The notes beneath the pieces were generated by a model that worked only from the letters and a program-made list of their open reading frames with translations, was not told the origin of the DNA and searched no databases. A DNA stretch of 47,462 bases from a virus, in the IMG/VR virus record IMGVR_UViG_3300032242_003199, positions 1 to 47,462 of that record; one strand, 5' to 3'. The position numbers were made by a program, and so were the translations under genes. Shown one piece after another: positions 1-47,462 of this stretch. Each line of letters opens with the position of its first letter. Position 1 is the first letter of the stretch.

Positions 1-78
1 CCATGCCAGACCTGCAATGAAACGTTCAATCTCAACATTGTGTTTGACTACGCAACTTTTTTCGCAACAGGCTCTTGA
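1..78 (+). CDS. gp26-like baseplate hub / tail chaperone protein, 3' end only
   Basis: The first 25 codons, in frame 1, are the C-terminal end of a gene that begins outside the window, ending at TGA 76-78. The readable end has a C-x2-C pair (CQTC) followed by an alternating hydrophobic run and FDYATFFATGS. From memory this Cys-pair plus FD..-FF ending is typical of the T4 gp26 family of marine T4-like phages, which helps assemble the baseplate hub; too little is present to be certain. The gene does not simply stop here. Its last codons carry a slippery TTT-TTC pair, and the next frame (-1) is open through this point and encodes a gp51-like domain, so two products (short gp26-like and long fusion) are expected. 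Confidence 0.55.
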   Translation, partial: PCQTCNETFNLNIVFDYATFFATGS

Positions 79-137
79 CGCTATCTGACGAGCAGATTGG
101 CGACCTACTAGAAAACTACGATCGCCAGTCAAGAGCC
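57..137 (+). promoter_or_regulatory. Programmed -1 ribosomal frameshift signal
   Basis: Heptamer T-TTT-TTC (57-63) sits in the correct phase on the gp26-like frame (codons TTT 58-60, TTC 61-63). Six bases later a perfect 10-bp stem starts (70-79 pairs with 128-137). Inside it are two further perfect helices: 83-87 with 93-97, and 98-103 with 122-127, the latter stacking directly on the outer stem to make a three-way junction. The zero-frame stop TGA (76-78) lies within the outer stem. The -1 frame is open from 48 to 293. Slip site, spacer and structure all match known -1 frameshift signals of phage tail chaperone genes. The function is inferred; the elements are read directly. Confidence 0.8.
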
Positions 138-293
138 ATCAAGGACGACGCCATCAGGCTAGTATGGTGGATGAGAGGTGGTATCAGCTATGAGGATGCC
201 ATGACCCTGAGCCTTGACGAAAAAACAATGATCAATGATTTGATAAAAGAAAACATGGAAACTACCAAGAAGTCAGGCATGCCATTCTTCTGA
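75..293 (+). CDS. gp51-like hub assembly catalyst / frameshift extension domain
   Basis: A 72-codon frame, if started at the TTG at 75, which overlaps the upstream stop (TTGA). It reads IRLVWWMRGG in the middle and ends METTKKSGMPFF. I recall short proteins of this kind annotated as gp51 baseplate hub catalyst in cyanophages; T4 gp51 itself is much longer (249 aa). The frame is open back to base 48, through the slippery heptamer at 57-63, and no convincing ribosome binding site precedes the TTG. It is therefore more likely made as a -1 frameshift extension of the gp26-like protein (fusion reading ...ATFFRNRLLTLSDEQ...), as with lambda gpG/gpGT. TTG re-initiation is the alternative. It is a small, charged, soluble, probably helical protein without membrane segments. 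Confidence 0.75.
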   Translation: MTLSDEQIGDLLENYDRQSRAIKDDAIRLVWWMRGGISYEDAMTLSLDEKTMINDLIKENMETTKKSGMPFF

Positions 294-310
294 TCTTTCC
301 TTACCATTCG

Positions 311-359
311 AGAACTGCTTCGCAGTTCTATTGATTTCGCTTTGCTCATCAATGTTTTT
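311..359 (+). terminator. Tandem hairpins with T-tract after the gp26/51-like genes
   Basis: Two hairpins follow the stop at 293. The first is a perfect 8-bp stem with a TTC loop (311-318 with 322-329). The second is a 6-bp stem (330-335 with 348-353) followed by TTTTT at 355-359 and further pyrimidines. This arrangement fits a factor-independent terminator for rightward transcripts. Stem and T-tract are seen directly; activity is inferred. Confidence 0.6.
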
Positions 360-418
360 CTTCTTCTATAATGATTTCTAAGTGCGAAGCACGAATACGT
401 ATCATCTAGATAAATCAG

Positions 419-450
419 CCATAATTCACCCGTTGCCGGGCAAATTATGG
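419..450. other. 32-nt composite hairpin
   Basis: Outer stem 419-426 pairs perfectly with 443-450 (8 bp), then a symmetric CA/CA internal loop, then a perfect 4-bp GC stem 429-432/437-440 closing a TTGC loop. Imperfect direct repeats CGTATCATCTAGAT (398-411) and CGCATCATCTGAGT (455-468) flank it. There is no T-tract on either side, so a simple terminator is unlikely. An RNA element or protein-binding site is possible. Confidence 0.5.
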
Positions 451-707
451 ACTGCGCATCATCTGAGTGGCACAACCACTAGTCTAAAGAGATTTGTGTT
501 TTCACACAGCGGAGGCGGTTGACCGGTACCCCCTACTCTAGCATTCGTTCTAATCAACGGAACCTTCATATACCGGACTAGCGAGTATATTCCAGCTGTG
601 GTTGCATCTTTTTCGCAGAGCCACGACCATTCAAACCTTAAGTAAGTTCTTTCCTTGCAACGCACCAGTATCTGACGGCACAGCACGACCTGTACAGCCT
701 CAAGGTG

Positions 708-725
708 GGTCTAGCAGCCTAGACC
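708..725. terminator. Hairpin just beyond the leftward operon
   Basis: A perfect 7-bp inverted repeat (708-714 with 719-725, loop CAGC) lies 25 bases beyond the stop of the leftward nuclease gene. Its position suits a 3'-end structure for the leftward transcript, but no T-run follows on that strand, so termination is only a guess. Confidence 0.35.
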
Positions 726-749
726 AAACAGAGTTGCTATGTTATGTGA

Positions 750-1358
750 TTACTTGCACAAGTCGCGAACTGCGACTGTGTTTACATCCCAGAATTGTTC
801 ATATTCCATGATAGCCCATGAGCCATGCTTTGTGGAGCCATAAATGAGATGGTTTTTCAGCGTGAGAGACTTTGTGTCGGGGGGAAGTTGTACGGCAACG
901 AACGTGCCTTTGCGGTTGAATTTCATGAACAGGATATTGAAGTCGCCTTCGTCTGCCACATCCATGGTTTGGTCGATCCACTCATCCAGTTGCTTGCATG
1001 AGCCCTGGAACAGTTGGTGGAACGGAAAGTCCTTGTAGCTTTTGCACTCAGCGTTGAATCGCGGAAAGCTCTGCCCGGGGATGATGTCGCCTTTGAAACT
1101 GCGAATCTGCCCTTCGTGCAACACTTCTTTGCGATGTGCGTTGGTACCGCCAATGTAAGCACCTGAGTGGGGAACACGGATAAACTTCTCGCCGTAGAGA
1201 GCTGTAAGGTGTTCTGCCACCTTGCGTTCCCATGCGTTACCTTTTGCTTTTGCTGGACTTGTCATACTGTTACTATAGTTACCTGTTTTGCCAGCAGACT
1301 TAAAATTCACGTTTCGACTCGTTTTTACAGCAGAAGGTTGGGGTGTAGTTGTGTCCAT
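750..1358 (-). CDS. PD-(D/E)XK nuclease, Hjc/resolvase-like
   Basis: A 202-aa protein starting at ATG 1358-1356, preceded by an AGGA ribosome binding site. The open frame reaches back to 1619, but that part overlaps the radical SAM gene on the same strand and looks like out-of-frame translation, so the internal ATG is chosen. After a basic, low-complexity 35-residue start it shows the PD-(D/E)XK layout: GNAWERKVAEHL with Glu44, RVPHSGA at about 61-67, KGD with Asp91, and the catalytic E-C-K at 104-106. The order Glu, RxPxSG, D, ExK is that of archaeal-type Holliday junction resolvases (Hjc) and related nucleases. It is the last gene of a leftward operon with gp46 and gp47, which suggests a recombination role, perhaps in place of T4 endonuclease VII (gp49). 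Family assignment is by motif only. Confidence 0.75.
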   Translation of the reverse strand: MDTTTPQPSAVKTSRNVNFKSAGKTGNYSNSMTSPAKAKGNAWERKVAEHLTALYGEKFIRVPHSGAYIGGTNAHRKEVLHEGQIRSFKGDIIPGQSFPRFNAECKSYKDFPFHQLFQGSCKQLDEWIDQTMDVADEGDFNILFMKFNRKGTFVAVQLPPDTKSLTLKNHLIYGSTKHGSWAIMEYEQFWDVNTVAVRDLCK

Positions 1359-1377
1359 GGTCCTGTATTTCTCGGCG

Positions 1378-2310
1378 TTAAAATGCAATTTCTTGCCGAA
1401 ATTGATGGTCAAAAGCAGTGATAGCGGCACGGGTAGAACAGTTTCTTGTGCATACTTTGTGCGGCTCTTGGCTCCATTTTTCGGCAATATTGATGTATGT
1501 AGGGTCGTTTTGGGCCCAGTCCAGCAGTTCTGTGCTACGGAAAATCTCCGCACCAAAGAAACAGCAGGGCAACACATGCCCTGTGGCCGACACATAAAGG
1601 CTGCGCTCAGCAGCCGCATGGCACAGCACAGGCCCTGTGGGCTGGGTGGTTGGGTGATAGGTTGTGGGCTGTTTCAAGAACTCCACAGGGCGTTCCTGGA
1701 ACCTGTTGCTGACCTTGGTGCGGAAATGCGTGAAGCCCATGCTTCGTGCTTGTTCCTTGCACAGCTCAACGTCTTGTTCGTTGTGTTCAAACACCAGCAT
1801 GTCCCACTGTGCATGCCCGCCACCACGTATGTAGCTTTCAACGTTCATCATCAGCCTGTGCCACTGCACACCCACCCTGTAGACAGCATTGGTAGCTGCC
1901 ATGCCGTCTATGCTGAACACCACATAGTCACGAGGCAATCTAAACAGATCCGCCACTTCCAGCCAAAAACGTGTGTCACGTAGGCCACCATTGGTGTTCA
2001 TGCCCAGGGTTATGCCAGGATTGATACTGCGGAACCAGCGAAACATGTCCAGGCATTCTTTGGCCGCCGCTGGATCACCAAATGTGCCACAGGCAAACAC
2101 CTTGTCCAGCTGGCGCACAAAGTCTTGCGAAAACATGGCCTTGAGTTTGTCAACTGTGAGCTCGTGATCCTGCGAGTAGCCAGAGTCTGGATCTGTGCGG
2201 TCGCACTGCGGGCACATGGCATTGCATCGTGTGGTCATCTCAAGATGCAACACACGGCAGTTGTCTCGCTCAAACGGTGTCTGTGTCTGTGCCATACGAA
2301 GTGAAACCAT
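1378..2310 (-). CDS. Radical SAM / SPASM-domain protein
   Basis: 310 aa. The radical SAM cluster motif C-x3-C-x2-C is at Cys29, Cys33 and Cys36 (TTRCNAMCPQC). MNTNGG at 104-109 and VFSIDG at 131-136 are typical core strands of the partial TIM barrel. A C-terminal Cys set (230, 249, 250, 287, 291; HVLPCCFFGAE) fits a SPASM-type auxiliary iron-sulfur site. SPASM proteins commonly modify peptides or proteins; no precursor peptide gene is visible next to it. The start at 2310 overlaps gp46 by 41 bases; a second in-frame ATG at 2295 is possible, and neither has a strong ribosome binding site. Only 19 bases separate its stop from the nuclease start, so the two are probably co-transcribed. The enzyme class is clear; the substrate is unknown. 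Confidence 0.85.
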   Translation of the reverse strand: MVSLRMAQTQTPFERDNCRVLHLEMTTRCNAMCPQCDRTDPDSGYSQDHELTVDKLKAMFSQDFVRQLDKVFACGTFGDPAAAKECLDMFRWFRSINPGITLGMNTNGGLRDTRFWLEVADLFRLPRDYVVFSIDGMAATNAVYRVGVQWHRLMMNVESYIRGGGHAQWDMLVFEHNEQDVELCKEQARSMGFTHFRTKVSNRFQERPVEFLKQPTTYHPTTQPTGPVLCHAAAERSLYVSATGHVLPCCFFGAEIFRSTELLDWAQNDPTYINIAEKWSQEPHKVCTRNCSTRAAITAFDHQFRQEIAF

Positions 2311-4039
2311 TTTCTTTTGTGACTGTGAGAATGTTGTTGACCCTGCTACTTAGCTCGTCCTTGTGCGAAACCAGCCACACAGATTTGTTACGGTCTCGGC
2401 TCATCTTCTTGAGGATGGCCAGTGCAGATTCCACACCTGATGCATCCATGCCTGAGTCTACCACTTCGTCAATAAACATCAAGTTGATGGGCTGGTACAG
2501 ACTTTCCCACACGTCACGGAACGCCCAGCTGAGACTCAGGATCAGTCTGTTGCGTTCACCACGTGACAGATTGTCAAAGTCCAGTTCACGGCCCAGCTCA
2601 GTGATGTTCACAGTGAGATCGTTTTGGAACAGCACAGTGTGTGGCAGACCAATCTTGTCTAGATAATAGCCCAGTCGTTGATTCAAGTAGGCCAAGTTCT
2701 GATCAATGATGCGTTTGCGAACAAACGAGTCCTTGCTGGTCAACAGCTTGAGCAAGAAGTCCTGATGGTCACGCAGGCTGATCAGTCGATTCATTTCATC
2801 ATAGCTGATCTCTTCCACGGCCTTGACCTGCATGTCCTGTATCTGTTCAGCATAGGGATCCTGCTCGTCGTTCTTGGCCACCAGCTGGCTGAGTATGTTG
2901 CCCAGACTGGCACGATGCTCAAACGCATCTGACTCTTTGTCATAGAACGTGCTGGGACGACTGCCCAGCTGGCCCAGCTCAGTCAGTGCATTGGTATTTT
3001 CAATCCACTGTGTGTTGGCGCTCAAGGCAGTGAGTGCAGTTTCTTGCAGTTCTTTTTTCTTCTTGGTCAACAGCTCTTCGTGATTGTTGTCATGCAGATC
3101 CTGTCCACAGGCATGGCACTTGTGATCTTCCAAGCTGGCGATGTCAGCTTTGAGACGCTCCATGGCCTTGTGTTCACGATCTTCGTCACGCTGATTCTGT
3201 GCAATGTACTTGTTGAGCTCGTCGATGGCCTGCTTTTTGCGAGCATACTCTGCCAGGGCCTTGTGTGCATCCAGTTCAGCTTCAACATCCAGCTCGGCTA
3301 GACTGTCATAGGCTTTTTGTAGCTTGCCAAGGTCTTCGTCTTTTTTGGCCAGCCACATGCTTTGTCTGCGCATGAGATTGGCCACTTGTTCTTTCATGCG
3401 CTCGTTGGCTTCTTGCACGGCCTTGATGCGGAACTCTTCTTTGGTCACAGCATCTTTGGTCAGCTTCATCTGCTCTTTGAGGCTTTCGGCTTTTTCTGAT
3501 AGCTGTGTGACGCCCAGCAGTTGTTCAATCATGGTGCGCTGATCAGCGGCTTTCAAGCTCAAGAACGGCTCTGTATAGGTGTTCAAAGCAACCACGTGCT
3601 TGAACATGTCGTGGCTCATGCCCAGCATGCGCTCGATGTTGGCCTGTGTTTCTCTTGAGTCGCCTTGGCTTTCGTCTTTGACTTCCTGCTCCTCACCACC
3701 CACATAGAACTTGACAAAGTTGGGCTTGCGCCCACGCTCAATCTTGTAGCTCACACCGTTGTTTTCAAACTCTACTGTCACAGCCATGCCCTTGGCATTG
3801 GTCTTGTTGATGAGGTTTTCCTTGCGGATGTTGGTGAGTGCCTGCCCGTACAGTCCAAAACTCAAGGCATTGATGATGGTGGTCTTGCCTGTGCCGTTTC
3901 TGGCACCTGTATCGTCGCCGCCTAGGTCCAAGTTCTGGCCCAGCACCAGGGTAAGGTCATTGCGATCAAATCGCACTGCCTGCGTGGCATTGCCCACGCT
4001 CATGAAGTTTTTAACTGTAAGGTCTTTGATTTTGAACAT
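2270..4039 (-). CDS. 46: gp46 recombination endonuclease subunit (Rad50/SbcC-like)
   Basis: A 589-aa ATPase, close to T4 gp46 (560 aa). Walker A GARNGTGKT lies at 45-53. A long charged coiled coil (about 175-340) is interrupted by the zinc hook CHAC at 308-311. The ABC signature LSRGERN is at 491-497, Walker B LMFIDEVVDSGMD at about 520-532, and the H-loop VSHKDE at 558-563. With gp47 it forms the SbcCD/Mre11-Rad50-type complex that resects DNA ends for recombination-dependent replication. Its ATG overlaps the gp47 stop by one base (TGATG), indicating translational coupling. All expected catalytic motifs are intact. Confidence 0.96.
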   Translation of the reverse strand: MFKIKDLTVKNFMSVGNATQAVRFDRNDLTLVLGQNLDLGGDDTGARNGTGKTTIINALSFGLYGQALTNIRKENLINKTNAKGMAVTVEFENNGVSYKIERGRKPNFVKFYVGGEEQEVKDESQGDSRETQANIERMLGMSHDMFKHVVALNTYTEPFLSLKAADQRTMIEQLLGVTQLSEKAESLKEQMKLTKDAVTKEEFRIKAVQEANERMKEQVANLMRRQSMWLAKKDEDLGKLQKAYDSLAELDVEAELDAHKALAEYARKKQAIDELNKYIAQNQRDEDREHKAMERLKADIASLEDHKCHACGQDLHDNNHEELLTKKKKELQETALTALSANTQWIENTNALTELGQLGSRPSTFYDKESDAFEHRASLGNILSQLVAKNDEQDPYAEQIQDMQVKAVEEISYDEMNRLISLRDHQDFLLKLLTSKDSFVRKRIIDQNLAYLNQRLGYYLDKIGLPHTVLFQNDLTVNITELGRELDFDNLSRGERNRLILSLSWAFRDVWESLYQPINLMFIDEVVDSGMDASGVESALAILKKMSRDRNKSVWLVSHKDELSSRVNNILTVTKENGFTSYGTDTDTV

Positions 4040-5055
4040 CAGCAGTTCCTGTAAATTTCCAGCAATAGGTTACGATTGTAGTGCTCGCTAGAGATAGCAT
4101 TGATTTGGTTCTGCACGATGGTGTCCACGCTTTCAAACTTGATCTCACCAATGGCCACACCTTCATTGGTGTCCACTTCCTTCTTGGCTATCAAGCTGAG
4201 TTCTCTCAGCTGATAGGTTTCCATGAAAGTTTCTTTGATGAAGTTGGCTTCTTCATAGCTGAGATCCACGTCGATGTTGATACGACAGTGCATGCGAGGT
4301 TTGAGCAGGGTGGCCGCATGATCAATGACACTGCTCAGGCTCATCACACGATAAGTGGGCTGATCGGGCCAGGTATGATACACAGGCTCCTTGTCCCATT
4401 CCAGGATCATGAGTCCGCGATCATCATCGCCGTCATCAGCATAGTTGTGTGGAAAAGCATTGCCAATATAGGTCACGTTGCCCTGTGTCTGGCGCTTGTG
4501 GAAATGTCCTGTGAACACTTTTTCAAAGCCCACAAGATCTTCTCGTTTGGCTTCGCCTGTGTCAGGCATGGCCACCATGGCATTCATGAAGTAGCCAGGC
4601 AGTTCAAAGTGTCCAAAACAGTACTTGCCTTTTTTCTTGGCCAGCTTTTTGTGATCGTCGCCTACGAGCCACGGAGCAAACGTAACACCCCCTTCACTGA
4701 ACCAATCATTGATCAAGTGTACATTGGGTAAGTGTCTCGCCCATTCAACGCTTTGCACATCACGCTTGTCTTTGTAGTAAAGATCGTGATTGCCTGCGAT
4801 AAAGAATACCTGATCAAAGTTCTTGCTCAGGTGCTCAATGGCCCGTAGGCTATAGTTCAGCGTGAGGATGTTGATGGCTGCTCGGTTGTTGTGCCAGTCG
4901 CCCAGCATGAAACAGCTTTCGCATCCTTCAGCTTTGGCCTTGGTGGTTGCCCACTCAACAAATGCCAAGCAGTCCTCGTTGTGAGTCACGCTGTTGGATT
5001 TGAGTCCAAAATGTATGTCGGTAAAGACCGCGGCCTTCTTGAATAAATTGCTCAT
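4039..5055 (-). CDS. 47: gp47 recombination endonuclease subunit (Mre11/SbcD-like)
   Basis: 338 aa, the same size as T4 gp47 (339 aa). It has the metallophosphoesterase motif series: TDIHFG (12-17), LGDWHNN (51-57), GNHD (88-91), GHF (148-150) and GHFHKR (183-188), supplying the Asp, His and Asn ligands of a two-metal active site. It works with gp46 as a nuclease on DNA ends. It lies 55 bases downstream of gp55, with an AGGAAG ribosome binding site just before the ATG. No truncation or missing catalytic residue is seen. Confidence 0.96.
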   Translation of the reverse strand: MSNLFKKAAVFTDIHFGLKSNSVTHNEDCLAFVEWATTKAKAEGCESCFMLGDWHNNRAAINILTLNYSLRAIEHLSKNFDQVFFIAGNHDLYYKDKRDVQSVEWARHLPNVHLINDWFSEGGVTFAPWLVGDDHKKLAKKKGKYCFGHFELPGYFMNAMVAMPDTGEAKREDLVGFEKVFTGHFHKRQTQGNVTYIGNAFPHNYADDGDDDRGLMILEWDKEPVYHTWPDQPTYRVMSLSSVIDHAATLLKPRMHCRINIDVDLSYEEANFIKETFMETYQLRELSLIAKKEVDTNEGVAIGEIKFESVDTIVQNQINAISSEHYNRNLLLEIYRNC

Positions 5056-5110
5056 GACTTCCTATTGTATAGAAAAACCAAACGGAAAACAACGACTGTG
5101 ATTGTCGAAA

Positions 5111-6028
5111 TCAGCTTTCGCTACCACCGTCACTGCCACCACCTGAATGCATGCTGTTGGCCAGCTGGCGTGTGTAGCTGGGGTTGAGGTTGTTCATCTG
5201 CAGGATATCGTCACGCAGATTCTGGTTGCGCTTTTCGATATTGAGCACACGAGTGAATGAGTTGGTAATGGCCGCTGTGTAGTAGGCAAAAGGGTTGGCA
5301 CTCTTGCTCTCATCAAACTGCAAGCCAATCTGCGACAGTTGTAGCAGTGCTTGACTGCGCATTTCGTCGTTGTAGGTATAACCACGCCAGTTGCTACGTG
5401 TGGCATAGCGTTCGCACAGCTTCATGAACATGTGTGCCAGCTTATTGGTCATGGTTCCGTGTTCTCGGCTGAAATGCCCATTGCTGGGACTGCCCATCCA
5501 GTGGCTGATGCCCACTACCACTTGTGTTTGTGTGCCTTCTTCGTCTTTTTCCAGCTTCACATGCTGGAATGGCGGAAAGTTCACCTTGACATACTTGGTG
5601 GGCTTGGCTGCCACAGGCTCAGCATCGGCGTCATATTCAGTTTCAGGCAGTTCTTCTTCTTCAACAACAGGTACGATCTTGCCCCCACGCTTTTTGACTG
5701 CCAGCTTTGGATCCTGGATGGGCACATGTTCCCAAGTCATTATGCGGAACACCAGATCGGATTCGGGGATTTTGGTGTGCTTTACTTCAAATTCTTCCAG
5801 CTTGCGCTTGATACCGTCTGCGGCCAGTGCGGCTTCGTGTGCCTGCTTGGTAAGGCGTTCAGCGCGGTTCTTTTTGGCTTCGGTAATGTCTTTTTTGGTG
5901 ATCTTGCGTCCATCTGTGATGATCAGGTCATACACATGATCGTCTTCGTTGGCATACCAGCAGTAGGTATTCTTGCTTTTGTGAATCTCTTTAAGAATGT
6001 CTTTGTTGTTGAGATAATTGTGTTTCAT
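5111..6028 (-). CDS. 55: gp55-like late-transcription sigma factor
   Basis: 305 aa, much longer than T4 gp55 (185 aa). Residues 190-285 form the sigma-like core (KLCERYATRSNWRGYTY, then FDESKSANPFAYYT, then NIEKRNQNLRDD), matching the gp55 family that recognises the late -10 box with host core polymerase. The start MKHNYLNNKD also resembles gp55 proteins I recall from marine T4-like phages. Between them sit about 150 residues: a charged helix (45-80), a DLVFRIMTWEHV segment, a Glu-rich linker (123-137) and FPPFQHVKLEKD. The C-terminus is a SGGGSDGGSES tail, not the hydrophobic end with which T4 gp55 contacts the sliding clamp. It heads the leftward operon and starts behind an AGGATCC-type ribosome binding site. 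Confidence 0.88.
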   Translation of the reverse strand: MKHNYLNNKDILKEIHKSKNTYCWYANEDDHVYDLIITDGRKITKKDITEAKKNRAERLTKQAHEAALAADGIKRKLEEFEVKHTKIPESDLVFRIMTWEHVPIQDPKLAVKKRGGKIVPVVEEEELPETEYDADAEPVAAKPTKYVKVNFPPFQHVKLEKDEEGTQTQVVVGISHWMGSPSNGHFSREHGTMTNKLAHMFMKLCERYATRSNWRGYTYNDEMRSQALLQLSQIGLQFDESKSANPFAYYTAAITNSFTRVLNIEKRNQNLRDDILQMNNLNPSYTRQLANSMHSGGGSDGGSES

Positions 6029-6105
6029 GGGGTGCAGGATCCTTTATATAAAGCTACCACTTATTTTAGCGGATAAATATTGAAAGAGCAAGAGGAATTT
6101 GACTT
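6029..6105. promoter_or_regulatory. Divergent promoter region between gp55 and the baseplate operon
   Basis: These 77 bases separate the leftward gp55 operon from the rightward baseplate operon. They hold the 12-bp palindrome CTTTATATAAAG (6042-6053), placed about 14-25 bases before the gp55 ATG on the minus strand, and the rightward late-promoter box described separately. The palindrome could be a -10 element or a regulator site for the gp55 operon; which of these cannot be told from sequence. Confidence 0.5.
6071..6082 (+). promoter_or_regulatory. Putative gp55-dependent late promoter
   Basis: GGATAAATATTG lies 24 bases before the ATG of the first baseplate gene and before its GAGGAA ribosome binding site (6092-6097). 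T4 late promoters consist of a TATAAATA -10 box and need no -35 element; GATAAATA is one mismatch away. A nearly identical box lies at 38442, before a fibre gene. Confidence 0.6.
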
Positions 6106-6972
6106 ATGGCAGCATTACCCAGCGGATTAGTACCAGGAGGCGGACAAGCATTGACAGATCTGTCAATAGCCAAGTCTGGCCTTGGCATGTCATATGGCAA
6201 CAGTCGGGCCGCAAACAATGTGACTCCACAAACAGATTGGCGTGTGCGCATTACATTGCCTCCACAGTCATATTTTGCATTCAGGAACGTGGCCCAGAAA
6301 AACGGCGGATTCAACATGCCGCTGACCACCAAGACAGCCTACTACGACGGAGTGATATTTCCCTACACTCCCAGCATAACCATAACGCACAATGCCAGGT
6401 ATTCGGAAGCGGCACTCACGCATAGCAATTACAAGTCCTATTTTTATGAAGGCAGTGATATTGGTCCAATATCTATCTCCGGTGTATTTACCTGTCAAAA
6501 TCAAAGCGAAGCAATATATGTCATGAGCTGTATACAGTTCCTGCGTGCCTGTACCAAGATGCGATTTGGTGGCGGAGATCTGCTGACCACAGGACTGAGT
6601 ACCAGCTTTACCGGAGCCGGTGCTCCGCCCACACTGGTCAGGCTCATGGGCTATGGTGACAACTATCTACCAGGCCCCAGCTGTGTGGTCACTTCTGTGT
6701 CACACCAGATGCCTGACGACGTGGACTACATACCCTATGAGTACAATGGATGGAAAGGCTGGATGCCCACACACAGCACCATCACTGTGAACCTGCAGCC
6801 AGTTGTGAGCCGTCGTACACAGAGCAATTTCAACCTTGACGCCTATGCCGCTGGTGCTTATGTGAATTCATATCCTGGCACAACCAATTCCGCTGTGGCT
6901 GGTATTCCAATTCCAGGCATAGGCACTGCGCTGGATGCAACAGGTGTTACCAAACCGTCAGGACTACTATAA
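6106..6972 (+). CDS. Baseplate tail-tube cap/initiator (gp48/gp54 family)
   Basis: 288 aa, smaller than T4 gp48 (364 aa) and gp54 (320 aa). The central part, GVIFPYTPSITITHNARY (82-99), then SNYKSYFYEGSDIGPISI, then AIYVMSCIQFLRACTKM, matches the conserved core of cyanophage baseplate tail-tube proteins as I remember them. It is followed by a Gly/Pro-rich strand region with DDVDYIPYEY. Such proteins sit on top of the hub and nucleate tail-tube polymerisation. I cannot separate gp48 from gp54 with confidence, and only one copy is present here. A strong GAGGAA site 8 bases before the ATG supports the start. Its stop overlaps the gp53 start (TAATG). Confidence 0.72.
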   Translation: MAALPSGLVPGGGQALTDLSIAKSGLGMSYGNSRAANNVTPQTDWRVRITLPPQSYFAFRNVAQKNGGFNMPLTTKTAYYDGVIFPYTPSITITHNARYSEAALTHSNYKSYFYEGSDIGPISISGVFTCQNQSEAIYVMSCIQFLRACTKMRFGGGDLLTTGLSTSFTGAGAPPTLVRLMGYGDNYLPGPSCVVTSVSHQMPDDVDYIPYEYNGWKGWMPTHSTITVNLQPVVSRRTQSNFNLDAYAAGAYVNSYPGTTNSAVAGIPIPGIGTALDATGVTKPSGLL

Positions 6973-7277
6973 TGGCCGCAGTTACTTACAGTCGTACCAG
7001 CCCGTACTTTACCACCAATGCCAATGGCACCTATCTTGACCTCATGAACTATCGCAAGATCCTGTTTAGGGTAGACGATGCCACTTACACTGTGGAAAAA
7101 ACATTTGAGTACAGGCCCGATCTGCTGGCATTCAGCATCTACAACAATGCATCGCTGTGGTGGGTGTTCCAGGCACGTAATCCCAATGTGATCACAGACC
7201 CCATTGGTGATTTTGTTGCAGGTACTGTGATAAGGATACCCAAGCTACAGGATCTACAATCTCAACTAGGACTCTAA
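6972..7277 (+). CDS. 53: gp53 baseplate wedge subunit
   Basis: 101 aa, about half of T4 gp53 (196 aa). It carries the family hallmarks: R-K-I-L-F-R-V early, then FEYRPDLLAFSIYNN, LWWVFQARNPN and DPIGDFVAGTVIRIP, the LysM-like stretch by which gp53 joins neighbouring wedges around the hub. Translationally coupled to the preceding gene (one-base TAATG overlap). Followed after 4 bases by the next structural gene. Its position with gp5, gp25 and gp6 fits the wedge/hub cluster of T4. Confidence 0.85.
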   Translation: MAAVTYSRTSPYFTTNANGTYLDLMNYRKILFRVDDATYTVEKTFEYRPDLLAFSIYNNASLWWVFQARNPNVITDPIGDFVAGTVIRIPKLQDLQSQLGL

Positions 7278-7281
7278 GCGA

Positions 7282-9582
7282 ATGGCAGATCCAGATTCAG
7301 CAGGACAAGAAAATTCATTTACCACCGCACTGATTGATGCATTCAACACAGTGACCGGTGGGCCCAATGTTGGGCTGTTTGGCACTGTGGTACCCAATCC
7401 CTTAGATCAGTACGAAAGCTATACCTATGGCCTGACCATGAGCATGCTGGGTCGCGAAGAGTATGCCAATTTCATAGCTGCCGGCATTGGCTTTTCCTTG
7501 CCCAATGTGATGATAGCCGCAGGCGGGTCGTCAGTCAAGCGTCATCCGCTGTGGAAAGAAAATTTCTTTTTTGAAAACTTCAAAATGACCACTGTGGTGG
7601 GCCTGCATGACACCAGCCATGGCGTCAATGCTATCGACATCACGTTTGACATCATTGAGCCCTACGGACTGTCGTTTCTGGATCGACTGGTGCAGACAGC
7701 ATCCATGATGGGCATACCTGACTACATATCTGCGGTGTATCTCCTGCAGATAGATTTCTTTGATTCTGTCAAAGGACTGCTGATCGAGCATCGCAAGATG
7801 ATTCCTTTCAAGTTCATTGACATGCGCATCAAGGTCACACAAAAAGGCAGCACCTATTCATGTGCAGGCTTTCCCTATCAGCAGACTGCATACACTGCCA
7901 TGGACGGATCCACACAGGCCAGGGTAGAAGTCAGTGCCAGCACACTGAGTGAATTTTTCAAAGCCAGTGGCAGCGTTCCTGCACCCATCGTGCAGGCAGC
8001 CAATGATGCATTCAGAGCCGACAGCAACAAGTTCAATGGCGTCAACAACCCCAGCCTGCCTGCCAATGCTCCTGCTGTGCGGGTGGAAAACAACAAAAGC
8101 GGCACAGGTGCCAGTTCTGAAAACTACTACAAGGTGTCCAGCTATGTGGATGCAGTGAATGGTTACAACAAAACCCTGGCTGATCTCAAAGCAGTCAAAG
8201 GCTACACAGAAATACAAGTGATTTTTGATCAAGAGATCTTGGCCAAAGAACAGCTCAAGCTGATACAGGAGCCGGTGGGACAAACACCCATGGCTGATTC
8301 CACGAAAGTCAAACCGGGAGACAAAGCCAAGAAAGCCAAGTCCACTGATCAAGGCGCCAGATATTCAAGGCAGATTGATGTGGGTACCAAGGTCACAGAC
8401 GTGATCAACCAGGCCATGAAAGCATCTGAGTATATGCGTAGCCAGATCACTTTGCCCACCACAGGTGACAGCAAGAATCAAACAGCCGCTGAAACACAAA
8501 GACTGTTGGGTGCAGGCGCAGGCACACCCACCAAGCTGTGGAAGATAACCACACAGACTGAACTGAAAGAATGGGACTCATCAAACAATTTTTGGTTCTA
8601 CAAGATCACTTATTTTGTGCAACCCTACAAGGCCTACAGCACAGTGCATCCTTTCCTACCCAAGGCCGGGCCCAGTCTCAATGACTGTGTGAAAAGATAC
8701 GACTACATCTACACTGGCAAAAACACTTCTATCTTGGACCTGAACATAGAATTCAACTATGCTTATTTTACCAAGTTCACTGCCTGGCAAGACAGTGTGG
8801 TAGGATCCAACAACAGAAATCTACCTGTGAAAGAAGGTGCCAACGGTGGTGCCGCACAGGAAGATTTCACTGCCACAAAAAATTCTGTACTCAAAGCAGT
8901 GACCAGAGGTGCAGTGACACTGGGTGACAATCCCATAGGTACTCCTGGAAAAACCACATATTTCAACAACAACGGTGTTACCACAGCAACCACTAGACCG
9001 GTCGTGGGCGAAGCGTCGTCGGCAGGCACTGGTGCTGACGTGGGAGATCGTGTGTCACAGGCAGTGGAAAGTGCCTGGCAAGGCCTGTATTCCAGTTCCA
9101 TTGGCGACATGCTGAACATCAAGCTGAAGATCATTGGAGATCCCACCTGGATCAAACAAGACGACATGGTACTGAGCGTTTCACAGGCATCGGCCAACGG
9201 CGGCAATGCAATAGACACAGCCAAATCAGTGATCAGCAACGGACTCAACAAGGCAGGCAGCTTGGTGTTTGACAGCGGAGAAATCTTGGTCTGGATCAAC
9301 TTCAAGATACCTGCAGACATTGACGAAAACACCGGCGGCATGACCACAAGCTGGCAACTGAACGGCGAAAGCAGATTCACTGGCGTGTACAAGTGCATGA
9401 CCATTGACAATGTGTTTGAAAATGGCCAGTTCACTCAAAACCTGGACTTGATCAGGATCTTGAACCAGTCTGCGGACTCGCCCACACTGCTGAACAACGA
9501 CGCAGGAGTCACGCCCATAGCACCAACTGCCAATGGCGCCACAGCAGTGGCATCAGCCGAAACCGGCCCTGACACAGCATAA
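7282..9582 (+). CDS. Baseplate/virion structural protein, unassigned
   Basis: 766 aa, not firmly recognised. NPLDQYESYTYGLTMSMLG (about 39-57) opens a region of alternating strands (VVGLHDTSHGVNAIDITFDI, then EPYGLSFLDRL) of a kind seen in structural proteins of large marine myoviruses. The middle is Ala/Ser/Thr/Lys-rich (about 225-400), and the C-terminal third is rich in Gly, Asn and Val (IKLKIIGDPTWIKQDDMVLS, INFKIPADIDEN). There is no signal peptide, membrane segment or catalytic motif. Lying between gp53 and the gp5 spike, it may be the central hub component corresponding to gp27, but that is inference from position. An AAGCGA-type weak ribosome binding site precedes the ATG. Confidence 0.6.
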   Translation: MADPDSAGQENSFTTALIDAFNTVTGGPNVGLFGTVVPNPLDQYESYTYGLTMSMLGREEYANFIAAGIGFSLPNVMIAAGGSSVKRHPLWKENFFFENFKMTTVVGLHDTSHGVNAIDITFDIIEPYGLSFLDRLVQTASMMGIPDYISAVYLLQIDFFDSVKGLLIEHRKMIPFKFIDMRIKVTQKGSTYSCAGFPYQQTAYTAMDGSTQARVEVSASTLSEFFKASGSVPAPIVQAANDAFRADSNKFNGVNNPSLPANAPAVRVENNKSGTGASSENYYKVSSYVDAVNGYNKTLADLKAVKGYTEIQVIFDQEILAKEQLKLIQEPVGQTPMADSTKVKPGDKAKKAKSTDQGARYSRQIDVGTKVTDVINQAMKASEYMRSQITLPTTGDSKNQTAAETQRLLGAGAGTPTKLWKITTQTELKEWDSSNNFWFYKITYFVQPYKAYSTVHPFLPKAGPSLNDCVKRYDYIYTGKNTSILDLNIEFNYAYFTKFTAWQDSVVGSNNRNLPVKEGANGGAAQEDFTATKNSVLKAVTRGAVTLGDNPIGTPGKTTYFNNNGVTTATTRPVVGEASSAGTGADVGDRVSQAVESAWQGLYSSSIGDMLNIKLKIIGDPTWIKQDDMVLSVSQASANGGNAIDTAKSVISNGLNKAGSLVFDSGEILVWINFKIPADIDENTGGMTTSWQLNGESRFTGVYKCMTIDNVFENGQFTQNLDLIRILNQSADSPTLLNNDAGVTPIAPTANGATAVASAETGPDTA

Positions 9583-9601
9583 TCAACAAGGACAATCAAA
9601 C

Positions 9602-11320
9602 ATGGGTGCATACAACAACGTACTAGGAAAAGACATTCCAGACTGGACCAACACTGCCAAGGCAGTGCGAGGAACCAAACTGCATCACGGTACCTATATT
9701 GGCGTGGTCAAGAATGTGCTGGATCCCAACAACCTGGGCAGACTACAGGTATGGATATCTGAACTGGGCGGCAATGCCGACGACACCAATGGCTGGATCA
9801 GTGTGCGATATGCCAGCCCGTTCCTGGGCAGTACCAACACACAAGGCAGCGATCTTACCAGCAAGAACAAAAGCGAAAAGTTCAGCCAGGTCAGCCAGAC
9901 CTATGGCATGTGGATGGTGCCACCCGATGTCAACAACAAGGTGCTGGTGACCTTTGCCAACGGCGACCCAAACAAGGGTTTTTGGTTTGCCTGTATCTTT
10001 GACAGAGAAAATCACTGGGCTATTCCAGGCAACGCAGGTGGCAATCCTGGCACTGACTTCAACCCAGCCAACATCGAAGACGCTGACGTGAGATCCGCAG
10101 TGAAGAAACTGGGTGCAGAAGCCAACTTGCCCTTGGCCGAATACAATCGCTATGACGATGGAACCAATCCGCTCAAGGTGGTGAATGAAACACTGGCTGC
10201 CAGCTATATCAATCAAGGTCTTGCCAAAGATCCTGTGCGTGGCCCAGGACGTAGCAGTAGCCAGCGAGACATGCCCAGCGCAGTGTTTGGATTCAGCACT
10301 CCAGGCCGTCCACTGGCTGATCCTGCAATCACCGGCATACAAACAGAAAAAACCTACACACGACGCGGCGGCCACAGCTTTACCATGGACGATGGCGAAG
10401 CACTCACAGGCGCTGGACAAGGCATTAGACTGCGCACAGCCAGCGGACATCAGATACTCATGGATGACGCAGAAGGCACCTTGTACATCAACAACAGAGA
10501 CGGCAGTTGCTTTCTTGAAATGAGCAGTTCAGGACACCTCAGCATCTATGCTGGCGGTGGCATAAACATACGCAGTCGCGGAGACTTCAACCTGCACTCA
10601 GATGGCAGCATCAATTTCCATGCTACCAAAGACTTCAATCTGCGCAGTGAACAGAAAGTATTGATCGAAGGGGTGGACACAGTGGGTGTCACAGGCGGCA
10701 ACGAGCTGGGCCTGTTTGGAGACAAGGCACTGAACCTGATGACACAAAAAGGATCCATCACGCTGAGTGTGTCCAAGATGAAAACATTCCAAAGCGGCAT
10801 CACCATGACAGCAGGTGGTGATATCTATGTGAACGCCAATGGAGAATTTGCCTTGCAAGAACCCAAAGGCAAAAAAGCCAACACAGTGCCCAAACCACCA
10901 CCAGGTATAACCACCTACAACAACAACGACACGTCTTTGCTGGGCAAGCAGTGGACCGAGCAGAAGATGGCTGTGGAATCTATCGTGCCTATCATGCCCA
11001 CACACGAGCCGTGGGATCGTCAGGGCTGGAACAGCATCACACGTTCTCAATCCACCATCAATGGATCAGCGCCTGGGCAGGATTATGTTTCAGGTGGCGC
11101 ACCAGCACCTATAGTATTAAACAAAGAGGTACTGACAGGTCTTCAACTGGGTGCAACCAACGAGCACAATATCATTATGAATCCGCCATTAGCGTCATTT
11201 GTGGGAGTACAACAAGCACTGCAAACAACACCGCCTATGGTACCAATGGCCAGTGCGTTTACTGGATCCAGTGCGCCCAATGGTCGCCCTATCGCCAACA
11301 ACAAAATAGGGGGAGCATAA
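9602..11320 (+). CDS. 5: gp5-like baseplate hub spike (OB fold plus beta-helix)
   Basis: 572 aa from ATG 9602, chosen because AAGGAC precedes it; the longer frame from 9533 would overlap the upstream gene. The N-terminal OB fold has YIGVVKNVLDPNNLGRLQVW then ISELGG, the standard gp5/VgrG start. From about 255 the chain becomes repeating short strands (GQGIRLRTASGHQILMDD, GGGINIRSRGDFNLHSDGSI), the triple-stranded beta-helix needle. Near the end MPTHEPWDRQGW resembles other phage spike C-termini. T4 gp5 has a lysozyme domain between OB fold and needle; the linker here (about 120-250) shows no lysozyme-like motif. The next gene may supply that activity. Confidence 0.85.
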   Translation: MGAYNNVLGKDIPDWTNTAKAVRGTKLHHGTYIGVVKNVLDPNNLGRLQVWISELGGNADDTNGWISVRYASPFLGSTNTQGSDLTSKNKSEKFSQVSQTYGMWMVPPDVNNKVLVTFANGDPNKGFWFACIFDRENHWAIPGNAGGNPGTDFNPANIEDADVRSAVKKLGAEANLPLAEYNRYDDGTNPLKVVNETLAASYINQGLAKDPVRGPGRSSSQRDMPSAVFGFSTPGRPLADPAITGIQTEKTYTRRGGHSFTMDDGEALTGAGQGIRLRTASGHQILMDDAEGTLYINNRDGSCFLEMSSSGHLSIYAGGGINIRSRGDFNLHSDGSINFHATKDFNLRSEQKVLIEGVDTVGVTGGNELGLFGDKALNLMTQKGSITLSVSKMKTFQSGITMTAGGDIYVNANGEFALQEPKGKKANTVPKPPPGITTYNNNDTSLLGKQWTEQKMAVESIVPIMPTHEPWDRQGWNSITRSQSTINGSAPGQDYVSGGAPAPIVLNKEVLTGLQLGATNEHNIIMNPPLASFVGVQQALQTTPPMVPMASAFTGSSAPNGRPIANNKIGGA

Positions 11321-11323
11321 TCA

Positions 11324-11845
11324 ATGTCACTGACAGCAAGAAACGTGAGTTCAATCAAAGCAGGGCTGGCACTGTTGAGCAGTGGCGGTGACCCCCAGCG
11401 CCTGGGCACAGACTACAGCCAAATGACGCCAGACATGCGAGCTGGTCGCTATGCATTTACCGCACAGCATCTTGAGCAGGCCGGCTACTACAAGCCCGGC
11501 TATGCCATGCAGTATGGAAATCAGTCGGCCTATCGCCAGGATGTGTGGACCAAAAAAGACGGCATATTCACCATGCGACAGTTCCTGAACTCCGCTGGTG
11601 TACAAGAACAGATGATGCAGTCGTTGTTGGAAAAAAATTACAAAGCACTGATTGCCGCAGGAGTCATGGGAGAAACCAGCCCGGCATCACATCAGGCTGG
11701 CATGCTGTTTGCCACTCACCTGCTGGGTGTGGACGGAGCAGTGAGCTGGGCAGCCAGTGGAGTTGGCAGAGATGCCCTGGGAAACAAAGCAACAGACTAC
11801 TACGCACAAGGGCACTACATGGTTGCCAACAACATAGCGTACTAA
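11324..11845 (+). CDS. Muramidase/transglycosylase-like protein next to the spike
   Basis: 173 aa, starting 3 bases after the gp5-like stop. AGRYAFTAQHLEQAGY (40-55), WTKKDGIFTMRQFLNSAGVQ (75-94) and AGMLFATHLLGVDGAVSW (125-142) follow the order GRYQF, then KDGI..-L..FL..-AVQ, then AGLL-AAHL-G seen in bacterial and phage lysozyme-like peptidoglycan hydrolases, as I recall that family. No clear catalytic Glu precedes GRYAF; candidate acids are Asp23 and Asp30. It could be an active enzyme with an unusual acid, or a non-catalytic wall-binding relic. Placement suggests a hub lysozyme split from gp5. There is no signal peptide or membrane segment, so it is not an obvious holin-dependent endolysin. 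Confidence 0.55.
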   Translation: MSLTARNVSSIKAGLALLSSGGDPQRLGTDYSQMTPDMRAGRYAFTAQHLEQAGYYKPGYAMQYGNQSAYRQDVWTKKDGIFTMRQFLNSAGVQEQMMQSLLEKNYKALIAAGVMGETSPASHQAGMLFATHLLGVDGAVSWAASGVGRDALGNKATDYYAQGHYMVANNIAY

Positions 11846-11857
11846 AGGACAACTATC

Positions 11858-12235
11858 ATGACAGCTATCTACAGAGGTTTCAGCACACACAATCGGAGAA
11901 AGAGATTCACGCTTACTGACTTTGATCTGGTCAAGCAGGATATCTTCAACCACTTCAACATCAAAAAAGGCGAAAAGCTCATGCAACCCAACTTTGGAAC
12001 TGAAATCTGGGACGTGATGTTTGACCCACTGGATGCCAATCTTGAAGAAGCTTTCATGCATGAGATCAAAACAGTGTGCGGTGCTGATCCACGTGTGACT
12101 GTGCAGAATGTACAGCTGACCAAGTATGATTATGGACTTGAAGTCAACATCACCCTGATACTGACCACACAGAACTATCTAGACGTGATGAAGATGCGAT
12201 TTGACGAAAACAGCAAGACTCTGTCGTTGGCCTGA
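11858..12235 (+). CDS. 25: gp25 baseplate wedge subunit
   Basis: 125 aa, close to T4 gp25 (132 aa). It begins IYRGFSTHNRRKRFTLTDFD and continues VKQDIFNHFNIKKGEKLMQP and FGTEIWDVMFDP, the conserved gp25/lysozyme-like fold of sheath-anchoring wedge proteins found across contractile systems. Despite the family's lysozyme-like name, these proteins are structural: gp25 starts sheath polymerisation. An AAAGGAC ribosome binding site lies before the ATG, 12 bases after the preceding gene. Confidence 0.93.
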   Translation: MTAIYRGFSTHNRRKRFTLTDFDLVKQDIFNHFNIKKGEKLMQPNFGTEIWDVMFDPLDANLEEAFMHEIKTVCGADPRVTVQNVQLTKYDYGLEVNITLILTTQNYLDVMKMRFDENSKTLSLA

Positions 12236-12258
12236 TAAAAAGCACACATTATCTTTTC

Positions 12259-12267
12259 GGTAAATAG
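12259..12267 (+). promoter_or_regulatory. Putative late promoter before gp6
   Basis: GGTAAATAG lies about 23 bases before the gp6 ATG, in one of the few real gaps of this operon (53 bases). It matches the TAAATA core of T4 late promoters. The upstream two bases deviate (GG instead of TA), so it may be weaker than the boxes at 6071 and 38442. Confidence 0.45.
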
Positions 12268-12288
12268 TTAAACTGGGAAACAAAACAC

Positions 12289-15200
12289 ATGGCCGCTACA
12301 ACTAGACAGACTAACCTGCTCGTCCAACAAGATTGGACCAAGGTCTATCAGAGTTTCCAAAACGCTGATTTCCAGAGCTACGACTTTGAAACACTGCGCA
12401 AATCAATGATTGACTATTTGCGCACCTATTACCCAGAAGATTTCAACGATTTTATCGAATCCAGCGAATACGTTGCGCTGATTGACCTTATTGCGTTCCT
12501 GGGCCAGAGCTTGGCTTTCCGCACAGATTTGAATGCTCGTGAAAACTTCCTGGACACAGCCGAACGCCGTGATTCAGTGCTCAAGCTGGCCAGATTGGTC
12601 AGCTATGTGCCCAAGCGCACCACTGCTGCCAGTGGCGTGTTGCGCATTGACTCAGTCAGCACCACAGAAGCACTGGTTGACAGCAACGACGTGAGCTTGA
12701 CCAACACACAGATTTTCTGGAACGACGCCAGCAATGAAAATTGGCTGGAACAGATGAGCATCATCTTCAATGCGTCTTTTATCGACACAGAAATTGTGGG
12801 CAAGCCCGGCAATTCGCAAAAGGTTGGACTGCTGACTGTGGACGAATACAGCGTCAACATCATCAACACAGTGGTTCCCACCTACACCTATTCATCCACT
12901 GTTGAAGGCCTGCAGATGGGCTTTGAAGTGGTCAGCCCTACCACGCTGGGCAAGACCTACATATACGAAAAAGATCCACAGCCCTTGGGCGTGTTCAACA
13001 TACTGTATCAGAACGACAATCTGGGCAATGGCAGCACCAACACCGGCTGGTTCCTGTATTTCAAGCAAGGCGCACTGACCACACTGGACTTTACCTTGGA
13101 TCAGCAGTTGCCCAATCGCACAGTGAGTGTCAACGTGGACAACATCAATAATGATGATGTGTGGTTGTATCAGCTGGACAACAACGGCAACTATCAAAAG
13201 CTATGGACCAAGGTAGAAAACGTGGCCGGCACCAATGTTATCTACAATCAAAACAATGCAGTGATACGCACCTTGTATCAGGTCAACAGTCGCACCAATG
13301 ATCAAATTGATCTGGTGTTTGGCGACGGTGCTTTTTCTGAAATACCTTCGGGTCGTTTCAGGCTCTACTACAGAGTCAGCAATGGCTTGCAATATCGTAT
13401 CGCTCCCAGCGAAATGAAAAACATCGTGGTGCCCATCACCTATGTGAGTCGCACCAATCGCACAGAAACACTGACCATACGTGCCAGCCTTTACTCTGCG
13501 GTGGACAATGCATCCACACGTGAGGCCATCACTGACATCAAGCAAAAAGCACCACAACAGTACTACACACAGGATCGCATGATCACTGGCGAAGACTACA
13601 ACGTGTTGCCGTTTACCAAGTTCAACAGTGTGCTCAAGATCAAGAGCACCAACAGATCCAGCTCGGGCATCTCACGATACCTGGACGTGATTGATGTCAC
13701 TGGAAAATATTCCAGTACCAATATTTTTGCCGACGATGGACTGCTGTACAGCAAAGAAACCATTGACAGCTTGACATTTGTTCCACAAGCATCAGGCGAT
13801 GTGGTAGGACAACTCAACGATGTGGTCAACAATCAACTGCTAGGAACCACTGGGCAGTATGTGCCATTCACACAGTTTGTGTATCAGAAGTTCCGCCGCT
13901 TTACCACACGTGACACCGACGTCAACGGCAGCTTGTTTGACTGTGCCTGGCAACAGATGACCTTGAGTACCAATCAAAGCACAGGCTTTTTCACACTGTC
14001 AAGCACTTACTTGGCTTCTATCAATTCACTCACAGGCATGCAGGACACAGGTGTGTTGGCTACACCGGCTCTCAAAGTTGGCACAGCCAGCTCCAATGCC
14101 TTGCGTTTTGTGGTGCCAGGTGCTATTATCAAATTCCGTGCCAGTGTGTCCAACAGTACAGATCCTCACTACTTCAACAGCCTGGGACAGATCATGCCTG
14201 GTACACCAATGACCACTGGTGACAGCATATATCTCTATGCCACCATTGCCAACATCAACGGCGACGGCACAGGAACAGACACTGGCACAGGAGTACTTAC
14301 AACTGCCAGTGTTGGACCTATCACGCTCAGTACATTTGTGCCCACTGGTGCCTACATAGAACAGATCATTCCCAAGATACACAATGTGATTCCTACCACA
14401 CTGTTGACTTCGGCTGTGACCTTGGTCAACGGCAAGAAAAACTTTGGCTTGCGCTACGATGAAGTGAATCAGACCTGGAATCTGATCCAGCCACAGAACT
14501 TGAAGATTTCACAAGATACTTCAACCATCATCAATGCTGCCGGAGTCAATGCACAGTATTCAGAATCTTACGCAGGCGACACCACCAGTGCCAGTCTGGA
14601 CAGTTCCTGGGTCATGGCATTTGTCAGCGGTACCTATGGCTACAACATCTATTATCGCCAGTTGAACTACATCTTTGAAAGCATCAGAGAAACCAATTTC
14701 TACTATGATGCATCGGTTCGTGTGTATGACCCCAAGAGTGCAACAATCATATCTGACTACATCAAGGTATTGCGTTCAAACAGCATACCAGATTCCAACA
14801 CTGCGTTCTATCAGGACAAGCAGTGGTCAGTGTACAAGATGATTGTTGATCCCGACGGTTATCAAAATACCAACAAGATACTGTTGAAATTTGCTGACAG
14901 CAATCGCGATGGCATTCCTGACAATCCTGACCTGTTTGACGAGATCGTGAATCCAGCCAACAACACAGGATACAGCAAGTATCTGTTCTTCCAACAAACC
15001 TACAATGCCAACAACTATGTGCAGTATGTGCCAATGGCAGCTGGAGTGATCAACACACAGTATGCTTCACAGGGTGAAATCGTGCAGGCCTACACACAGT
15101 TCAGCGACGGACAGATATTCTATGCCTATGCAGAAAATGTGTTTTATACCCTGAGCGTGACATATCTCCGCGGTGTGGCCACACGCTCACTGGCATCCAG

Positions 15201-15849
15201 TACAAACGGAAGTCAGTATCTGTGGTTGGTAGGCCGCAGTGGTTTGTATTTCCAATACAGGCATGCGGCTCCAGCAGATCGACGCATTGATCCGTCACCA
15301 AACAACATTGTTGACCTGTACATTCTTACCAAGCAGTACTATGATGCCTATCAGAACTGGATCAAAGACACCACAGGTGTGGTGATTGAGCCACAACAAG
15401 ACAATGTGGAAAGCCTACAGCTGGCCTATGGTGCGCTGGAAAATTTCAAGACCATCAGTGACACATTGATCTATAACCCTGCAACCTTCAAACCAATCTT
15501 TGGCAAGAAGTCAGACATTTCCTTGCAGGCCACATTCAAGGTAGTGAAAAATTCACAGCAGGTGATCAGTGACAACGATGTCAAGACCGCGGTGATTGCT
15601 GCCATCAACACCTACTTTGATATCAACAACTGGGACTTTGGCGAGAGCTTTTACTTCAGTGAACTGAGTGCGTACCTACACACAAAGCTAAGTACAAAGA
15701 TAAGCAGTATCATTATTGTTCCAACCAGCACTAGCCTGACATTTGGTAGTCTCTATCAGATCAATGCTAACCCAAACGAGATCATCACCAGCTGTGCCAC
15801 AGTTGATGATGTACAAATCATTGCTGCCATTACTCAGGCGCAGTTGTAA
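12289..15849 (+). CDS. 6: gp6 baseplate wedge subunit (baseplate J-like), enlarged
   Basis: 1186 aa, nearly twice T4 gp6 (660 aa). The first 130 residues are classic gp6: SYDFETLRKSMIDYLRTYYP, then DFIESSEYVALIDLIAFLGQ, SLAFRTDLNARENFLDTAE and KLARLVSYVPKR. The later QIDLVFGDGAFSEIP and GEDYNVLPF segments also fit the baseplate J-like core. The extra length is mostly in the middle (about 540-850), made of strand-rich Ser/Thr/Gly sequence, with a C-terminal ALENFKTISDTLIYNP to KVVKNSQQVISD region resembling the gp6 dimerisation end. gp6 forms the ring of wedges around the hub. It is preceded by a late-promoter-like box and followed 12 bases later by the gp7-like giant gene, the same 6-7 order as in T4. 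Confidence 0.92.
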   Translation: MAATTRQTNLLVQQDWTKVYQSFQNADFQSYDFETLRKSMIDYLRTYYPEDFNDFIESSEYVALIDLIAFLGQSLAFRTDLNARENFLDTAERRDSVLKLARLVSYVPKRTTAASGVLRIDSVSTTEALVDSNDVSLTNTQIFWNDASNENWLEQMSIIFNASFIDTEIVGKPGNSQKVGLLTVDEYSVNIINTVVPTYTYSSTVEGLQMGFEVVSPTTLGKTYIYEKDPQPLGVFNILYQNDNLGNGSTNTGWFLYFKQGALTTLDFTLDQQLPNRTVSVNVDNINNDDVWLYQLDNNGNYQKLWTKVENVAGTNVIYNQNNAVIRTLYQVNSRTNDQIDLVFGDGAFSEIPSGRFRLYYRVSNGLQYRIAPSEMKNIVVPITYVSRTNRTETLTIRASLYSAVDNASTREAITDIKQKAPQQYYTQDRMITGEDYNVLPFTKFNSVLKIKSTNRSSSGISRYLDVIDVTGKYSSTNIFADDGLLYSKETIDSLTFVPQASGDVVGQLNDVVNNQLLGTTGQYVPFTQFVYQKFRRFTTRDTDVNGSLFDCAWQQMTLSTNQSTGFFTLSSTYLASINSLTGMQDTGVLATPALKVGTASSNALRFVVPGAIIKFRASVSNSTDPHYFNSLGQIMPGTPMTTGDSIYLYATIANINGDGTGTDTGTGVLTTASVGPITLSTFVPTGAYIEQIIPKIHNVIPTTLLTSAVTLVNGKKNFGLRYDEVNQTWNLIQPQNLKISQDTSTIINAAGVNAQYSESYAGDTTSASLDSSWVMAFVSGTYGYNIYYRQLNYIFESIRETNFYYDASVRVYDPKSATIISDYIKVLRSNSIPDSNTAFYQDKQWSVYKMIVDPDGYQNTNKILLKFADSNRDGIPDNPDLFDEIVNPANNTGYSKYLFFQQTYNANNYVQYVPMAAGVINTQYASQGEIVQAYTQFSDGQIFYAYAENVFYTLSVTYLRGVATRSLASSTNGSQYLWLVGRSGLYFQYRHAAPADRRIDPSPNNIVDLYILTKQYYDAYQNWIKDTTGVVIEPQQDNVESLQLAYGALENFKTISDTLIYNPATFKPIFGKKSDISLQATFKVVKNSQQVISDNDVKTAVIAAINTYFDINNWDFGESFYFSELSAYLHTKLSTKISSIIIVPTSTSLTFGSLYQINANPNEIITSCATVDDVQIIAAITQAQL

Positions 15850-15861
15850 CGAGAGACACGG

Positions 15862-18800
15862 ATGTCCATCAAGAGCGTAAATCTTTTACCAGAAATATTC
15901 AGGAGCGAGCCTAACCGCAAGTTCCTCACAGCCACTCTAGACCAATTGATATCTGAGGATACCAATGTTCGGTTGGACTCCTATATTGGTCGTACAGAGG
16001 CACCTACCTGGAAAGTTGGCGACACCTATGTCACAGAACCCACCAGCGACAGGCAACAGTATCAGCTAGAGTCGTCGGTCATCGTAGACGAAGGATCTGG
16101 CAATGTCAGCTTCTACAGCAGTTACATTGACACTCTCAAGCAGATAGAATTCTACGGCGGATTCACCAATGACCACAGTCGCTTGTTCAGCAATCGTTCC
16201 TACAGCTTTGATGGTCTGTTTGACTTTGACAAGTTTGTGAACTTTACACAGTACCTGTGGTTGCCAAATGGCCCTCCGGTTATTCCATTGAGTGCATCAA
16301 AGATCGTGGAAACACTGGACTACACAGTTACACGTAGCACAGCAACCAACAGCTATCAGTTTACTGAGTTTGCCAACAGCCGCAATCCTATTGTGACCTT
16401 GACCAAAGGAACCACCTACCGATTCCATATCAATCAGCCAGGGCACAAATTTTGGATACAGACCAGTCCAGGCGTGACTGGAACCGACAGCATAGAATCA
16501 GAAGCACTCAAGCGTACCATATTTGGCCTGGTCAACAACGGCGACGAAACTGGCGTGGTGACCTTTCACGTGCCTTTGTCTTCGGCACAGAACAATGTGC
16601 TCAATGCCACACAAGTAGACACAGTTGATTTTGCTACTACACTGAGCTACAATCAGATTCAAAGTTATCTCATGCATGTGCTGGCGGCCAAAGGCGGCAT
16701 TGACGGTGTCACTGCTGGTCTCAACGGCAAGAAGCTGATATTCATCAATGATGACGACAGCAATGACAAATGGACAGATCCAGGAAACTTTGATTTCACT
16801 GGATTTGATTCAGATGCTTATGAAGCAGGCCAAGCTGTGGCCGGTGCTGACAGATATGGTGTGTTCCAGATCAGAACAGTTGATGTGGGTGGTGGACGTT
16901 TTGTACTGAAATTGCAACCAGTACTGCGTGTGAACCCAGGCGAAAAAGTCTATGTCACTGCTGGCAAGACCAACGCCAACGTGCAGTTTGTCAAGAACCT
17001 CAGCGGCAAGTTTGTGGTAGCACCTCCTGTCACAGCACCACTGGACATGCTGTATTACCAGGATGACACTGATCCGAGTTTCTATGGTGTGATAAAACTA
17101 GTGGATCCAGGTGCAGAAACCATTGATGTGGTACAAGACATTTTGGGAACCAATGGCTATACCAGCCCCAACGGAGTCACACTGTCCAACGGCATGTGTG
17201 TGTCGTTTGATCAAACAGCTACTCCGGCCAGATATGCCGGCAACAACTATATTGTTGAAGGTGTTGGCAAAGGTATCAAACTGTTAAGCACAGGCGATTT
17301 CACTGTGCCAGAAACCTATGCTCAACTCAGTAGTTTAGGGACTCCTGACTATGTGACCATCAATCGTGCCAGCCGTGACCTAAATGCATGGAGTCGTAGC
17401 AATCGATGGTTCCACAGGCAAACAGTTGAACTTGCCGCAAAATATCTCAACCAACCAGAGCTGGTCAACCTTACCAATATCACACGTGGCTCTAGACCAA
17501 TTATTGAGTTTGATCCAGACATCTATCTGTTTGAATATGGTCGCCAGTCACGTGCGCCAGTTGACATCATTGATTTTGAAATCACTGATGCATTCAGCGA
17601 AGTGGAAGGCAAATCCAGCTATGTGGTACGCATGCCGCATGGTGTGACTCGTCCACTCACAGCCGGTACTCGTATTATCTTTGCAAACGATACTGATCCC
17701 AATGTGCGTGATCGTATCTACAGTGTGGACTACATCACCACCGACACTCAACGTGTGATCCATTTGGTCAGCAACAACACCGAGATACTGCCTGTGTATG
17801 AAGTAGACACAGTCAGCATAACATCAAACATAGCCTACAACTTTGTACCAACCGTGACTTTCAGCAAACCATTGCCTGGCATTGGTGCTGAAACAGCAGA
17901 AGGTATTGTAAACCTCAACACAACAGGTGTTGCCAATGTGGGTGTGGTGTACGGTGGTGTCAACTACATTGCCAATGTCTACATAGACGTAACCACAGCA
18001 AATTCTGTACCGTTTGTACCCACAGTGGCCTACAAACCATTCAAGCAGATAGATCATATCAGACTGGACACCAAAGGATCTGGCTACAGTGCCAGCAATC
18101 CCACAGTGTACATTTCCAATCCCAATGCCATGTACGGCAATGTACAGTCGGCTGCTACTACAGGTAGCTCTACCACTTTCACCCTTAGTGTGAGCAGTAC
18201 AGCATTTGCCAGCTTGGTAGCTGGCATGCAAGTGGTTGCTGGCGGTGTGTTGGGTGGCACCATTGTTAGTTCTGTTGACAAGTCCGGTGGCGCATCTGCC
18301 ACAGTGGTCACAGTGAATGCTCCACTGGCAGTGGGCAATGTTATAGCCAAGACAAACACAGTACAAAATGTATCACCTGGAGACATCTGGAACTTTGCCA
18401 GCAATGCCACAGCCGGTGGATATGCCACAGTTGCTTTGTCAATCAAAACCAGCCAACTGATAACAGTTAATGACACATCCATGGTTGATACCAACATGGT
18501 AGTCAGCGGTGGTTCGTTGCCTGTGTCTATTTCTCAAGTGGTGTTGAACACACAGGCCGGAGTACCAGCACGTATTGTCACTACAGTACCGCATGGTCTC
18601 GTCGCAGGCACGCTGGTGTTTATCAGAAGCATTATTGGTACCGTGGAATTGAACTTCACACAGTACTATGCCGCACCTGTCAGCAACGGTGGAAATCCGT
18701 CAGTGGCAATTGATCTCTACGCCGATGCACTGCTCACAGTGCCACTGGATCTAAGAGCGGCAACTGCATACGTGAGTGGTGGTACCATCACAGCCAACAC

Positions 18801-21800
18801 TGTTGACTATGGTTTGGTCAAAGTGACCAAGGTGCTGAGTCCAACACAGTTTACAGTAAGTTCGCCCGTGACCCTGGTACAAGGTACCAAGTTGGTATTT
18901 GTTGGTGTCACAGCCAAGGCATTTGCTCGTGCAGCCAACGGAGGACTGTATGTGGCAACAGTGACAGATCCAGGTTCAGGCTACACTGCTACCAATCCAC
19001 CTGTGGTCACTATTCCGTCTGATGGTGGCACCAGCGCCAACATCACTGCCATCACCAACGACAACATCATCAACTATATCACAGTAAAAGATCCAGGGTC
19101 GGGTTATGTGATCAAGTCCGGCATCAACATCAACATCATAAGCAATGTTGATTTGGTCACAGCCAACGTGACCAGCAATGGTACCAATGTGCTGTATTTT
19201 GACAATCCACAACAGCTGGTACCTGTACAGCCTGGCTGGCGTGTGTATTTGATTTCAACCGTGAATGGTGTTGACACCTACACTGATTTTGCTCAGGTGC
19301 CTTTTGCAGAAAGCGCCTACAGCGGACCACATCCTACTGAGTTCAGATTCCTCATGGACTATACCAGAACACGTGCCAAGATTGGCACAGTGTTGTCGGT
19401 TGACTATGCCGCTGGTACCATAACCTTGGTCAGCGGTGTGTATGCCAAAGACTCAGACGGTGTTACGATTGATCTACCTAAAGGATCTCGCTTGCATGTG
19501 TCTGCACAAAGCAGATTCTTCCTGCTGGAAAACTATGGATCATCAGGAGCGTTTGGCAACACAACCAAGACTGGGTTCCTGACAGCCAAAGAAACCATTC
19601 TCAGCACACAGCTACAGTTGAACACTGTGATGGGTGTACAGCCGGGCATGATGCTGAAAGATCTATCAAACACCTTGCCAATTGGTGTGGTAGTCACAGC
19701 AGTTGATGCATACGTGAACTTGATCACACTAAACAACCCAGTGACCCTGGGTGTGAACACACCAGTGGAATTTGTGTCTGACGCACTGCTGACCACAACA
19801 CTATTGCCTACCACACTGGCCAATGTGCAAGTGACCAACCCTGGCAAAGGCTACACCAGTGCTCCGGTGGTGACCATACAACCCGCAGTGCAAAGTGATC
19901 CGATACTGACCACCCTGGATACATCAACTGATTCTCGCGTGTTGCTAAATGTGGGATCAACAGTCAACATCGTGGCCAACGCCAAAGTAACCAGCACCTA
20001 CGATTCATCAGGCAATGGTGTGACCACAGGATCTTCAGTGCCACATGTGGTTGGATTTGCCAGCAAGCAATTGACCTCAACCACCAGCCAGCCTCAGGTG
20101 ATACTGGACATCTCACAGACGCAAAACTTTGTGGATATTTTTGTCACATTTACCTTGGCCGCAGAAGCCACAGCCACTGTGAGATCATTGAATGTGCAGG
20201 CTGATTATGTTTCTGCCCAGCCTGACATTTATCAAGCCACGGACACAGTGTTGGTTTCTGTGCCAACAAACCCATCAGGTCAAATGTCCAACAGTGCCGC
20301 AATCAGCACATTCAATCAGTTCTACTTTGATGGTTCCAGCTGGTTGCCTTCACAACAGAAGACCAATGTTAATCAAGAACCTTTGTTTGATGCTTTTGAT
20401 GAAAATGGATACAGTGCCGCAGACGGCACTGTTTATGCAGGTACCAAATTTACAGGTACAAAGATTTTTGGATACAAGGTAGGCACTGGCGCCACAGATT
20501 CAGTACTGAACTTCCCTCTCAGCTATCAGAACAATTTCAACAGTGTGGGCGACATACAGTTTGTCAACTATTTCCAAAATGACACCTTCAAGTATCAGCC
20601 ATTGGATTCATATGCTGAACTGTCGCTATCAATCAGCAAGTTTGTGTTGAAACAGTACACCGGTGCCAGTGCCGAGCCGTGGATCTATCGCAATGTCTGG
20701 ACAGAATCCGCTGAAAAGAGCAAACAGTATCAACAGTTCAACTATGTTTACAACGGTCTTATAAATCAATTTGAAGTGGATGTGGTACCAGCACAGTCTG
20801 CCACGGTACCATACATCAAGGTCTACGCAGGTGGCAACAGGCTTCCAGAATCTTCAGTAAGCATTGGCAACCAAACAGGACGCACTGTGATCACAGTGGA
20901 TCCAACCATGATAGAAGCCAATCAGCTGATCATTGTCAAGATCTTTAGCCGCACACCAAGTCATCTGGGATTCTACAATGTGCCCAATAACTTGGATCTA
21001 AACCCACTGAACAACAATTTTGACACATTGACTCTGGGACAATTGAGACAGCATCTGGTGATCATGGCCGACAATCACTATGGAGTTGTTGGATCAATCA
21101 GCGGCAGCAGTAACATCAGAGACATCTACAACAAAAACTGGGAAGGTGCCATACTACAGCACACCAGTCCTGCGGCAATGGCCAGCTTGTTTTTGGTTGA
21201 CAAGACCCTGAACATCATTGAATCTGTGAAGTTTGCACAGCGCGAATACAACAAGTTCAAGAATCGTTTCCTCAGCCAGTCAACCAAGATACAGGTAAAT
21301 GTCAAAGACATTCCTGGAGCTGTTGACAGCATATTGGCCAGTCTCATGGTTGGCAAGAGCTCGCTGAGCCCTTGGTACGACAGCGACATGGTGCCATATG
21401 GAAACAACTTCCGCAAGCAAACAAACATCAAGATTCTTGACACCACACAACGCATATATCTGATTCCGCAGACCTTTGATCCAACCATGCTACAGCGTCG
21501 TGCTGTGTTGATATACCAACGTGATCACAGCATTGGATTGAATTGCTTGCTGATCACTGGAATTGATTTTACATTCAACACAGCAACATCAACCATCACG
21601 CTGAGTGACGATCTACCGCTGGCGTACACACAACATCTGGTTGTGGTCGATTATTCCACTACTGTGGAAAACTACATTCCAGAAACTCCTACCAAACTGG
21701 GTCTGTATCCCAAGTTCACTCCCATGATGTTCCGGGACGATACCTATCGTGAACCGGTTATGGTCATACAAGGACACGATGGCAGCATTACCCCGGCATT

Positions 21801-24800
21801 TGGTGACTACAGAGATCAGTTGTTGCTGGAACTTGAACTGCGAATCTACAACAACATCAAAGTGAACTTTGACAACACCTTGTTGGAAATCTATGACACC
21901 TTGCCTGGCAAGTATCGCGAAACAGATTACTCACATCATGAGTTTTCACAACTTTTGACTGATTCTTTCTTGACCTGGATCGGCAACAACAAACAAGACT
22001 ACAGCACCAATCGTTTCTTCAAAGGCAATGATCCATTTACCTGGAACTACAATGGCCTGCAGGATCTCACAGGAGAATTGTTGCCTGGATACTGGAGAGC
22101 TATATATCAGTATTTCTATGACACTGATCGTCCCAACACACATCCATGGGAAATGCTGGGCTTTAGTCAGATGCCAGACTGGTGGGAGTATGCTTATGGT
22201 CCTGGTCCTTACACAGGTGGCAACACTGTGCTATGGGGAGACCTAGAAGCAGGACGCATCTTGCAAGGACCTCGTGCAGGCATTGACAAGAGATTTGCAC
22301 GTCCAGGACTGGCCAGGATTGTACCAGTTGACGAAAACGGCATGCTGAAACCGCCGATATCAGTCATGGTCGCGCAATTCAATTCACAAAATACCAGTAG
22401 TGGTTTCCAGATCGGCGACCAAGGTCCTGTTGAAACTGCATGGAGGAGATCAAGCGATTTCCCCTATGCCATACAGCTGGCATTGATACTGGCAAAACCT
22501 GCCATGTACCTTGGCACACTGTTTGACAACAGCAGATACTACTACGACACTGCTCTCAAGCAAATTGTGTTTTCAGGCACCAGACAGCGACTGATACCTT
22601 CTTTGTTGCAAGTGCCTGATGCAGGATTGAGTACCAATCCTATGGTACTCACAGCTGGCTACAGCAACTGGATCAGAGACTATCTCACACAGCAGGGCAT
22701 TGACGGGTCAGACAAACTGCGAGATCATCTTGCCAAGCTAGATGTACGTCTCAGCTACAAGGTAGCTGGATTTACCAGCCAGAATCAGCTGGAGATCGTG
22801 GCACAGCAAAGTTCACCAGGCGGCAGCGGCAACAACATTGTGATCCCCAACGAGAACTACATTGTCTATCTGAACAAGAGCGCACCTGTGGATCGACTGA
22901 TCTACAGCGCAGTGGCAGTGGAAGTGACCAACACAGGCTGGCGCATAGCCGGCTACGACACACAGAAACCTTATTTCACTATCATACCAAGCCAGCCCAG
23001 CAACAACACAATTTCAGTGACTGAGGCAGGACGATCAGTTGTGCTGTACAAAGATGCACGACTGGACATCACAGTGAATGTTCCCTACGGAACTGAATTC
23101 CGTACCGCTCAAGAAATGGCCGACTTCCTGTATTCATATCAGCGTTGGTTGAGCTATATTGGATTTGATTTCACCGAGTACAACAATGAACTCAACGTGG
23201 TTCAGGACTGGGTCTTGAGCATCAGAGAATATCTCACATGGTCTGCACAAAACTTCCAAGTGGGCACACTGCTGATCTTGAGTCCAATTGGTTCCAAGAT
23301 CACTGCTCGTTCGCCACTGGGTGTGGTTGACGAAATCACAGGCAAGTTCAACAGCAATCGTTTCTTGGATCAGAATTTTACCTTGATACGTCACGGCGAA
23401 TATGCAGTCACAAGAGAAGATGGCATGTTCACTGCCACAGCAGTCACAGGCAAGATGATTGCACTGGCTGACCTCAGTTTGGTACAATACGAACATGTGT
23501 TGATATTCAACAATATCACAGTGTTCAAGGACGTGATCTACAAACCAGAAATTGGCAACAGGCAGTATCGCCTGCGCTTGACGGGCTACAAGACCGGCAG
23601 CTGGACTGGCCAGCTCAGCGCACCTGGCTATATCTACAACAGCTCTATTGTTGATGAATGGCAACCAAACACTTCATATCAGTTGGGCACACTGATACAG
23701 TACAAGAACAACTATTACTATGCACTTGAAGCAGTGCCTACGTCAACTGAATTCAACTTTATCTACTGGAAGATTGTTGACAAAGCACAGATCAAAACTG
23801 GACTATTGCCCAACCTAAGCAACAATGCCAACAAGTTCCGCTACATCTATGACATTGACAAGATTGGTAGAGATGCCAACTTCCAGCACTACAGCAATGG
23901 TCTAATTGGTTTCCGTGAACGCACCTTCCTGTCACAGTTGGGCATTGAAGTGCCTGCGCAGGTAAGATTCTATCAGGGCTACATCAAACAAAAAGGCACC
24001 AAGAACGCTATCACTGCCTTGACGTCAGGACAGTTTGATAACATTGTGTCTGATGTCACCTTCTACGAAGAATGGGCACTGCGCCTGGGCGAATACGGCA
24101 GCACTCAAAGCAATCAATATCTTGAAGTCACACTGGACGAGCAGAAGTTTACCAATGATCCAGGTGCATTTGTGTTAAAAGAACTGGATGTTCCTGACAC
24201 TCAGGGTGTGGTAAACTTCAACCCACGCACAATATATCGTACTTCAGAACCCACATACACTGCCAACATTCTGTTGCCAAGAGCAGATTATGCCCCACGC
24301 ATTGGCGACAACATCACAGCAGGTTACCCATCACTGAGCGACATTGATGGCACCATTTATGACATCGCTGACTATCAGAAACACTACAGCATGGTTGCTT
24401 CCATGGGTGCTGGTTTCAAAGTCTGGGTGGCAGTTGACTTCAACAAGAGCTGGAATGTGTATCGTGCAACAGAAACAGATGTGCTACTCAACACTGTCAC
24501 TCGTGGCACGGGCACGGATCTGTTGTTTACATTTGAAAAACCACACAATGCAAAAGCAGGAAACTTGATTGCAATCAAGAGTTTCTCAAGCGGTGCGCTT
24601 GACGGATTCTACTTGGTAAAACAAGTAAACGACAACCTTTCGCTCACAGTCACAGGCTATCGAGGAACAACCACTTTCAGCCAGATTCGCACAGTGAGTG
24701 GAACCGGCATCTATTTCTTGATGGAAAGTGTGCGCTACAACACAGTGTCGGATATCATTGGCTTTACTCCTCCACATGGCTGGCGCAATCAAGATCGTGT

Positions 24801-27800
24801 GTGGATCGACAACGATCTCGGTACCAACAGTTGGGGTGTGTTCCAAAAGACCGACGGCTGGAACACCACACGCATTTTGCCACTGAGACAAGGCGAAGAC
24901 CGCTACAAAGAAGGCTACGGTGCAGAAGTCAAATTGAGTGCTGACAATCAGATCATACTGACTGGTACTCCTGGGTACACCGCCGGGTCGTTGAGCGGGT
25001 TGAAAGTTATCAATCCAGGATCAGGTTATGTCAAACCCGCAGTGACCATTTCTTATCCAACTGGTCCTCAGGGCATACGTGCAGATTTCAATGCCACTCT
25101 TGACAACGGCACACTGATCACTCCAACTGTGGTTTCTGCAGGTTCGGGCTATACCATTGCCCCTAACATCACGATCACTGACCAGTATACCATAAATGCC
25201 AATGCTGATACCATCAATGGTTATTACATCTACATAACCACAGCACAAGCCGCACACATCTATGTGGGTGACAGCATCACTGCCAATGGCATTCCAACCG
25301 GGTGGTCAGTGACCAACCAACCAAACACCACATTCAACTATGTGCAGATTGGCCAAGGTCCGCTGGTAACATACTCATCAGGCACAGCAACTCCTATACA
25401 AATTGGCAGTGCTACCTGGGTGGTCAATGCAACCAGTGTGCCTGACATTGCTGTGGGATCTGGCTTTGCGGCATTCCCATATGGACGTAGCACCAGCTTA
25501 TACTATGCCACAGGCATAGTTTCCAACATATATTCCAGTGGCAGCAGTAGCTACATCACGGCCAACATCTTTGCCATACAGGACAACGGATCCAATGTGT
25601 CTTCAGGAAATGTGTACACATCCTGGACACTGCAAACAACCATTGCTGTCAAGCAAGGTACGCCGGTCACTTTCAGTCGCGGCTCGTCTGGTGTCATACT
25701 TGCAAAACTATCGCCCACTGAAATTGATCATATTGAAGTGGTACAAGGTGGCAGCGGATTCATCATCACTCCAACCTTGGTGATTGACGGCGGTGGCGGC
25801 TCTGGAGCAACTGCACAAGCATATCTCACCAATGGTGTGATCACATCTGTGGTAATTACCAATCCGGGCTCGGGCTACACAGATATTCCAGACGTGATTG
25901 TGCTCAGTAACAACCCATCTCCTGTTACCTTGCGTGTGAAACTGAAACCAACATCACTGGGCAACTTGGTCATTGATCAAAAGGGCACAGGCTACAGAGA
26001 ACCAACTCTGACGTTCACTACCAACACCAATGACTTTGCCAATTCAGCAGTGGCCAACATCAGCTTCTATCCCAATGCAGGGGTTAGCTCAGTCACCATG
26101 TACAGTGCCGGATCAGGCTATGGCAACAGCTCGATCATAACAATGGCCAACAGCCAAACAGGCAGTGGCTTTGTTGGCAATGTGTATCTGGGAGTTATAT
26201 CTGCCAGACTGGTCAGTGCTGGAACTGGCTATGTGAAAGGCAATGTTGTCACGGTCGTTGGTGGCACGGTGCGCGGCGCAACCTACATGGCCAATATCAT
26301 TGTGGACACTGTGATTGGATTCTCGGGTGCAATCAGCAGTTATCATATCCTGTCAGCTGGACAGTATATCTATACACCAACCAATACTTCAGCAGTTTCC
26401 ACAGTCTGCTACGCTGATGTGAACCACAAAACCACACCAGCTGTGTTTGATCTATCGTTTGGTGTGTCAAACGTTTCGGTGATCAGTCCTGGATCAGGAT
26501 ACAACACAACATTTACCACAGCCAACATCTACTATCCAGGCGGATCCGGTGCAACAGGCACAGTGAGCAGAACCATAAACGGCATAGCAACATTTGCTTC
26601 AACCAGTGTGGTAAATCTTGGCCAAGGTTACATCGATGTGCCAACTGTCACAGTGACTGACCTATTGGGATCTGGATCAGGTGCTGTGGTAGAAGCAGTG
26701 ATATCAACTGGACAGGTAAAAACATTCCTGCGCCCAGACAAAACCAATTACGATCTAGTTGAAACACAGTTGATCAATCCTTTCTCCAGCGATGCCAGAG
26801 AATTTGGATTTGCAGTGGATGTGGGCACAATCAACATTGTGGTCAGCGCACCTGGCACATACAAAAACTACGGCGGTGTGCTGGTATCACAGTCATTGGG
26901 ATCAACCTACATCAGCAGCCAAATGATATATCCAGTGGACTTGACATATCTGTCAAATGTTTCGCCCAGGTTTGGTCACAGTGTGGCGCTGAGCAGAGAC
27001 GAGAACTGGTTGTACATTGGTGCACCTGGCATCAACAAAGTGTACTGCTATGGCAAACAGGTCGAAACCTATGCCAGGGTAACAATCGTTCCAGAGCCAA
27101 TCAATCAACAGATTGCCTATGGCACCAACTTGTTGGGTCTGCAGTCTGCTAAAGAAATCACAGTGATTGGGTCAACCGGCAAGATATACGAAGCCAACTT
27201 TGACTATGCAGTGTCATCCAATGGCTTGATCAGCTTTGCTGATTTTGCTCGCATCAGCGGACAAAAAGCCATCTACGTCACACGCAACAGGTTGCAAACC
27301 ACACTGGTGCCCACAGTGATCAGGAACATCATCCAACGTGCCTATCCATTGTTGAGCCGACCAAGTTCAATTGACCAACTGTTGGTATACGGCGCCACTG
27401 GTCGAGTGTTTGTGCCCAACAAAGAATTCACAGTGGTTGGCACCAATATCATATTCTTGGACGATGGATTCTTGACCGAGCCCAGCATTGTTATCCAGCA
27501 GAGATCAGTGTACTATACCTTGGTTGACACCATTACTCCGCCAGACAAGGTAAACTCAGGTGCCAATTTTGGCTACAGTGTTAGAACAGACAAACTGGGC
27601 TATCGTATTGTGATTGGTTCACCAGACTATGCTGGCACCAGCCCAGATGGCACTACCTGGAGCAATGTCAACGCTTCACTGACTTCCACTGTAAGCAATG
27701 TCATATACTTCCCAACTGCATCAATCAACTCATCATTGGTTGGCACAGTGATCAAAGGACCAACTGTACAGTGGTATCCAAAAGACATGGGTGTGCTGGT

Positions 27801-30800
27801 GACCAGTGTGGGAACACAAAACATCAACGGGGTTGTCTACGGTGCAGTGTATCTGGACACCAACGTCACAGTCACAGCCGGCGACACTATCAATTTCATG
27901 CCCACTGTGGCCAGCAGTGGCCGCGCCTACAGCTACAGTCGTAGCTATGAAGTGGTCAACTCAGTTGGTATCTCCAATACCTTCAACGTGGGCCAGCTGA
28001 GAAGCGTGGTTGCTGTCAAACTGGATGATATTGAGCTTACCAATCTCACTGACTTCCAGGTCCTGAACAATTCTGTACAACTGGCAACCACTCCAAAGAA
28101 TGGTGCCAAGATACAGATTGACACCAACTACTTTAATCTGATACAGGCATTCCCAGCCGAGTCTGTGGTCAACAACGGCAGCTTTGGTGCCACAGTAGAC
28201 ATCAGTCCTGACAACACCAGCGTGGTAGTTGGCAGCCCTGGTTACCGTGACATCAACTACTACAACGGTGCTGTGTATCGCTATGTGAACAAGGGACTGT
28301 ACTATGGCACAGTGACCAACGAATATGACTTCTTGCAGACCAACGTGGCTGTGGGATCTACTATAAAGGTCAACGACAAGACCATCACGTTCAGCAAGAT
28401 AATTCCAGGTATCTTTACCAACGTCACGGTGGCAGTGAGCACACTGCAAACCAGTTATGTGTCATTGACATCAAACGTGGGCATGGCAGTGGGAGACATT
28501 GTTACCAGCAACTCTGTGCCAGCATCTGCTGGTGTACAAGTGCTGACCTTGGCCAACCTGGCCACATCAAACGGAACCACATTTGCCAACGTGATAGTGT
28601 CACAGCCTTTCACAGCCACAGCAGGCGAAACCATTGTGTTTGAACGTTATGGCGACAACGTGACCAACATCCAAAAGAATTTTACCGCAGCCGGCTTGAT
28701 TGGAGTGACCACACAGCTTACATCAGATGGTCACATTACCATTGGATCAACTGCTAGCACAGGCATAAACTCAATCAACATCCTGCCAGGCGTGGGCACA
28801 GCACTGGCTGGAATTGGATTGAAAGTATATCAGCTGACACAGACCATCAAGCATCCACGATACGGAGTACCAGAAAGATTTGGTACCAAAGTAGCACTGG
28901 ATGACACTGGACTAACTGTGGCCATTGCCAGTGCCGGTGGCAATACATTGAAAAAATCAACCTTTGACAACAAATCTGGTGCCATCAACATAGGCACACT
29001 GTTTGACAAAGATACCACACGATTCGTTGACAATCTCAACTCCAGTGGTGCTGTGTACATTTACGATTACCTGTCACCTCCAGGCGAAACCCTGGCATCA
29101 CCAGGCAAGCTGTTGTACAACCAAGTGTTGCAAAACTCACATGTGCTCACAGGCGATAACTTTGGAGCGTCCATTGACATCAATGCTGGGTGGGCCTTGG
29201 TTGGTGCAGATGCCAGCAGTTACTACAGCCAATACTCTGGTATGGTACACCTGTTTATCAACCCAACATCAGTCAAAGGTTGGAGCAGACTGCGCCAGCG
29301 TGGTGACCGTGTGGACATAGACTACATCAACCAAACATTTATCTACAGCAAGAAAAAACAAACCATCCTGCAACAGTTGGATTATTTTGACCCGGCCAAA
29401 GGCAAGATACTGGGTCTGGCCGATCAAGAACTTGACTACAAGAGCAGTTATGATCCTGCATACTACAACAAAGGAACCAGAGCAACAGTGACCATTAGCG
29501 AAACTTCTGCATGGGGTTCCATACAAGAAGGACAGACCTGGTGGGATCTATCTCAAGTGAGATACATTGACTACGAACAAGGCGACATAAACTATCGTGC
29601 AGTACACTGGGGCGATCTATTCCCTGACAGTATGGTCACAGTGGCTGAATGGGTTGGATCAAATGTGCTGCCTAGCATGTACCAAGAAACCATGATGGAT
29701 GGTGTGGCCAAATACCCTGACGACAGTGCCTACGTAGAAGACAACTACTATGACAAGCAAAGCGGCTTGATCAAGACCAAGTACTACTACTGGGTGGTTG
29801 GCAAGTCTTCTATTGACAACACCAAGACCAAGCGTACCAACAGTGTGATTACACTGGAAAAACTCATTGCCAATCCTGCACAGCAAGGCATACCTTATGC
29901 GGCAGCACTGGCCAGCAATGCATTTGCTGTGTGGAACGTGCGCAGTTTCCTACAAGCAACTGACACTGTGCTTCGCGTGGACTACAGCAAAGTACTCACA
30001 CAGATCTTGAGCCACAACGAGTGGAAGCTGATACAGCAAGGCAATCCAGAAAGCTATGTGCCTGGCAAAGTCATTGACAAACTGGTTGACAGTCTGTCAG
30101 GTGAAAACTCCACAGGTGCTGTGGTGCCTGATCTCAAACTATCATCAGCTGACGCCTACGGCATCAACAATCTACCTCGCCAAAGCATGATCGTCAATCC
30201 GGTAAATGCTACCAAGGTATTTGTTGCGTTTGTAAACAATGTGCTGAGCACCATGCTCATTACTGGCACTAGAGACTTTGTGAATCTCAACAAAGCTGAG
30301 CCTGTACCAGCCAGTGGCGTGGGATTCTATGATGTCACTGTTGACACAGTGGATCAACTGTTGTACATTCCATCGCCACCAGTGGATTACAAAGTGCTGG
30401 TCAATGCTGATGCCACATACGTGGGCAATCCTTGGACCATCTACAAATACACTGAGGCCAATGGTTTCCAGCTCACACGCATCCAAAGCTACAACACCAA
30501 ACGTTGGTGGAATTATGTTGACTACTATGTTGCAGGCTACACACAATATACCAACATTGACTTTGTTGTGTCTCGTTATAACGAGATTGAAACACTGTCG
30601 CTCACAGCAGGCAACACTGTCAAGGTCTTGAACAACAGCCAAGGCCAGTATGTGGTCTATGTCTACAATGCCAACAACACACTGACACCAGTGATAGTGG
30701 AAAGTGGCACCATACAGTTGAGCAGTGCCTTGTACGATGCCACACTGTCGGGTGTGGGTTTTGACAATGCGTCGTTTGACCAAGTGGGCTTTAGCACCAC

Positions 30801-33800
30801 ACAAGCCATTGAAATACGAAACATTTTCACTGCGCTGATTGATGACATCTTTATCAACTTGGACAAAGTACAGACCAACAACATGTTCTTTGCACTGTTG
30901 AACTATATCTTGAGTGAACAGGTTTCGATTGACTGGGCTATCAAAACCAGCTTTATCAATGTGTTGCACAAGCTGAGAAAGCTGGGACAGTTCCCCAACT
31001 ACATACTTGACAACCAAACCTACTACGAAAATTACATCAACGAAGTCAAACCCTATCGCACACAGGTGCGTGAGTACACTTTGGACTATCAAGGCACAGA
31101 CATACTCAAAACAGGACTCAGCGACTTTGATTGGTTCTCAACCTATGATCCTGGACAGGGAATTTTCCTTTTCCTAGATCAAAACAATCCAATTGATATT
31201 CCCTACATCCAGGCTTCTGCTCGCAATGACTGGTTGATAAACTACACCTATCAACTGCAAAACATTGTGTTGACATCGCCTGGCTCTGGTTACACCCAAG
31301 CGCCAAGAGTGATTATTGCAGGTGGCGGCGGATCAGGTGCCACTGCATTTGCAGTGCTAGGAGTCAACGGAGTCGTTGGCGAAGTGGTACTATCTTCTCC
31401 AGGATCAGGCTACACCAGTACACCCACAGTGGAATTTGTTGGTGGTGGTGGCTCAGGTGCCACAGCAGCCATAGTGATATCAACTCCGCCTGGCTCACCA
31501 GTGACATCAACAACACTGAACAAGAAAGTGCGCAGTATCTACACAGCACTGAAATTTGACAGGATTGGCTACTACAGCACCATCAGATTCTGGAAACCAT
31601 ATGAGATCTATCACCCAGGTGATATTGTGGTCATTCCAAGTGTGAACCTGACCACGTTCTCCAACTACAACGAAAGAGCACTGCCACAGTACTCGTTTGC
31701 ATATCGCGTGATCAAAACACTGCTGGGACGCAACAACCTTGATCAGACCGTATTCAATGATCCCACCCTGGTAACACGCTTGACAGGATCAGACTTCAGC
31801 AATGCCAATGACAGGATCGCTGTGTACTTAGAACCTGGTAGCCCTGACATCGCACAGATTTTCAGCAGTGTCAACAGTGTACAGCAGACTCCTAGCCCTG
31901 TAAACGATCAAGTGATCAGTTTGGGCAAGCAGTGGAATCGTGTGCGCCATTCAGGTTATTATCCGATACAGCATGGTTATCAATATGCCGCAGTGGGCGA
32001 CAGTGCGCTGATTGGCCTCAGCCATGACGGATTGAACTGGGTCATACGCACTACCACAAACACTTCGGTCAACATCCGTGACGTGTTCTTCTACAACAAG
32101 TACACCTGGGTGGTTGTGGCCAATGGCGGCAACATCATGTACACTGATGATGGTCTTGCTTGGCAAGGTGAAATCATCAACCAATTCAATTACACACCTA
32201 CTCCGGCTCTGCCCAATGGTGCAACACTGAAAGACACAGCGCAGATCCTGGATATCACCACTGGTGTTTCAGTAGAGTCCACATACTCTGTTTACCTGGT
32301 AGTGGCCGGCAACAACGGTTTGATATTGGCCAATCCCAAGAACAACACTGCACTGACAACCAAATTTGATTTCTGGGCCAGCGTGGGCGTACAAGCACAA
32401 GCCAACCCAGGTTCATATCTGCACATGATCTCAGTTGATCGTGGTTACCTGACAGACATCGACGGATCCACTTACAATGTTACCATGCTGGCAAAATCAG
32501 GATACTTCTTGCAGAGCAGTGACGCAACACGCTATCGCAAGATGAAGCAGGGTTTTGTCATGACAGTTGGCGTCAATGGTGCCATATATGCTGCCACATA
32601 CAATGCCTTGGATGACATGATGAATGGTTATCTAAATGGCTACAGCTATGCAAACACTGGTAAATCTGGAAACCTTGGCTACCCATGGCAATCATTCTCC
32701 ACACCTGCGGCAGTGCAAGGTCTGGGTGATGGTTACAGTGGACAACAACTGACTGGACTGGCTGTGAGTGGACCAGACACCAATTGGGTGGTAGCAATAG
32801 GATCCGGCGGCACCCTGTTGTGGAACCAATTTAACATGCCGGTACTGGTACAGCCTGGTACGTCATCAATTGATGCAGGCACCATTGGTTACCAAGTGAT
32901 TGACCACGGATTTAACGCATTCAACAACTTTAGATCTTTTGATGACGACAACTTTGTTGCACCTTTGACCAAGGAAAAACTAGCCAGCTATGACTTCAAT
33001 GACATAACCTGGGACGGCGAAGTGTTCATTGTGGTTGGCAACAACAAATTGGCCATCTGGGGTTTCCCAGGACTCAAAACCACTGGCACAGGCGATCAAC
33101 AGAACTATGTTGAGATGTTTGATCAAAACCCAGTGACCAGCGTCAGCACCATACGTTCCACTGCCAGCTGGACAGGTGGTACCAACGTCACACAGGTCAT
33201 AGTAAACATTCCAATTGGTGATATCAACTATCTCAACATTGTGAATGGCATGTTGGTCACAGGCGTTGGTCTGCCACTGGGTGCATGGGTCAGCAGTTTT
33301 ACCAGCAACGCTTCTTACTTCTCTGCAAACGTCACATTTGATGCAGCCACAGTGCCTTCGCAGACATTCCAACCTGTGATATTCAAGTACGGATTCACAT
33401 CAAATATCGCAATTGGCACACCAGTGGTATTTGCCAGCAACCTTGATTTGACAGATCCTGCTTTGCAAGTGGTATCAATGACTACAACTGCCAATGCATA
33501 CATTGGTGACACCAGATTGTATTTTGGTGAGAACTACAATGAAATGGTACAAAGCAACTGGGTGTTTGTGCCCAACTCAAATCGTTTCAATCTTGACAGT
33601 GCAACAGGCATTGCCGCAGGATCGCGTGTGCGCTATGTTGGCAAGTTTGCGGCATTCCAATGGCAGTACGCGGCAGGACAAGAAGAAGACGTGAACTTGA
33701 ACATACGTTCAGTCAGTATCAACACCACCACAGTGGAAATTGACAAACCCTTGTTGCCACATGGTCAGATTGTTCCAATCATTGCAGCCAACAACATCAT

Positions 33801-34785
33801 CATTGCCAACGTCACAGTGCAGGGTGTGTATGCTGGCAACAGTGTGGTCACATTTGACGACAACACCGGTAACCTGTTGACCCTCACAGCCACCCAGACA
33901 CTGTATGCCAACACAACCACCTTGACCTTTGCCAACACGTTCAACCTGGCCGTGGGATATACCTTGCACTCAAATGCCTTGCTTGGCATACAAGGTGGCA
34001 GCAAGATCACCAATGTGTTCAACAGCCAGCTGGCAGGTGTGGTCAGTCGACTGGAGAAAGACATACCTCGCAACGTGCCTGGCACCAGCTATCCTGGCAC
34101 ACAAGTGATTGGTCAGGAATTCACTGACACCTTGTCTGACAGCCTGACTCTAGACAGCAACATCAGCAGTTACTACACTGACAGCTTGCTGGGAGTACGC
34201 CCAGAAGATATCGTGGTAGATGGCGGTAAGTTCATTGACACCTATGCCAGCCATGCACCTGAGGAACTGGTGCCTGCACAGATCATCGACAGCCTGCAGA
34301 TGAATGTTTTCACAGCCAATGTGGTAAACGGACAACCTGATTACGGCAATGTCATTGCCTACAAGATCCTGACAGACTACAAGTTGCCAAGCACTTACTA
34401 TCGTTTGACCAACGTGGGCACAACCAAACTGGCAGCCAATCTGGCATACGCAGACACCCAAGTGGTAGTGGTCAGCACTGATGGACTGTTGGATTCAGGT
34501 GCAGTATGGATCAACGCCGAGCGCATAGTGTATCGTGGCATTGACAGAACACATGGCCTGTTGCTGAACCTGCGCAGAGGCACCCTGCGCACCAGTGTTC
34601 CTGCCCTGCATGCCGTGGGTAGCTTGGTCACAGACGCAACTTCCGCACAGCGTATTGGTGATGACTTTGTCACGCCAATAACAGACAACACTGTGGTCAG
34701 TGGCAATGTCAACGTGACTGACTACACCACTTATCTAGCATCACTGAACAAGCCCATACCGCAAGGTAAGATTTGGTTGCAATAG
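15862..34785 (+). CDS. 7: Giant gp7-like baseplate wedge / peripheral structural protein
   Basis: 6307 aa in one uninterrupted frame; T4 gp7 has 1032 aa. The N-terminus (NLLPEIFRSEPNRKFLTATL, then LDSYIGRTEAP, FDFDKFVNFTQYLWLP) matches the gp7-like giants of marine T4-like phages. TYRFHINQPGHKFWIQ (about 188-205) is a cupredoxin-like strand pair. WYDSDMVPYGNNF (about 1830) and the HPWEMLGFSQMPDWWEYAYG region (about 2095-2115) are also family landmarks. GSGYT-type repeats fill about 735-1340, 3050-3620 and 5140-5210. FG-GAP-like blades span about 3700-4470. A WQPNTSYQLGTLIQYKNNYY segment (about 2599) resembles small carbohydrate-binding modules. Residues about 5370-5700 have BNR/Ycf48-like blades (SALIGLSHDGLNWV, NGGNIMYTDDGLAW). 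The end (WINAERIVYRGIDRTHGLLL, LRRGTLRT) is a known ending of such proteins. Likely a wedge-initiator core plus host-contact modules. Confidence 0.85.
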   Translation: MSIKSVNLLPEIFRSEPNRKFLTATLDQLISEDTNVRLDSYIGRTEAPTWKVGDTYVTEPTSDRQQYQLESSVIVDEGSGNVSFYSSYIDTLKQIEFYGGFTNDHSRLFSNRSYSFDGLFDFDKFVNFTQYLWLPNGPPVIPLSASKIVETLDYTVTRSTATNSYQFTEFANSRNPIVTLTKGTTYRFHINQPGHKFWIQTSPGVTGTDSIESEALKRTIFGLVNNGDETGVVTFHVPLSSAQNNVLNATQVDTVDFATTLSYNQIQSYLMHVLAAKGGIDGVTAGLNGKKLIFINDDDSNDKWTDPGNFDFTGFDSDAYEAGQAVAGADRYGVFQIRTVDVGGGRFVLKLQPVLRVNPGEKVYVTAGKTNANVQFVKNLSGKFVVAPPVTAPLDMLYYQDDTDPSFYGVIKLVDPGAETIDVVQDILGTNGYTSPNGVTLSNGMCVSFDQTATPARYAGNNYIVEGVGKGIKLLSTGDFTVPETYAQLSSLGTPDYVTINRASRDLNAWSRSNRWFHRQTVELAAKYLNQPELVNLTNITRGSRPIIEFDPDIYLFEYGRQSRAPVDIIDFEITDAFSEVEGKSSYVVRMPHGVTRPLTAGTRIIFANDTDPNVRDRIYSVDYITTDTQRVIHLVSNNTEILPVYEVDTVSITSNIAYNFVPTVTFSKPLPGIGAETAEGIVNLNTTGVANVGVVYGGVNYIANVYIDVTTANSVPFVPTVAYKPFKQIDHIRLDTKGSGYSASNPTVYISNPNAMYGNVQSAATTGSSTTFTLSVSSTAFASLVAGMQVVAGGVLGGTIVSSVDKSGGASATVVTVNAPLAVGNVIAKTNTVQNVSPGDIWNFASNATAGGYATVALSIKTSQLITVNDTSMVDTNMVVSGGSLPVSISQVVLNTQAGVPARIVTTVPHGLVAGTLVFIRSIIGTVELNFTQYYAAPVSNGGNPSVAIDLYADALLTVPLDLRAATAYVSGGTITANTVDYGLVKVTKVLSPTQFTVSSPVTLVQGTKLVFVGVTAKAFARAANGGLYVATVTDPGSGYTATNPPVVTIPSDGGTSANITAITNDNIINYITVKDPGSGYVIKSGININIISNVDLVTANVTSNGTNVLYFDNPQQLVPVQPGWRVYLISTVNGVDTYTDFAQVPFAESAYSGPHPTEFRFLMDYTRTRAKIGTVLSVDYAAGTITLVSGVYAKDSDGVTIDLPKGSRLHVSAQSRFFLLENYGSSGAFGNTTKTGFLTAKETILSTQLQLNTVMGVQPGMMLKDLSNTLPIGVVVTAVDAYVNLITLNNPVTLGVNTPVEFVSDALLTTTLLPTTLANVQVTNPGKGYTSAPVVTIQPAVQSDPILTTLDTSTDSRVLLNVGSTVNIVANAKVTSTYDSSGNGVTTGSSVPHVVGFASKQLTSTTSQPQVILDISQTQNFVDIFVTFTLAAEATATVRSLNVQADYVSAQPDIYQATDTVLVSVPTNPSGQMSNSAAISTFNQFYFDGSSWLPSQQKTNVNQEPLFDAFDENGYSAADGTVYAGTKFTGTKIFGYKVGTGATDSVLNFPLSYQNNFNSVGDIQFVNYFQNDTFKYQPLDSYAELSLSISKFVLKQYTGASAEPWIYRNVWTESAEKSKQYQQFNYVYNGLINQFEVDVVPAQSATVPYIKVYAGGNRLPESSVSIGNQTGRTVITVDPTMIEANQLIIVKIFSRTPSHLGFYNVPNNLDLNPLNNNFDTLTLGQLRQHLVIMADNHYGVVGSISGSSNIRDIYNKNWEGAILQHTSPAAMASLFLVDKTLNIIESVKFAQREYNKFKNRFLSQSTKIQVNVKDIPGAVDSILASLMVGKSSLSPWYDSDMVPYGNNFRKQTNIKILDTTQRIYLIPQTFDPTMLQRRAVLIYQRDHSIGLNCLLITGIDFTFNTATSTITLSDDLPLAYTQHLVVVDYSTTVENYIPETPTKLGLYPKFTPMMFRDDTYREPVMVIQGHDGSITPAFGDYRDQLLLELELRIYNNIKVNFDNTLLEIYDTLPGKYRETDYSHHEFSQLLTDSFLTWIGNNKQDYSTNRFFKGNDPFTWNYNGLQDLTGELLPGYWRAIYQYFYDTDRPNTHPWEMLGFSQMPDWWEYAYGPGPYTGGNTVLWGDLEAGRILQGPRAGIDKRFARPGLARIVPVDENGMLKPPISVMVAQFNSQNTSSGFQIGDQGPVETAWRRSSDFPYAIQLALILAKPAMYLGTLFDNSRYYYDTALKQIVFSGTRQRLIPSLLQVPDAGLSTNPMVLTAGYSNWIRDYLTQQGIDGSDKLRDHLAKLDVRLSYKVAGFTSQNQLEIVAQQSSPGGSGNNIVIPNENYIVYLNKSAPVDRLIYSAVAVEVTNTGWRIAGYDTQKPYFTIIPSQPSNNTISVTEAGRSVVLYKDARLDITVNVPYGTEFRTAQEMADFLYSYQRWLSYIGFDFTEYNNELNVVQDWVLSIREYLTWSAQNFQVGTLLILSPIGSKITARSPLGVVDEITGKFNSNRFLDQNFTLIRHGEYAVTREDGMFTATAVTGKMIALADLSLVQYEHVLIFNNITVFKDVIYKPEIGNRQYRLRLTGYKTGSWTGQLSAPGYIYNSSIVDEWQPNTSYQLGTLIQYKNNYYYALEAVPTSTEFNFIYWKIVDKAQIKTGLLPNLSNNANKFRYIYDIDKIGRDANFQHYSNGLIGFRERTFLSQLGIEVPAQVRFYQGYIKQKGTKNAITALTSGQFDNIVSDVTFYEEWALRLGEYGSTQSNQYLEVTLDEQKFTNDPGAFVLKELDVPDTQGVVNFNPRTIYRTSEPTYTANILLPRADYAPRIGDNITAGYPSLSDIDGTIYDIADYQKHYSMVASMGAGFKVWVAVDFNKSWNVYRATETDVLLNTVTRGTGTDLLFTFEKPHNAKAGNLIAIKSFSSGALDGFYLVKQVNDNLSLTVTGYRGTTTFSQIRTVSGTGIYFLMESVRYNTVSDIIGFTPPHGWRNQDRVWIDNDLGTNSWGVFQKTDGWNTTRILPLRQGEDRYKEGYGAEVKLSADNQIILTGTPGYTAGSLSGLKVINPGSGYVKPAVTISYPTGPQGIRADFNATLDNGTLITPTVVSAGSGYTIAPNITITDQYTINANADTINGYYIYITTAQAAHIYVGDSITANGIPTGWSVTNQPNTTFNYVQIGQGPLVTYSSGTATPIQIGSATWVVNATSVPDIAVGSGFAAFPYGRSTSLYYATGIVSNIYSSGSSSYITANIFAIQDNGSNVSSGNVYTSWTLQTTIAVKQGTPVTFSRGSSGVILAKLSPTEIDHIEVVQGGSGFIITPTLVIDGGGGSGATAQAYLTNGVITSVVITNPGSGYTDIPDVIVLSNNPSPVTLRVKLKPTSLGNLVIDQKGTGYREPTLTFTTNTNDFANSAVANISFYPNAGVSSVTMYSAGSGYGNSSIITMANSQTGSGFVGNVYLGVISARLVSAGTGYVKGNVVTVVGGTVRGATYMANIIVDTVIGFSGAISSYHILSAGQYIYTPTNTSAVSTVCYADVNHKTTPAVFDLSFGVSNVSVISPGSGYNTTFTTANIYYPGGSGATGTVSRTINGIATFASTSVVNLGQGYIDVPTVTVTDLLGSGSGAVVEAVISTGQVKTFLRPDKTNYDLVETQLINPFSSDAREFGFAVDVGTINIVVSAPGTYKNYGGVLVSQSLGSTYISSQMIYPVDLTYLSNVSPRFGHSVALSRDENWLYIGAPGINKVYCYGKQVETYARVTIVPEPINQQIAYGTNLLGLQSAKEITVIGSTGKIYEANFDYAVSSNGLISFADFARISGQKAIYVTRNRLQTTLVPTVIRNIIQRAYPLLSRPSSIDQLLVYGATGRVFVPNKEFTVVGTNIIFLDDGFLTEPSIVIQQRSVYYTLVDTITPPDKVNSGANFGYSVRTDKLGYRIVIGSPDYAGTSPDGTTWSNVNASLTSTVSNVIYFPTASINSSLVGTVIKGPTVQWYPKDMGVLVTSVGTQNINGVVYGAVYLDTNVTVTAGDTINFMPTVASSGRAYSYSRSYEVVNSVGISNTFNVGQLRSVVAVKLDDIELTNLTDFQVLNNSVQLATTPKNGAKIQIDTNYFNLIQAFPAESVVNNGSFGATVDISPDNTSVVVGSPGYRDINYYNGAVYRYVNKGLYYGTVTNEYDFLQTNVAVGSTIKVNDKTITFSKIIPGIFTNVTVAVSTLQTSYVSLTSNVGMAVGDIVTSNSVPASAGVQVLTLANLATSNGTTFANVIVSQPFTATAGETIVFERYGDNVTNIQKNFTAAGLIGVTTQLTSDGHITIGSTASTGINSINILPGVGTALAGIGLKVYQLTQTIKHPRYGVPERFGTKVALDDTGLTVAIASAGGNTLKKSTFDNKSGAINIGTLFDKDTTRFVDNLNSSGAVYIYDYLSPPGETLASPGKLLYNQVLQNSHVLTGDNFGASIDINAGWALVGADASSYYSQYSGMVHLFINPTSVKGWSRLRQRGDRVDIDYINQTFIYSKKKQTILQQLDYFDPAKGKILGLADQELDYKSSYDPAYYNKGTRATVTISETSAWGSIQEGQTWWDLSQVRYIDYEQGDINYRAVHWGDLFPDSMVTVAEWVGSNVLPSMYQETMMDGVAKYPDDSAYVEDNYYDKQSGLIKTKYYYWVVGKSSIDNTKTKRTNSVITLEKLIANPAQQGIPYAAALASNAFAVWNVRSFLQATDTVLRVDYSKVLTQILSHNEWKLIQQGNPESYVPGKVIDKLVDSLSGENSTGAVVPDLKLSSADAYGINNLPRQSMIVNPVNATKVFVAFVNNVLSTMLITGTRDFVNLNKAEPVPASGVGFYDVTVDTVDQLLYIPSPPVDYKVLVNADATYVGNPWTIYKYTEANGFQLTRIQSYNTKRWWNYVDYYVAGYTQYTNIDFVVSRYNEIETLSLTAGNTVKVLNNSQGQYVVYVYNANNTLTPVIVESGTIQLSSALYDATLSGVGFDNASFDQVGFSTTQAIEIRNIFTALIDDIFINLDKVQTNNMFFALLNYILSEQVSIDWAIKTSFINVLHKLRKLGQFPNYILDNQTYYENYINEVKPYRTQVREYTLDYQGTDILKTGLSDFDWFSTYDPGQGIFLFLDQNNPIDIPYIQASARNDWLINYTYQLQNIVLTSPGSGYTQAPRVIIAGGGGSGATAFAVLGVNGVVGEVVLSSPGSGYTSTPTVEFVGGGGSGATAAIVISTPPGSPVTSTTLNKKVRSIYTALKFDRIGYYSTIRFWKPYEIYHPGDIVVIPSVNLTTFSNYNERALPQYSFAYRVIKTLLGRNNLDQTVFNDPTLVTRLTGSDFSNANDRIAVYLEPGSPDIAQIFSSVNSVQQTPSPVNDQVISLGKQWNRVRHSGYYPIQHGYQYAAVGDSALIGLSHDGLNWVIRTTTNTSVNIRDVFFYNKYTWVVVANGGNIMYTDDGLAWQGEIINQFNYTPTPALPNGATLKDTAQILDITTGVSVESTYSVYLVVAGNNGLILANPKNNTALTTKFDFWASVGVQAQANPGSYLHMISVDRGYLTDIDGSTYNVTMLAKSGYFLQSSDATRYRKMKQGFVMTVGVNGAIYAATYNALDDMMNGYLNGYSYANTGKSGNLGYPWQSFSTPAAVQGLGDGYSGQQLTGLAVSGPDTNWVVAIGSGGTLLWNQFNMPVLVQPGTSSIDAGTIGYQVIDHGFNAFNNFRSFDDDNFVAPLTKEKLASYDFNDITWDGEVFIVVGNNKLAIWGFPGLKTTGTGDQQNYVEMFDQNPVTSVSTIRSTASWTGGTNVTQVIVNIPIGDINYLNIVNGMLVTGVGLPLGAWVSSFTSNASYFSANVTFDAATVPSQTFQPVIFKYGFTSNIAIGTPVVFASNLDLTDPALQVVSMTTTANAYIGDTRLYFGENYNEMVQSNWVFVPNSNRFNLDSATGIAAGSRVRYVGKFAAFQWQYAAGQEEDVNLNIRSVSINTTTVEIDKPLLPHGQIVPIIAANNIIIANVTVQGVYAGNSVVTFDDNTGNLLTLTATQTLYANTTTLTFANTFNLAVGYTLHSNALLGIQGGSKITNVFNSQLAGVVSRLEKDIPRNVPGTSYPGTQVIGQEFTDTLSDSLTLDSNISSYYTDSLLGVRPEDIVVDGGKFIDTYASHAPEELVPAQIIDSLQMNVFTANVVNGQPDYGNVIAYKILTDYKLPSTYYRLTNVGTTKLAANLAYADTQVVVVSTDGLLDSGAVWINAERIVYRGIDRTHGLLLNLRRGTLRTSVPALHAVGSLVTDATSAQRIGDDFVTPITDNTVVSGNVNVTDYTTYLASLNKPIPQGKIWLQ
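18055..19890 (+). repeat. GSGYT repeats, first cluster (within the gp7-like gene)
   Basis: Degenerate protein repeats of the form (D/N)-P-G-x-G-Y-(T/S)-x2-P-x-V-x-I begin near 18070, 18970, 19093 and 19840. They are diverged at DNA level. Each unit looks like a strand-turn-strand element, probably a surface module. Confidence 0.7.
25006..26720 (+). repeat. GSGYT repeats, main cluster (within the gp7-like gene)
   Basis: At least nine units occur near 25015, 25140, 25745, 25865, 25980, 26105, 26215, 26485 and 26620. Several carry a second half with GGGGSGATA before the next unit (for example GGSGFIITPTLVIDGGGGSG). This is the densest array in the window. Confidence 0.75.
26960..29262 (+). repeat. 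FG-GAP-like propeller blades (within the gp7-like gene)
   Basis: Five spaced copies share FG-x-S/T/K-V-x-(L/I/T)-x-n-(V/I)-x-(I/V)-(G/A)-(A/S)-(P/A)-G: FGHSVALSRDENWLYIGAPG, FGYSVRTDKLGYRIVIGSPD, FGATVDISPDNTSVVVGSPG, FGTKVALDDTGLTVAIASAG and FGASIDINAGWALVGADASS, most followed by a (G/S)-x-V-Y-x-Y strand. This is the pattern of integrin-type beta-propeller blades, here separated by large insertions. Fold inferred from motif spacing. Confidence 0.6.
31270..31490 (+). repeat. GSGYT repeat pair near the gp7-like C-terminus
   Basis: Two closely matching units, SPGSGYTQAPRVIIAGGGG and SPGSGYTSTPTVEFVGGGG, each followed by SGATA, sit about 40 codons apart. They are the most regular units in the gene. 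Confidence 0.75.
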
Positions 34786-34793
34786 GATCACAA

Positions 34794-35156
34794 ATGACAG
34801 CATATATCTACTCTAATTTGACTGCACTTTCTGGGCAAGGACTTTGGTCCAGCCTGTCTCCTGAAGCGTCTTTCTTGAAAGACAAAACCAGTTATTTGCC
34901 CGAAACTGATCCACGTTTGCCCAAGCACACCCTGGTGCAGACTTTTACAACGCCACAGGGTCCAATGACAGTGGCCGATACAAGTTTGGTACCAGCAACG
35001 ACCGGTGATCTGCTGGGCTATCTACGCATAGGCGCCGATGTCTGGAGCTACAATACCGCCAATTCTTCTGGGGTTTTTGGACTCGTGCCAATCACCAGTT
35101 ATGCAGGACAAGGCTACACTGCTGGCACTTTGGTCAGCGTACTTGGAATCAGGTGA
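34794..35156 (+). CDS. Small hypothetical structural protein
   Basis: 120 aa, not recognised. Start at ATG 34794 is chosen because TAGGATCA precedes it; the longer frame from 34773 would overlap the end of the giant gene. The sequence begins MTAYIYSNLTALSGQGLWSS and is rich in Thr, Ser, Gly and Leu, with no Cys, no membrane segment and no charged clusters. This is consistent with a small beta-rich virion component. It ends YTAGTLVSVLGIR. Lying between the gp7-like giant and the fibre genes, it may be a connector or a small wedge/fibre accessory part. T4 has gp8 in the next position, but I see no gp8 similarity. Confidence 0.65.
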   Translation: MTAYIYSNLTALSGQGLWSSLSPEASFLKDKTSYLPETDPRLPKHTLVQTFTTPQGPMTVADTSLVPATTGDLLGYLRIGADVWSYNTANSSGVFGLVPITSYAGQGYTAGTLVSVLGIR

Positions 35157-35180
35157 TTGATCATGCTAAATAAGGATATT

Positions 35181-35876
35181 ATGGACAACGAGAGTCAGAA
35201 AAAAACCATGCGCGAGGCAGAAAAACCAATGCAGATCGAAGACAAAAAACCCGACGTAGTCGCCGGAATCCACGTGCGTGGACACATCAAGATACACGAT
35301 CCAAAAACTGGAGAAGTGTTTGTGGACAAGCCAAACGCCATCCACTACGAAAACATCAGCGTGGCAATCGCCAACGCACTGAGTCATCGCAACAAGCAAT
35401 TCATGTACGAAATGCATTTTGGCAACGGCGGCACTGCTGTTGATTCCACAGGTATTATCACGTACTTGGTACCAAACACCACCAGCCAAAGTGCAAATCT
35501 TTACAATCCCACTTACAGCAAGAACATTGATGATACAGACACTACCAACAACACAGATCCTTTGCACAATCTCATGCAGGTGCGACATGTTGCTGGCAAT
35601 CCCTATTCTGACATCATCATAACTTGCTTGCTGGACTACGGCGAGCCTGCTACCCAGTCAGTGTTTGATAACAGCCAAACACTGAACGACACGTTTACTT
35701 TCGACGAACTTGGCATTTTTGCCAAGAGCTTGGATGGCACAAGCGGACTGGCTTCCACTGGTTTGTTGCTTACACATGTTATCTTCCATCCTGTTCAAAA
35801 GTCATTGAACAGGTTGATTCAAATCGACTATACCGTGCGGATCCAGACACTGACAAATCTAAGCGCGATAGGATAA
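35181..35876 (+). CDS. Fibre-like virion structural protein
   Basis: 231 aa from ATG 35181, preceded by AAGGA; an upstream TTG (35157) and ATG (35163) in the same frame are less likely. After a charged 30-residue start it reads VRGHIKIHDPKTGEVFVDK, then NAIHYENISVAIANALSHR and EMHFGNGGTAVDSTGIITYL. The end TFDELGIFAKS, LLLTHVIFHPVQKSLNRLIQ, IDYTVRI resembles a class of tail-associated proteins common in large T4-like and jumbo phages (recalled; exact role not known to me). No enzymatic motif. The stop is 6 bases before the next gene, so the two are probably co-translated. A host-contact or fibre-attachment role is inferred from the neighbours. Confidence 0.7.
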   Translation: MDNESQKKTMREAEKPMQIEDKKPDVVAGIHVRGHIKIHDPKTGEVFVDKPNAIHYENISVAIANALSHRNKQFMYEMHFGNGGTAVDSTGIITYLVPNTTSQSANLYNPTYSKNIDDTDTTNNTDPLHNLMQVRHVAGNPYSDIIITCLLDYGEPATQSVFDNSQTLNDTFTFDELGIFAKSLDGTSGLASTGLLLTHVIFHPVQKSLNRLIQIDYTVRIQTLTNLSAIG

Positions 35877-35882
35877 AAATAA

Positions 35883-38435
35883 ATGTCATATACCATAACA
35901 AGAACAAACGGCTCGACTCTGGTAACCATTCCAGACACTGAAAAGAACACTGCCTACGGGATCACGCTCATAGGGCGGAATTATTCGGGTTATGGTGTTT
36001 TCCTTAACGACAACTTCGTGAGCCTGCTGGAAAACTTTGCCGCAGGCACTCCACCAGCACAACCCATCAGCGGACAGCTTTGGTTCAATTCTGACAATAG
36101 CACACTACAACTGTGGCAAGGCGCCAACTGGAAAGTGCTGTCCTATACCAATGTCAGCGGAACCACTCCACTGTCAAGCACCAGCTCAGTGGGCGATCTA
36201 TGGTGGGATACCACTGCACAACAGCTCAAGGTCTACGGCGGTGTGACCAGTGCCAACGTGGTGTCTACATTGACCACGCTGTACAACGAACTGCAACTGG
36301 CTTCTACGGATCAGGTGCGTGTGGGCGATATCATTTCTACCATCAACATTCCTGCCAGCCTCAACATCACAGTGTCGCAGATCCTGAGCAAGACCAACGT
36401 GTCAGTCAGCACCGGGGTCACTGTGAGCAGTGGCCAAACAGTGCAGTTCACTCGCGGAACCAACTGGAACGTGATTGGCCCTGCATACTCACTGCAACAA
36501 AACGTCACTGGAATTGTTCCTACCAACATTGTTGACACAGTTGGCATCAGCCACACTGTGGGCTTGATATACCAGCAGGGATTTGTTATTGGTGCATTCA
36601 GCCGTGACAACGAGTTCACACCTGGTGCGAACTACACCATTGCTCGACTGCCCAAGATCAAACCAGGCATTACCATCATTGAAGATGCCGCACCACAGTA
36701 TGTGCGCACAGTGTTGGGCAATGTCACTGGATCCGGTGGCACTACTATAATTCCGCTGTCCAGTGTTGCTGGACTACAGATTGGTGATTATATCATCACT
36801 GCCAACGTGGCATACAGTTCTCAGATTGGTATTTCTGCCATCTATCTTGGCAACAGTTCTGTGGCCATCAGCGGCAATACCACAGTGTCTGTGAATGACG
36901 TGGCCACTTTCCAGCGTGGTACCAGCCAAGCACATTTGTTCAACGGCACTGCTACCAATGCACAGCAACTGAACGGCATCACTGCTGATCGCTTTGCTAC
37001 CCTGTCCATAGACCAAACATTCCAGCAAGATGTCACTGTTGCAGGCAACTTGTATGTGGGCAGTGACTTACAGGTATGGGACGACGGCGGCGATTTGAAT
37101 ATTACCAATTCAGCCAATGGTGGAGACTTTAATTTTTACTCCACAGTCACAGGAATCAAACGCCGCACATTCTATATTGAAGGACCAACTGGTCGTGCGC
37201 AAGTGGCATCTGATCCCACAGTACCACTGGGCATTTCTACCAAGCAGTATACAGATGCGGCCAAGAACACTGCGCTCAATGCTATCACAGCCAATGTCAC
37301 AGCACTGGTCAACGGTGCACCTGCCAGCCTTAGAGACTTTGGTAATGTTGCCACAGCAATCACCACACAAGGTTCCACACTCAACACACTGTCAGCGTCT
37401 TATTCATTGCTGGCACCGTTGGCTAGTCCTACTTTCACAGGTGCACCACAAGCACCACAGCCTCCGGTCAATGACAACAGCGGCAACATTGCTACCACAG
37501 CCTATGCACAGGCAGTGATATCTGCACTGCGAGTGCAGAATGCAGCCAACTTGGCATTGATCAATTCAGCAGTGCTGGCTCGTGCCAACATTGCCAGCCC
37601 TGTGTTCCTTGGCGCACCAAAAGCCCCAACACCATCAGCAGTGGACAACAGTGCCAACATTGCTACCACAGCCTATGTGACCAATGCAGTACAGAGCGCG
37701 GCCTACAGCATCAACCAAACCACTGGACTGCTGGCACCGTTGTTGAGTCCTGCATTTGATGGTGTGGCCACTGCTCCTACTGCACCCAACTTGACCTACA
37801 CCATAATCAATGGATTCACATCCAGTTTGAACTTGCCAGTGTCGGGTGGTGACAGTACCATTGCCACAACTGGTTTTGTGGCCAATGCCATTGCTACCAT
37901 GCCCAGCGCAAACTTGATGGCTTATGCTACCAAGGTCAGCCCAGCACTGGAAGGTTCGCCCACTGCACCAACTCCTGCGGCAACGGCTGCGAACACAACC
38001 ATTGCAACCACTGCCTGGGTGGTAAACAACAGCCCTGTGAGGTCTGTAAACGGCAAGAATGGGCAAGTCACACTCACAGTGACAGATATCTCTGGTGCGG
38101 CGCCAATTGCCAGCCCAGCATTCACTGGCTCGCCAAGACTGTCAGTTGATCCCAACCCAGCTGAATACTCAACTTGGATTGCAACCACAGCCTGGGTGGC
38201 CAACATCACCAACCAGCTGGCACCCAAAAACAACCCTATCTTTACTGGTACAGTTACATTGCCTACTCCAGCAGACAACAGCAATGATACCACTGCGGCC
38301 AGCACTGGTTGGGTTACAGCACGTATCAGCCAAGCCAGCGTTCCAAAATGGGGCGGTGCAACCAAGTACGTTTCCAGCCGAGCACCCACATCGGGTGATG
38401 GTGCCAGCGGAGATATTTGGTTCCAGTACCAATAA
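35883..38435 (+). CDS. Tail fibre protein A (850 aa)
   Basis: 850 aa. The N-terminal module ITLIGRNYSGYGVFLNDNFV, LLENFAAGTPPAQPISGQLW, FNSDNSTLQLWQG matches the start of the second fibre gene downstream and fibre-like proteins of marine T4-like phages; it probably attaches the fibre to the baseplate. A beta-rich middle contains IIPLSSVAGLQIGDYII and SQAHLFNGTATNAQQLNG. The C-terminal 330 residues are six tandem units of the form SP-x-F-x-G-x-P-x-A-P-T ... IATTAYV, a common trimeric fibre shaft repeat. The end (SSRAPTSGDGASGDIWFQYQ) is short and may be a capping strand. Host adsorption is the likely role. No chaperone or autoprotease domain is seen, unlike its paralogue. Confidence 0.8.
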   Translation: MSYTITRTNGSTLVTIPDTEKNTAYGITLIGRNYSGYGVFLNDNFVSLLENFAAGTPPAQPISGQLWFNSDNSTLQLWQGANWKVLSYTNVSGTTPLSSTSSVGDLWWDTTAQQLKVYGGVTSANVVSTLTTLYNELQLASTDQVRVGDIISTINIPASLNITVSQILSKTNVSVSTGVTVSSGQTVQFTRGTNWNVIGPAYSLQQNVTGIVPTNIVDTVGISHTVGLIYQQGFVIGAFSRDNEFTPGANYTIARLPKIKPGITIIEDAAPQYVRTVLGNVTGSGGTTIIPLSSVAGLQIGDYIITANVAYSSQIGISAIYLGNSSVAISGNTTVSVNDVATFQRGTSQAHLFNGTATNAQQLNGITADRFATLSIDQTFQQDVTVAGNLYVGSDLQVWDDGGDLNITNSANGGDFNFYSTVTGIKRRTFYIEGPTGRAQVASDPTVPLGISTKQYTDAAKNTALNAITANVTALVNGAPASLRDFGNVATAITTQGSTLNTLSASYSLLAPLASPTFTGAPQAPQPPVNDNSGNIATTAYAQAVISALRVQNAANLALINSAVLARANIASPVFLGAPKAPTPSAVDNSANIATTAYVTNAVQSAAYSINQTTGLLAPLLSPAFDGVATAPTAPNLTYTIINGFTSSLNLPVSGGDSTIATTGFVANAIATMPSANLMAYATKVSPALEGSPTAPTPAATAANTTIATTAWVVNNSPVRSVNGKNGQVTLTVTDISGAAPIASPAFTGSPRLSVDPNPAEYSTWIATTAWVANITNQLAPKNNPIFTGTVTLPTPADNSNDTTAASTGWVTARISQASVPKWGGATKYVSSRAPTSGDGASGDIWFQYQ
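37425..38330 (+). repeat. Tail fibre shaft repeats
   Basis: Six protein-level repeats of about 30-60 residues: SPTFTGAPQAP, SPVFLGAPKAP, SPAFDGVATAP, SPALEGSPTAP, SPAFTGSPRLS and NPIFTGTVTLP. Most are followed by an IATTAYV/IATTAWV segment. The DNA copies are diverged, so recent expansion is unlikely. Confidence 0.75.
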
Positions 38436-38441
38436 AAGCAT

Positions 38442-38453
38442 GGATAAATATAT
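38442..38453 (+). promoter_or_regulatory. Putative late promoter before the second fibre gene
   Basis: GGATAAATATAT lies 22 bases before the ATG of fibre B and matches the box at 6071 over its first ten bases. It occupies most of the 37-base gap between the two fibre genes. It would give fibre B its own late transcript. Confidence 0.6.
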
Positions 38454-38472
38454 TGAATCGGAGTCCAAATAA

Positions 38473-41025
38473 ATGGCGTATAACATAGTAAAATCAAACA
38501 ACACCCCATTGGTAACAATCAATGACGGTCAGACGAACAACACCGCCACAAGTATCACGCTTGTGGGCAAGAACTTTGCTGGTTACGGCACGTTCCTAAA
38601 CGAAAACTTCGTGCAGTTGTTGGAAAATTTCGCGGCAGCTACTACGCCAGCCAACCCAATGGTTGGTCAGCTTTGGTACCAAACTTCTACCAACTTGCTA
38701 CAGGTCTACAACGGCAACGTGTGGAAATCAATTTCGGGCGCACAGAGCCTGGCAGACGCACCCACTTACAAAGTGGCCGGCGACTTGTGGTTTGACTCTG
38801 TCAACCAACAGTTGAAAGTGTGGTCAGGTTCGGCCTGGATTGTTATTGGCCCGTCATTTACCAGCACAACTGGACAGTCCGGTGCTGTGGCTGACACCAT
38901 CATTGACTCCGCACAGTACAGCCACGTGGTGGTCAAGTTCTTTGTACAGAACCAATTGGTTGCTGTGCTCAACAAAGACGCCACATTCCAGCCAGCAACT
39001 ACCATTCCTGGCTTTCCATCCATCCAGCCTGGTTTCAACCTAGCACAAGGCACCAGTGTTCCGCTGGTGTTCTACAACACAGCCAACAATGCTTCTTATC
39101 TGGGATCTATTCCTGCCAGCCAGTACTTGACAGTGAACAACGCTGAACTTGGCGCACAGTTGAAGATCAAGTCCAATGACGGTGTGTTGCTCACAGACGG
39201 CACAGGCACACAGGACAACTTCCAGCTCAGCATCAACAACAACAACGTTCAGTTACAGAGCTTGATTCGCGGTTATGGTTTCATCATCAGCACACTGCCA
39301 GACAACGCAGGTGGTGCGCAACAAACAGTGCTCAAGGTCGACCAAACAACTGGTTTGATCACTGTGCTGAACGATCCAACTGATCCAGAAGGTGTTGCAA
39401 CCAAGAACTATGTGGACAACAGAGACAATGCCACTCGTAGCATGTTGCAGAGCAACGTGGCCAGTATCTATTCCAATATTTCACAGAACCTATTCAGCAA
39501 CCTGTTGGTCAGCACCACAGGTTACACCAGCACATACGGCAACGTTCGACAGCTACAGTCTGACCTAGGCTACAACACTTCAGTTGGCGGTGTGCTACAA
39601 TCAACACCTATTGCCAACTATCAAGCCATCATTGCTGGCGGTGGCACTTTTGCATCCAACATCACCAACTTGTGGAGCAACGTGGCCACATTCTATACCA
39701 ACACCCTGGGCGGCTTTGGCAAGACCGGCGCAGGTGGCGATGTCAACTCCAGCATCTATGCCAACGTGGTTTCCCTACAGGGTCGCACGTCAAACATGGA
39801 AAACAACAAGCTGGAGCGTTCAGGATCACTCAGCATCACTGGCACACTGGCTCCGGACACCGGCAGCAGGTATGGACTTGGTGCCACAGGCAAGACCTTT
39901 GCCAACATCTGGGTTGACACAGTTATCACTTCAGGCTCAATCTTGAACCTGCAGACCATCAACGGCACAGGCTCCACACGTGGCAAGTTTGATCCAATGC
40001 AACTGATCTGCAACCCACTGACGATCACAGGCAACATCATATTCAACGACAACGTGAACGGCAACCCAACTTCCAACGTGGCCTTGGGCATTGCAGGTCC
40101 TTTGCGTGTGTCAGGCACATTGAGCCACACAGTTGATATCGTTCCTGTGGCTAACGAAGTATCTAATCTAGGCAGCAGTGCCAGCTTGCGCTACAACAGC
40201 GTGTATGCCAAAACCATCAACTGCTCGGCATTGAACCTTAGTGGATCAACACAGTCCAGTTCTGCCGCTTCATTTGGTGCGTTGACAGTTACAGGTGATC
40301 TGACTCCAGGCACTGACCTAACCTACAACATTGGTACCAATACTCCTGCCAACCTGCGTTGGAAAACAGTGTTTGCCACGGCACTGACCAGTGACAACGG
40401 CGTGAGCATTGGATCAAATGGTATTCGTTTGAACACCAGTGCCGCACAAGACATCGGCGCAAGCGCCAATCCGTTTGCCACGATCTACGCGGGACAGTTC
40501 ACAGGCACCACATTCTACACCAGCACCAGCAAGCTGGGTGTACAAAGCGGAGCAAGTCCAAACCTAGCAGATGCTACCAACCCATTTGTCAACGGCTACA
40601 TCACTACCATGTACGGCACAGCCACAGCAGCCAAGTATTCGGACTTGGCAGAACGCTATCATGCTGATGCTGTGTATGCTCCTGGCACTGTGGTGCGCAT
40701 TGGTGGTGTGAACGAAGTCACACAAGAAAACGAAGCGGCCAGTGACAATGTGTTTGGTGTTGTTTCATCCGCACCAGCGCACCTCATGAATGAAGCCGCA
40801 GGCGACAACAGCACTCATCCACCTATTGCACTGAGCGGACGTGTTCCAGTACTGGTGATCGGCGCAGCCAAGAAAGGCGATAGACTGGTCAGTGCTGGCA
40901 ACGGCTATGCTCGTGTGGTCAACCTACACGAAGCCACAGCATCAAACGTTTTGGGTCGTGTGCTGGCAGATAAGTACACAGAAGAAGTGGCACTGGTTGA
41001 AGCAGTGGTCACCGCAAGGATCTAA
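38473..41025 (+). CDS. Tail fibre protein B with C-terminal self-processing-like domain (850 aa)
   Basis: 850 aa, exactly as long as fibre A. The first 120 residues are clearly paralogous (ITLVGKNFAGYGTFLNENFV, LLENFAAATTPANPMVGQLW). The middle has a KIKSNDGVLLTDGTGTQDNF strand region and GSRYGLGATGKTFANIWVDT units typical of fibre tips. The last 130 residues read KYSDLAERYHADAVYAPGTV, EVTQENEAASDNVFGVVSSA, PPIALSGRVPVLVIGAAKKG and YARVVNLHEATASN. This resembles the intramolecular chaperone / peptidase G2-like endings found on phage fibres, which trimerise the fibre and may cleave themselves off; I cannot confirm a catalytic site. A CGGAG ribosome binding site precedes the ATG. Confidence 0.8.
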   Translation: MAYNIVKSNNTPLVTINDGQTNNTATSITLVGKNFAGYGTFLNENFVQLLENFAAATTPANPMVGQLWYQTSTNLLQVYNGNVWKSISGAQSLADAPTYKVAGDLWFDSVNQQLKVWSGSAWIVIGPSFTSTTGQSGAVADTIIDSAQYSHVVVKFFVQNQLVAVLNKDATFQPATTIPGFPSIQPGFNLAQGTSVPLVFYNTANNASYLGSIPASQYLTVNNAELGAQLKIKSNDGVLLTDGTGTQDNFQLSINNNNVQLQSLIRGYGFIISTLPDNAGGAQQTVLKVDQTTGLITVLNDPTDPEGVATKNYVDNRDNATRSMLQSNVASIYSNISQNLFSNLLVSTTGYTSTYGNVRQLQSDLGYNTSVGGVLQSTPIANYQAIIAGGGTFASNITNLWSNVATFYTNTLGGFGKTGAGGDVNSSIYANVVSLQGRTSNMENNKLERSGSLSITGTLAPDTGSRYGLGATGKTFANIWVDTVITSGSILNLQTINGTGSTRGKFDPMQLICNPLTITGNIIFNDNVNGNPTSNVALGIAGPLRVSGTLSHTVDIVPVANEVSNLGSSASLRYNSVYAKTINCSALNLSGSTQSSSAASFGALTVTGDLTPGTDLTYNIGTNTPANLRWKTVFATALTSDNGVSIGSNGIRLNTSAAQDIGASANPFATIYAGQFTGTTFYTSTSKLGVQSGASPNLADATNPFVNGYITTMYGTATAAKYSDLAERYHADAVYAPGTVVRIGGVNEVTQENEAASDNVFGVVSSAPAHLMNEAAGDNSTHPPIALSGRVPVLVIGAAKKGDRLVSAGNGYARVVNLHEATASNVLGRVLADKYTEEVALVEAVVTARI

Positions 41026-41027
41026 AA

Positions 41028-42098
41028 ATGGCAAATTCTACTTATGCTTTTCAGAGCCCAATTGAAGCTCAACAGTACAACAACCTAGTGTGGGGTAGCG
41101 ATGCAGGTGGTGGCTTGGTCACAACCAGCAACAACCTCAACATGATTTGGGGCCCTGGGTATGGTGCCAAAGGTATCAACCAAGGCATGAGTTCGCTCAC
41201 TAATACCAACACAAATAATGCTGGTACTGGTCAAGTGACTGTGGGCCAAAACGTGATCAGCTACAACAACACCACAGGCAGTTTGAATCAAGTGGCTGCT
41301 GGCGGAGTGGTTACTTCGCAACAGTGGATTGGATTGATTTCCGCAGTCAACAGCCTCATGTCATACCAAGGCAAAGCTGCCTATAGTTTGAGCACATTTC
41401 CTGGCATACAACAGAAGATTTCTGCATACGAACAGATACAGACCTATCTAAACTCTGGTGCTTCGGGCATGGGCACAGGTGGCGCACCTGTGGCACAGTC
41501 CTTGAGTGGACAGACACAAGCAGTGACATGGACAGCACCAGCTGATCTTACCACACGCACTCTCACAGCAACCACATCATTGCAATGGCCCACAGGAGAT
41601 GACGCACGTTGGTTCTTCAACGCAGGCGGTTATATACAGATCAGCGTGGCTGGCAAAGGCTCAGTTGATGCTCGTTCAGCAGCCGTTGCCAATATGTTGA
41701 ACAATGTGGGATATACTGCAATTCGTGCCAATGATTCAGGTGGCACCATGTACACAGGCGGTACAGGTTACTGGAACACAGTCCTTGGCCAAGCGGCACA
41801 GGTCTATAACAAGAACACAGGACTGGGTGTGTACACTGGATCCTATGTGGCAGTGAGCCTGACGTTGGATTCAACTGGTTCGGCAGGAACTCGCAACGGT
41901 GCCAACGGCAATCGACTGAACATCACAGTGTATATTGAATCACACACAGCCAGTGCTTTTGCTGCCACAGATGCCATTTCAGCTGAGCTGGACATAACCT
42001 GGCAGGTGTTTGATCCCGCAGCCAGTGGTTCCTACACCAACGTAACCAAGACTTGGCAAAGCCCAACAGTCAACGCTGCCACCTACTCAACCACATAA
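41028..42098 (+). CDS. Virion structural / fibre-tip-like protein
   Basis: 356 aa, starting 2 bases after fibre B. The first half is Gln/Asn/Ser/Gly-rich with a short helix around QQWIGLISAVNSLMSYQGKA. The second half contains GDDARWFFNAGGYIQISVAG, then YTGGTGYWNTVLGQAAQVY and LDITWQVFD. I recall DARWFFNAGG-type sequences in structural proteins of several large phages, without an established function. Asn-rich NGANGNRLNITVYIESHTAS near the end suggests an exposed beta-sandwich. No enzyme motif, signal or membrane segment. The position after the fibre genes suggests a fibre accessory or head-decoration protein. Confidence 0.65.
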   Translation: MANSTYAFQSPIEAQQYNNLVWGSDAGGGLVTTSNNLNMIWGPGYGAKGINQGMSSLTNTNTNNAGTGQVTVGQNVISYNNTTGSLNQVAAGGVVTSQQWIGLISAVNSLMSYQGKAAYSLSTFPGIQQKISAYEQIQTYLNSGASGMGTGGAPVAQSLSGQTQAVTWTAPADLTTRTLTATTSLQWPTGDDARWFFNAGGYIQISVAGKGSVDARSAAVANMLNNVGYTAIRANDSGGTMYTGGTGYWNTVLGQAAQVYNKNTGLGVYTGSYVAVSLTLDSTGSAGTRNGANGNRLNITVYIESHTASAFAATDAISAELDITWQVFDPAASGSYTNVTKTWQSPTVNAATYSTT

Positions 42099-42134
42099 TA
42101 ATCTGGACCCTGCAGGTACAAAATAAGTACTTGC

Positions 42135-42446
42135 ATGAGTTTGCAATCTTTATCTGACCGTGTGCGTCAGGCCACCGATTATCAATGCAACAAAAAAATA
42201 TTGCGCGAGCAGATACAAGCGGATCTGCTGATTCCCCACGGTGATGGTCTTTTTGAAGTATCTGTTGAGCTGATTGCCTTTCTGGCCACATGGGACCAGG
42301 ACACAATCTATCTCGAAGACCACTACGGAAATCCTGTTGAATGCAATCGAGTGGCTCTGCTTGAATCTTGCAAACAACAATACCAACGGGTAATGAATAG
42401 GTGGCATGTTCAGCATGAGCAACTACGTCAAATCCGAAAAATCTAA
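42135..42446 (+). CDS. Small hypothetical protein opening the modification cassette
   Basis: 103 aa, function unknown. It begins MSLQSLSDRVRQATDYQCNK and contains ILREQIQADLLIPHGDGLFE, then ELIAFLATWDQDTIYLEDHY. The end is a basic helix (YQRVMNRWHVQHEQLRQIRK). Mostly helical, soluble, one Cys in each half. Proteins of this shape occur in other T4-like phages as conserved hypotheticals (recalled). Its last 41 bases overlap the next gene, implying coupled translation. The upstream ribosome binding site is weak. It begins the chain of small genes after the structural block, so it may belong functionally with them. Confidence 0.65.
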   Translation: MSLQSLSDRVRQATDYQCNKKILREQIQADLLIPHGDGLFEVSVELIAFLATWDQDTIYLEDHYGNPVECNRVALLESCKQQYQRVMNRWHVQHEQLRQIRKI

Positions 42447-43182
42447 GGGTGTGCTGGCCTTTGCCAACAACACTCCTACCACAGACTACGAAAGCATTGG
42501 CGCTCGTACGCTAGAGCTGGCCGGGCAAAGCCTAGGTCTTCCGACCAAACTCATAACTGGCCAACAGCAAGCAGACTGGCACAACATGCGCCGTGATGTG
42601 GACACCTTGCAACCAGTGGCCTGGAACAATCACAGTCGCTGGCAATGCTACGAACTCACGCCGTGGGATCAAACTTTGGTCATTGATATTGATCTGTTGG
42701 TCATGACTGATAGACTATTGAGACTTTTTGATCACCTACAGGACTATCAACTGTGCCATCACAACACCACCCTGTTCACGCAGGACGCAGTGAGCTTTGC
42801 TCCAGTCTGGGCCACAGTGTTTGCATTTGAGAAAACACCTGCAGCCAAGGACTTTTTTGAATTGGTAGGACGCATACAGCGAAACTGGAACTATTATCGC
42901 ATGTTATTTGGCATCGTGCAGATAGAATTCCGCAACGACTATGCATTTGCCATGGCAGAGATAATACTGGGCGGACACACACGCACCCAGCAATCTCGCA
43001 TGCCCTGGGGCATAACCACAGTTGATGCGCCAGTTGATAACATTGAGTGGGTCAACGACTGGCTGGTGGTTCGCACAGCAGACACAGCCAGAGTGCTGCC
43101 ACGCTGTGACCTGCATGTGATGAGCAAGGCATGGTTGCAAACACCTGCACTGGATGTGCTGATACAAGGAGTTCCGGTATGA
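42406..43182 (+). CDS. Glycosyltransferase-like protein A (GT-A-type acidic motif)
   Basis: 258 aa; the start at 42406 has an AGGTGG site, and ATG 42415 is an alternative. KGVLAFANNTPTTDYESIGA opens the fold. YELTPWDQTLVIDIDLLVMT carries a D-x-D (94-96) following a hydrophobic strand, as in GT-A nucleotide-sugar enzymes. WATVFAFEKTPAAKDFFELV and RNDYAFAMAEIILGG follow; an ND...FA.A pair is also common in such proteins. It is paralogous to the next gene: same order and spacing of (Y/F)-(E/D)-L-(T/S)-P, the acidic triplet and ND-x2-FA-x-A. Donor and acceptor are unknown. A glycosyltransferase-like fold is likely; activity is not shown. Overlaps the next gene by ATGA. Confidence 0.55.
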   Translation: MFSMSNYVKSEKSKGVLAFANNTPTTDYESIGARTLELAGQSLGLPTKLITGQQQADWHNMRRDVDTLQPVAWNNHSRWQCYELTPWDQTLVIDIDLLVMTDRLLRLFDHLQDYQLCHHNTTLFTQDAVSFAPVWATVFAFEKTPAAKDFFELVGRIQRNWNYYRMLFGIVQIEFRNDYAFAMAEIILGGHTRTQQSRMPWGITTVDAPVDNIEWVNDWLVVRTADTARVLPRCDLHVMSKAWLQTPALDVLIQGVPV

Positions 43183-43997
43183 GAGGTTTCCTTTGCCTGG
43201 CACAAAACAACAGCACCACTGACTATGTGCGCTTGGCCTACTTGCAACGCATGAGCTGCCGACTGGTCAGTGATCTGCCCTATACCTTGGTAACTGATGC
43301 AGCCAGTCATGCCAGCATGAGCAGTCACACACGAGACATGTTTGACAACATCATCGTGCTACAAGAGGACCATGCCCGGGATCAAGAGTGGAAACAGATG
43401 AACGACTGGCAGTTGTTTGATCTCAGTCCTTACAAACAGACCATAAAGATGGAAGCAGATCTCCTGCTCACACAGCCCATAGACCATTGGTGGCGTATGT
43501 TGGAAAAACGTGATGTGGTGATCAGCTCTGGATGCCGAGACTTTCGCGGTGATCCAGCTACCAACAGACTGTACAGGAAAACCTTTGATCTAAACTTGTT
43601 GCCTGACATATACACAGGACTCATGTACTGGCGTTTTAGCGAAACTGCTGGCGAGTTTTTCCAACTGTGCAGATCCGTTTATGCCAACTGGCATTTGATA
43701 AAACAACAACTGTCACAGTGTGACGACCCTGGCAGCAACGACATGGTGTTTGCAGTGGCCGCAATGATATTTGGCCAAGAGCAAGTGACCATACCCGGTG
43801 CTGACTTCTTTAACTTTGCACACATGAAACCAGCTATCAATGGCCTGTCCAGGCCCTGGCATAGAGAAATGAGCATTGAGTTGGATCCACCTCGCATGCG
43901 ACTGAATGGATTTGAACAATGGTATCCAGTACACTACTATGAAAAAGAATGGGCAACAGATGACATCATTGAACGATACCGAAGATCATTGGCCTGA
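43179..43997 (+). CDS. Glycosyltransferase-like protein B (paralogue of A)
   Basis: 272 aa from ATG 43179, coupled to the previous stop (ATGA). RGFLCLAQNNSTTDYVRLAY mirrors the start of protein A. LFDLSPYKQTIKMEADLLLT places E-A-D (92-94) where A has D-I-D, so the first metal-binding acid is Glu. DIYTGLMYWRFSETAGEFFQ and SNDMVFAVAAMIFGQ match the later segments of A, with closer resemblance to true glycosyltransferases in the substrate region. It probably arose by tandem duplication and divergence. The pair may act sequentially or as a heterodimer; this is inference. No membrane segment. Confidence 0.6.
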   Translation: MRGFLCLAQNNSTTDYVRLAYLQRMSCRLVSDLPYTLVTDAASHASMSSHTRDMFDNIIVLQEDHARDQEWKQMNDWQLFDLSPYKQTIKMEADLLLTQPIDHWWRMLEKRDVVISSGCRDFRGDPATNRLYRKTFDLNLLPDIYTGLMYWRFSETAGEFFQLCRSVYANWHLIKQQLSQCDDPGSNDMVFAVAAMIFGQEQVTIPGADFFNFAHMKPAINGLSRPWHREMSIELDPPRMRLNGFEQWYPVHYYEKEWATDDIIERYRRSLA

Positions 43998-44352
43998 ACT
44001 GGGCAAGGCCCTGGAATGGTTATGGCAACAGCAACAGCAGGCCGTGCCAGTGACCACTGAGTGGCGTGTGTACCATGTGGGCGGAGTTCCCACCGGGTGC
44101 TATGCAGGACCCAATTGGCCTGAAGGTGAATGGCTGGCCATACCAGAAAAACAAGCATTGGAATGCACTCCGGTCACACACAGGATCATTGACAATCGTC
44201 TGATCAATGTTGACAACCAGAGGCAAGGCATGTTACAATTAGTAGAATCGGAATCGGGTGAATATGTCACTACAGAATACATGAGCCTGATACTAGAACC
44301 CGGAGAGACATATGAGCGTACAAAAAACTATACTAGACATAGCGGACCTTGA
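43960..44352 (+). CDS. Small hypothetical protein in the modification cassette
   Basis: 130 aa if started at ATG 43960 (an in-frame ATG at 43939 is an alternative; neither has a strong ribosome binding site). It overlaps the end of protein B by 38 bases and the next gene by 41. The sequence begins MTSLNDTEDHWPELGKALEW, then a run of Gln residues, then WRVYHVGGVPTGCYAGPNWP and GEWLAIPEKQALECTPVTHR. The end is acidic, then YERTKNYTRHSGP. No family recognised. The heavy overlap on both sides argues it is translated together with the two flanking glycosyltransferase-like genes and may be a partner of one of them. Confidence 0.6.
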   Translation: MTSLNDTEDHWPELGKALEWLWQQQQQAVPVTTEWRVYHVGGVPTGCYAGPNWPEGEWLAIPEKQALECTPVTHRIIDNRLINVDNQRQGMLQLVESESGEYVTTEYMSLILEPGETYERTKNYTRHSGP

Positions 44353-45214
44353 TGTCATTTTCCTGTCATATGATGAGCCACGCAAAGATGAAAACTGGAT
44401 CAAGATCAAGAATATGGTACCGTGGGCAAGACGTGTGGACGGGATCAAAGGCTCAGACGCCGCACACAAGGTGGCCGGCGCACTCAGCACCACAGATCGT
44501 TTTATCTTGGTGGACGGAGACAATATACCCGATCCTGAATTTTTCAATCTACATCTTGTTATTGATGACAGCAATCGCGACTGCGTGTTTCGTTGGCGGG
44601 CTAGGAATAGTATCAACGGGCTTATGTATGGCAACGGAGGTATCTCGTCGTGGAGCAAGACATTTGTGGAAAACATGCGCACACATGAGGCAAGCGATGG
44701 AAGCCCGGACACAGCAGTAGAGTTTTGTTTTGATCCACGTTACTGGAGCATGCATGATTGTTACTCTACCACATATCCTGATGCAACACCTTTCCAGGCC
44801 TGGCGAGCTGGCTTTCGTGAAGGTGTCAAGATGTGTTTGGATCGTGGCGCACGGCCCAGTTTGACTGAGTTTTCCCAACGCATACATCAGCGAAACTATG
44901 ACAACCTGTGTGTATGGCACAGCGTGGGTGCAGATCATCCCCAGGGGTTCTGGGCCATATACGGTGCCAGGGTAGGCACTGCACTGACCATGCTGGACAA
45001 CTGGGACTACACTCAGGTACAGGATTTTGATCGCCTGGCTGCCAAGTGGGAAGAATACAAAGACCACGGTGCTGATCAATGCACCGCGGTCGGCAATAGA
45101 TTGCGCACACAATTGAAACTGGACATAGTGGACATGGATGCTGGAGAAAGCCGTTTCTTCAAACATCATTATCGTGCAAATTGGAAGAACTTGGGAATAA
45201 TGACACGTGAGTAA
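44312..45214 (+). CDS. Glycosyltransferase-like protein C
   Basis: 300 aa with a GGAGAG site before ATG 44312. It begins ILDIADLDVIFLSYDEPRKD, then VPWARRVDGIKGSDAAHKVA and TDRFILVDGDNIPDPEFFNL, where DGD (68-70) at the end of a strand is a typical metal/nucleotide-sugar site of GT-A proteins. VFRWRARNSINGLMYGNGGI follows. I recall this YDEP...VDGDN...NGL-YG-GG family as frequent in cyanophages and pelagiphages, usually annotated as glycosyltransferase or hypothetical. It is not closely related to proteins A and B. Overlaps the radical SAM gene by 8 bases. Substrate unknown. Confidence 0.65.
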   Translation: MSVQKTILDIADLDVIFLSYDEPRKDENWIKIKNMVPWARRVDGIKGSDAAHKVAGALSTTDRFILVDGDNIPDPEFFNLHLVIDDSNRDCVFRWRARNSINGLMYGNGGISSWSKTFVENMRTHEASDGSPDTAVEFCFDPRYWSMHDCYSTTYPDATPFQAWRAGFREGVKMCLDRGARPSLTEFSQRIHQRNYDNLCVWHSVGADHPQGFWAIYGARVGTALTMLDNWDYTQVQDFDRLAAKWEEYKDHGADQCTAVGNRLRTQLKLDIVDMDAGESRFFKHHYRANWKNLGIMTRE

Positions 45215-46580
45215 AAGCGACTTCATGACCGATGCTGAACACATGCGAGACCGATTGGGTCAATCCATGTGCTTGGCCAAATGGCAGCAGGTAAGCCTGC
45301 ACCTGACCACTGGCATGAACAACTCATGTTACCACCCGCCACTGCATCGCATACCTGTCGAGTCACTCAAGACCAATCCGGGTTCTTTGCACAATACTCC
45401 GCACAAGAAGCAACAGCGCAAGATCATGTTGCGCGGAGAAAAGCCCAGCGAGTGCGGCTACTGCTGGGCCGCTGAAGCCAACAACCAGCTGAGTGATCGC
45501 CATTATCGATCAGGCGAACCCTGGGCGGCTGAACACTTTGATACCATCATGTCCAGCACAGGAGACGAAGATGTGGTACCCAGTTACGTGGAAGTTAATT
45601 TTAACCATGCTTGCAATCTTAAATGTAGCTATTGCAGTCCACAATTCAGTTCAGCATGGTACAGTGAAGCCAAGATGTCAGGAGGTTATCCGACAAGCAC
45701 ACCTCACAATAGCCCTGAGTATTTTACTGGCCATCGCCAGCCTATACTGGCTAGAGAACACAATCCCTATGTTGAAGCATTTTGGGAATGGTGGCCTACC
45801 CTATATCCCCAACTGAAACATTTCCGCATGACCGGAGGAGAACCACTCATGGATCACAATACCTATCGTGTGTTTGACTATGTGGTAAACTTTCCCAAGC
45901 CAGACCTGCACCTTGCAGTCACGTCCAACTTCAGTGTTGAACCCAAGCTGTGGATCAAGTATCTGGACTATGTCAAACGACTGTGCAACACACAGATAGA
46001 ACATTTCATGCAGTACGTGAGCATTGACTCAGGCAATGCCAACCAAGCCGAGTACATCAGACATGGCCTGGACATGAGCCTGTTGCATGAGTACACCGAA
46101 CAGTATCTCACCGACGTGCCCAACAAGAACAGCCTTACATTTATCGTGACCATGAACAACCTCAGCCTCACAGGCACACTGCAACTGCTGGAATGGATCC
46201 TGGCACTGAGACAGAAACACAGCCATACCTATCAGCGTGTGTGGTTTGACACACCGCTGTTGCGCACACCAACCTGGCAGAGCATACAGATCCTGCCAGC
46301 GTCCTATCAGTATCTGCTGGAACGCATTGTTGGCTTCATGCGTGAAAATCGCATGCCTGACGACAGCTTTGTGGGATTCAAAGACTATGAGATACAGCGC
46401 ATGGAACGCAACTTGGCCTGGATGAAGGAACCACAAACACCTGCACGTCTGACCCAGGATCGTGCAGACTTCTATCGTTTCTTTGCCGAACATGATCGCC
46501 GACGTGACACTGACTTTTTAACAACATTTCCAGAGATGCACGAATTCTGGCAGGAGTGCAAATACCATGCCGAAGCTTAA
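45207..46580 (+). CDS. Radical SAM protein with N-terminal Cys/HPP module, copy 1
   Basis: 457 aa with GTG start at 45207, overlapping the previous gene by 8 bases. The radical SAM motif C-x3-C-x2-C is at Cys136, 140 and 143 (CNLKCSYC). RMTGGEPLMD (about 206-215) is the SAM-contacting GGEP motif. Before the barrel there is a conserved module: CLAKW, CYHPP (Cys41), NPGSLHNT, KPSECGYCW (Cys83, 86). This could hold another metal or bind substrate. No SPASM Cys set follows the barrel. The adjacent downstream gene is a paralogue with the same N-terminal module. Similar twitch-type radical SAM proteins occur in marine T4-like phages (recalled); none has a function I know of. Confidence 0.85.
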   Translation: MSKSDFMTDAEHMRDRLGQSMCLAKWQQVSLHLTTGMNNSCYHPPLHRIPVESLKTNPGSLHNTPHKKQQRKIMLRGEKPSECGYCWAAEANNQLSDRHYRSGEPWAAEHFDTIMSSTGDEDVVPSYVEVNFNHACNLKCSYCSPQFSSAWYSEAKMSGGYPTSTPHNSPEYFTGHRQPILAREHNPYVEAFWEWWPTLYPQLKHFRMTGGEPLMDHNTYRVFDYVVNFPKPDLHLAVTSNFSVEPKLWIKYLDYVKRLCNTQIEHFMQYVSIDSGNANQAEYIRHGLDMSLLHEYTEQYLTDVPNKNSLTFIVTMNNLSLTGTLQLLEWILALRQKHSHTYQRVWFDTPLLRTPTWQSIQILPASYQYLLERIVGFMRENRMPDDSFVGFKDYEIQRMERNLAWMKEPQTPARLTQDRADFYRFFAEHDRRRDTDFLTTFPEMHEFWQECKYHAEA

Positions 46581-47462
46581 CAACGAAACTGACCTGGCCT
46601 ACAAGCGTCGGGTGATAGATATCAAGAGCGCCAGCTTCTGTGGCGCCAAGTGGTACAATGCCACCATATGGCTGGGCTCTGGCCAAACCACCAGCTGCCA
46701 TCATCCGCCTGCGCATGCCATTGATCCAGACGACATCAAAATCAATCCGTCTGCACTGCACAACACACAGCGCAAGAAAGCTGACCGTGAGCAGATGCAA
46801 CGTGGCGAGCGGCCAGCTGGGTGTGACTACTGCTGGAAGATAGAAGACATGGGTCCTGAAGCAGTCAGCGACCGTGTGTACAAGACATCAATATATTCTG
46901 AGGAGGACTTAAATGTCGCATTTTCAAGACCAAGCTACACAGATTTCAACCTCCGCACACTGGAGATCTCGTTTGACAGAACTTGTCAGTTTGCTTGTAG
47001 TTACTGTAACCCTGCTTTTAGTACTACGTGGGCTAATGACATACGGCGCAACGGACCTTACACAGGATTGGTCACAGACGGTCGTGGTCATTTTACTCAT
47101 GCTCACGATCACAGTCAACTTTATAAATTCGGTGAAACTAATCCGTATGTGGAGGCTTTTTTCCGCTGGTGGGAAGCAGACCTACACAGCACCTTACACG
47201 AACTCCGTATCACCGGAGGAGAGCCACTCATGTCAGGCTACACCTGGCAGCTTATCGACTGGTTCAAACAAAACAGAGGCCGTAGCAAAACAAGGCTAGC
47301 CATCAACACCAATCTAGGCGACCAAGTGGATCTTGAACGCTTGCTTGATGCCACACAGGACATTGAGCTGGACATCTACACCAGCAACGAAAGCATGTCC
47401 ACACAGGCTGAATACATACGCGATGGCTTGGACTATCGGTCCTGGATGGAAAAGATGGTGCG
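46567..47462 (+). CDS. Radical SAM protein with N-terminal Cys/HPP module, copy 2 (cut by window end)
   Basis: An open frame of 298 complete codons from ATG 46567 that runs off the window. It overlaps copy 1 by 14 bases. It shares the N-terminal module (FCGAKW, CHHPP with Cys44, NPSALHNT, RPAGCDYCW with Cys86 and Cys89), the cluster motif CQFACSYC (Cys140, 144, 147), and ELRITGGEPLMSGYTW. Tandem duplication with considerable divergence is evident. Codons around the cluster motif (about 46985-47160) end in T more often than those of the neighbours. The C-terminal part is missing only because the window ends. Function as for copy 1: enzyme class clear, substrate unknown. Confidence 0.85.
   Translation, partial: MPKLNNETDLAYKRRVIDIKSASFCGAKWYNATIWLGSGQTTSCHHPPAHAIDPDDIKINPSALHNTQRKKADREQMQRGERPAGCDYCWKIEDMGPEAVSDRVYKTSIYSEEDLNVAFSRPSYTDFNLRTLEISFDRTCQFACSYCNPAFSTTWANDIRRNGPYTGLVTDGRGHFTHAHDHSQLYKFGETNPYVEAFFRWWEADLHSTLHELRITGGEPLMSGYTWQLIDWFKQNRGRSKTRLAINTNLGDQVDLERLLDATQDIELDIYTSNESMSTQAEYIRDGLDYRSWMEKMV

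Follow-up and report, generated by a model that had tools for sequence, protein, structure and literature searches.

Organization of the Cassette

The window analyzed here is a 47,462-nucleotide stretch of viral DNA (IMG/VR record IMGVR_UViG_3300032242_003199) that ends in seven ORFs, all on the plus strand, between positions 42135 and 47462. The first, sm1 (42135–42446, 103 aa; ORF and alignment A4), encodes a small protein. It is followed by two genes for glycosyltransferase-like proteins, GT-A (42406–43182, 258 aa, apparently of the GT8/glycogenin type; alignment A2) and GT-B (43179–43997; alignment A1 and a profile match to glycogenin-1), by a second small and fast-evolving protein, sm2 (43960–44352; alignment A5), and by GT-C (44312–45214, 300 aa; alignment A3), predicted to be glycosyltransferase-like with a GT-A fold. 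The last two genes, rSAM 1 (45207–46580, 457 aa) and rSAM 2 (46567–47462, 298 aa, open at the contig end), match the N-terminal-twitch radical SAM family NF033640. The longest ORFs for GT-B (43131–43997, 288 aa) and sm2 (43906–44352, 148 aa) begin upstream of the conserved starts, which are M17 at 43179 and M19 at 43960, respectively. Counted from these starts, the six junctions overlap by 41, 4, 38, 41, 8 and 14 bases, so that the ORF listing confirms both the gene order and every overlap length given in an earlier, sequence-only reading of this DNA.

The module directly upstream, on the same strand, encodes a fibre-like structural protein, f38 (38473–41025, 850 aa; phrog_6427 and tail-fibre phrog_19602), and a second fibre-like protein, fib (41028–42098, 356 aa), immediately before the cassette. 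ATAAATA, a T4-type late promoter-like site, occurs in the window at 6073 and at 38444; the latter copy (38444–38450, plus strand) lies upstream of the fibre gene and outside the cassette. The plus-strand segment at 42111–42135 forms a 25-nt inverted repeat, TGCAGGTAC-AAAATAA-GTACTTGCA, which ends on base 1 of the start codon that opens the cassette.

Conservation in Related Phages

We fetched 160 IMG/VR loci, 80 through rSAM 1 and 80 through GT-B, some contigs being common to both sets. The recurrent order was fibre, sm1, GT-A, GT-B, sm2, GT-C, [inserts], rSAM 1, [inserts], rSAM 2, C, D, [inserts], E and a 360-aa protein, with no violation of order or strand in any locus. The rSAM 1-retrieved loci contained 915 core genes, none of them out of order or on the opposite strand, and nearly all of these loci kept the junction overlaps. 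The GT-B-retrieved set was equally free of violations, and rSAM 1 was present in all 62 loci with room for it. This synteny is far beyond chance. Variation within the operon was confined to the inserts, among which is a gene for a GDP-mannose-dehydratase-type epimerase. The possibility that the genes occur mostly independently of one another in relatives is thus contradicted, even if the GT core of two records is followed by another rSAM tail.

The relatives also reveal what lies beyond position 47462: the window stops inside rSAM 2, and at least four further conserved genes follow on its 3' side. The seven-gene cassette is therefore present as originally described, but it is just the first half of a larger conserved phage operon. 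Its location next to fibre genes was likewise borne out, since the cassette invariably lies directly behind two of them, with homologues of fib at the same place and a homologue of f38 adjoining fib in 61 of 61 loci.

GT-C is among the best-conserved cassette genes; together with rSAM 1 and rSAM 2 it shows 67–70% identity, vs 58% for the baseplate protein gp6. Such conservation would be unexpected if these enzymes followed the variable glycans of their hosts. Conservation is poor in the fibre proteins (mean identity 0.40 for fib), and sm2 averages 0.33 across eight genomes.

The carriers are large uncultured water-borne phages, and the fixed rSAM operon was recovered from hundreds of environmental contigs. 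Nothing like it was found among 50,697 deposited phage records, and tblastn searches of deposited phages with rSAM 1, GT-A, GT-B, GT-C, fib, the 360-aa protein and sm1 gave no match. A search of 398 Pseudomonadota genomes with GT-C yielded a match just in a genome with phage-like contigs.

Predicted Enzymes and Accessory Proteins

GT-A and GT-B are homologous (hhalign probability 99.6, E = 3.5e-24). Each has an acidic motif that is invariant in 23 sequences, D94-x-D96 in GT-A and E108-x-D110, an ExD variant of the DxD-type metal motif, in GT-B. A Pfam scan of the two proteins returned no match; the GT-B profile matched glycogenin-1 (E = 2.5e-3), and GT-A matched glycogenin weakly (E = 0.6). 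The two proteins appear glycogenin-like (GT8).

GT-C has an invariant D68-G-D70-N motif and a putative GT-A-type fold (AlphaFold model, pLDDT 85.8). The top Foldseek matches were glycosyltransferases and sugar nucleotidyltransferases, with probabilities up to 1.0, E-values of 1.3e-3 at best and TM-scores below 0.4. Weak Pfam GT2 matches occurred in 10 of 23 homologues. These GT-A-fold signals sustain the original glycosyltransferase-like label, and the proteins do not look non-enzymatic. Overall, the glycosyltransferase matches are weak both in sequence and in TM-score.

Against a curated NF033640 (N_Twi_rSAM) cut-off of 170 bits, rSAM 1 scored 305.8 bits and rSAM 2 199.3 bits. Five rSAM subfamilies retain an intact CX3CX2C motif in every sequence (80/80 for rSAM 1, 67/67 for rSAM 2, and 58/58, 64/64 and 58/58 for the others), and each has at least four invariant N-terminal cysteines. 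The next three rSAMs in the relative L004 also exceed the cut-off and, like the window pair, keep all cluster cysteines. We regard rSAM 1 and rSAM 2 of the window as predicted N-terminal-twitch radical SAM enzymes with intact motifs. NF033640 is a sequence class, and we know of no reaction assigned to it. Phages as a rule encode few radical SAM enzymes, which are costly and sensitive to oxygen; the phage records considered here, of 150–357 kb, carry 7–16 of this type each. In cells NF033640 is rare, occurring in 3 of 398, 1 of 78 and 2 of 199 genomes, phage contigs in bins included.

The alignment of sm1 with 23 homologues shows seven invariant positions. PDB profile searches with rSAM 1, with sm1 and with insert families c12 and c13 gave nothing usable. 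For the 360-aa protein at the operon end, a model with pLDDT 83 matched no PDB fold, and its matches in a viral structure library were limited to proteins of uncultured phages and one Atu_ph07 protein.

Promoters and Terminators

ATAAATA is found upstream of the fibre-gene homologue in 56 of 63 loci. Upstream of sm1, by contrast, sigma70-type promoter scores were raised (median 12.3 vs 7.0 for shuffled sequences; 11.1 vs 7.8 in a replicate), and those of the other cassette genes were near background. The sigma70 matrix is an approximate one, of which only the contrast with shuffles and other genes was used, and promoter strength in the hosts is assumed. A terminator was found in the fib–sm1 gap of 43 of 65 loci, vs 3 of 65 shuffled sequences. 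Most relatives have a sigma70-type promoter, a terminator or both in this gap; a close relative, G612 (baseplate 63% identical), has TTGACA-N18-TACAAT within a hairpin at the same junction. The sigma70 consensus was absent upstream of the window's own cassette and in three near relatives (L004, L005 and L085).

A sigma70-type promoter at the cassette, as opposed to a T4-type late promoter at the fibre gene, suggests early expression of the cassette in most relatives. After the promoter and terminator counts, we no longer read the cassette as the end of the late fibre operon in most relatives, though this reading is kept for the window itself. The proposal that the cassette belongs to a virion or fibre programme is weakened by these signals in most relatives.

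Relatives in Bacteria and Comparison with Known Systems

Relatives of the rSAM proteins in two bacterial genomes sit in Wzm/Wzt polysaccharide-export clusters. One locus (L193) encodes RmlD, an ABC-2 permease, an 854-aa fusion of ABC ATPase, Wzt_C, SPASM and radical SAM domains, three more rSAMs, TylF and WbsX. The other (L213) has Wzm/Wzt-like genes, three glycosyltransferases, a hexapeptide acyltransferase and two rSAMs, its rSAM scoring under the NF033640 cut-off. The phage cassette resembles these O-antigen/polysaccharide clusters in having related N-terminal-SPASM/twitch rSAMs beside glycosyltransferases, but the bacterial clusters also contain an exporter and nucleotide-sugar synthesis genes, and the cassette has no exporter. 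The glycan-context argument draws on two bacterial loci. Among the other cellular matches, no obvious glycan genes adjoin those at L212 and L214, and an ERF gene is present at L194. No second example of the Wzt–rSAM fusion was found in the taxonomic order of its bacterial genome, and papers on Xanthomonas wzt and on radical SAM draw no link between them. Actinomycete relatives of GT-C adjoin GT4 and GT2 genes; a Rhodobacter relative lies beside a small protein with no similarity to sm2.

Phage-encoded glycosyltransferases that alter the host O-antigen are known from gtr-type serotype-conversion modules. These are small glycosyltransferase/flippase/acetylase sets, whereas the cassette is dominated by rSAM enzymes, and none of the seven window proteins had a Pfam match to the GtrA flippase or the GtrB bactoprenol glucosyltransferase. 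Large Vibrio phages (the KVP40 group and K566/K567) carry distant rSAM relatives, in K566 as a small cluster, but these are just ~21–24% identical to the cassette rSAMs, and the cassette glycosyltransferases and sm1 had no match there.

The closest precedent is the host recognition cluster (HRC) of pelagimyophages, T4-like phages in which the HRC has been proposed to modify the O-chain (Zaragoza-Solas et al. 2020, PMC7029224). In both systems the tail-fibre region of a T4-like phage contains glycosyltransferase and rSAM genes. The HRC, however, is large, hypervariable and non-syntenic, with optional rSAM cassettes in genomes of 132–164 kb (PMC7029224), whereas the present operon keeps an ordered core across the fetched loci, occurs in phage records of up to 357 kb and has orthologous rSAMs of at least five subfamilies. 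We found no named system with this composition, in agreement with the sequence-only reading.

Proposed Function

The fixed order and the intact rSAM sites support a dedicated multi-gene modification pathway, as had been suggested. We give an even chance to its being an early glycan-tailoring operon that probably remodels the host surface polysaccharide. The three glycosyltransferases, of which two are related and GT8/glycogenin-like and the third is GT2-like, would add sugars to an acceptor in the cytosol, and the five conserved plus the variable rSAMs, with N-terminal twitch [4Fe-4S] domains, would tailor these sugars by radical chemistry, candidate reactions being oxidation, epimerisation, deoxygenation and C–C or C–S bond formation. 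The operon of most relatives starts from a separate host-type promoter, shielded from late fibre transcription, and would therefore probably act on the infected cell at an early stage; the genomic context of the bacterial rSAM relatives points to surface polysaccharide. We infer enzymatic activity on a glycan and, as the most likely outcome, an altered host surface that would benefit the phage by blocking competitors or by stopping progeny from binding debris. Strict synteny, intact rSAM sites, the glycosyltransferase assignments, the exporter-cluster relatives, the GT4 and GT2 neighbours of the actinomycete GT-C relatives, the epimerase insert and the promoters are all in line with this, as is the same slot in G612, which holds about ten other rSAMs and UDP-sugar-dehydrogenase-like, DegT-like and epimerase genes (named mostly by eye). 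On the other side, the window genes revealed neither a flippase nor a polymerase nor a lipid-linked initiating transferase, and the window's own copy lacks the sigma70 consensus.

The main rival is glycosylation of the virion, in which the same enzymes would act in the cytosol on the adjacent fibre or on some other virion protein and so yield a decorated virion. The invariable position behind two fibre genes, the lack of an exporter or flippase and the location of the Rhodobacter GT-C relative among type VI secretion genes, whose machinery resembles a phage tail, would suit it, and conservation above gp6 fits a phage-encoded acceptor. We nonetheless consider it unlikely, given the separate sigma70-type promoter and terminator in place of a late promoter in most relatives, the poor conservation of the fibre proteins and the polysaccharide exporters next to the bacterial rSAM relatives.

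Known phage DNA hypermodification employs both glycosyltransferases and rSAM enzymes, and early-type promoters and highly conserved enzymes would be compatible with a complex base modification of phage DNA (or RNA) against restriction. The bacterial relatives, however, occur in polysaccharide rather than DNA-modification clusters, and Pfam and NCBIfam searches of the window genes at 42135–47462 returned no family for base modification, making this explanation quite improbable. Least convincing is a peptide or cofactor pathway, as also once suggested: SPASM/twitch rSAMs commonly act on peptides, the cassette has two small proteins of which either might be a glycosylated ribosomal peptide (a redox cofactor being the other conceivable product), and the glycopeptide S-glycosyltransferase SunS appeared in the GT-C Foldseek search, yet SunS was one of many GT2 matches, alignments A4 and A5 show no conserved leader with a short core in sm1 or sm2, the Pfam scan found no RRE/PqqD-like recognition domain or peptide transporter, and the relatives' context points to surface polysaccharide, so that we hold it very doubtful.

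Returning to glycan tailoring, we tentatively suggest, with rather less than even confidence, that the operon represents a viral pathway class not described before, in which between five and sixteen paralogous rSAMs would work as a relay with phage glycosyltransferases. They would tailor a glycan of either the infected cell or the virion by radical chemistry, a phage-encoded synthesis of a novel sugar modification, and the replaceable rSAM tail may serve as a "serotype" switch. Having 7–16 rSAMs per phage, five of them in one fixed operon unmatched in deposited records, points to a sugar chemistry, as yet unknown, on which these phages depend. The cassette offers a concrete set of enzymes for assay and gives the uncharacterised N-twitch rSAM family a candidate function, the tailoring of surface polysaccharide. 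The separate promoter of most relatives raises a testable question, namely how large phages alter the surface of their hosts.

Gene content of the window and of the cassette

The window spans 47,462 bases and is a virus fragment from IMG/VR. Its genes for baseplate, a late sigma factor and SbcCD-type proteins mark it as part of a T4-like contractile-tail phage; its gp6-like baseplate protein has its nearest counterparts in jumbo phages, among them Phosso, Atu_ph07, SCTP-2 and RaK2 (~33–39% identity). Between the gp6-like gene and the fibres lies a single ORF of 6307 aa (15862–34785, + strand). The ORF listing of the window confirmed, all on the + strand, the seven genes that the sequence-only reading had placed at 42135–47462: a small protein (sm1), glycosyltransferase-like GT-A and GT-B, a second small protein (sm2), GT-C, and the radical SAM proteins rSAM 1 and rSAM 2, within the last of which the 3′ end of the fragment falls. 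The claimed overlaps of 41, 4, 38, 41, 8 and 14 bases are all correct with GT-B starting at 43179 and sm2 at 43960, the starts conserved among homologues in alignments.

A fixed order across relatives

A search with rSAM 1 returned 304 relatives among viral contigs, and the loci of the best 80 (65–73% identity) were fetched. Their order was constant: fibre-like genes f38 and fib, then sm1–GT-A–GT-B–sm2–GT-C, zero to six inserts, rSAM 1, inserts, rSAM 2, further rSAMs C and D, inserts, rSAM E and a 360-aa protein. Across 915 core genes there were no order violations and no strand changes; the pairs f38/fib, sm1/GT-A, GT-B/sm2 and sm2/GT-C were never split, and cassette-internal junctions overlapped by a median of 8–32 bases. 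The GT-B query gave at least 565 relatives, and the best 80 of these loci also showed no order violation, with rSAM 1 present wherever there was room for it (62/62). The same gene order, which the sequence-only reading had proposed looking for in other phages, recurs in both sets. That reading had also proposed inspecting the sequence beyond 47462 for more pathway genes; in relatives, rSAMs C, D, E and the 360-aa protein come after rSAM 2.

Because the two sets have some contigs in common and were filled with the best-ranked matches first, a third test relied on gp6 as an independent marker: GT-C occurred in 16 of the 18 longer records so picked, and the other two also lacked N-twitch rSAMs. 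The window cassette is part of a larger conserved gene set.

Conservation of the enzymes

Both window rSAMs, and the three that come next in locus L004, belong to NF033640, the NCBIfam N-terminal-twitch family. The CX3CX2C motif is kept by every member of the five rSAM subfamilies (80/80, 67/67, 58/58, 64/64 and 58/58), each of which also has at least four invariant N-terminal cysteines. Fourteen phage records of 150–357 kb carry 7–16 NF033640 matches apiece.

GT-A is homologous to GT-B (hhalign E 3.5e-24), which matches glycogenin weakly in a profile search (E 2.5e-3). The GT-C model (pLDDT 85.8) resembles glycosyltransferases and sugar nucleotidyltransferases, with low TM-scores; GT-C had no match among deposited phages. 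Over eight genomes, mean identity is 67–70% for GT-C, rSAM 1 and rSAM 2, versus 58% for gp6 and 33–48% for fib, GT-A, GT-B and sm2; the last glycosyltransferase and the first rSAMs therefore form the constrained centre.

The 360-aa protein after the last rSAM (L004, 14433–15512) is conserved and had no fold match in the PDB; its invariant H133, E137, H169, E170 and E172 may form a metal site. A third radical SAM protein of the window (1378–2310, – strand) lacks the N-twitch, is W_rSAM_matur/phrog_21308-like and adjoins a PDDEXK/RusA-like gene; inserts of family c22 in some cassettes are its relatives.

Promoters and terminators

The T4 late-promoter core, ATAAATA, stands upstream of f38 in 56/63 loci (at 38444 in the window, which encodes a late sigma factor). 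In most relatives sm1 has a sigma70-type promoter, often TTGACA-N17-TATAAT or TATACT, with a median score of 12.3 against 7.0 for shuffled sequence; the matrix is approximate, and only its contrast with shuffles and other genes is used. The second locus set gave 11.1 against 7.8 for dinucleotide-preserving shuffles, and the remaining cassette genes scored near background. A terminator-like hairpin occupies the fib–sm1 gap in 43/65 loci (3/65 when shuffled). In L058, L064, L068 and L074 the promoter lies inside this hairpin, as it does at the corresponding junction of L376 (record G612). Elsewhere, in several loci, only 6 nt separate the end of the –10 box from the start codon, which may make the message leaderless.

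In the window, the gap before sm1 lacks a sigma70 consensus and holds only an inverted repeat (42111–42135). The same is true of the window's nearest relatives L004, L005 and L085, so early expression is proposed for the group rather than for the window copy in particular.

Inserts and a possibly exchangeable slot

Insert families include a further rSAM (c18), a GDP-mannose-dehydratase-type epimerase (c21), GDSL-like proteins (c11) and the related c12 and c13 (hhalign E 4e-24), whose TEK...P motif we take to be reminiscent of glycosyltransferases. In records G618 and G620, fib through GT-C are retained, followed by a short rSAM tail of another kind. In G612, whose gp6 (63% identity) marks it as a close relative, the place after f38 is taken by a different cluster (L375–L376) with about ten non-N-twitch proteins bearing the rSAM motif, an epimerase assigned by HMM match, and genes named by eye as UDP-sugar-dehydrogenase-, DegT-, PIG-L-, APS-kinase- and sulfotransferase-like; desaturase-like genes are also present. 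This looks like a site for swappable sugar-tailoring sets.

GTDB MAG contigs of up to 335 kb (L164–L169, L171), binned as bacterial or archaeal, combine phage fibre genes with a divergent form of the cassette and are probably mis-binned phage genomes.

Relatives in bacteria and known systems

Profile searches of genome sets showed NF033640 to be rare among bacteria. Bacterial locus L193 contains RmlD, an ABC-2 permease, three further rSAMs, TylF, another methyltransferase, WbsX and an 854-aa fusion (8579–11143, – strand) of ABC ATPase, Wzt C-terminal domain, SPASM and radical SAM, which suggests an rSAM acting directly alongside O-antigen export. L213 has Wzm- and Wzt-like genes, three glycosyltransferases, a hexapeptide acyltransferase and two rSAMs scoring below the NF033640 cut-off. 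Among other cellular matches, L212 and L214 had no obvious glycan genes as neighbours; L194 has an ERF gene nearby. Actinomycete relatives of GT-C adjoin GT4 and GT2 genes. In Vibrio phage K566 (L183), a small cluster of distant rSAM relatives has a PagP-like lipid A acylation gene in its vicinity.

Among known systems, the pelagimyophage host recognition cluster comes nearest: it has GT8 genes, can also carry rSAM cassettes, and was interpreted by its authors as serving O-chain modification (Zaragoza-Solas et al. 2020, PMC7029224). That cluster was described as non-syntenic, whereas the order here is fixed. Literature searches, which covered few subscription journals and no bioRxiv preprints, turned up no paper that names this gene order.

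A proposed glycan-tailoring operon

We consider it quite likely that the cassette enzymes act on a glycan; for the host surface as their target, the balance is about even. The main alternative, that the enzymes glycosylate the fibres, we consider rather improbable. In its favour are the invariant place of the cassette behind the fibre genes, the lack in the best-conserved enzymes of the variation that host-specific ones might show and, as the best hint, a GT-C relative of Rhodobacter sp. CZR27 (L201, 14004–14930; 37.5% identity over 94%) within a type VI secretion cluster.

We favour an early glycan-tailoring operon, probably directed at host surface polysaccharide. The analysis establishes the gene set, its order, the intact motifs, the promoter and terminator signals of relatives and the glycan context of bacterial relatives; enzymatic activity, substrate, target and benefit are what we infer. 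In most relatives the cassette would be transcribed early from its own sigma70-type promoter, apart from the late fibre operon, and its glycosyltransferases and rSAMs would tailor a glycan, probably a polysaccharide of the host surface.
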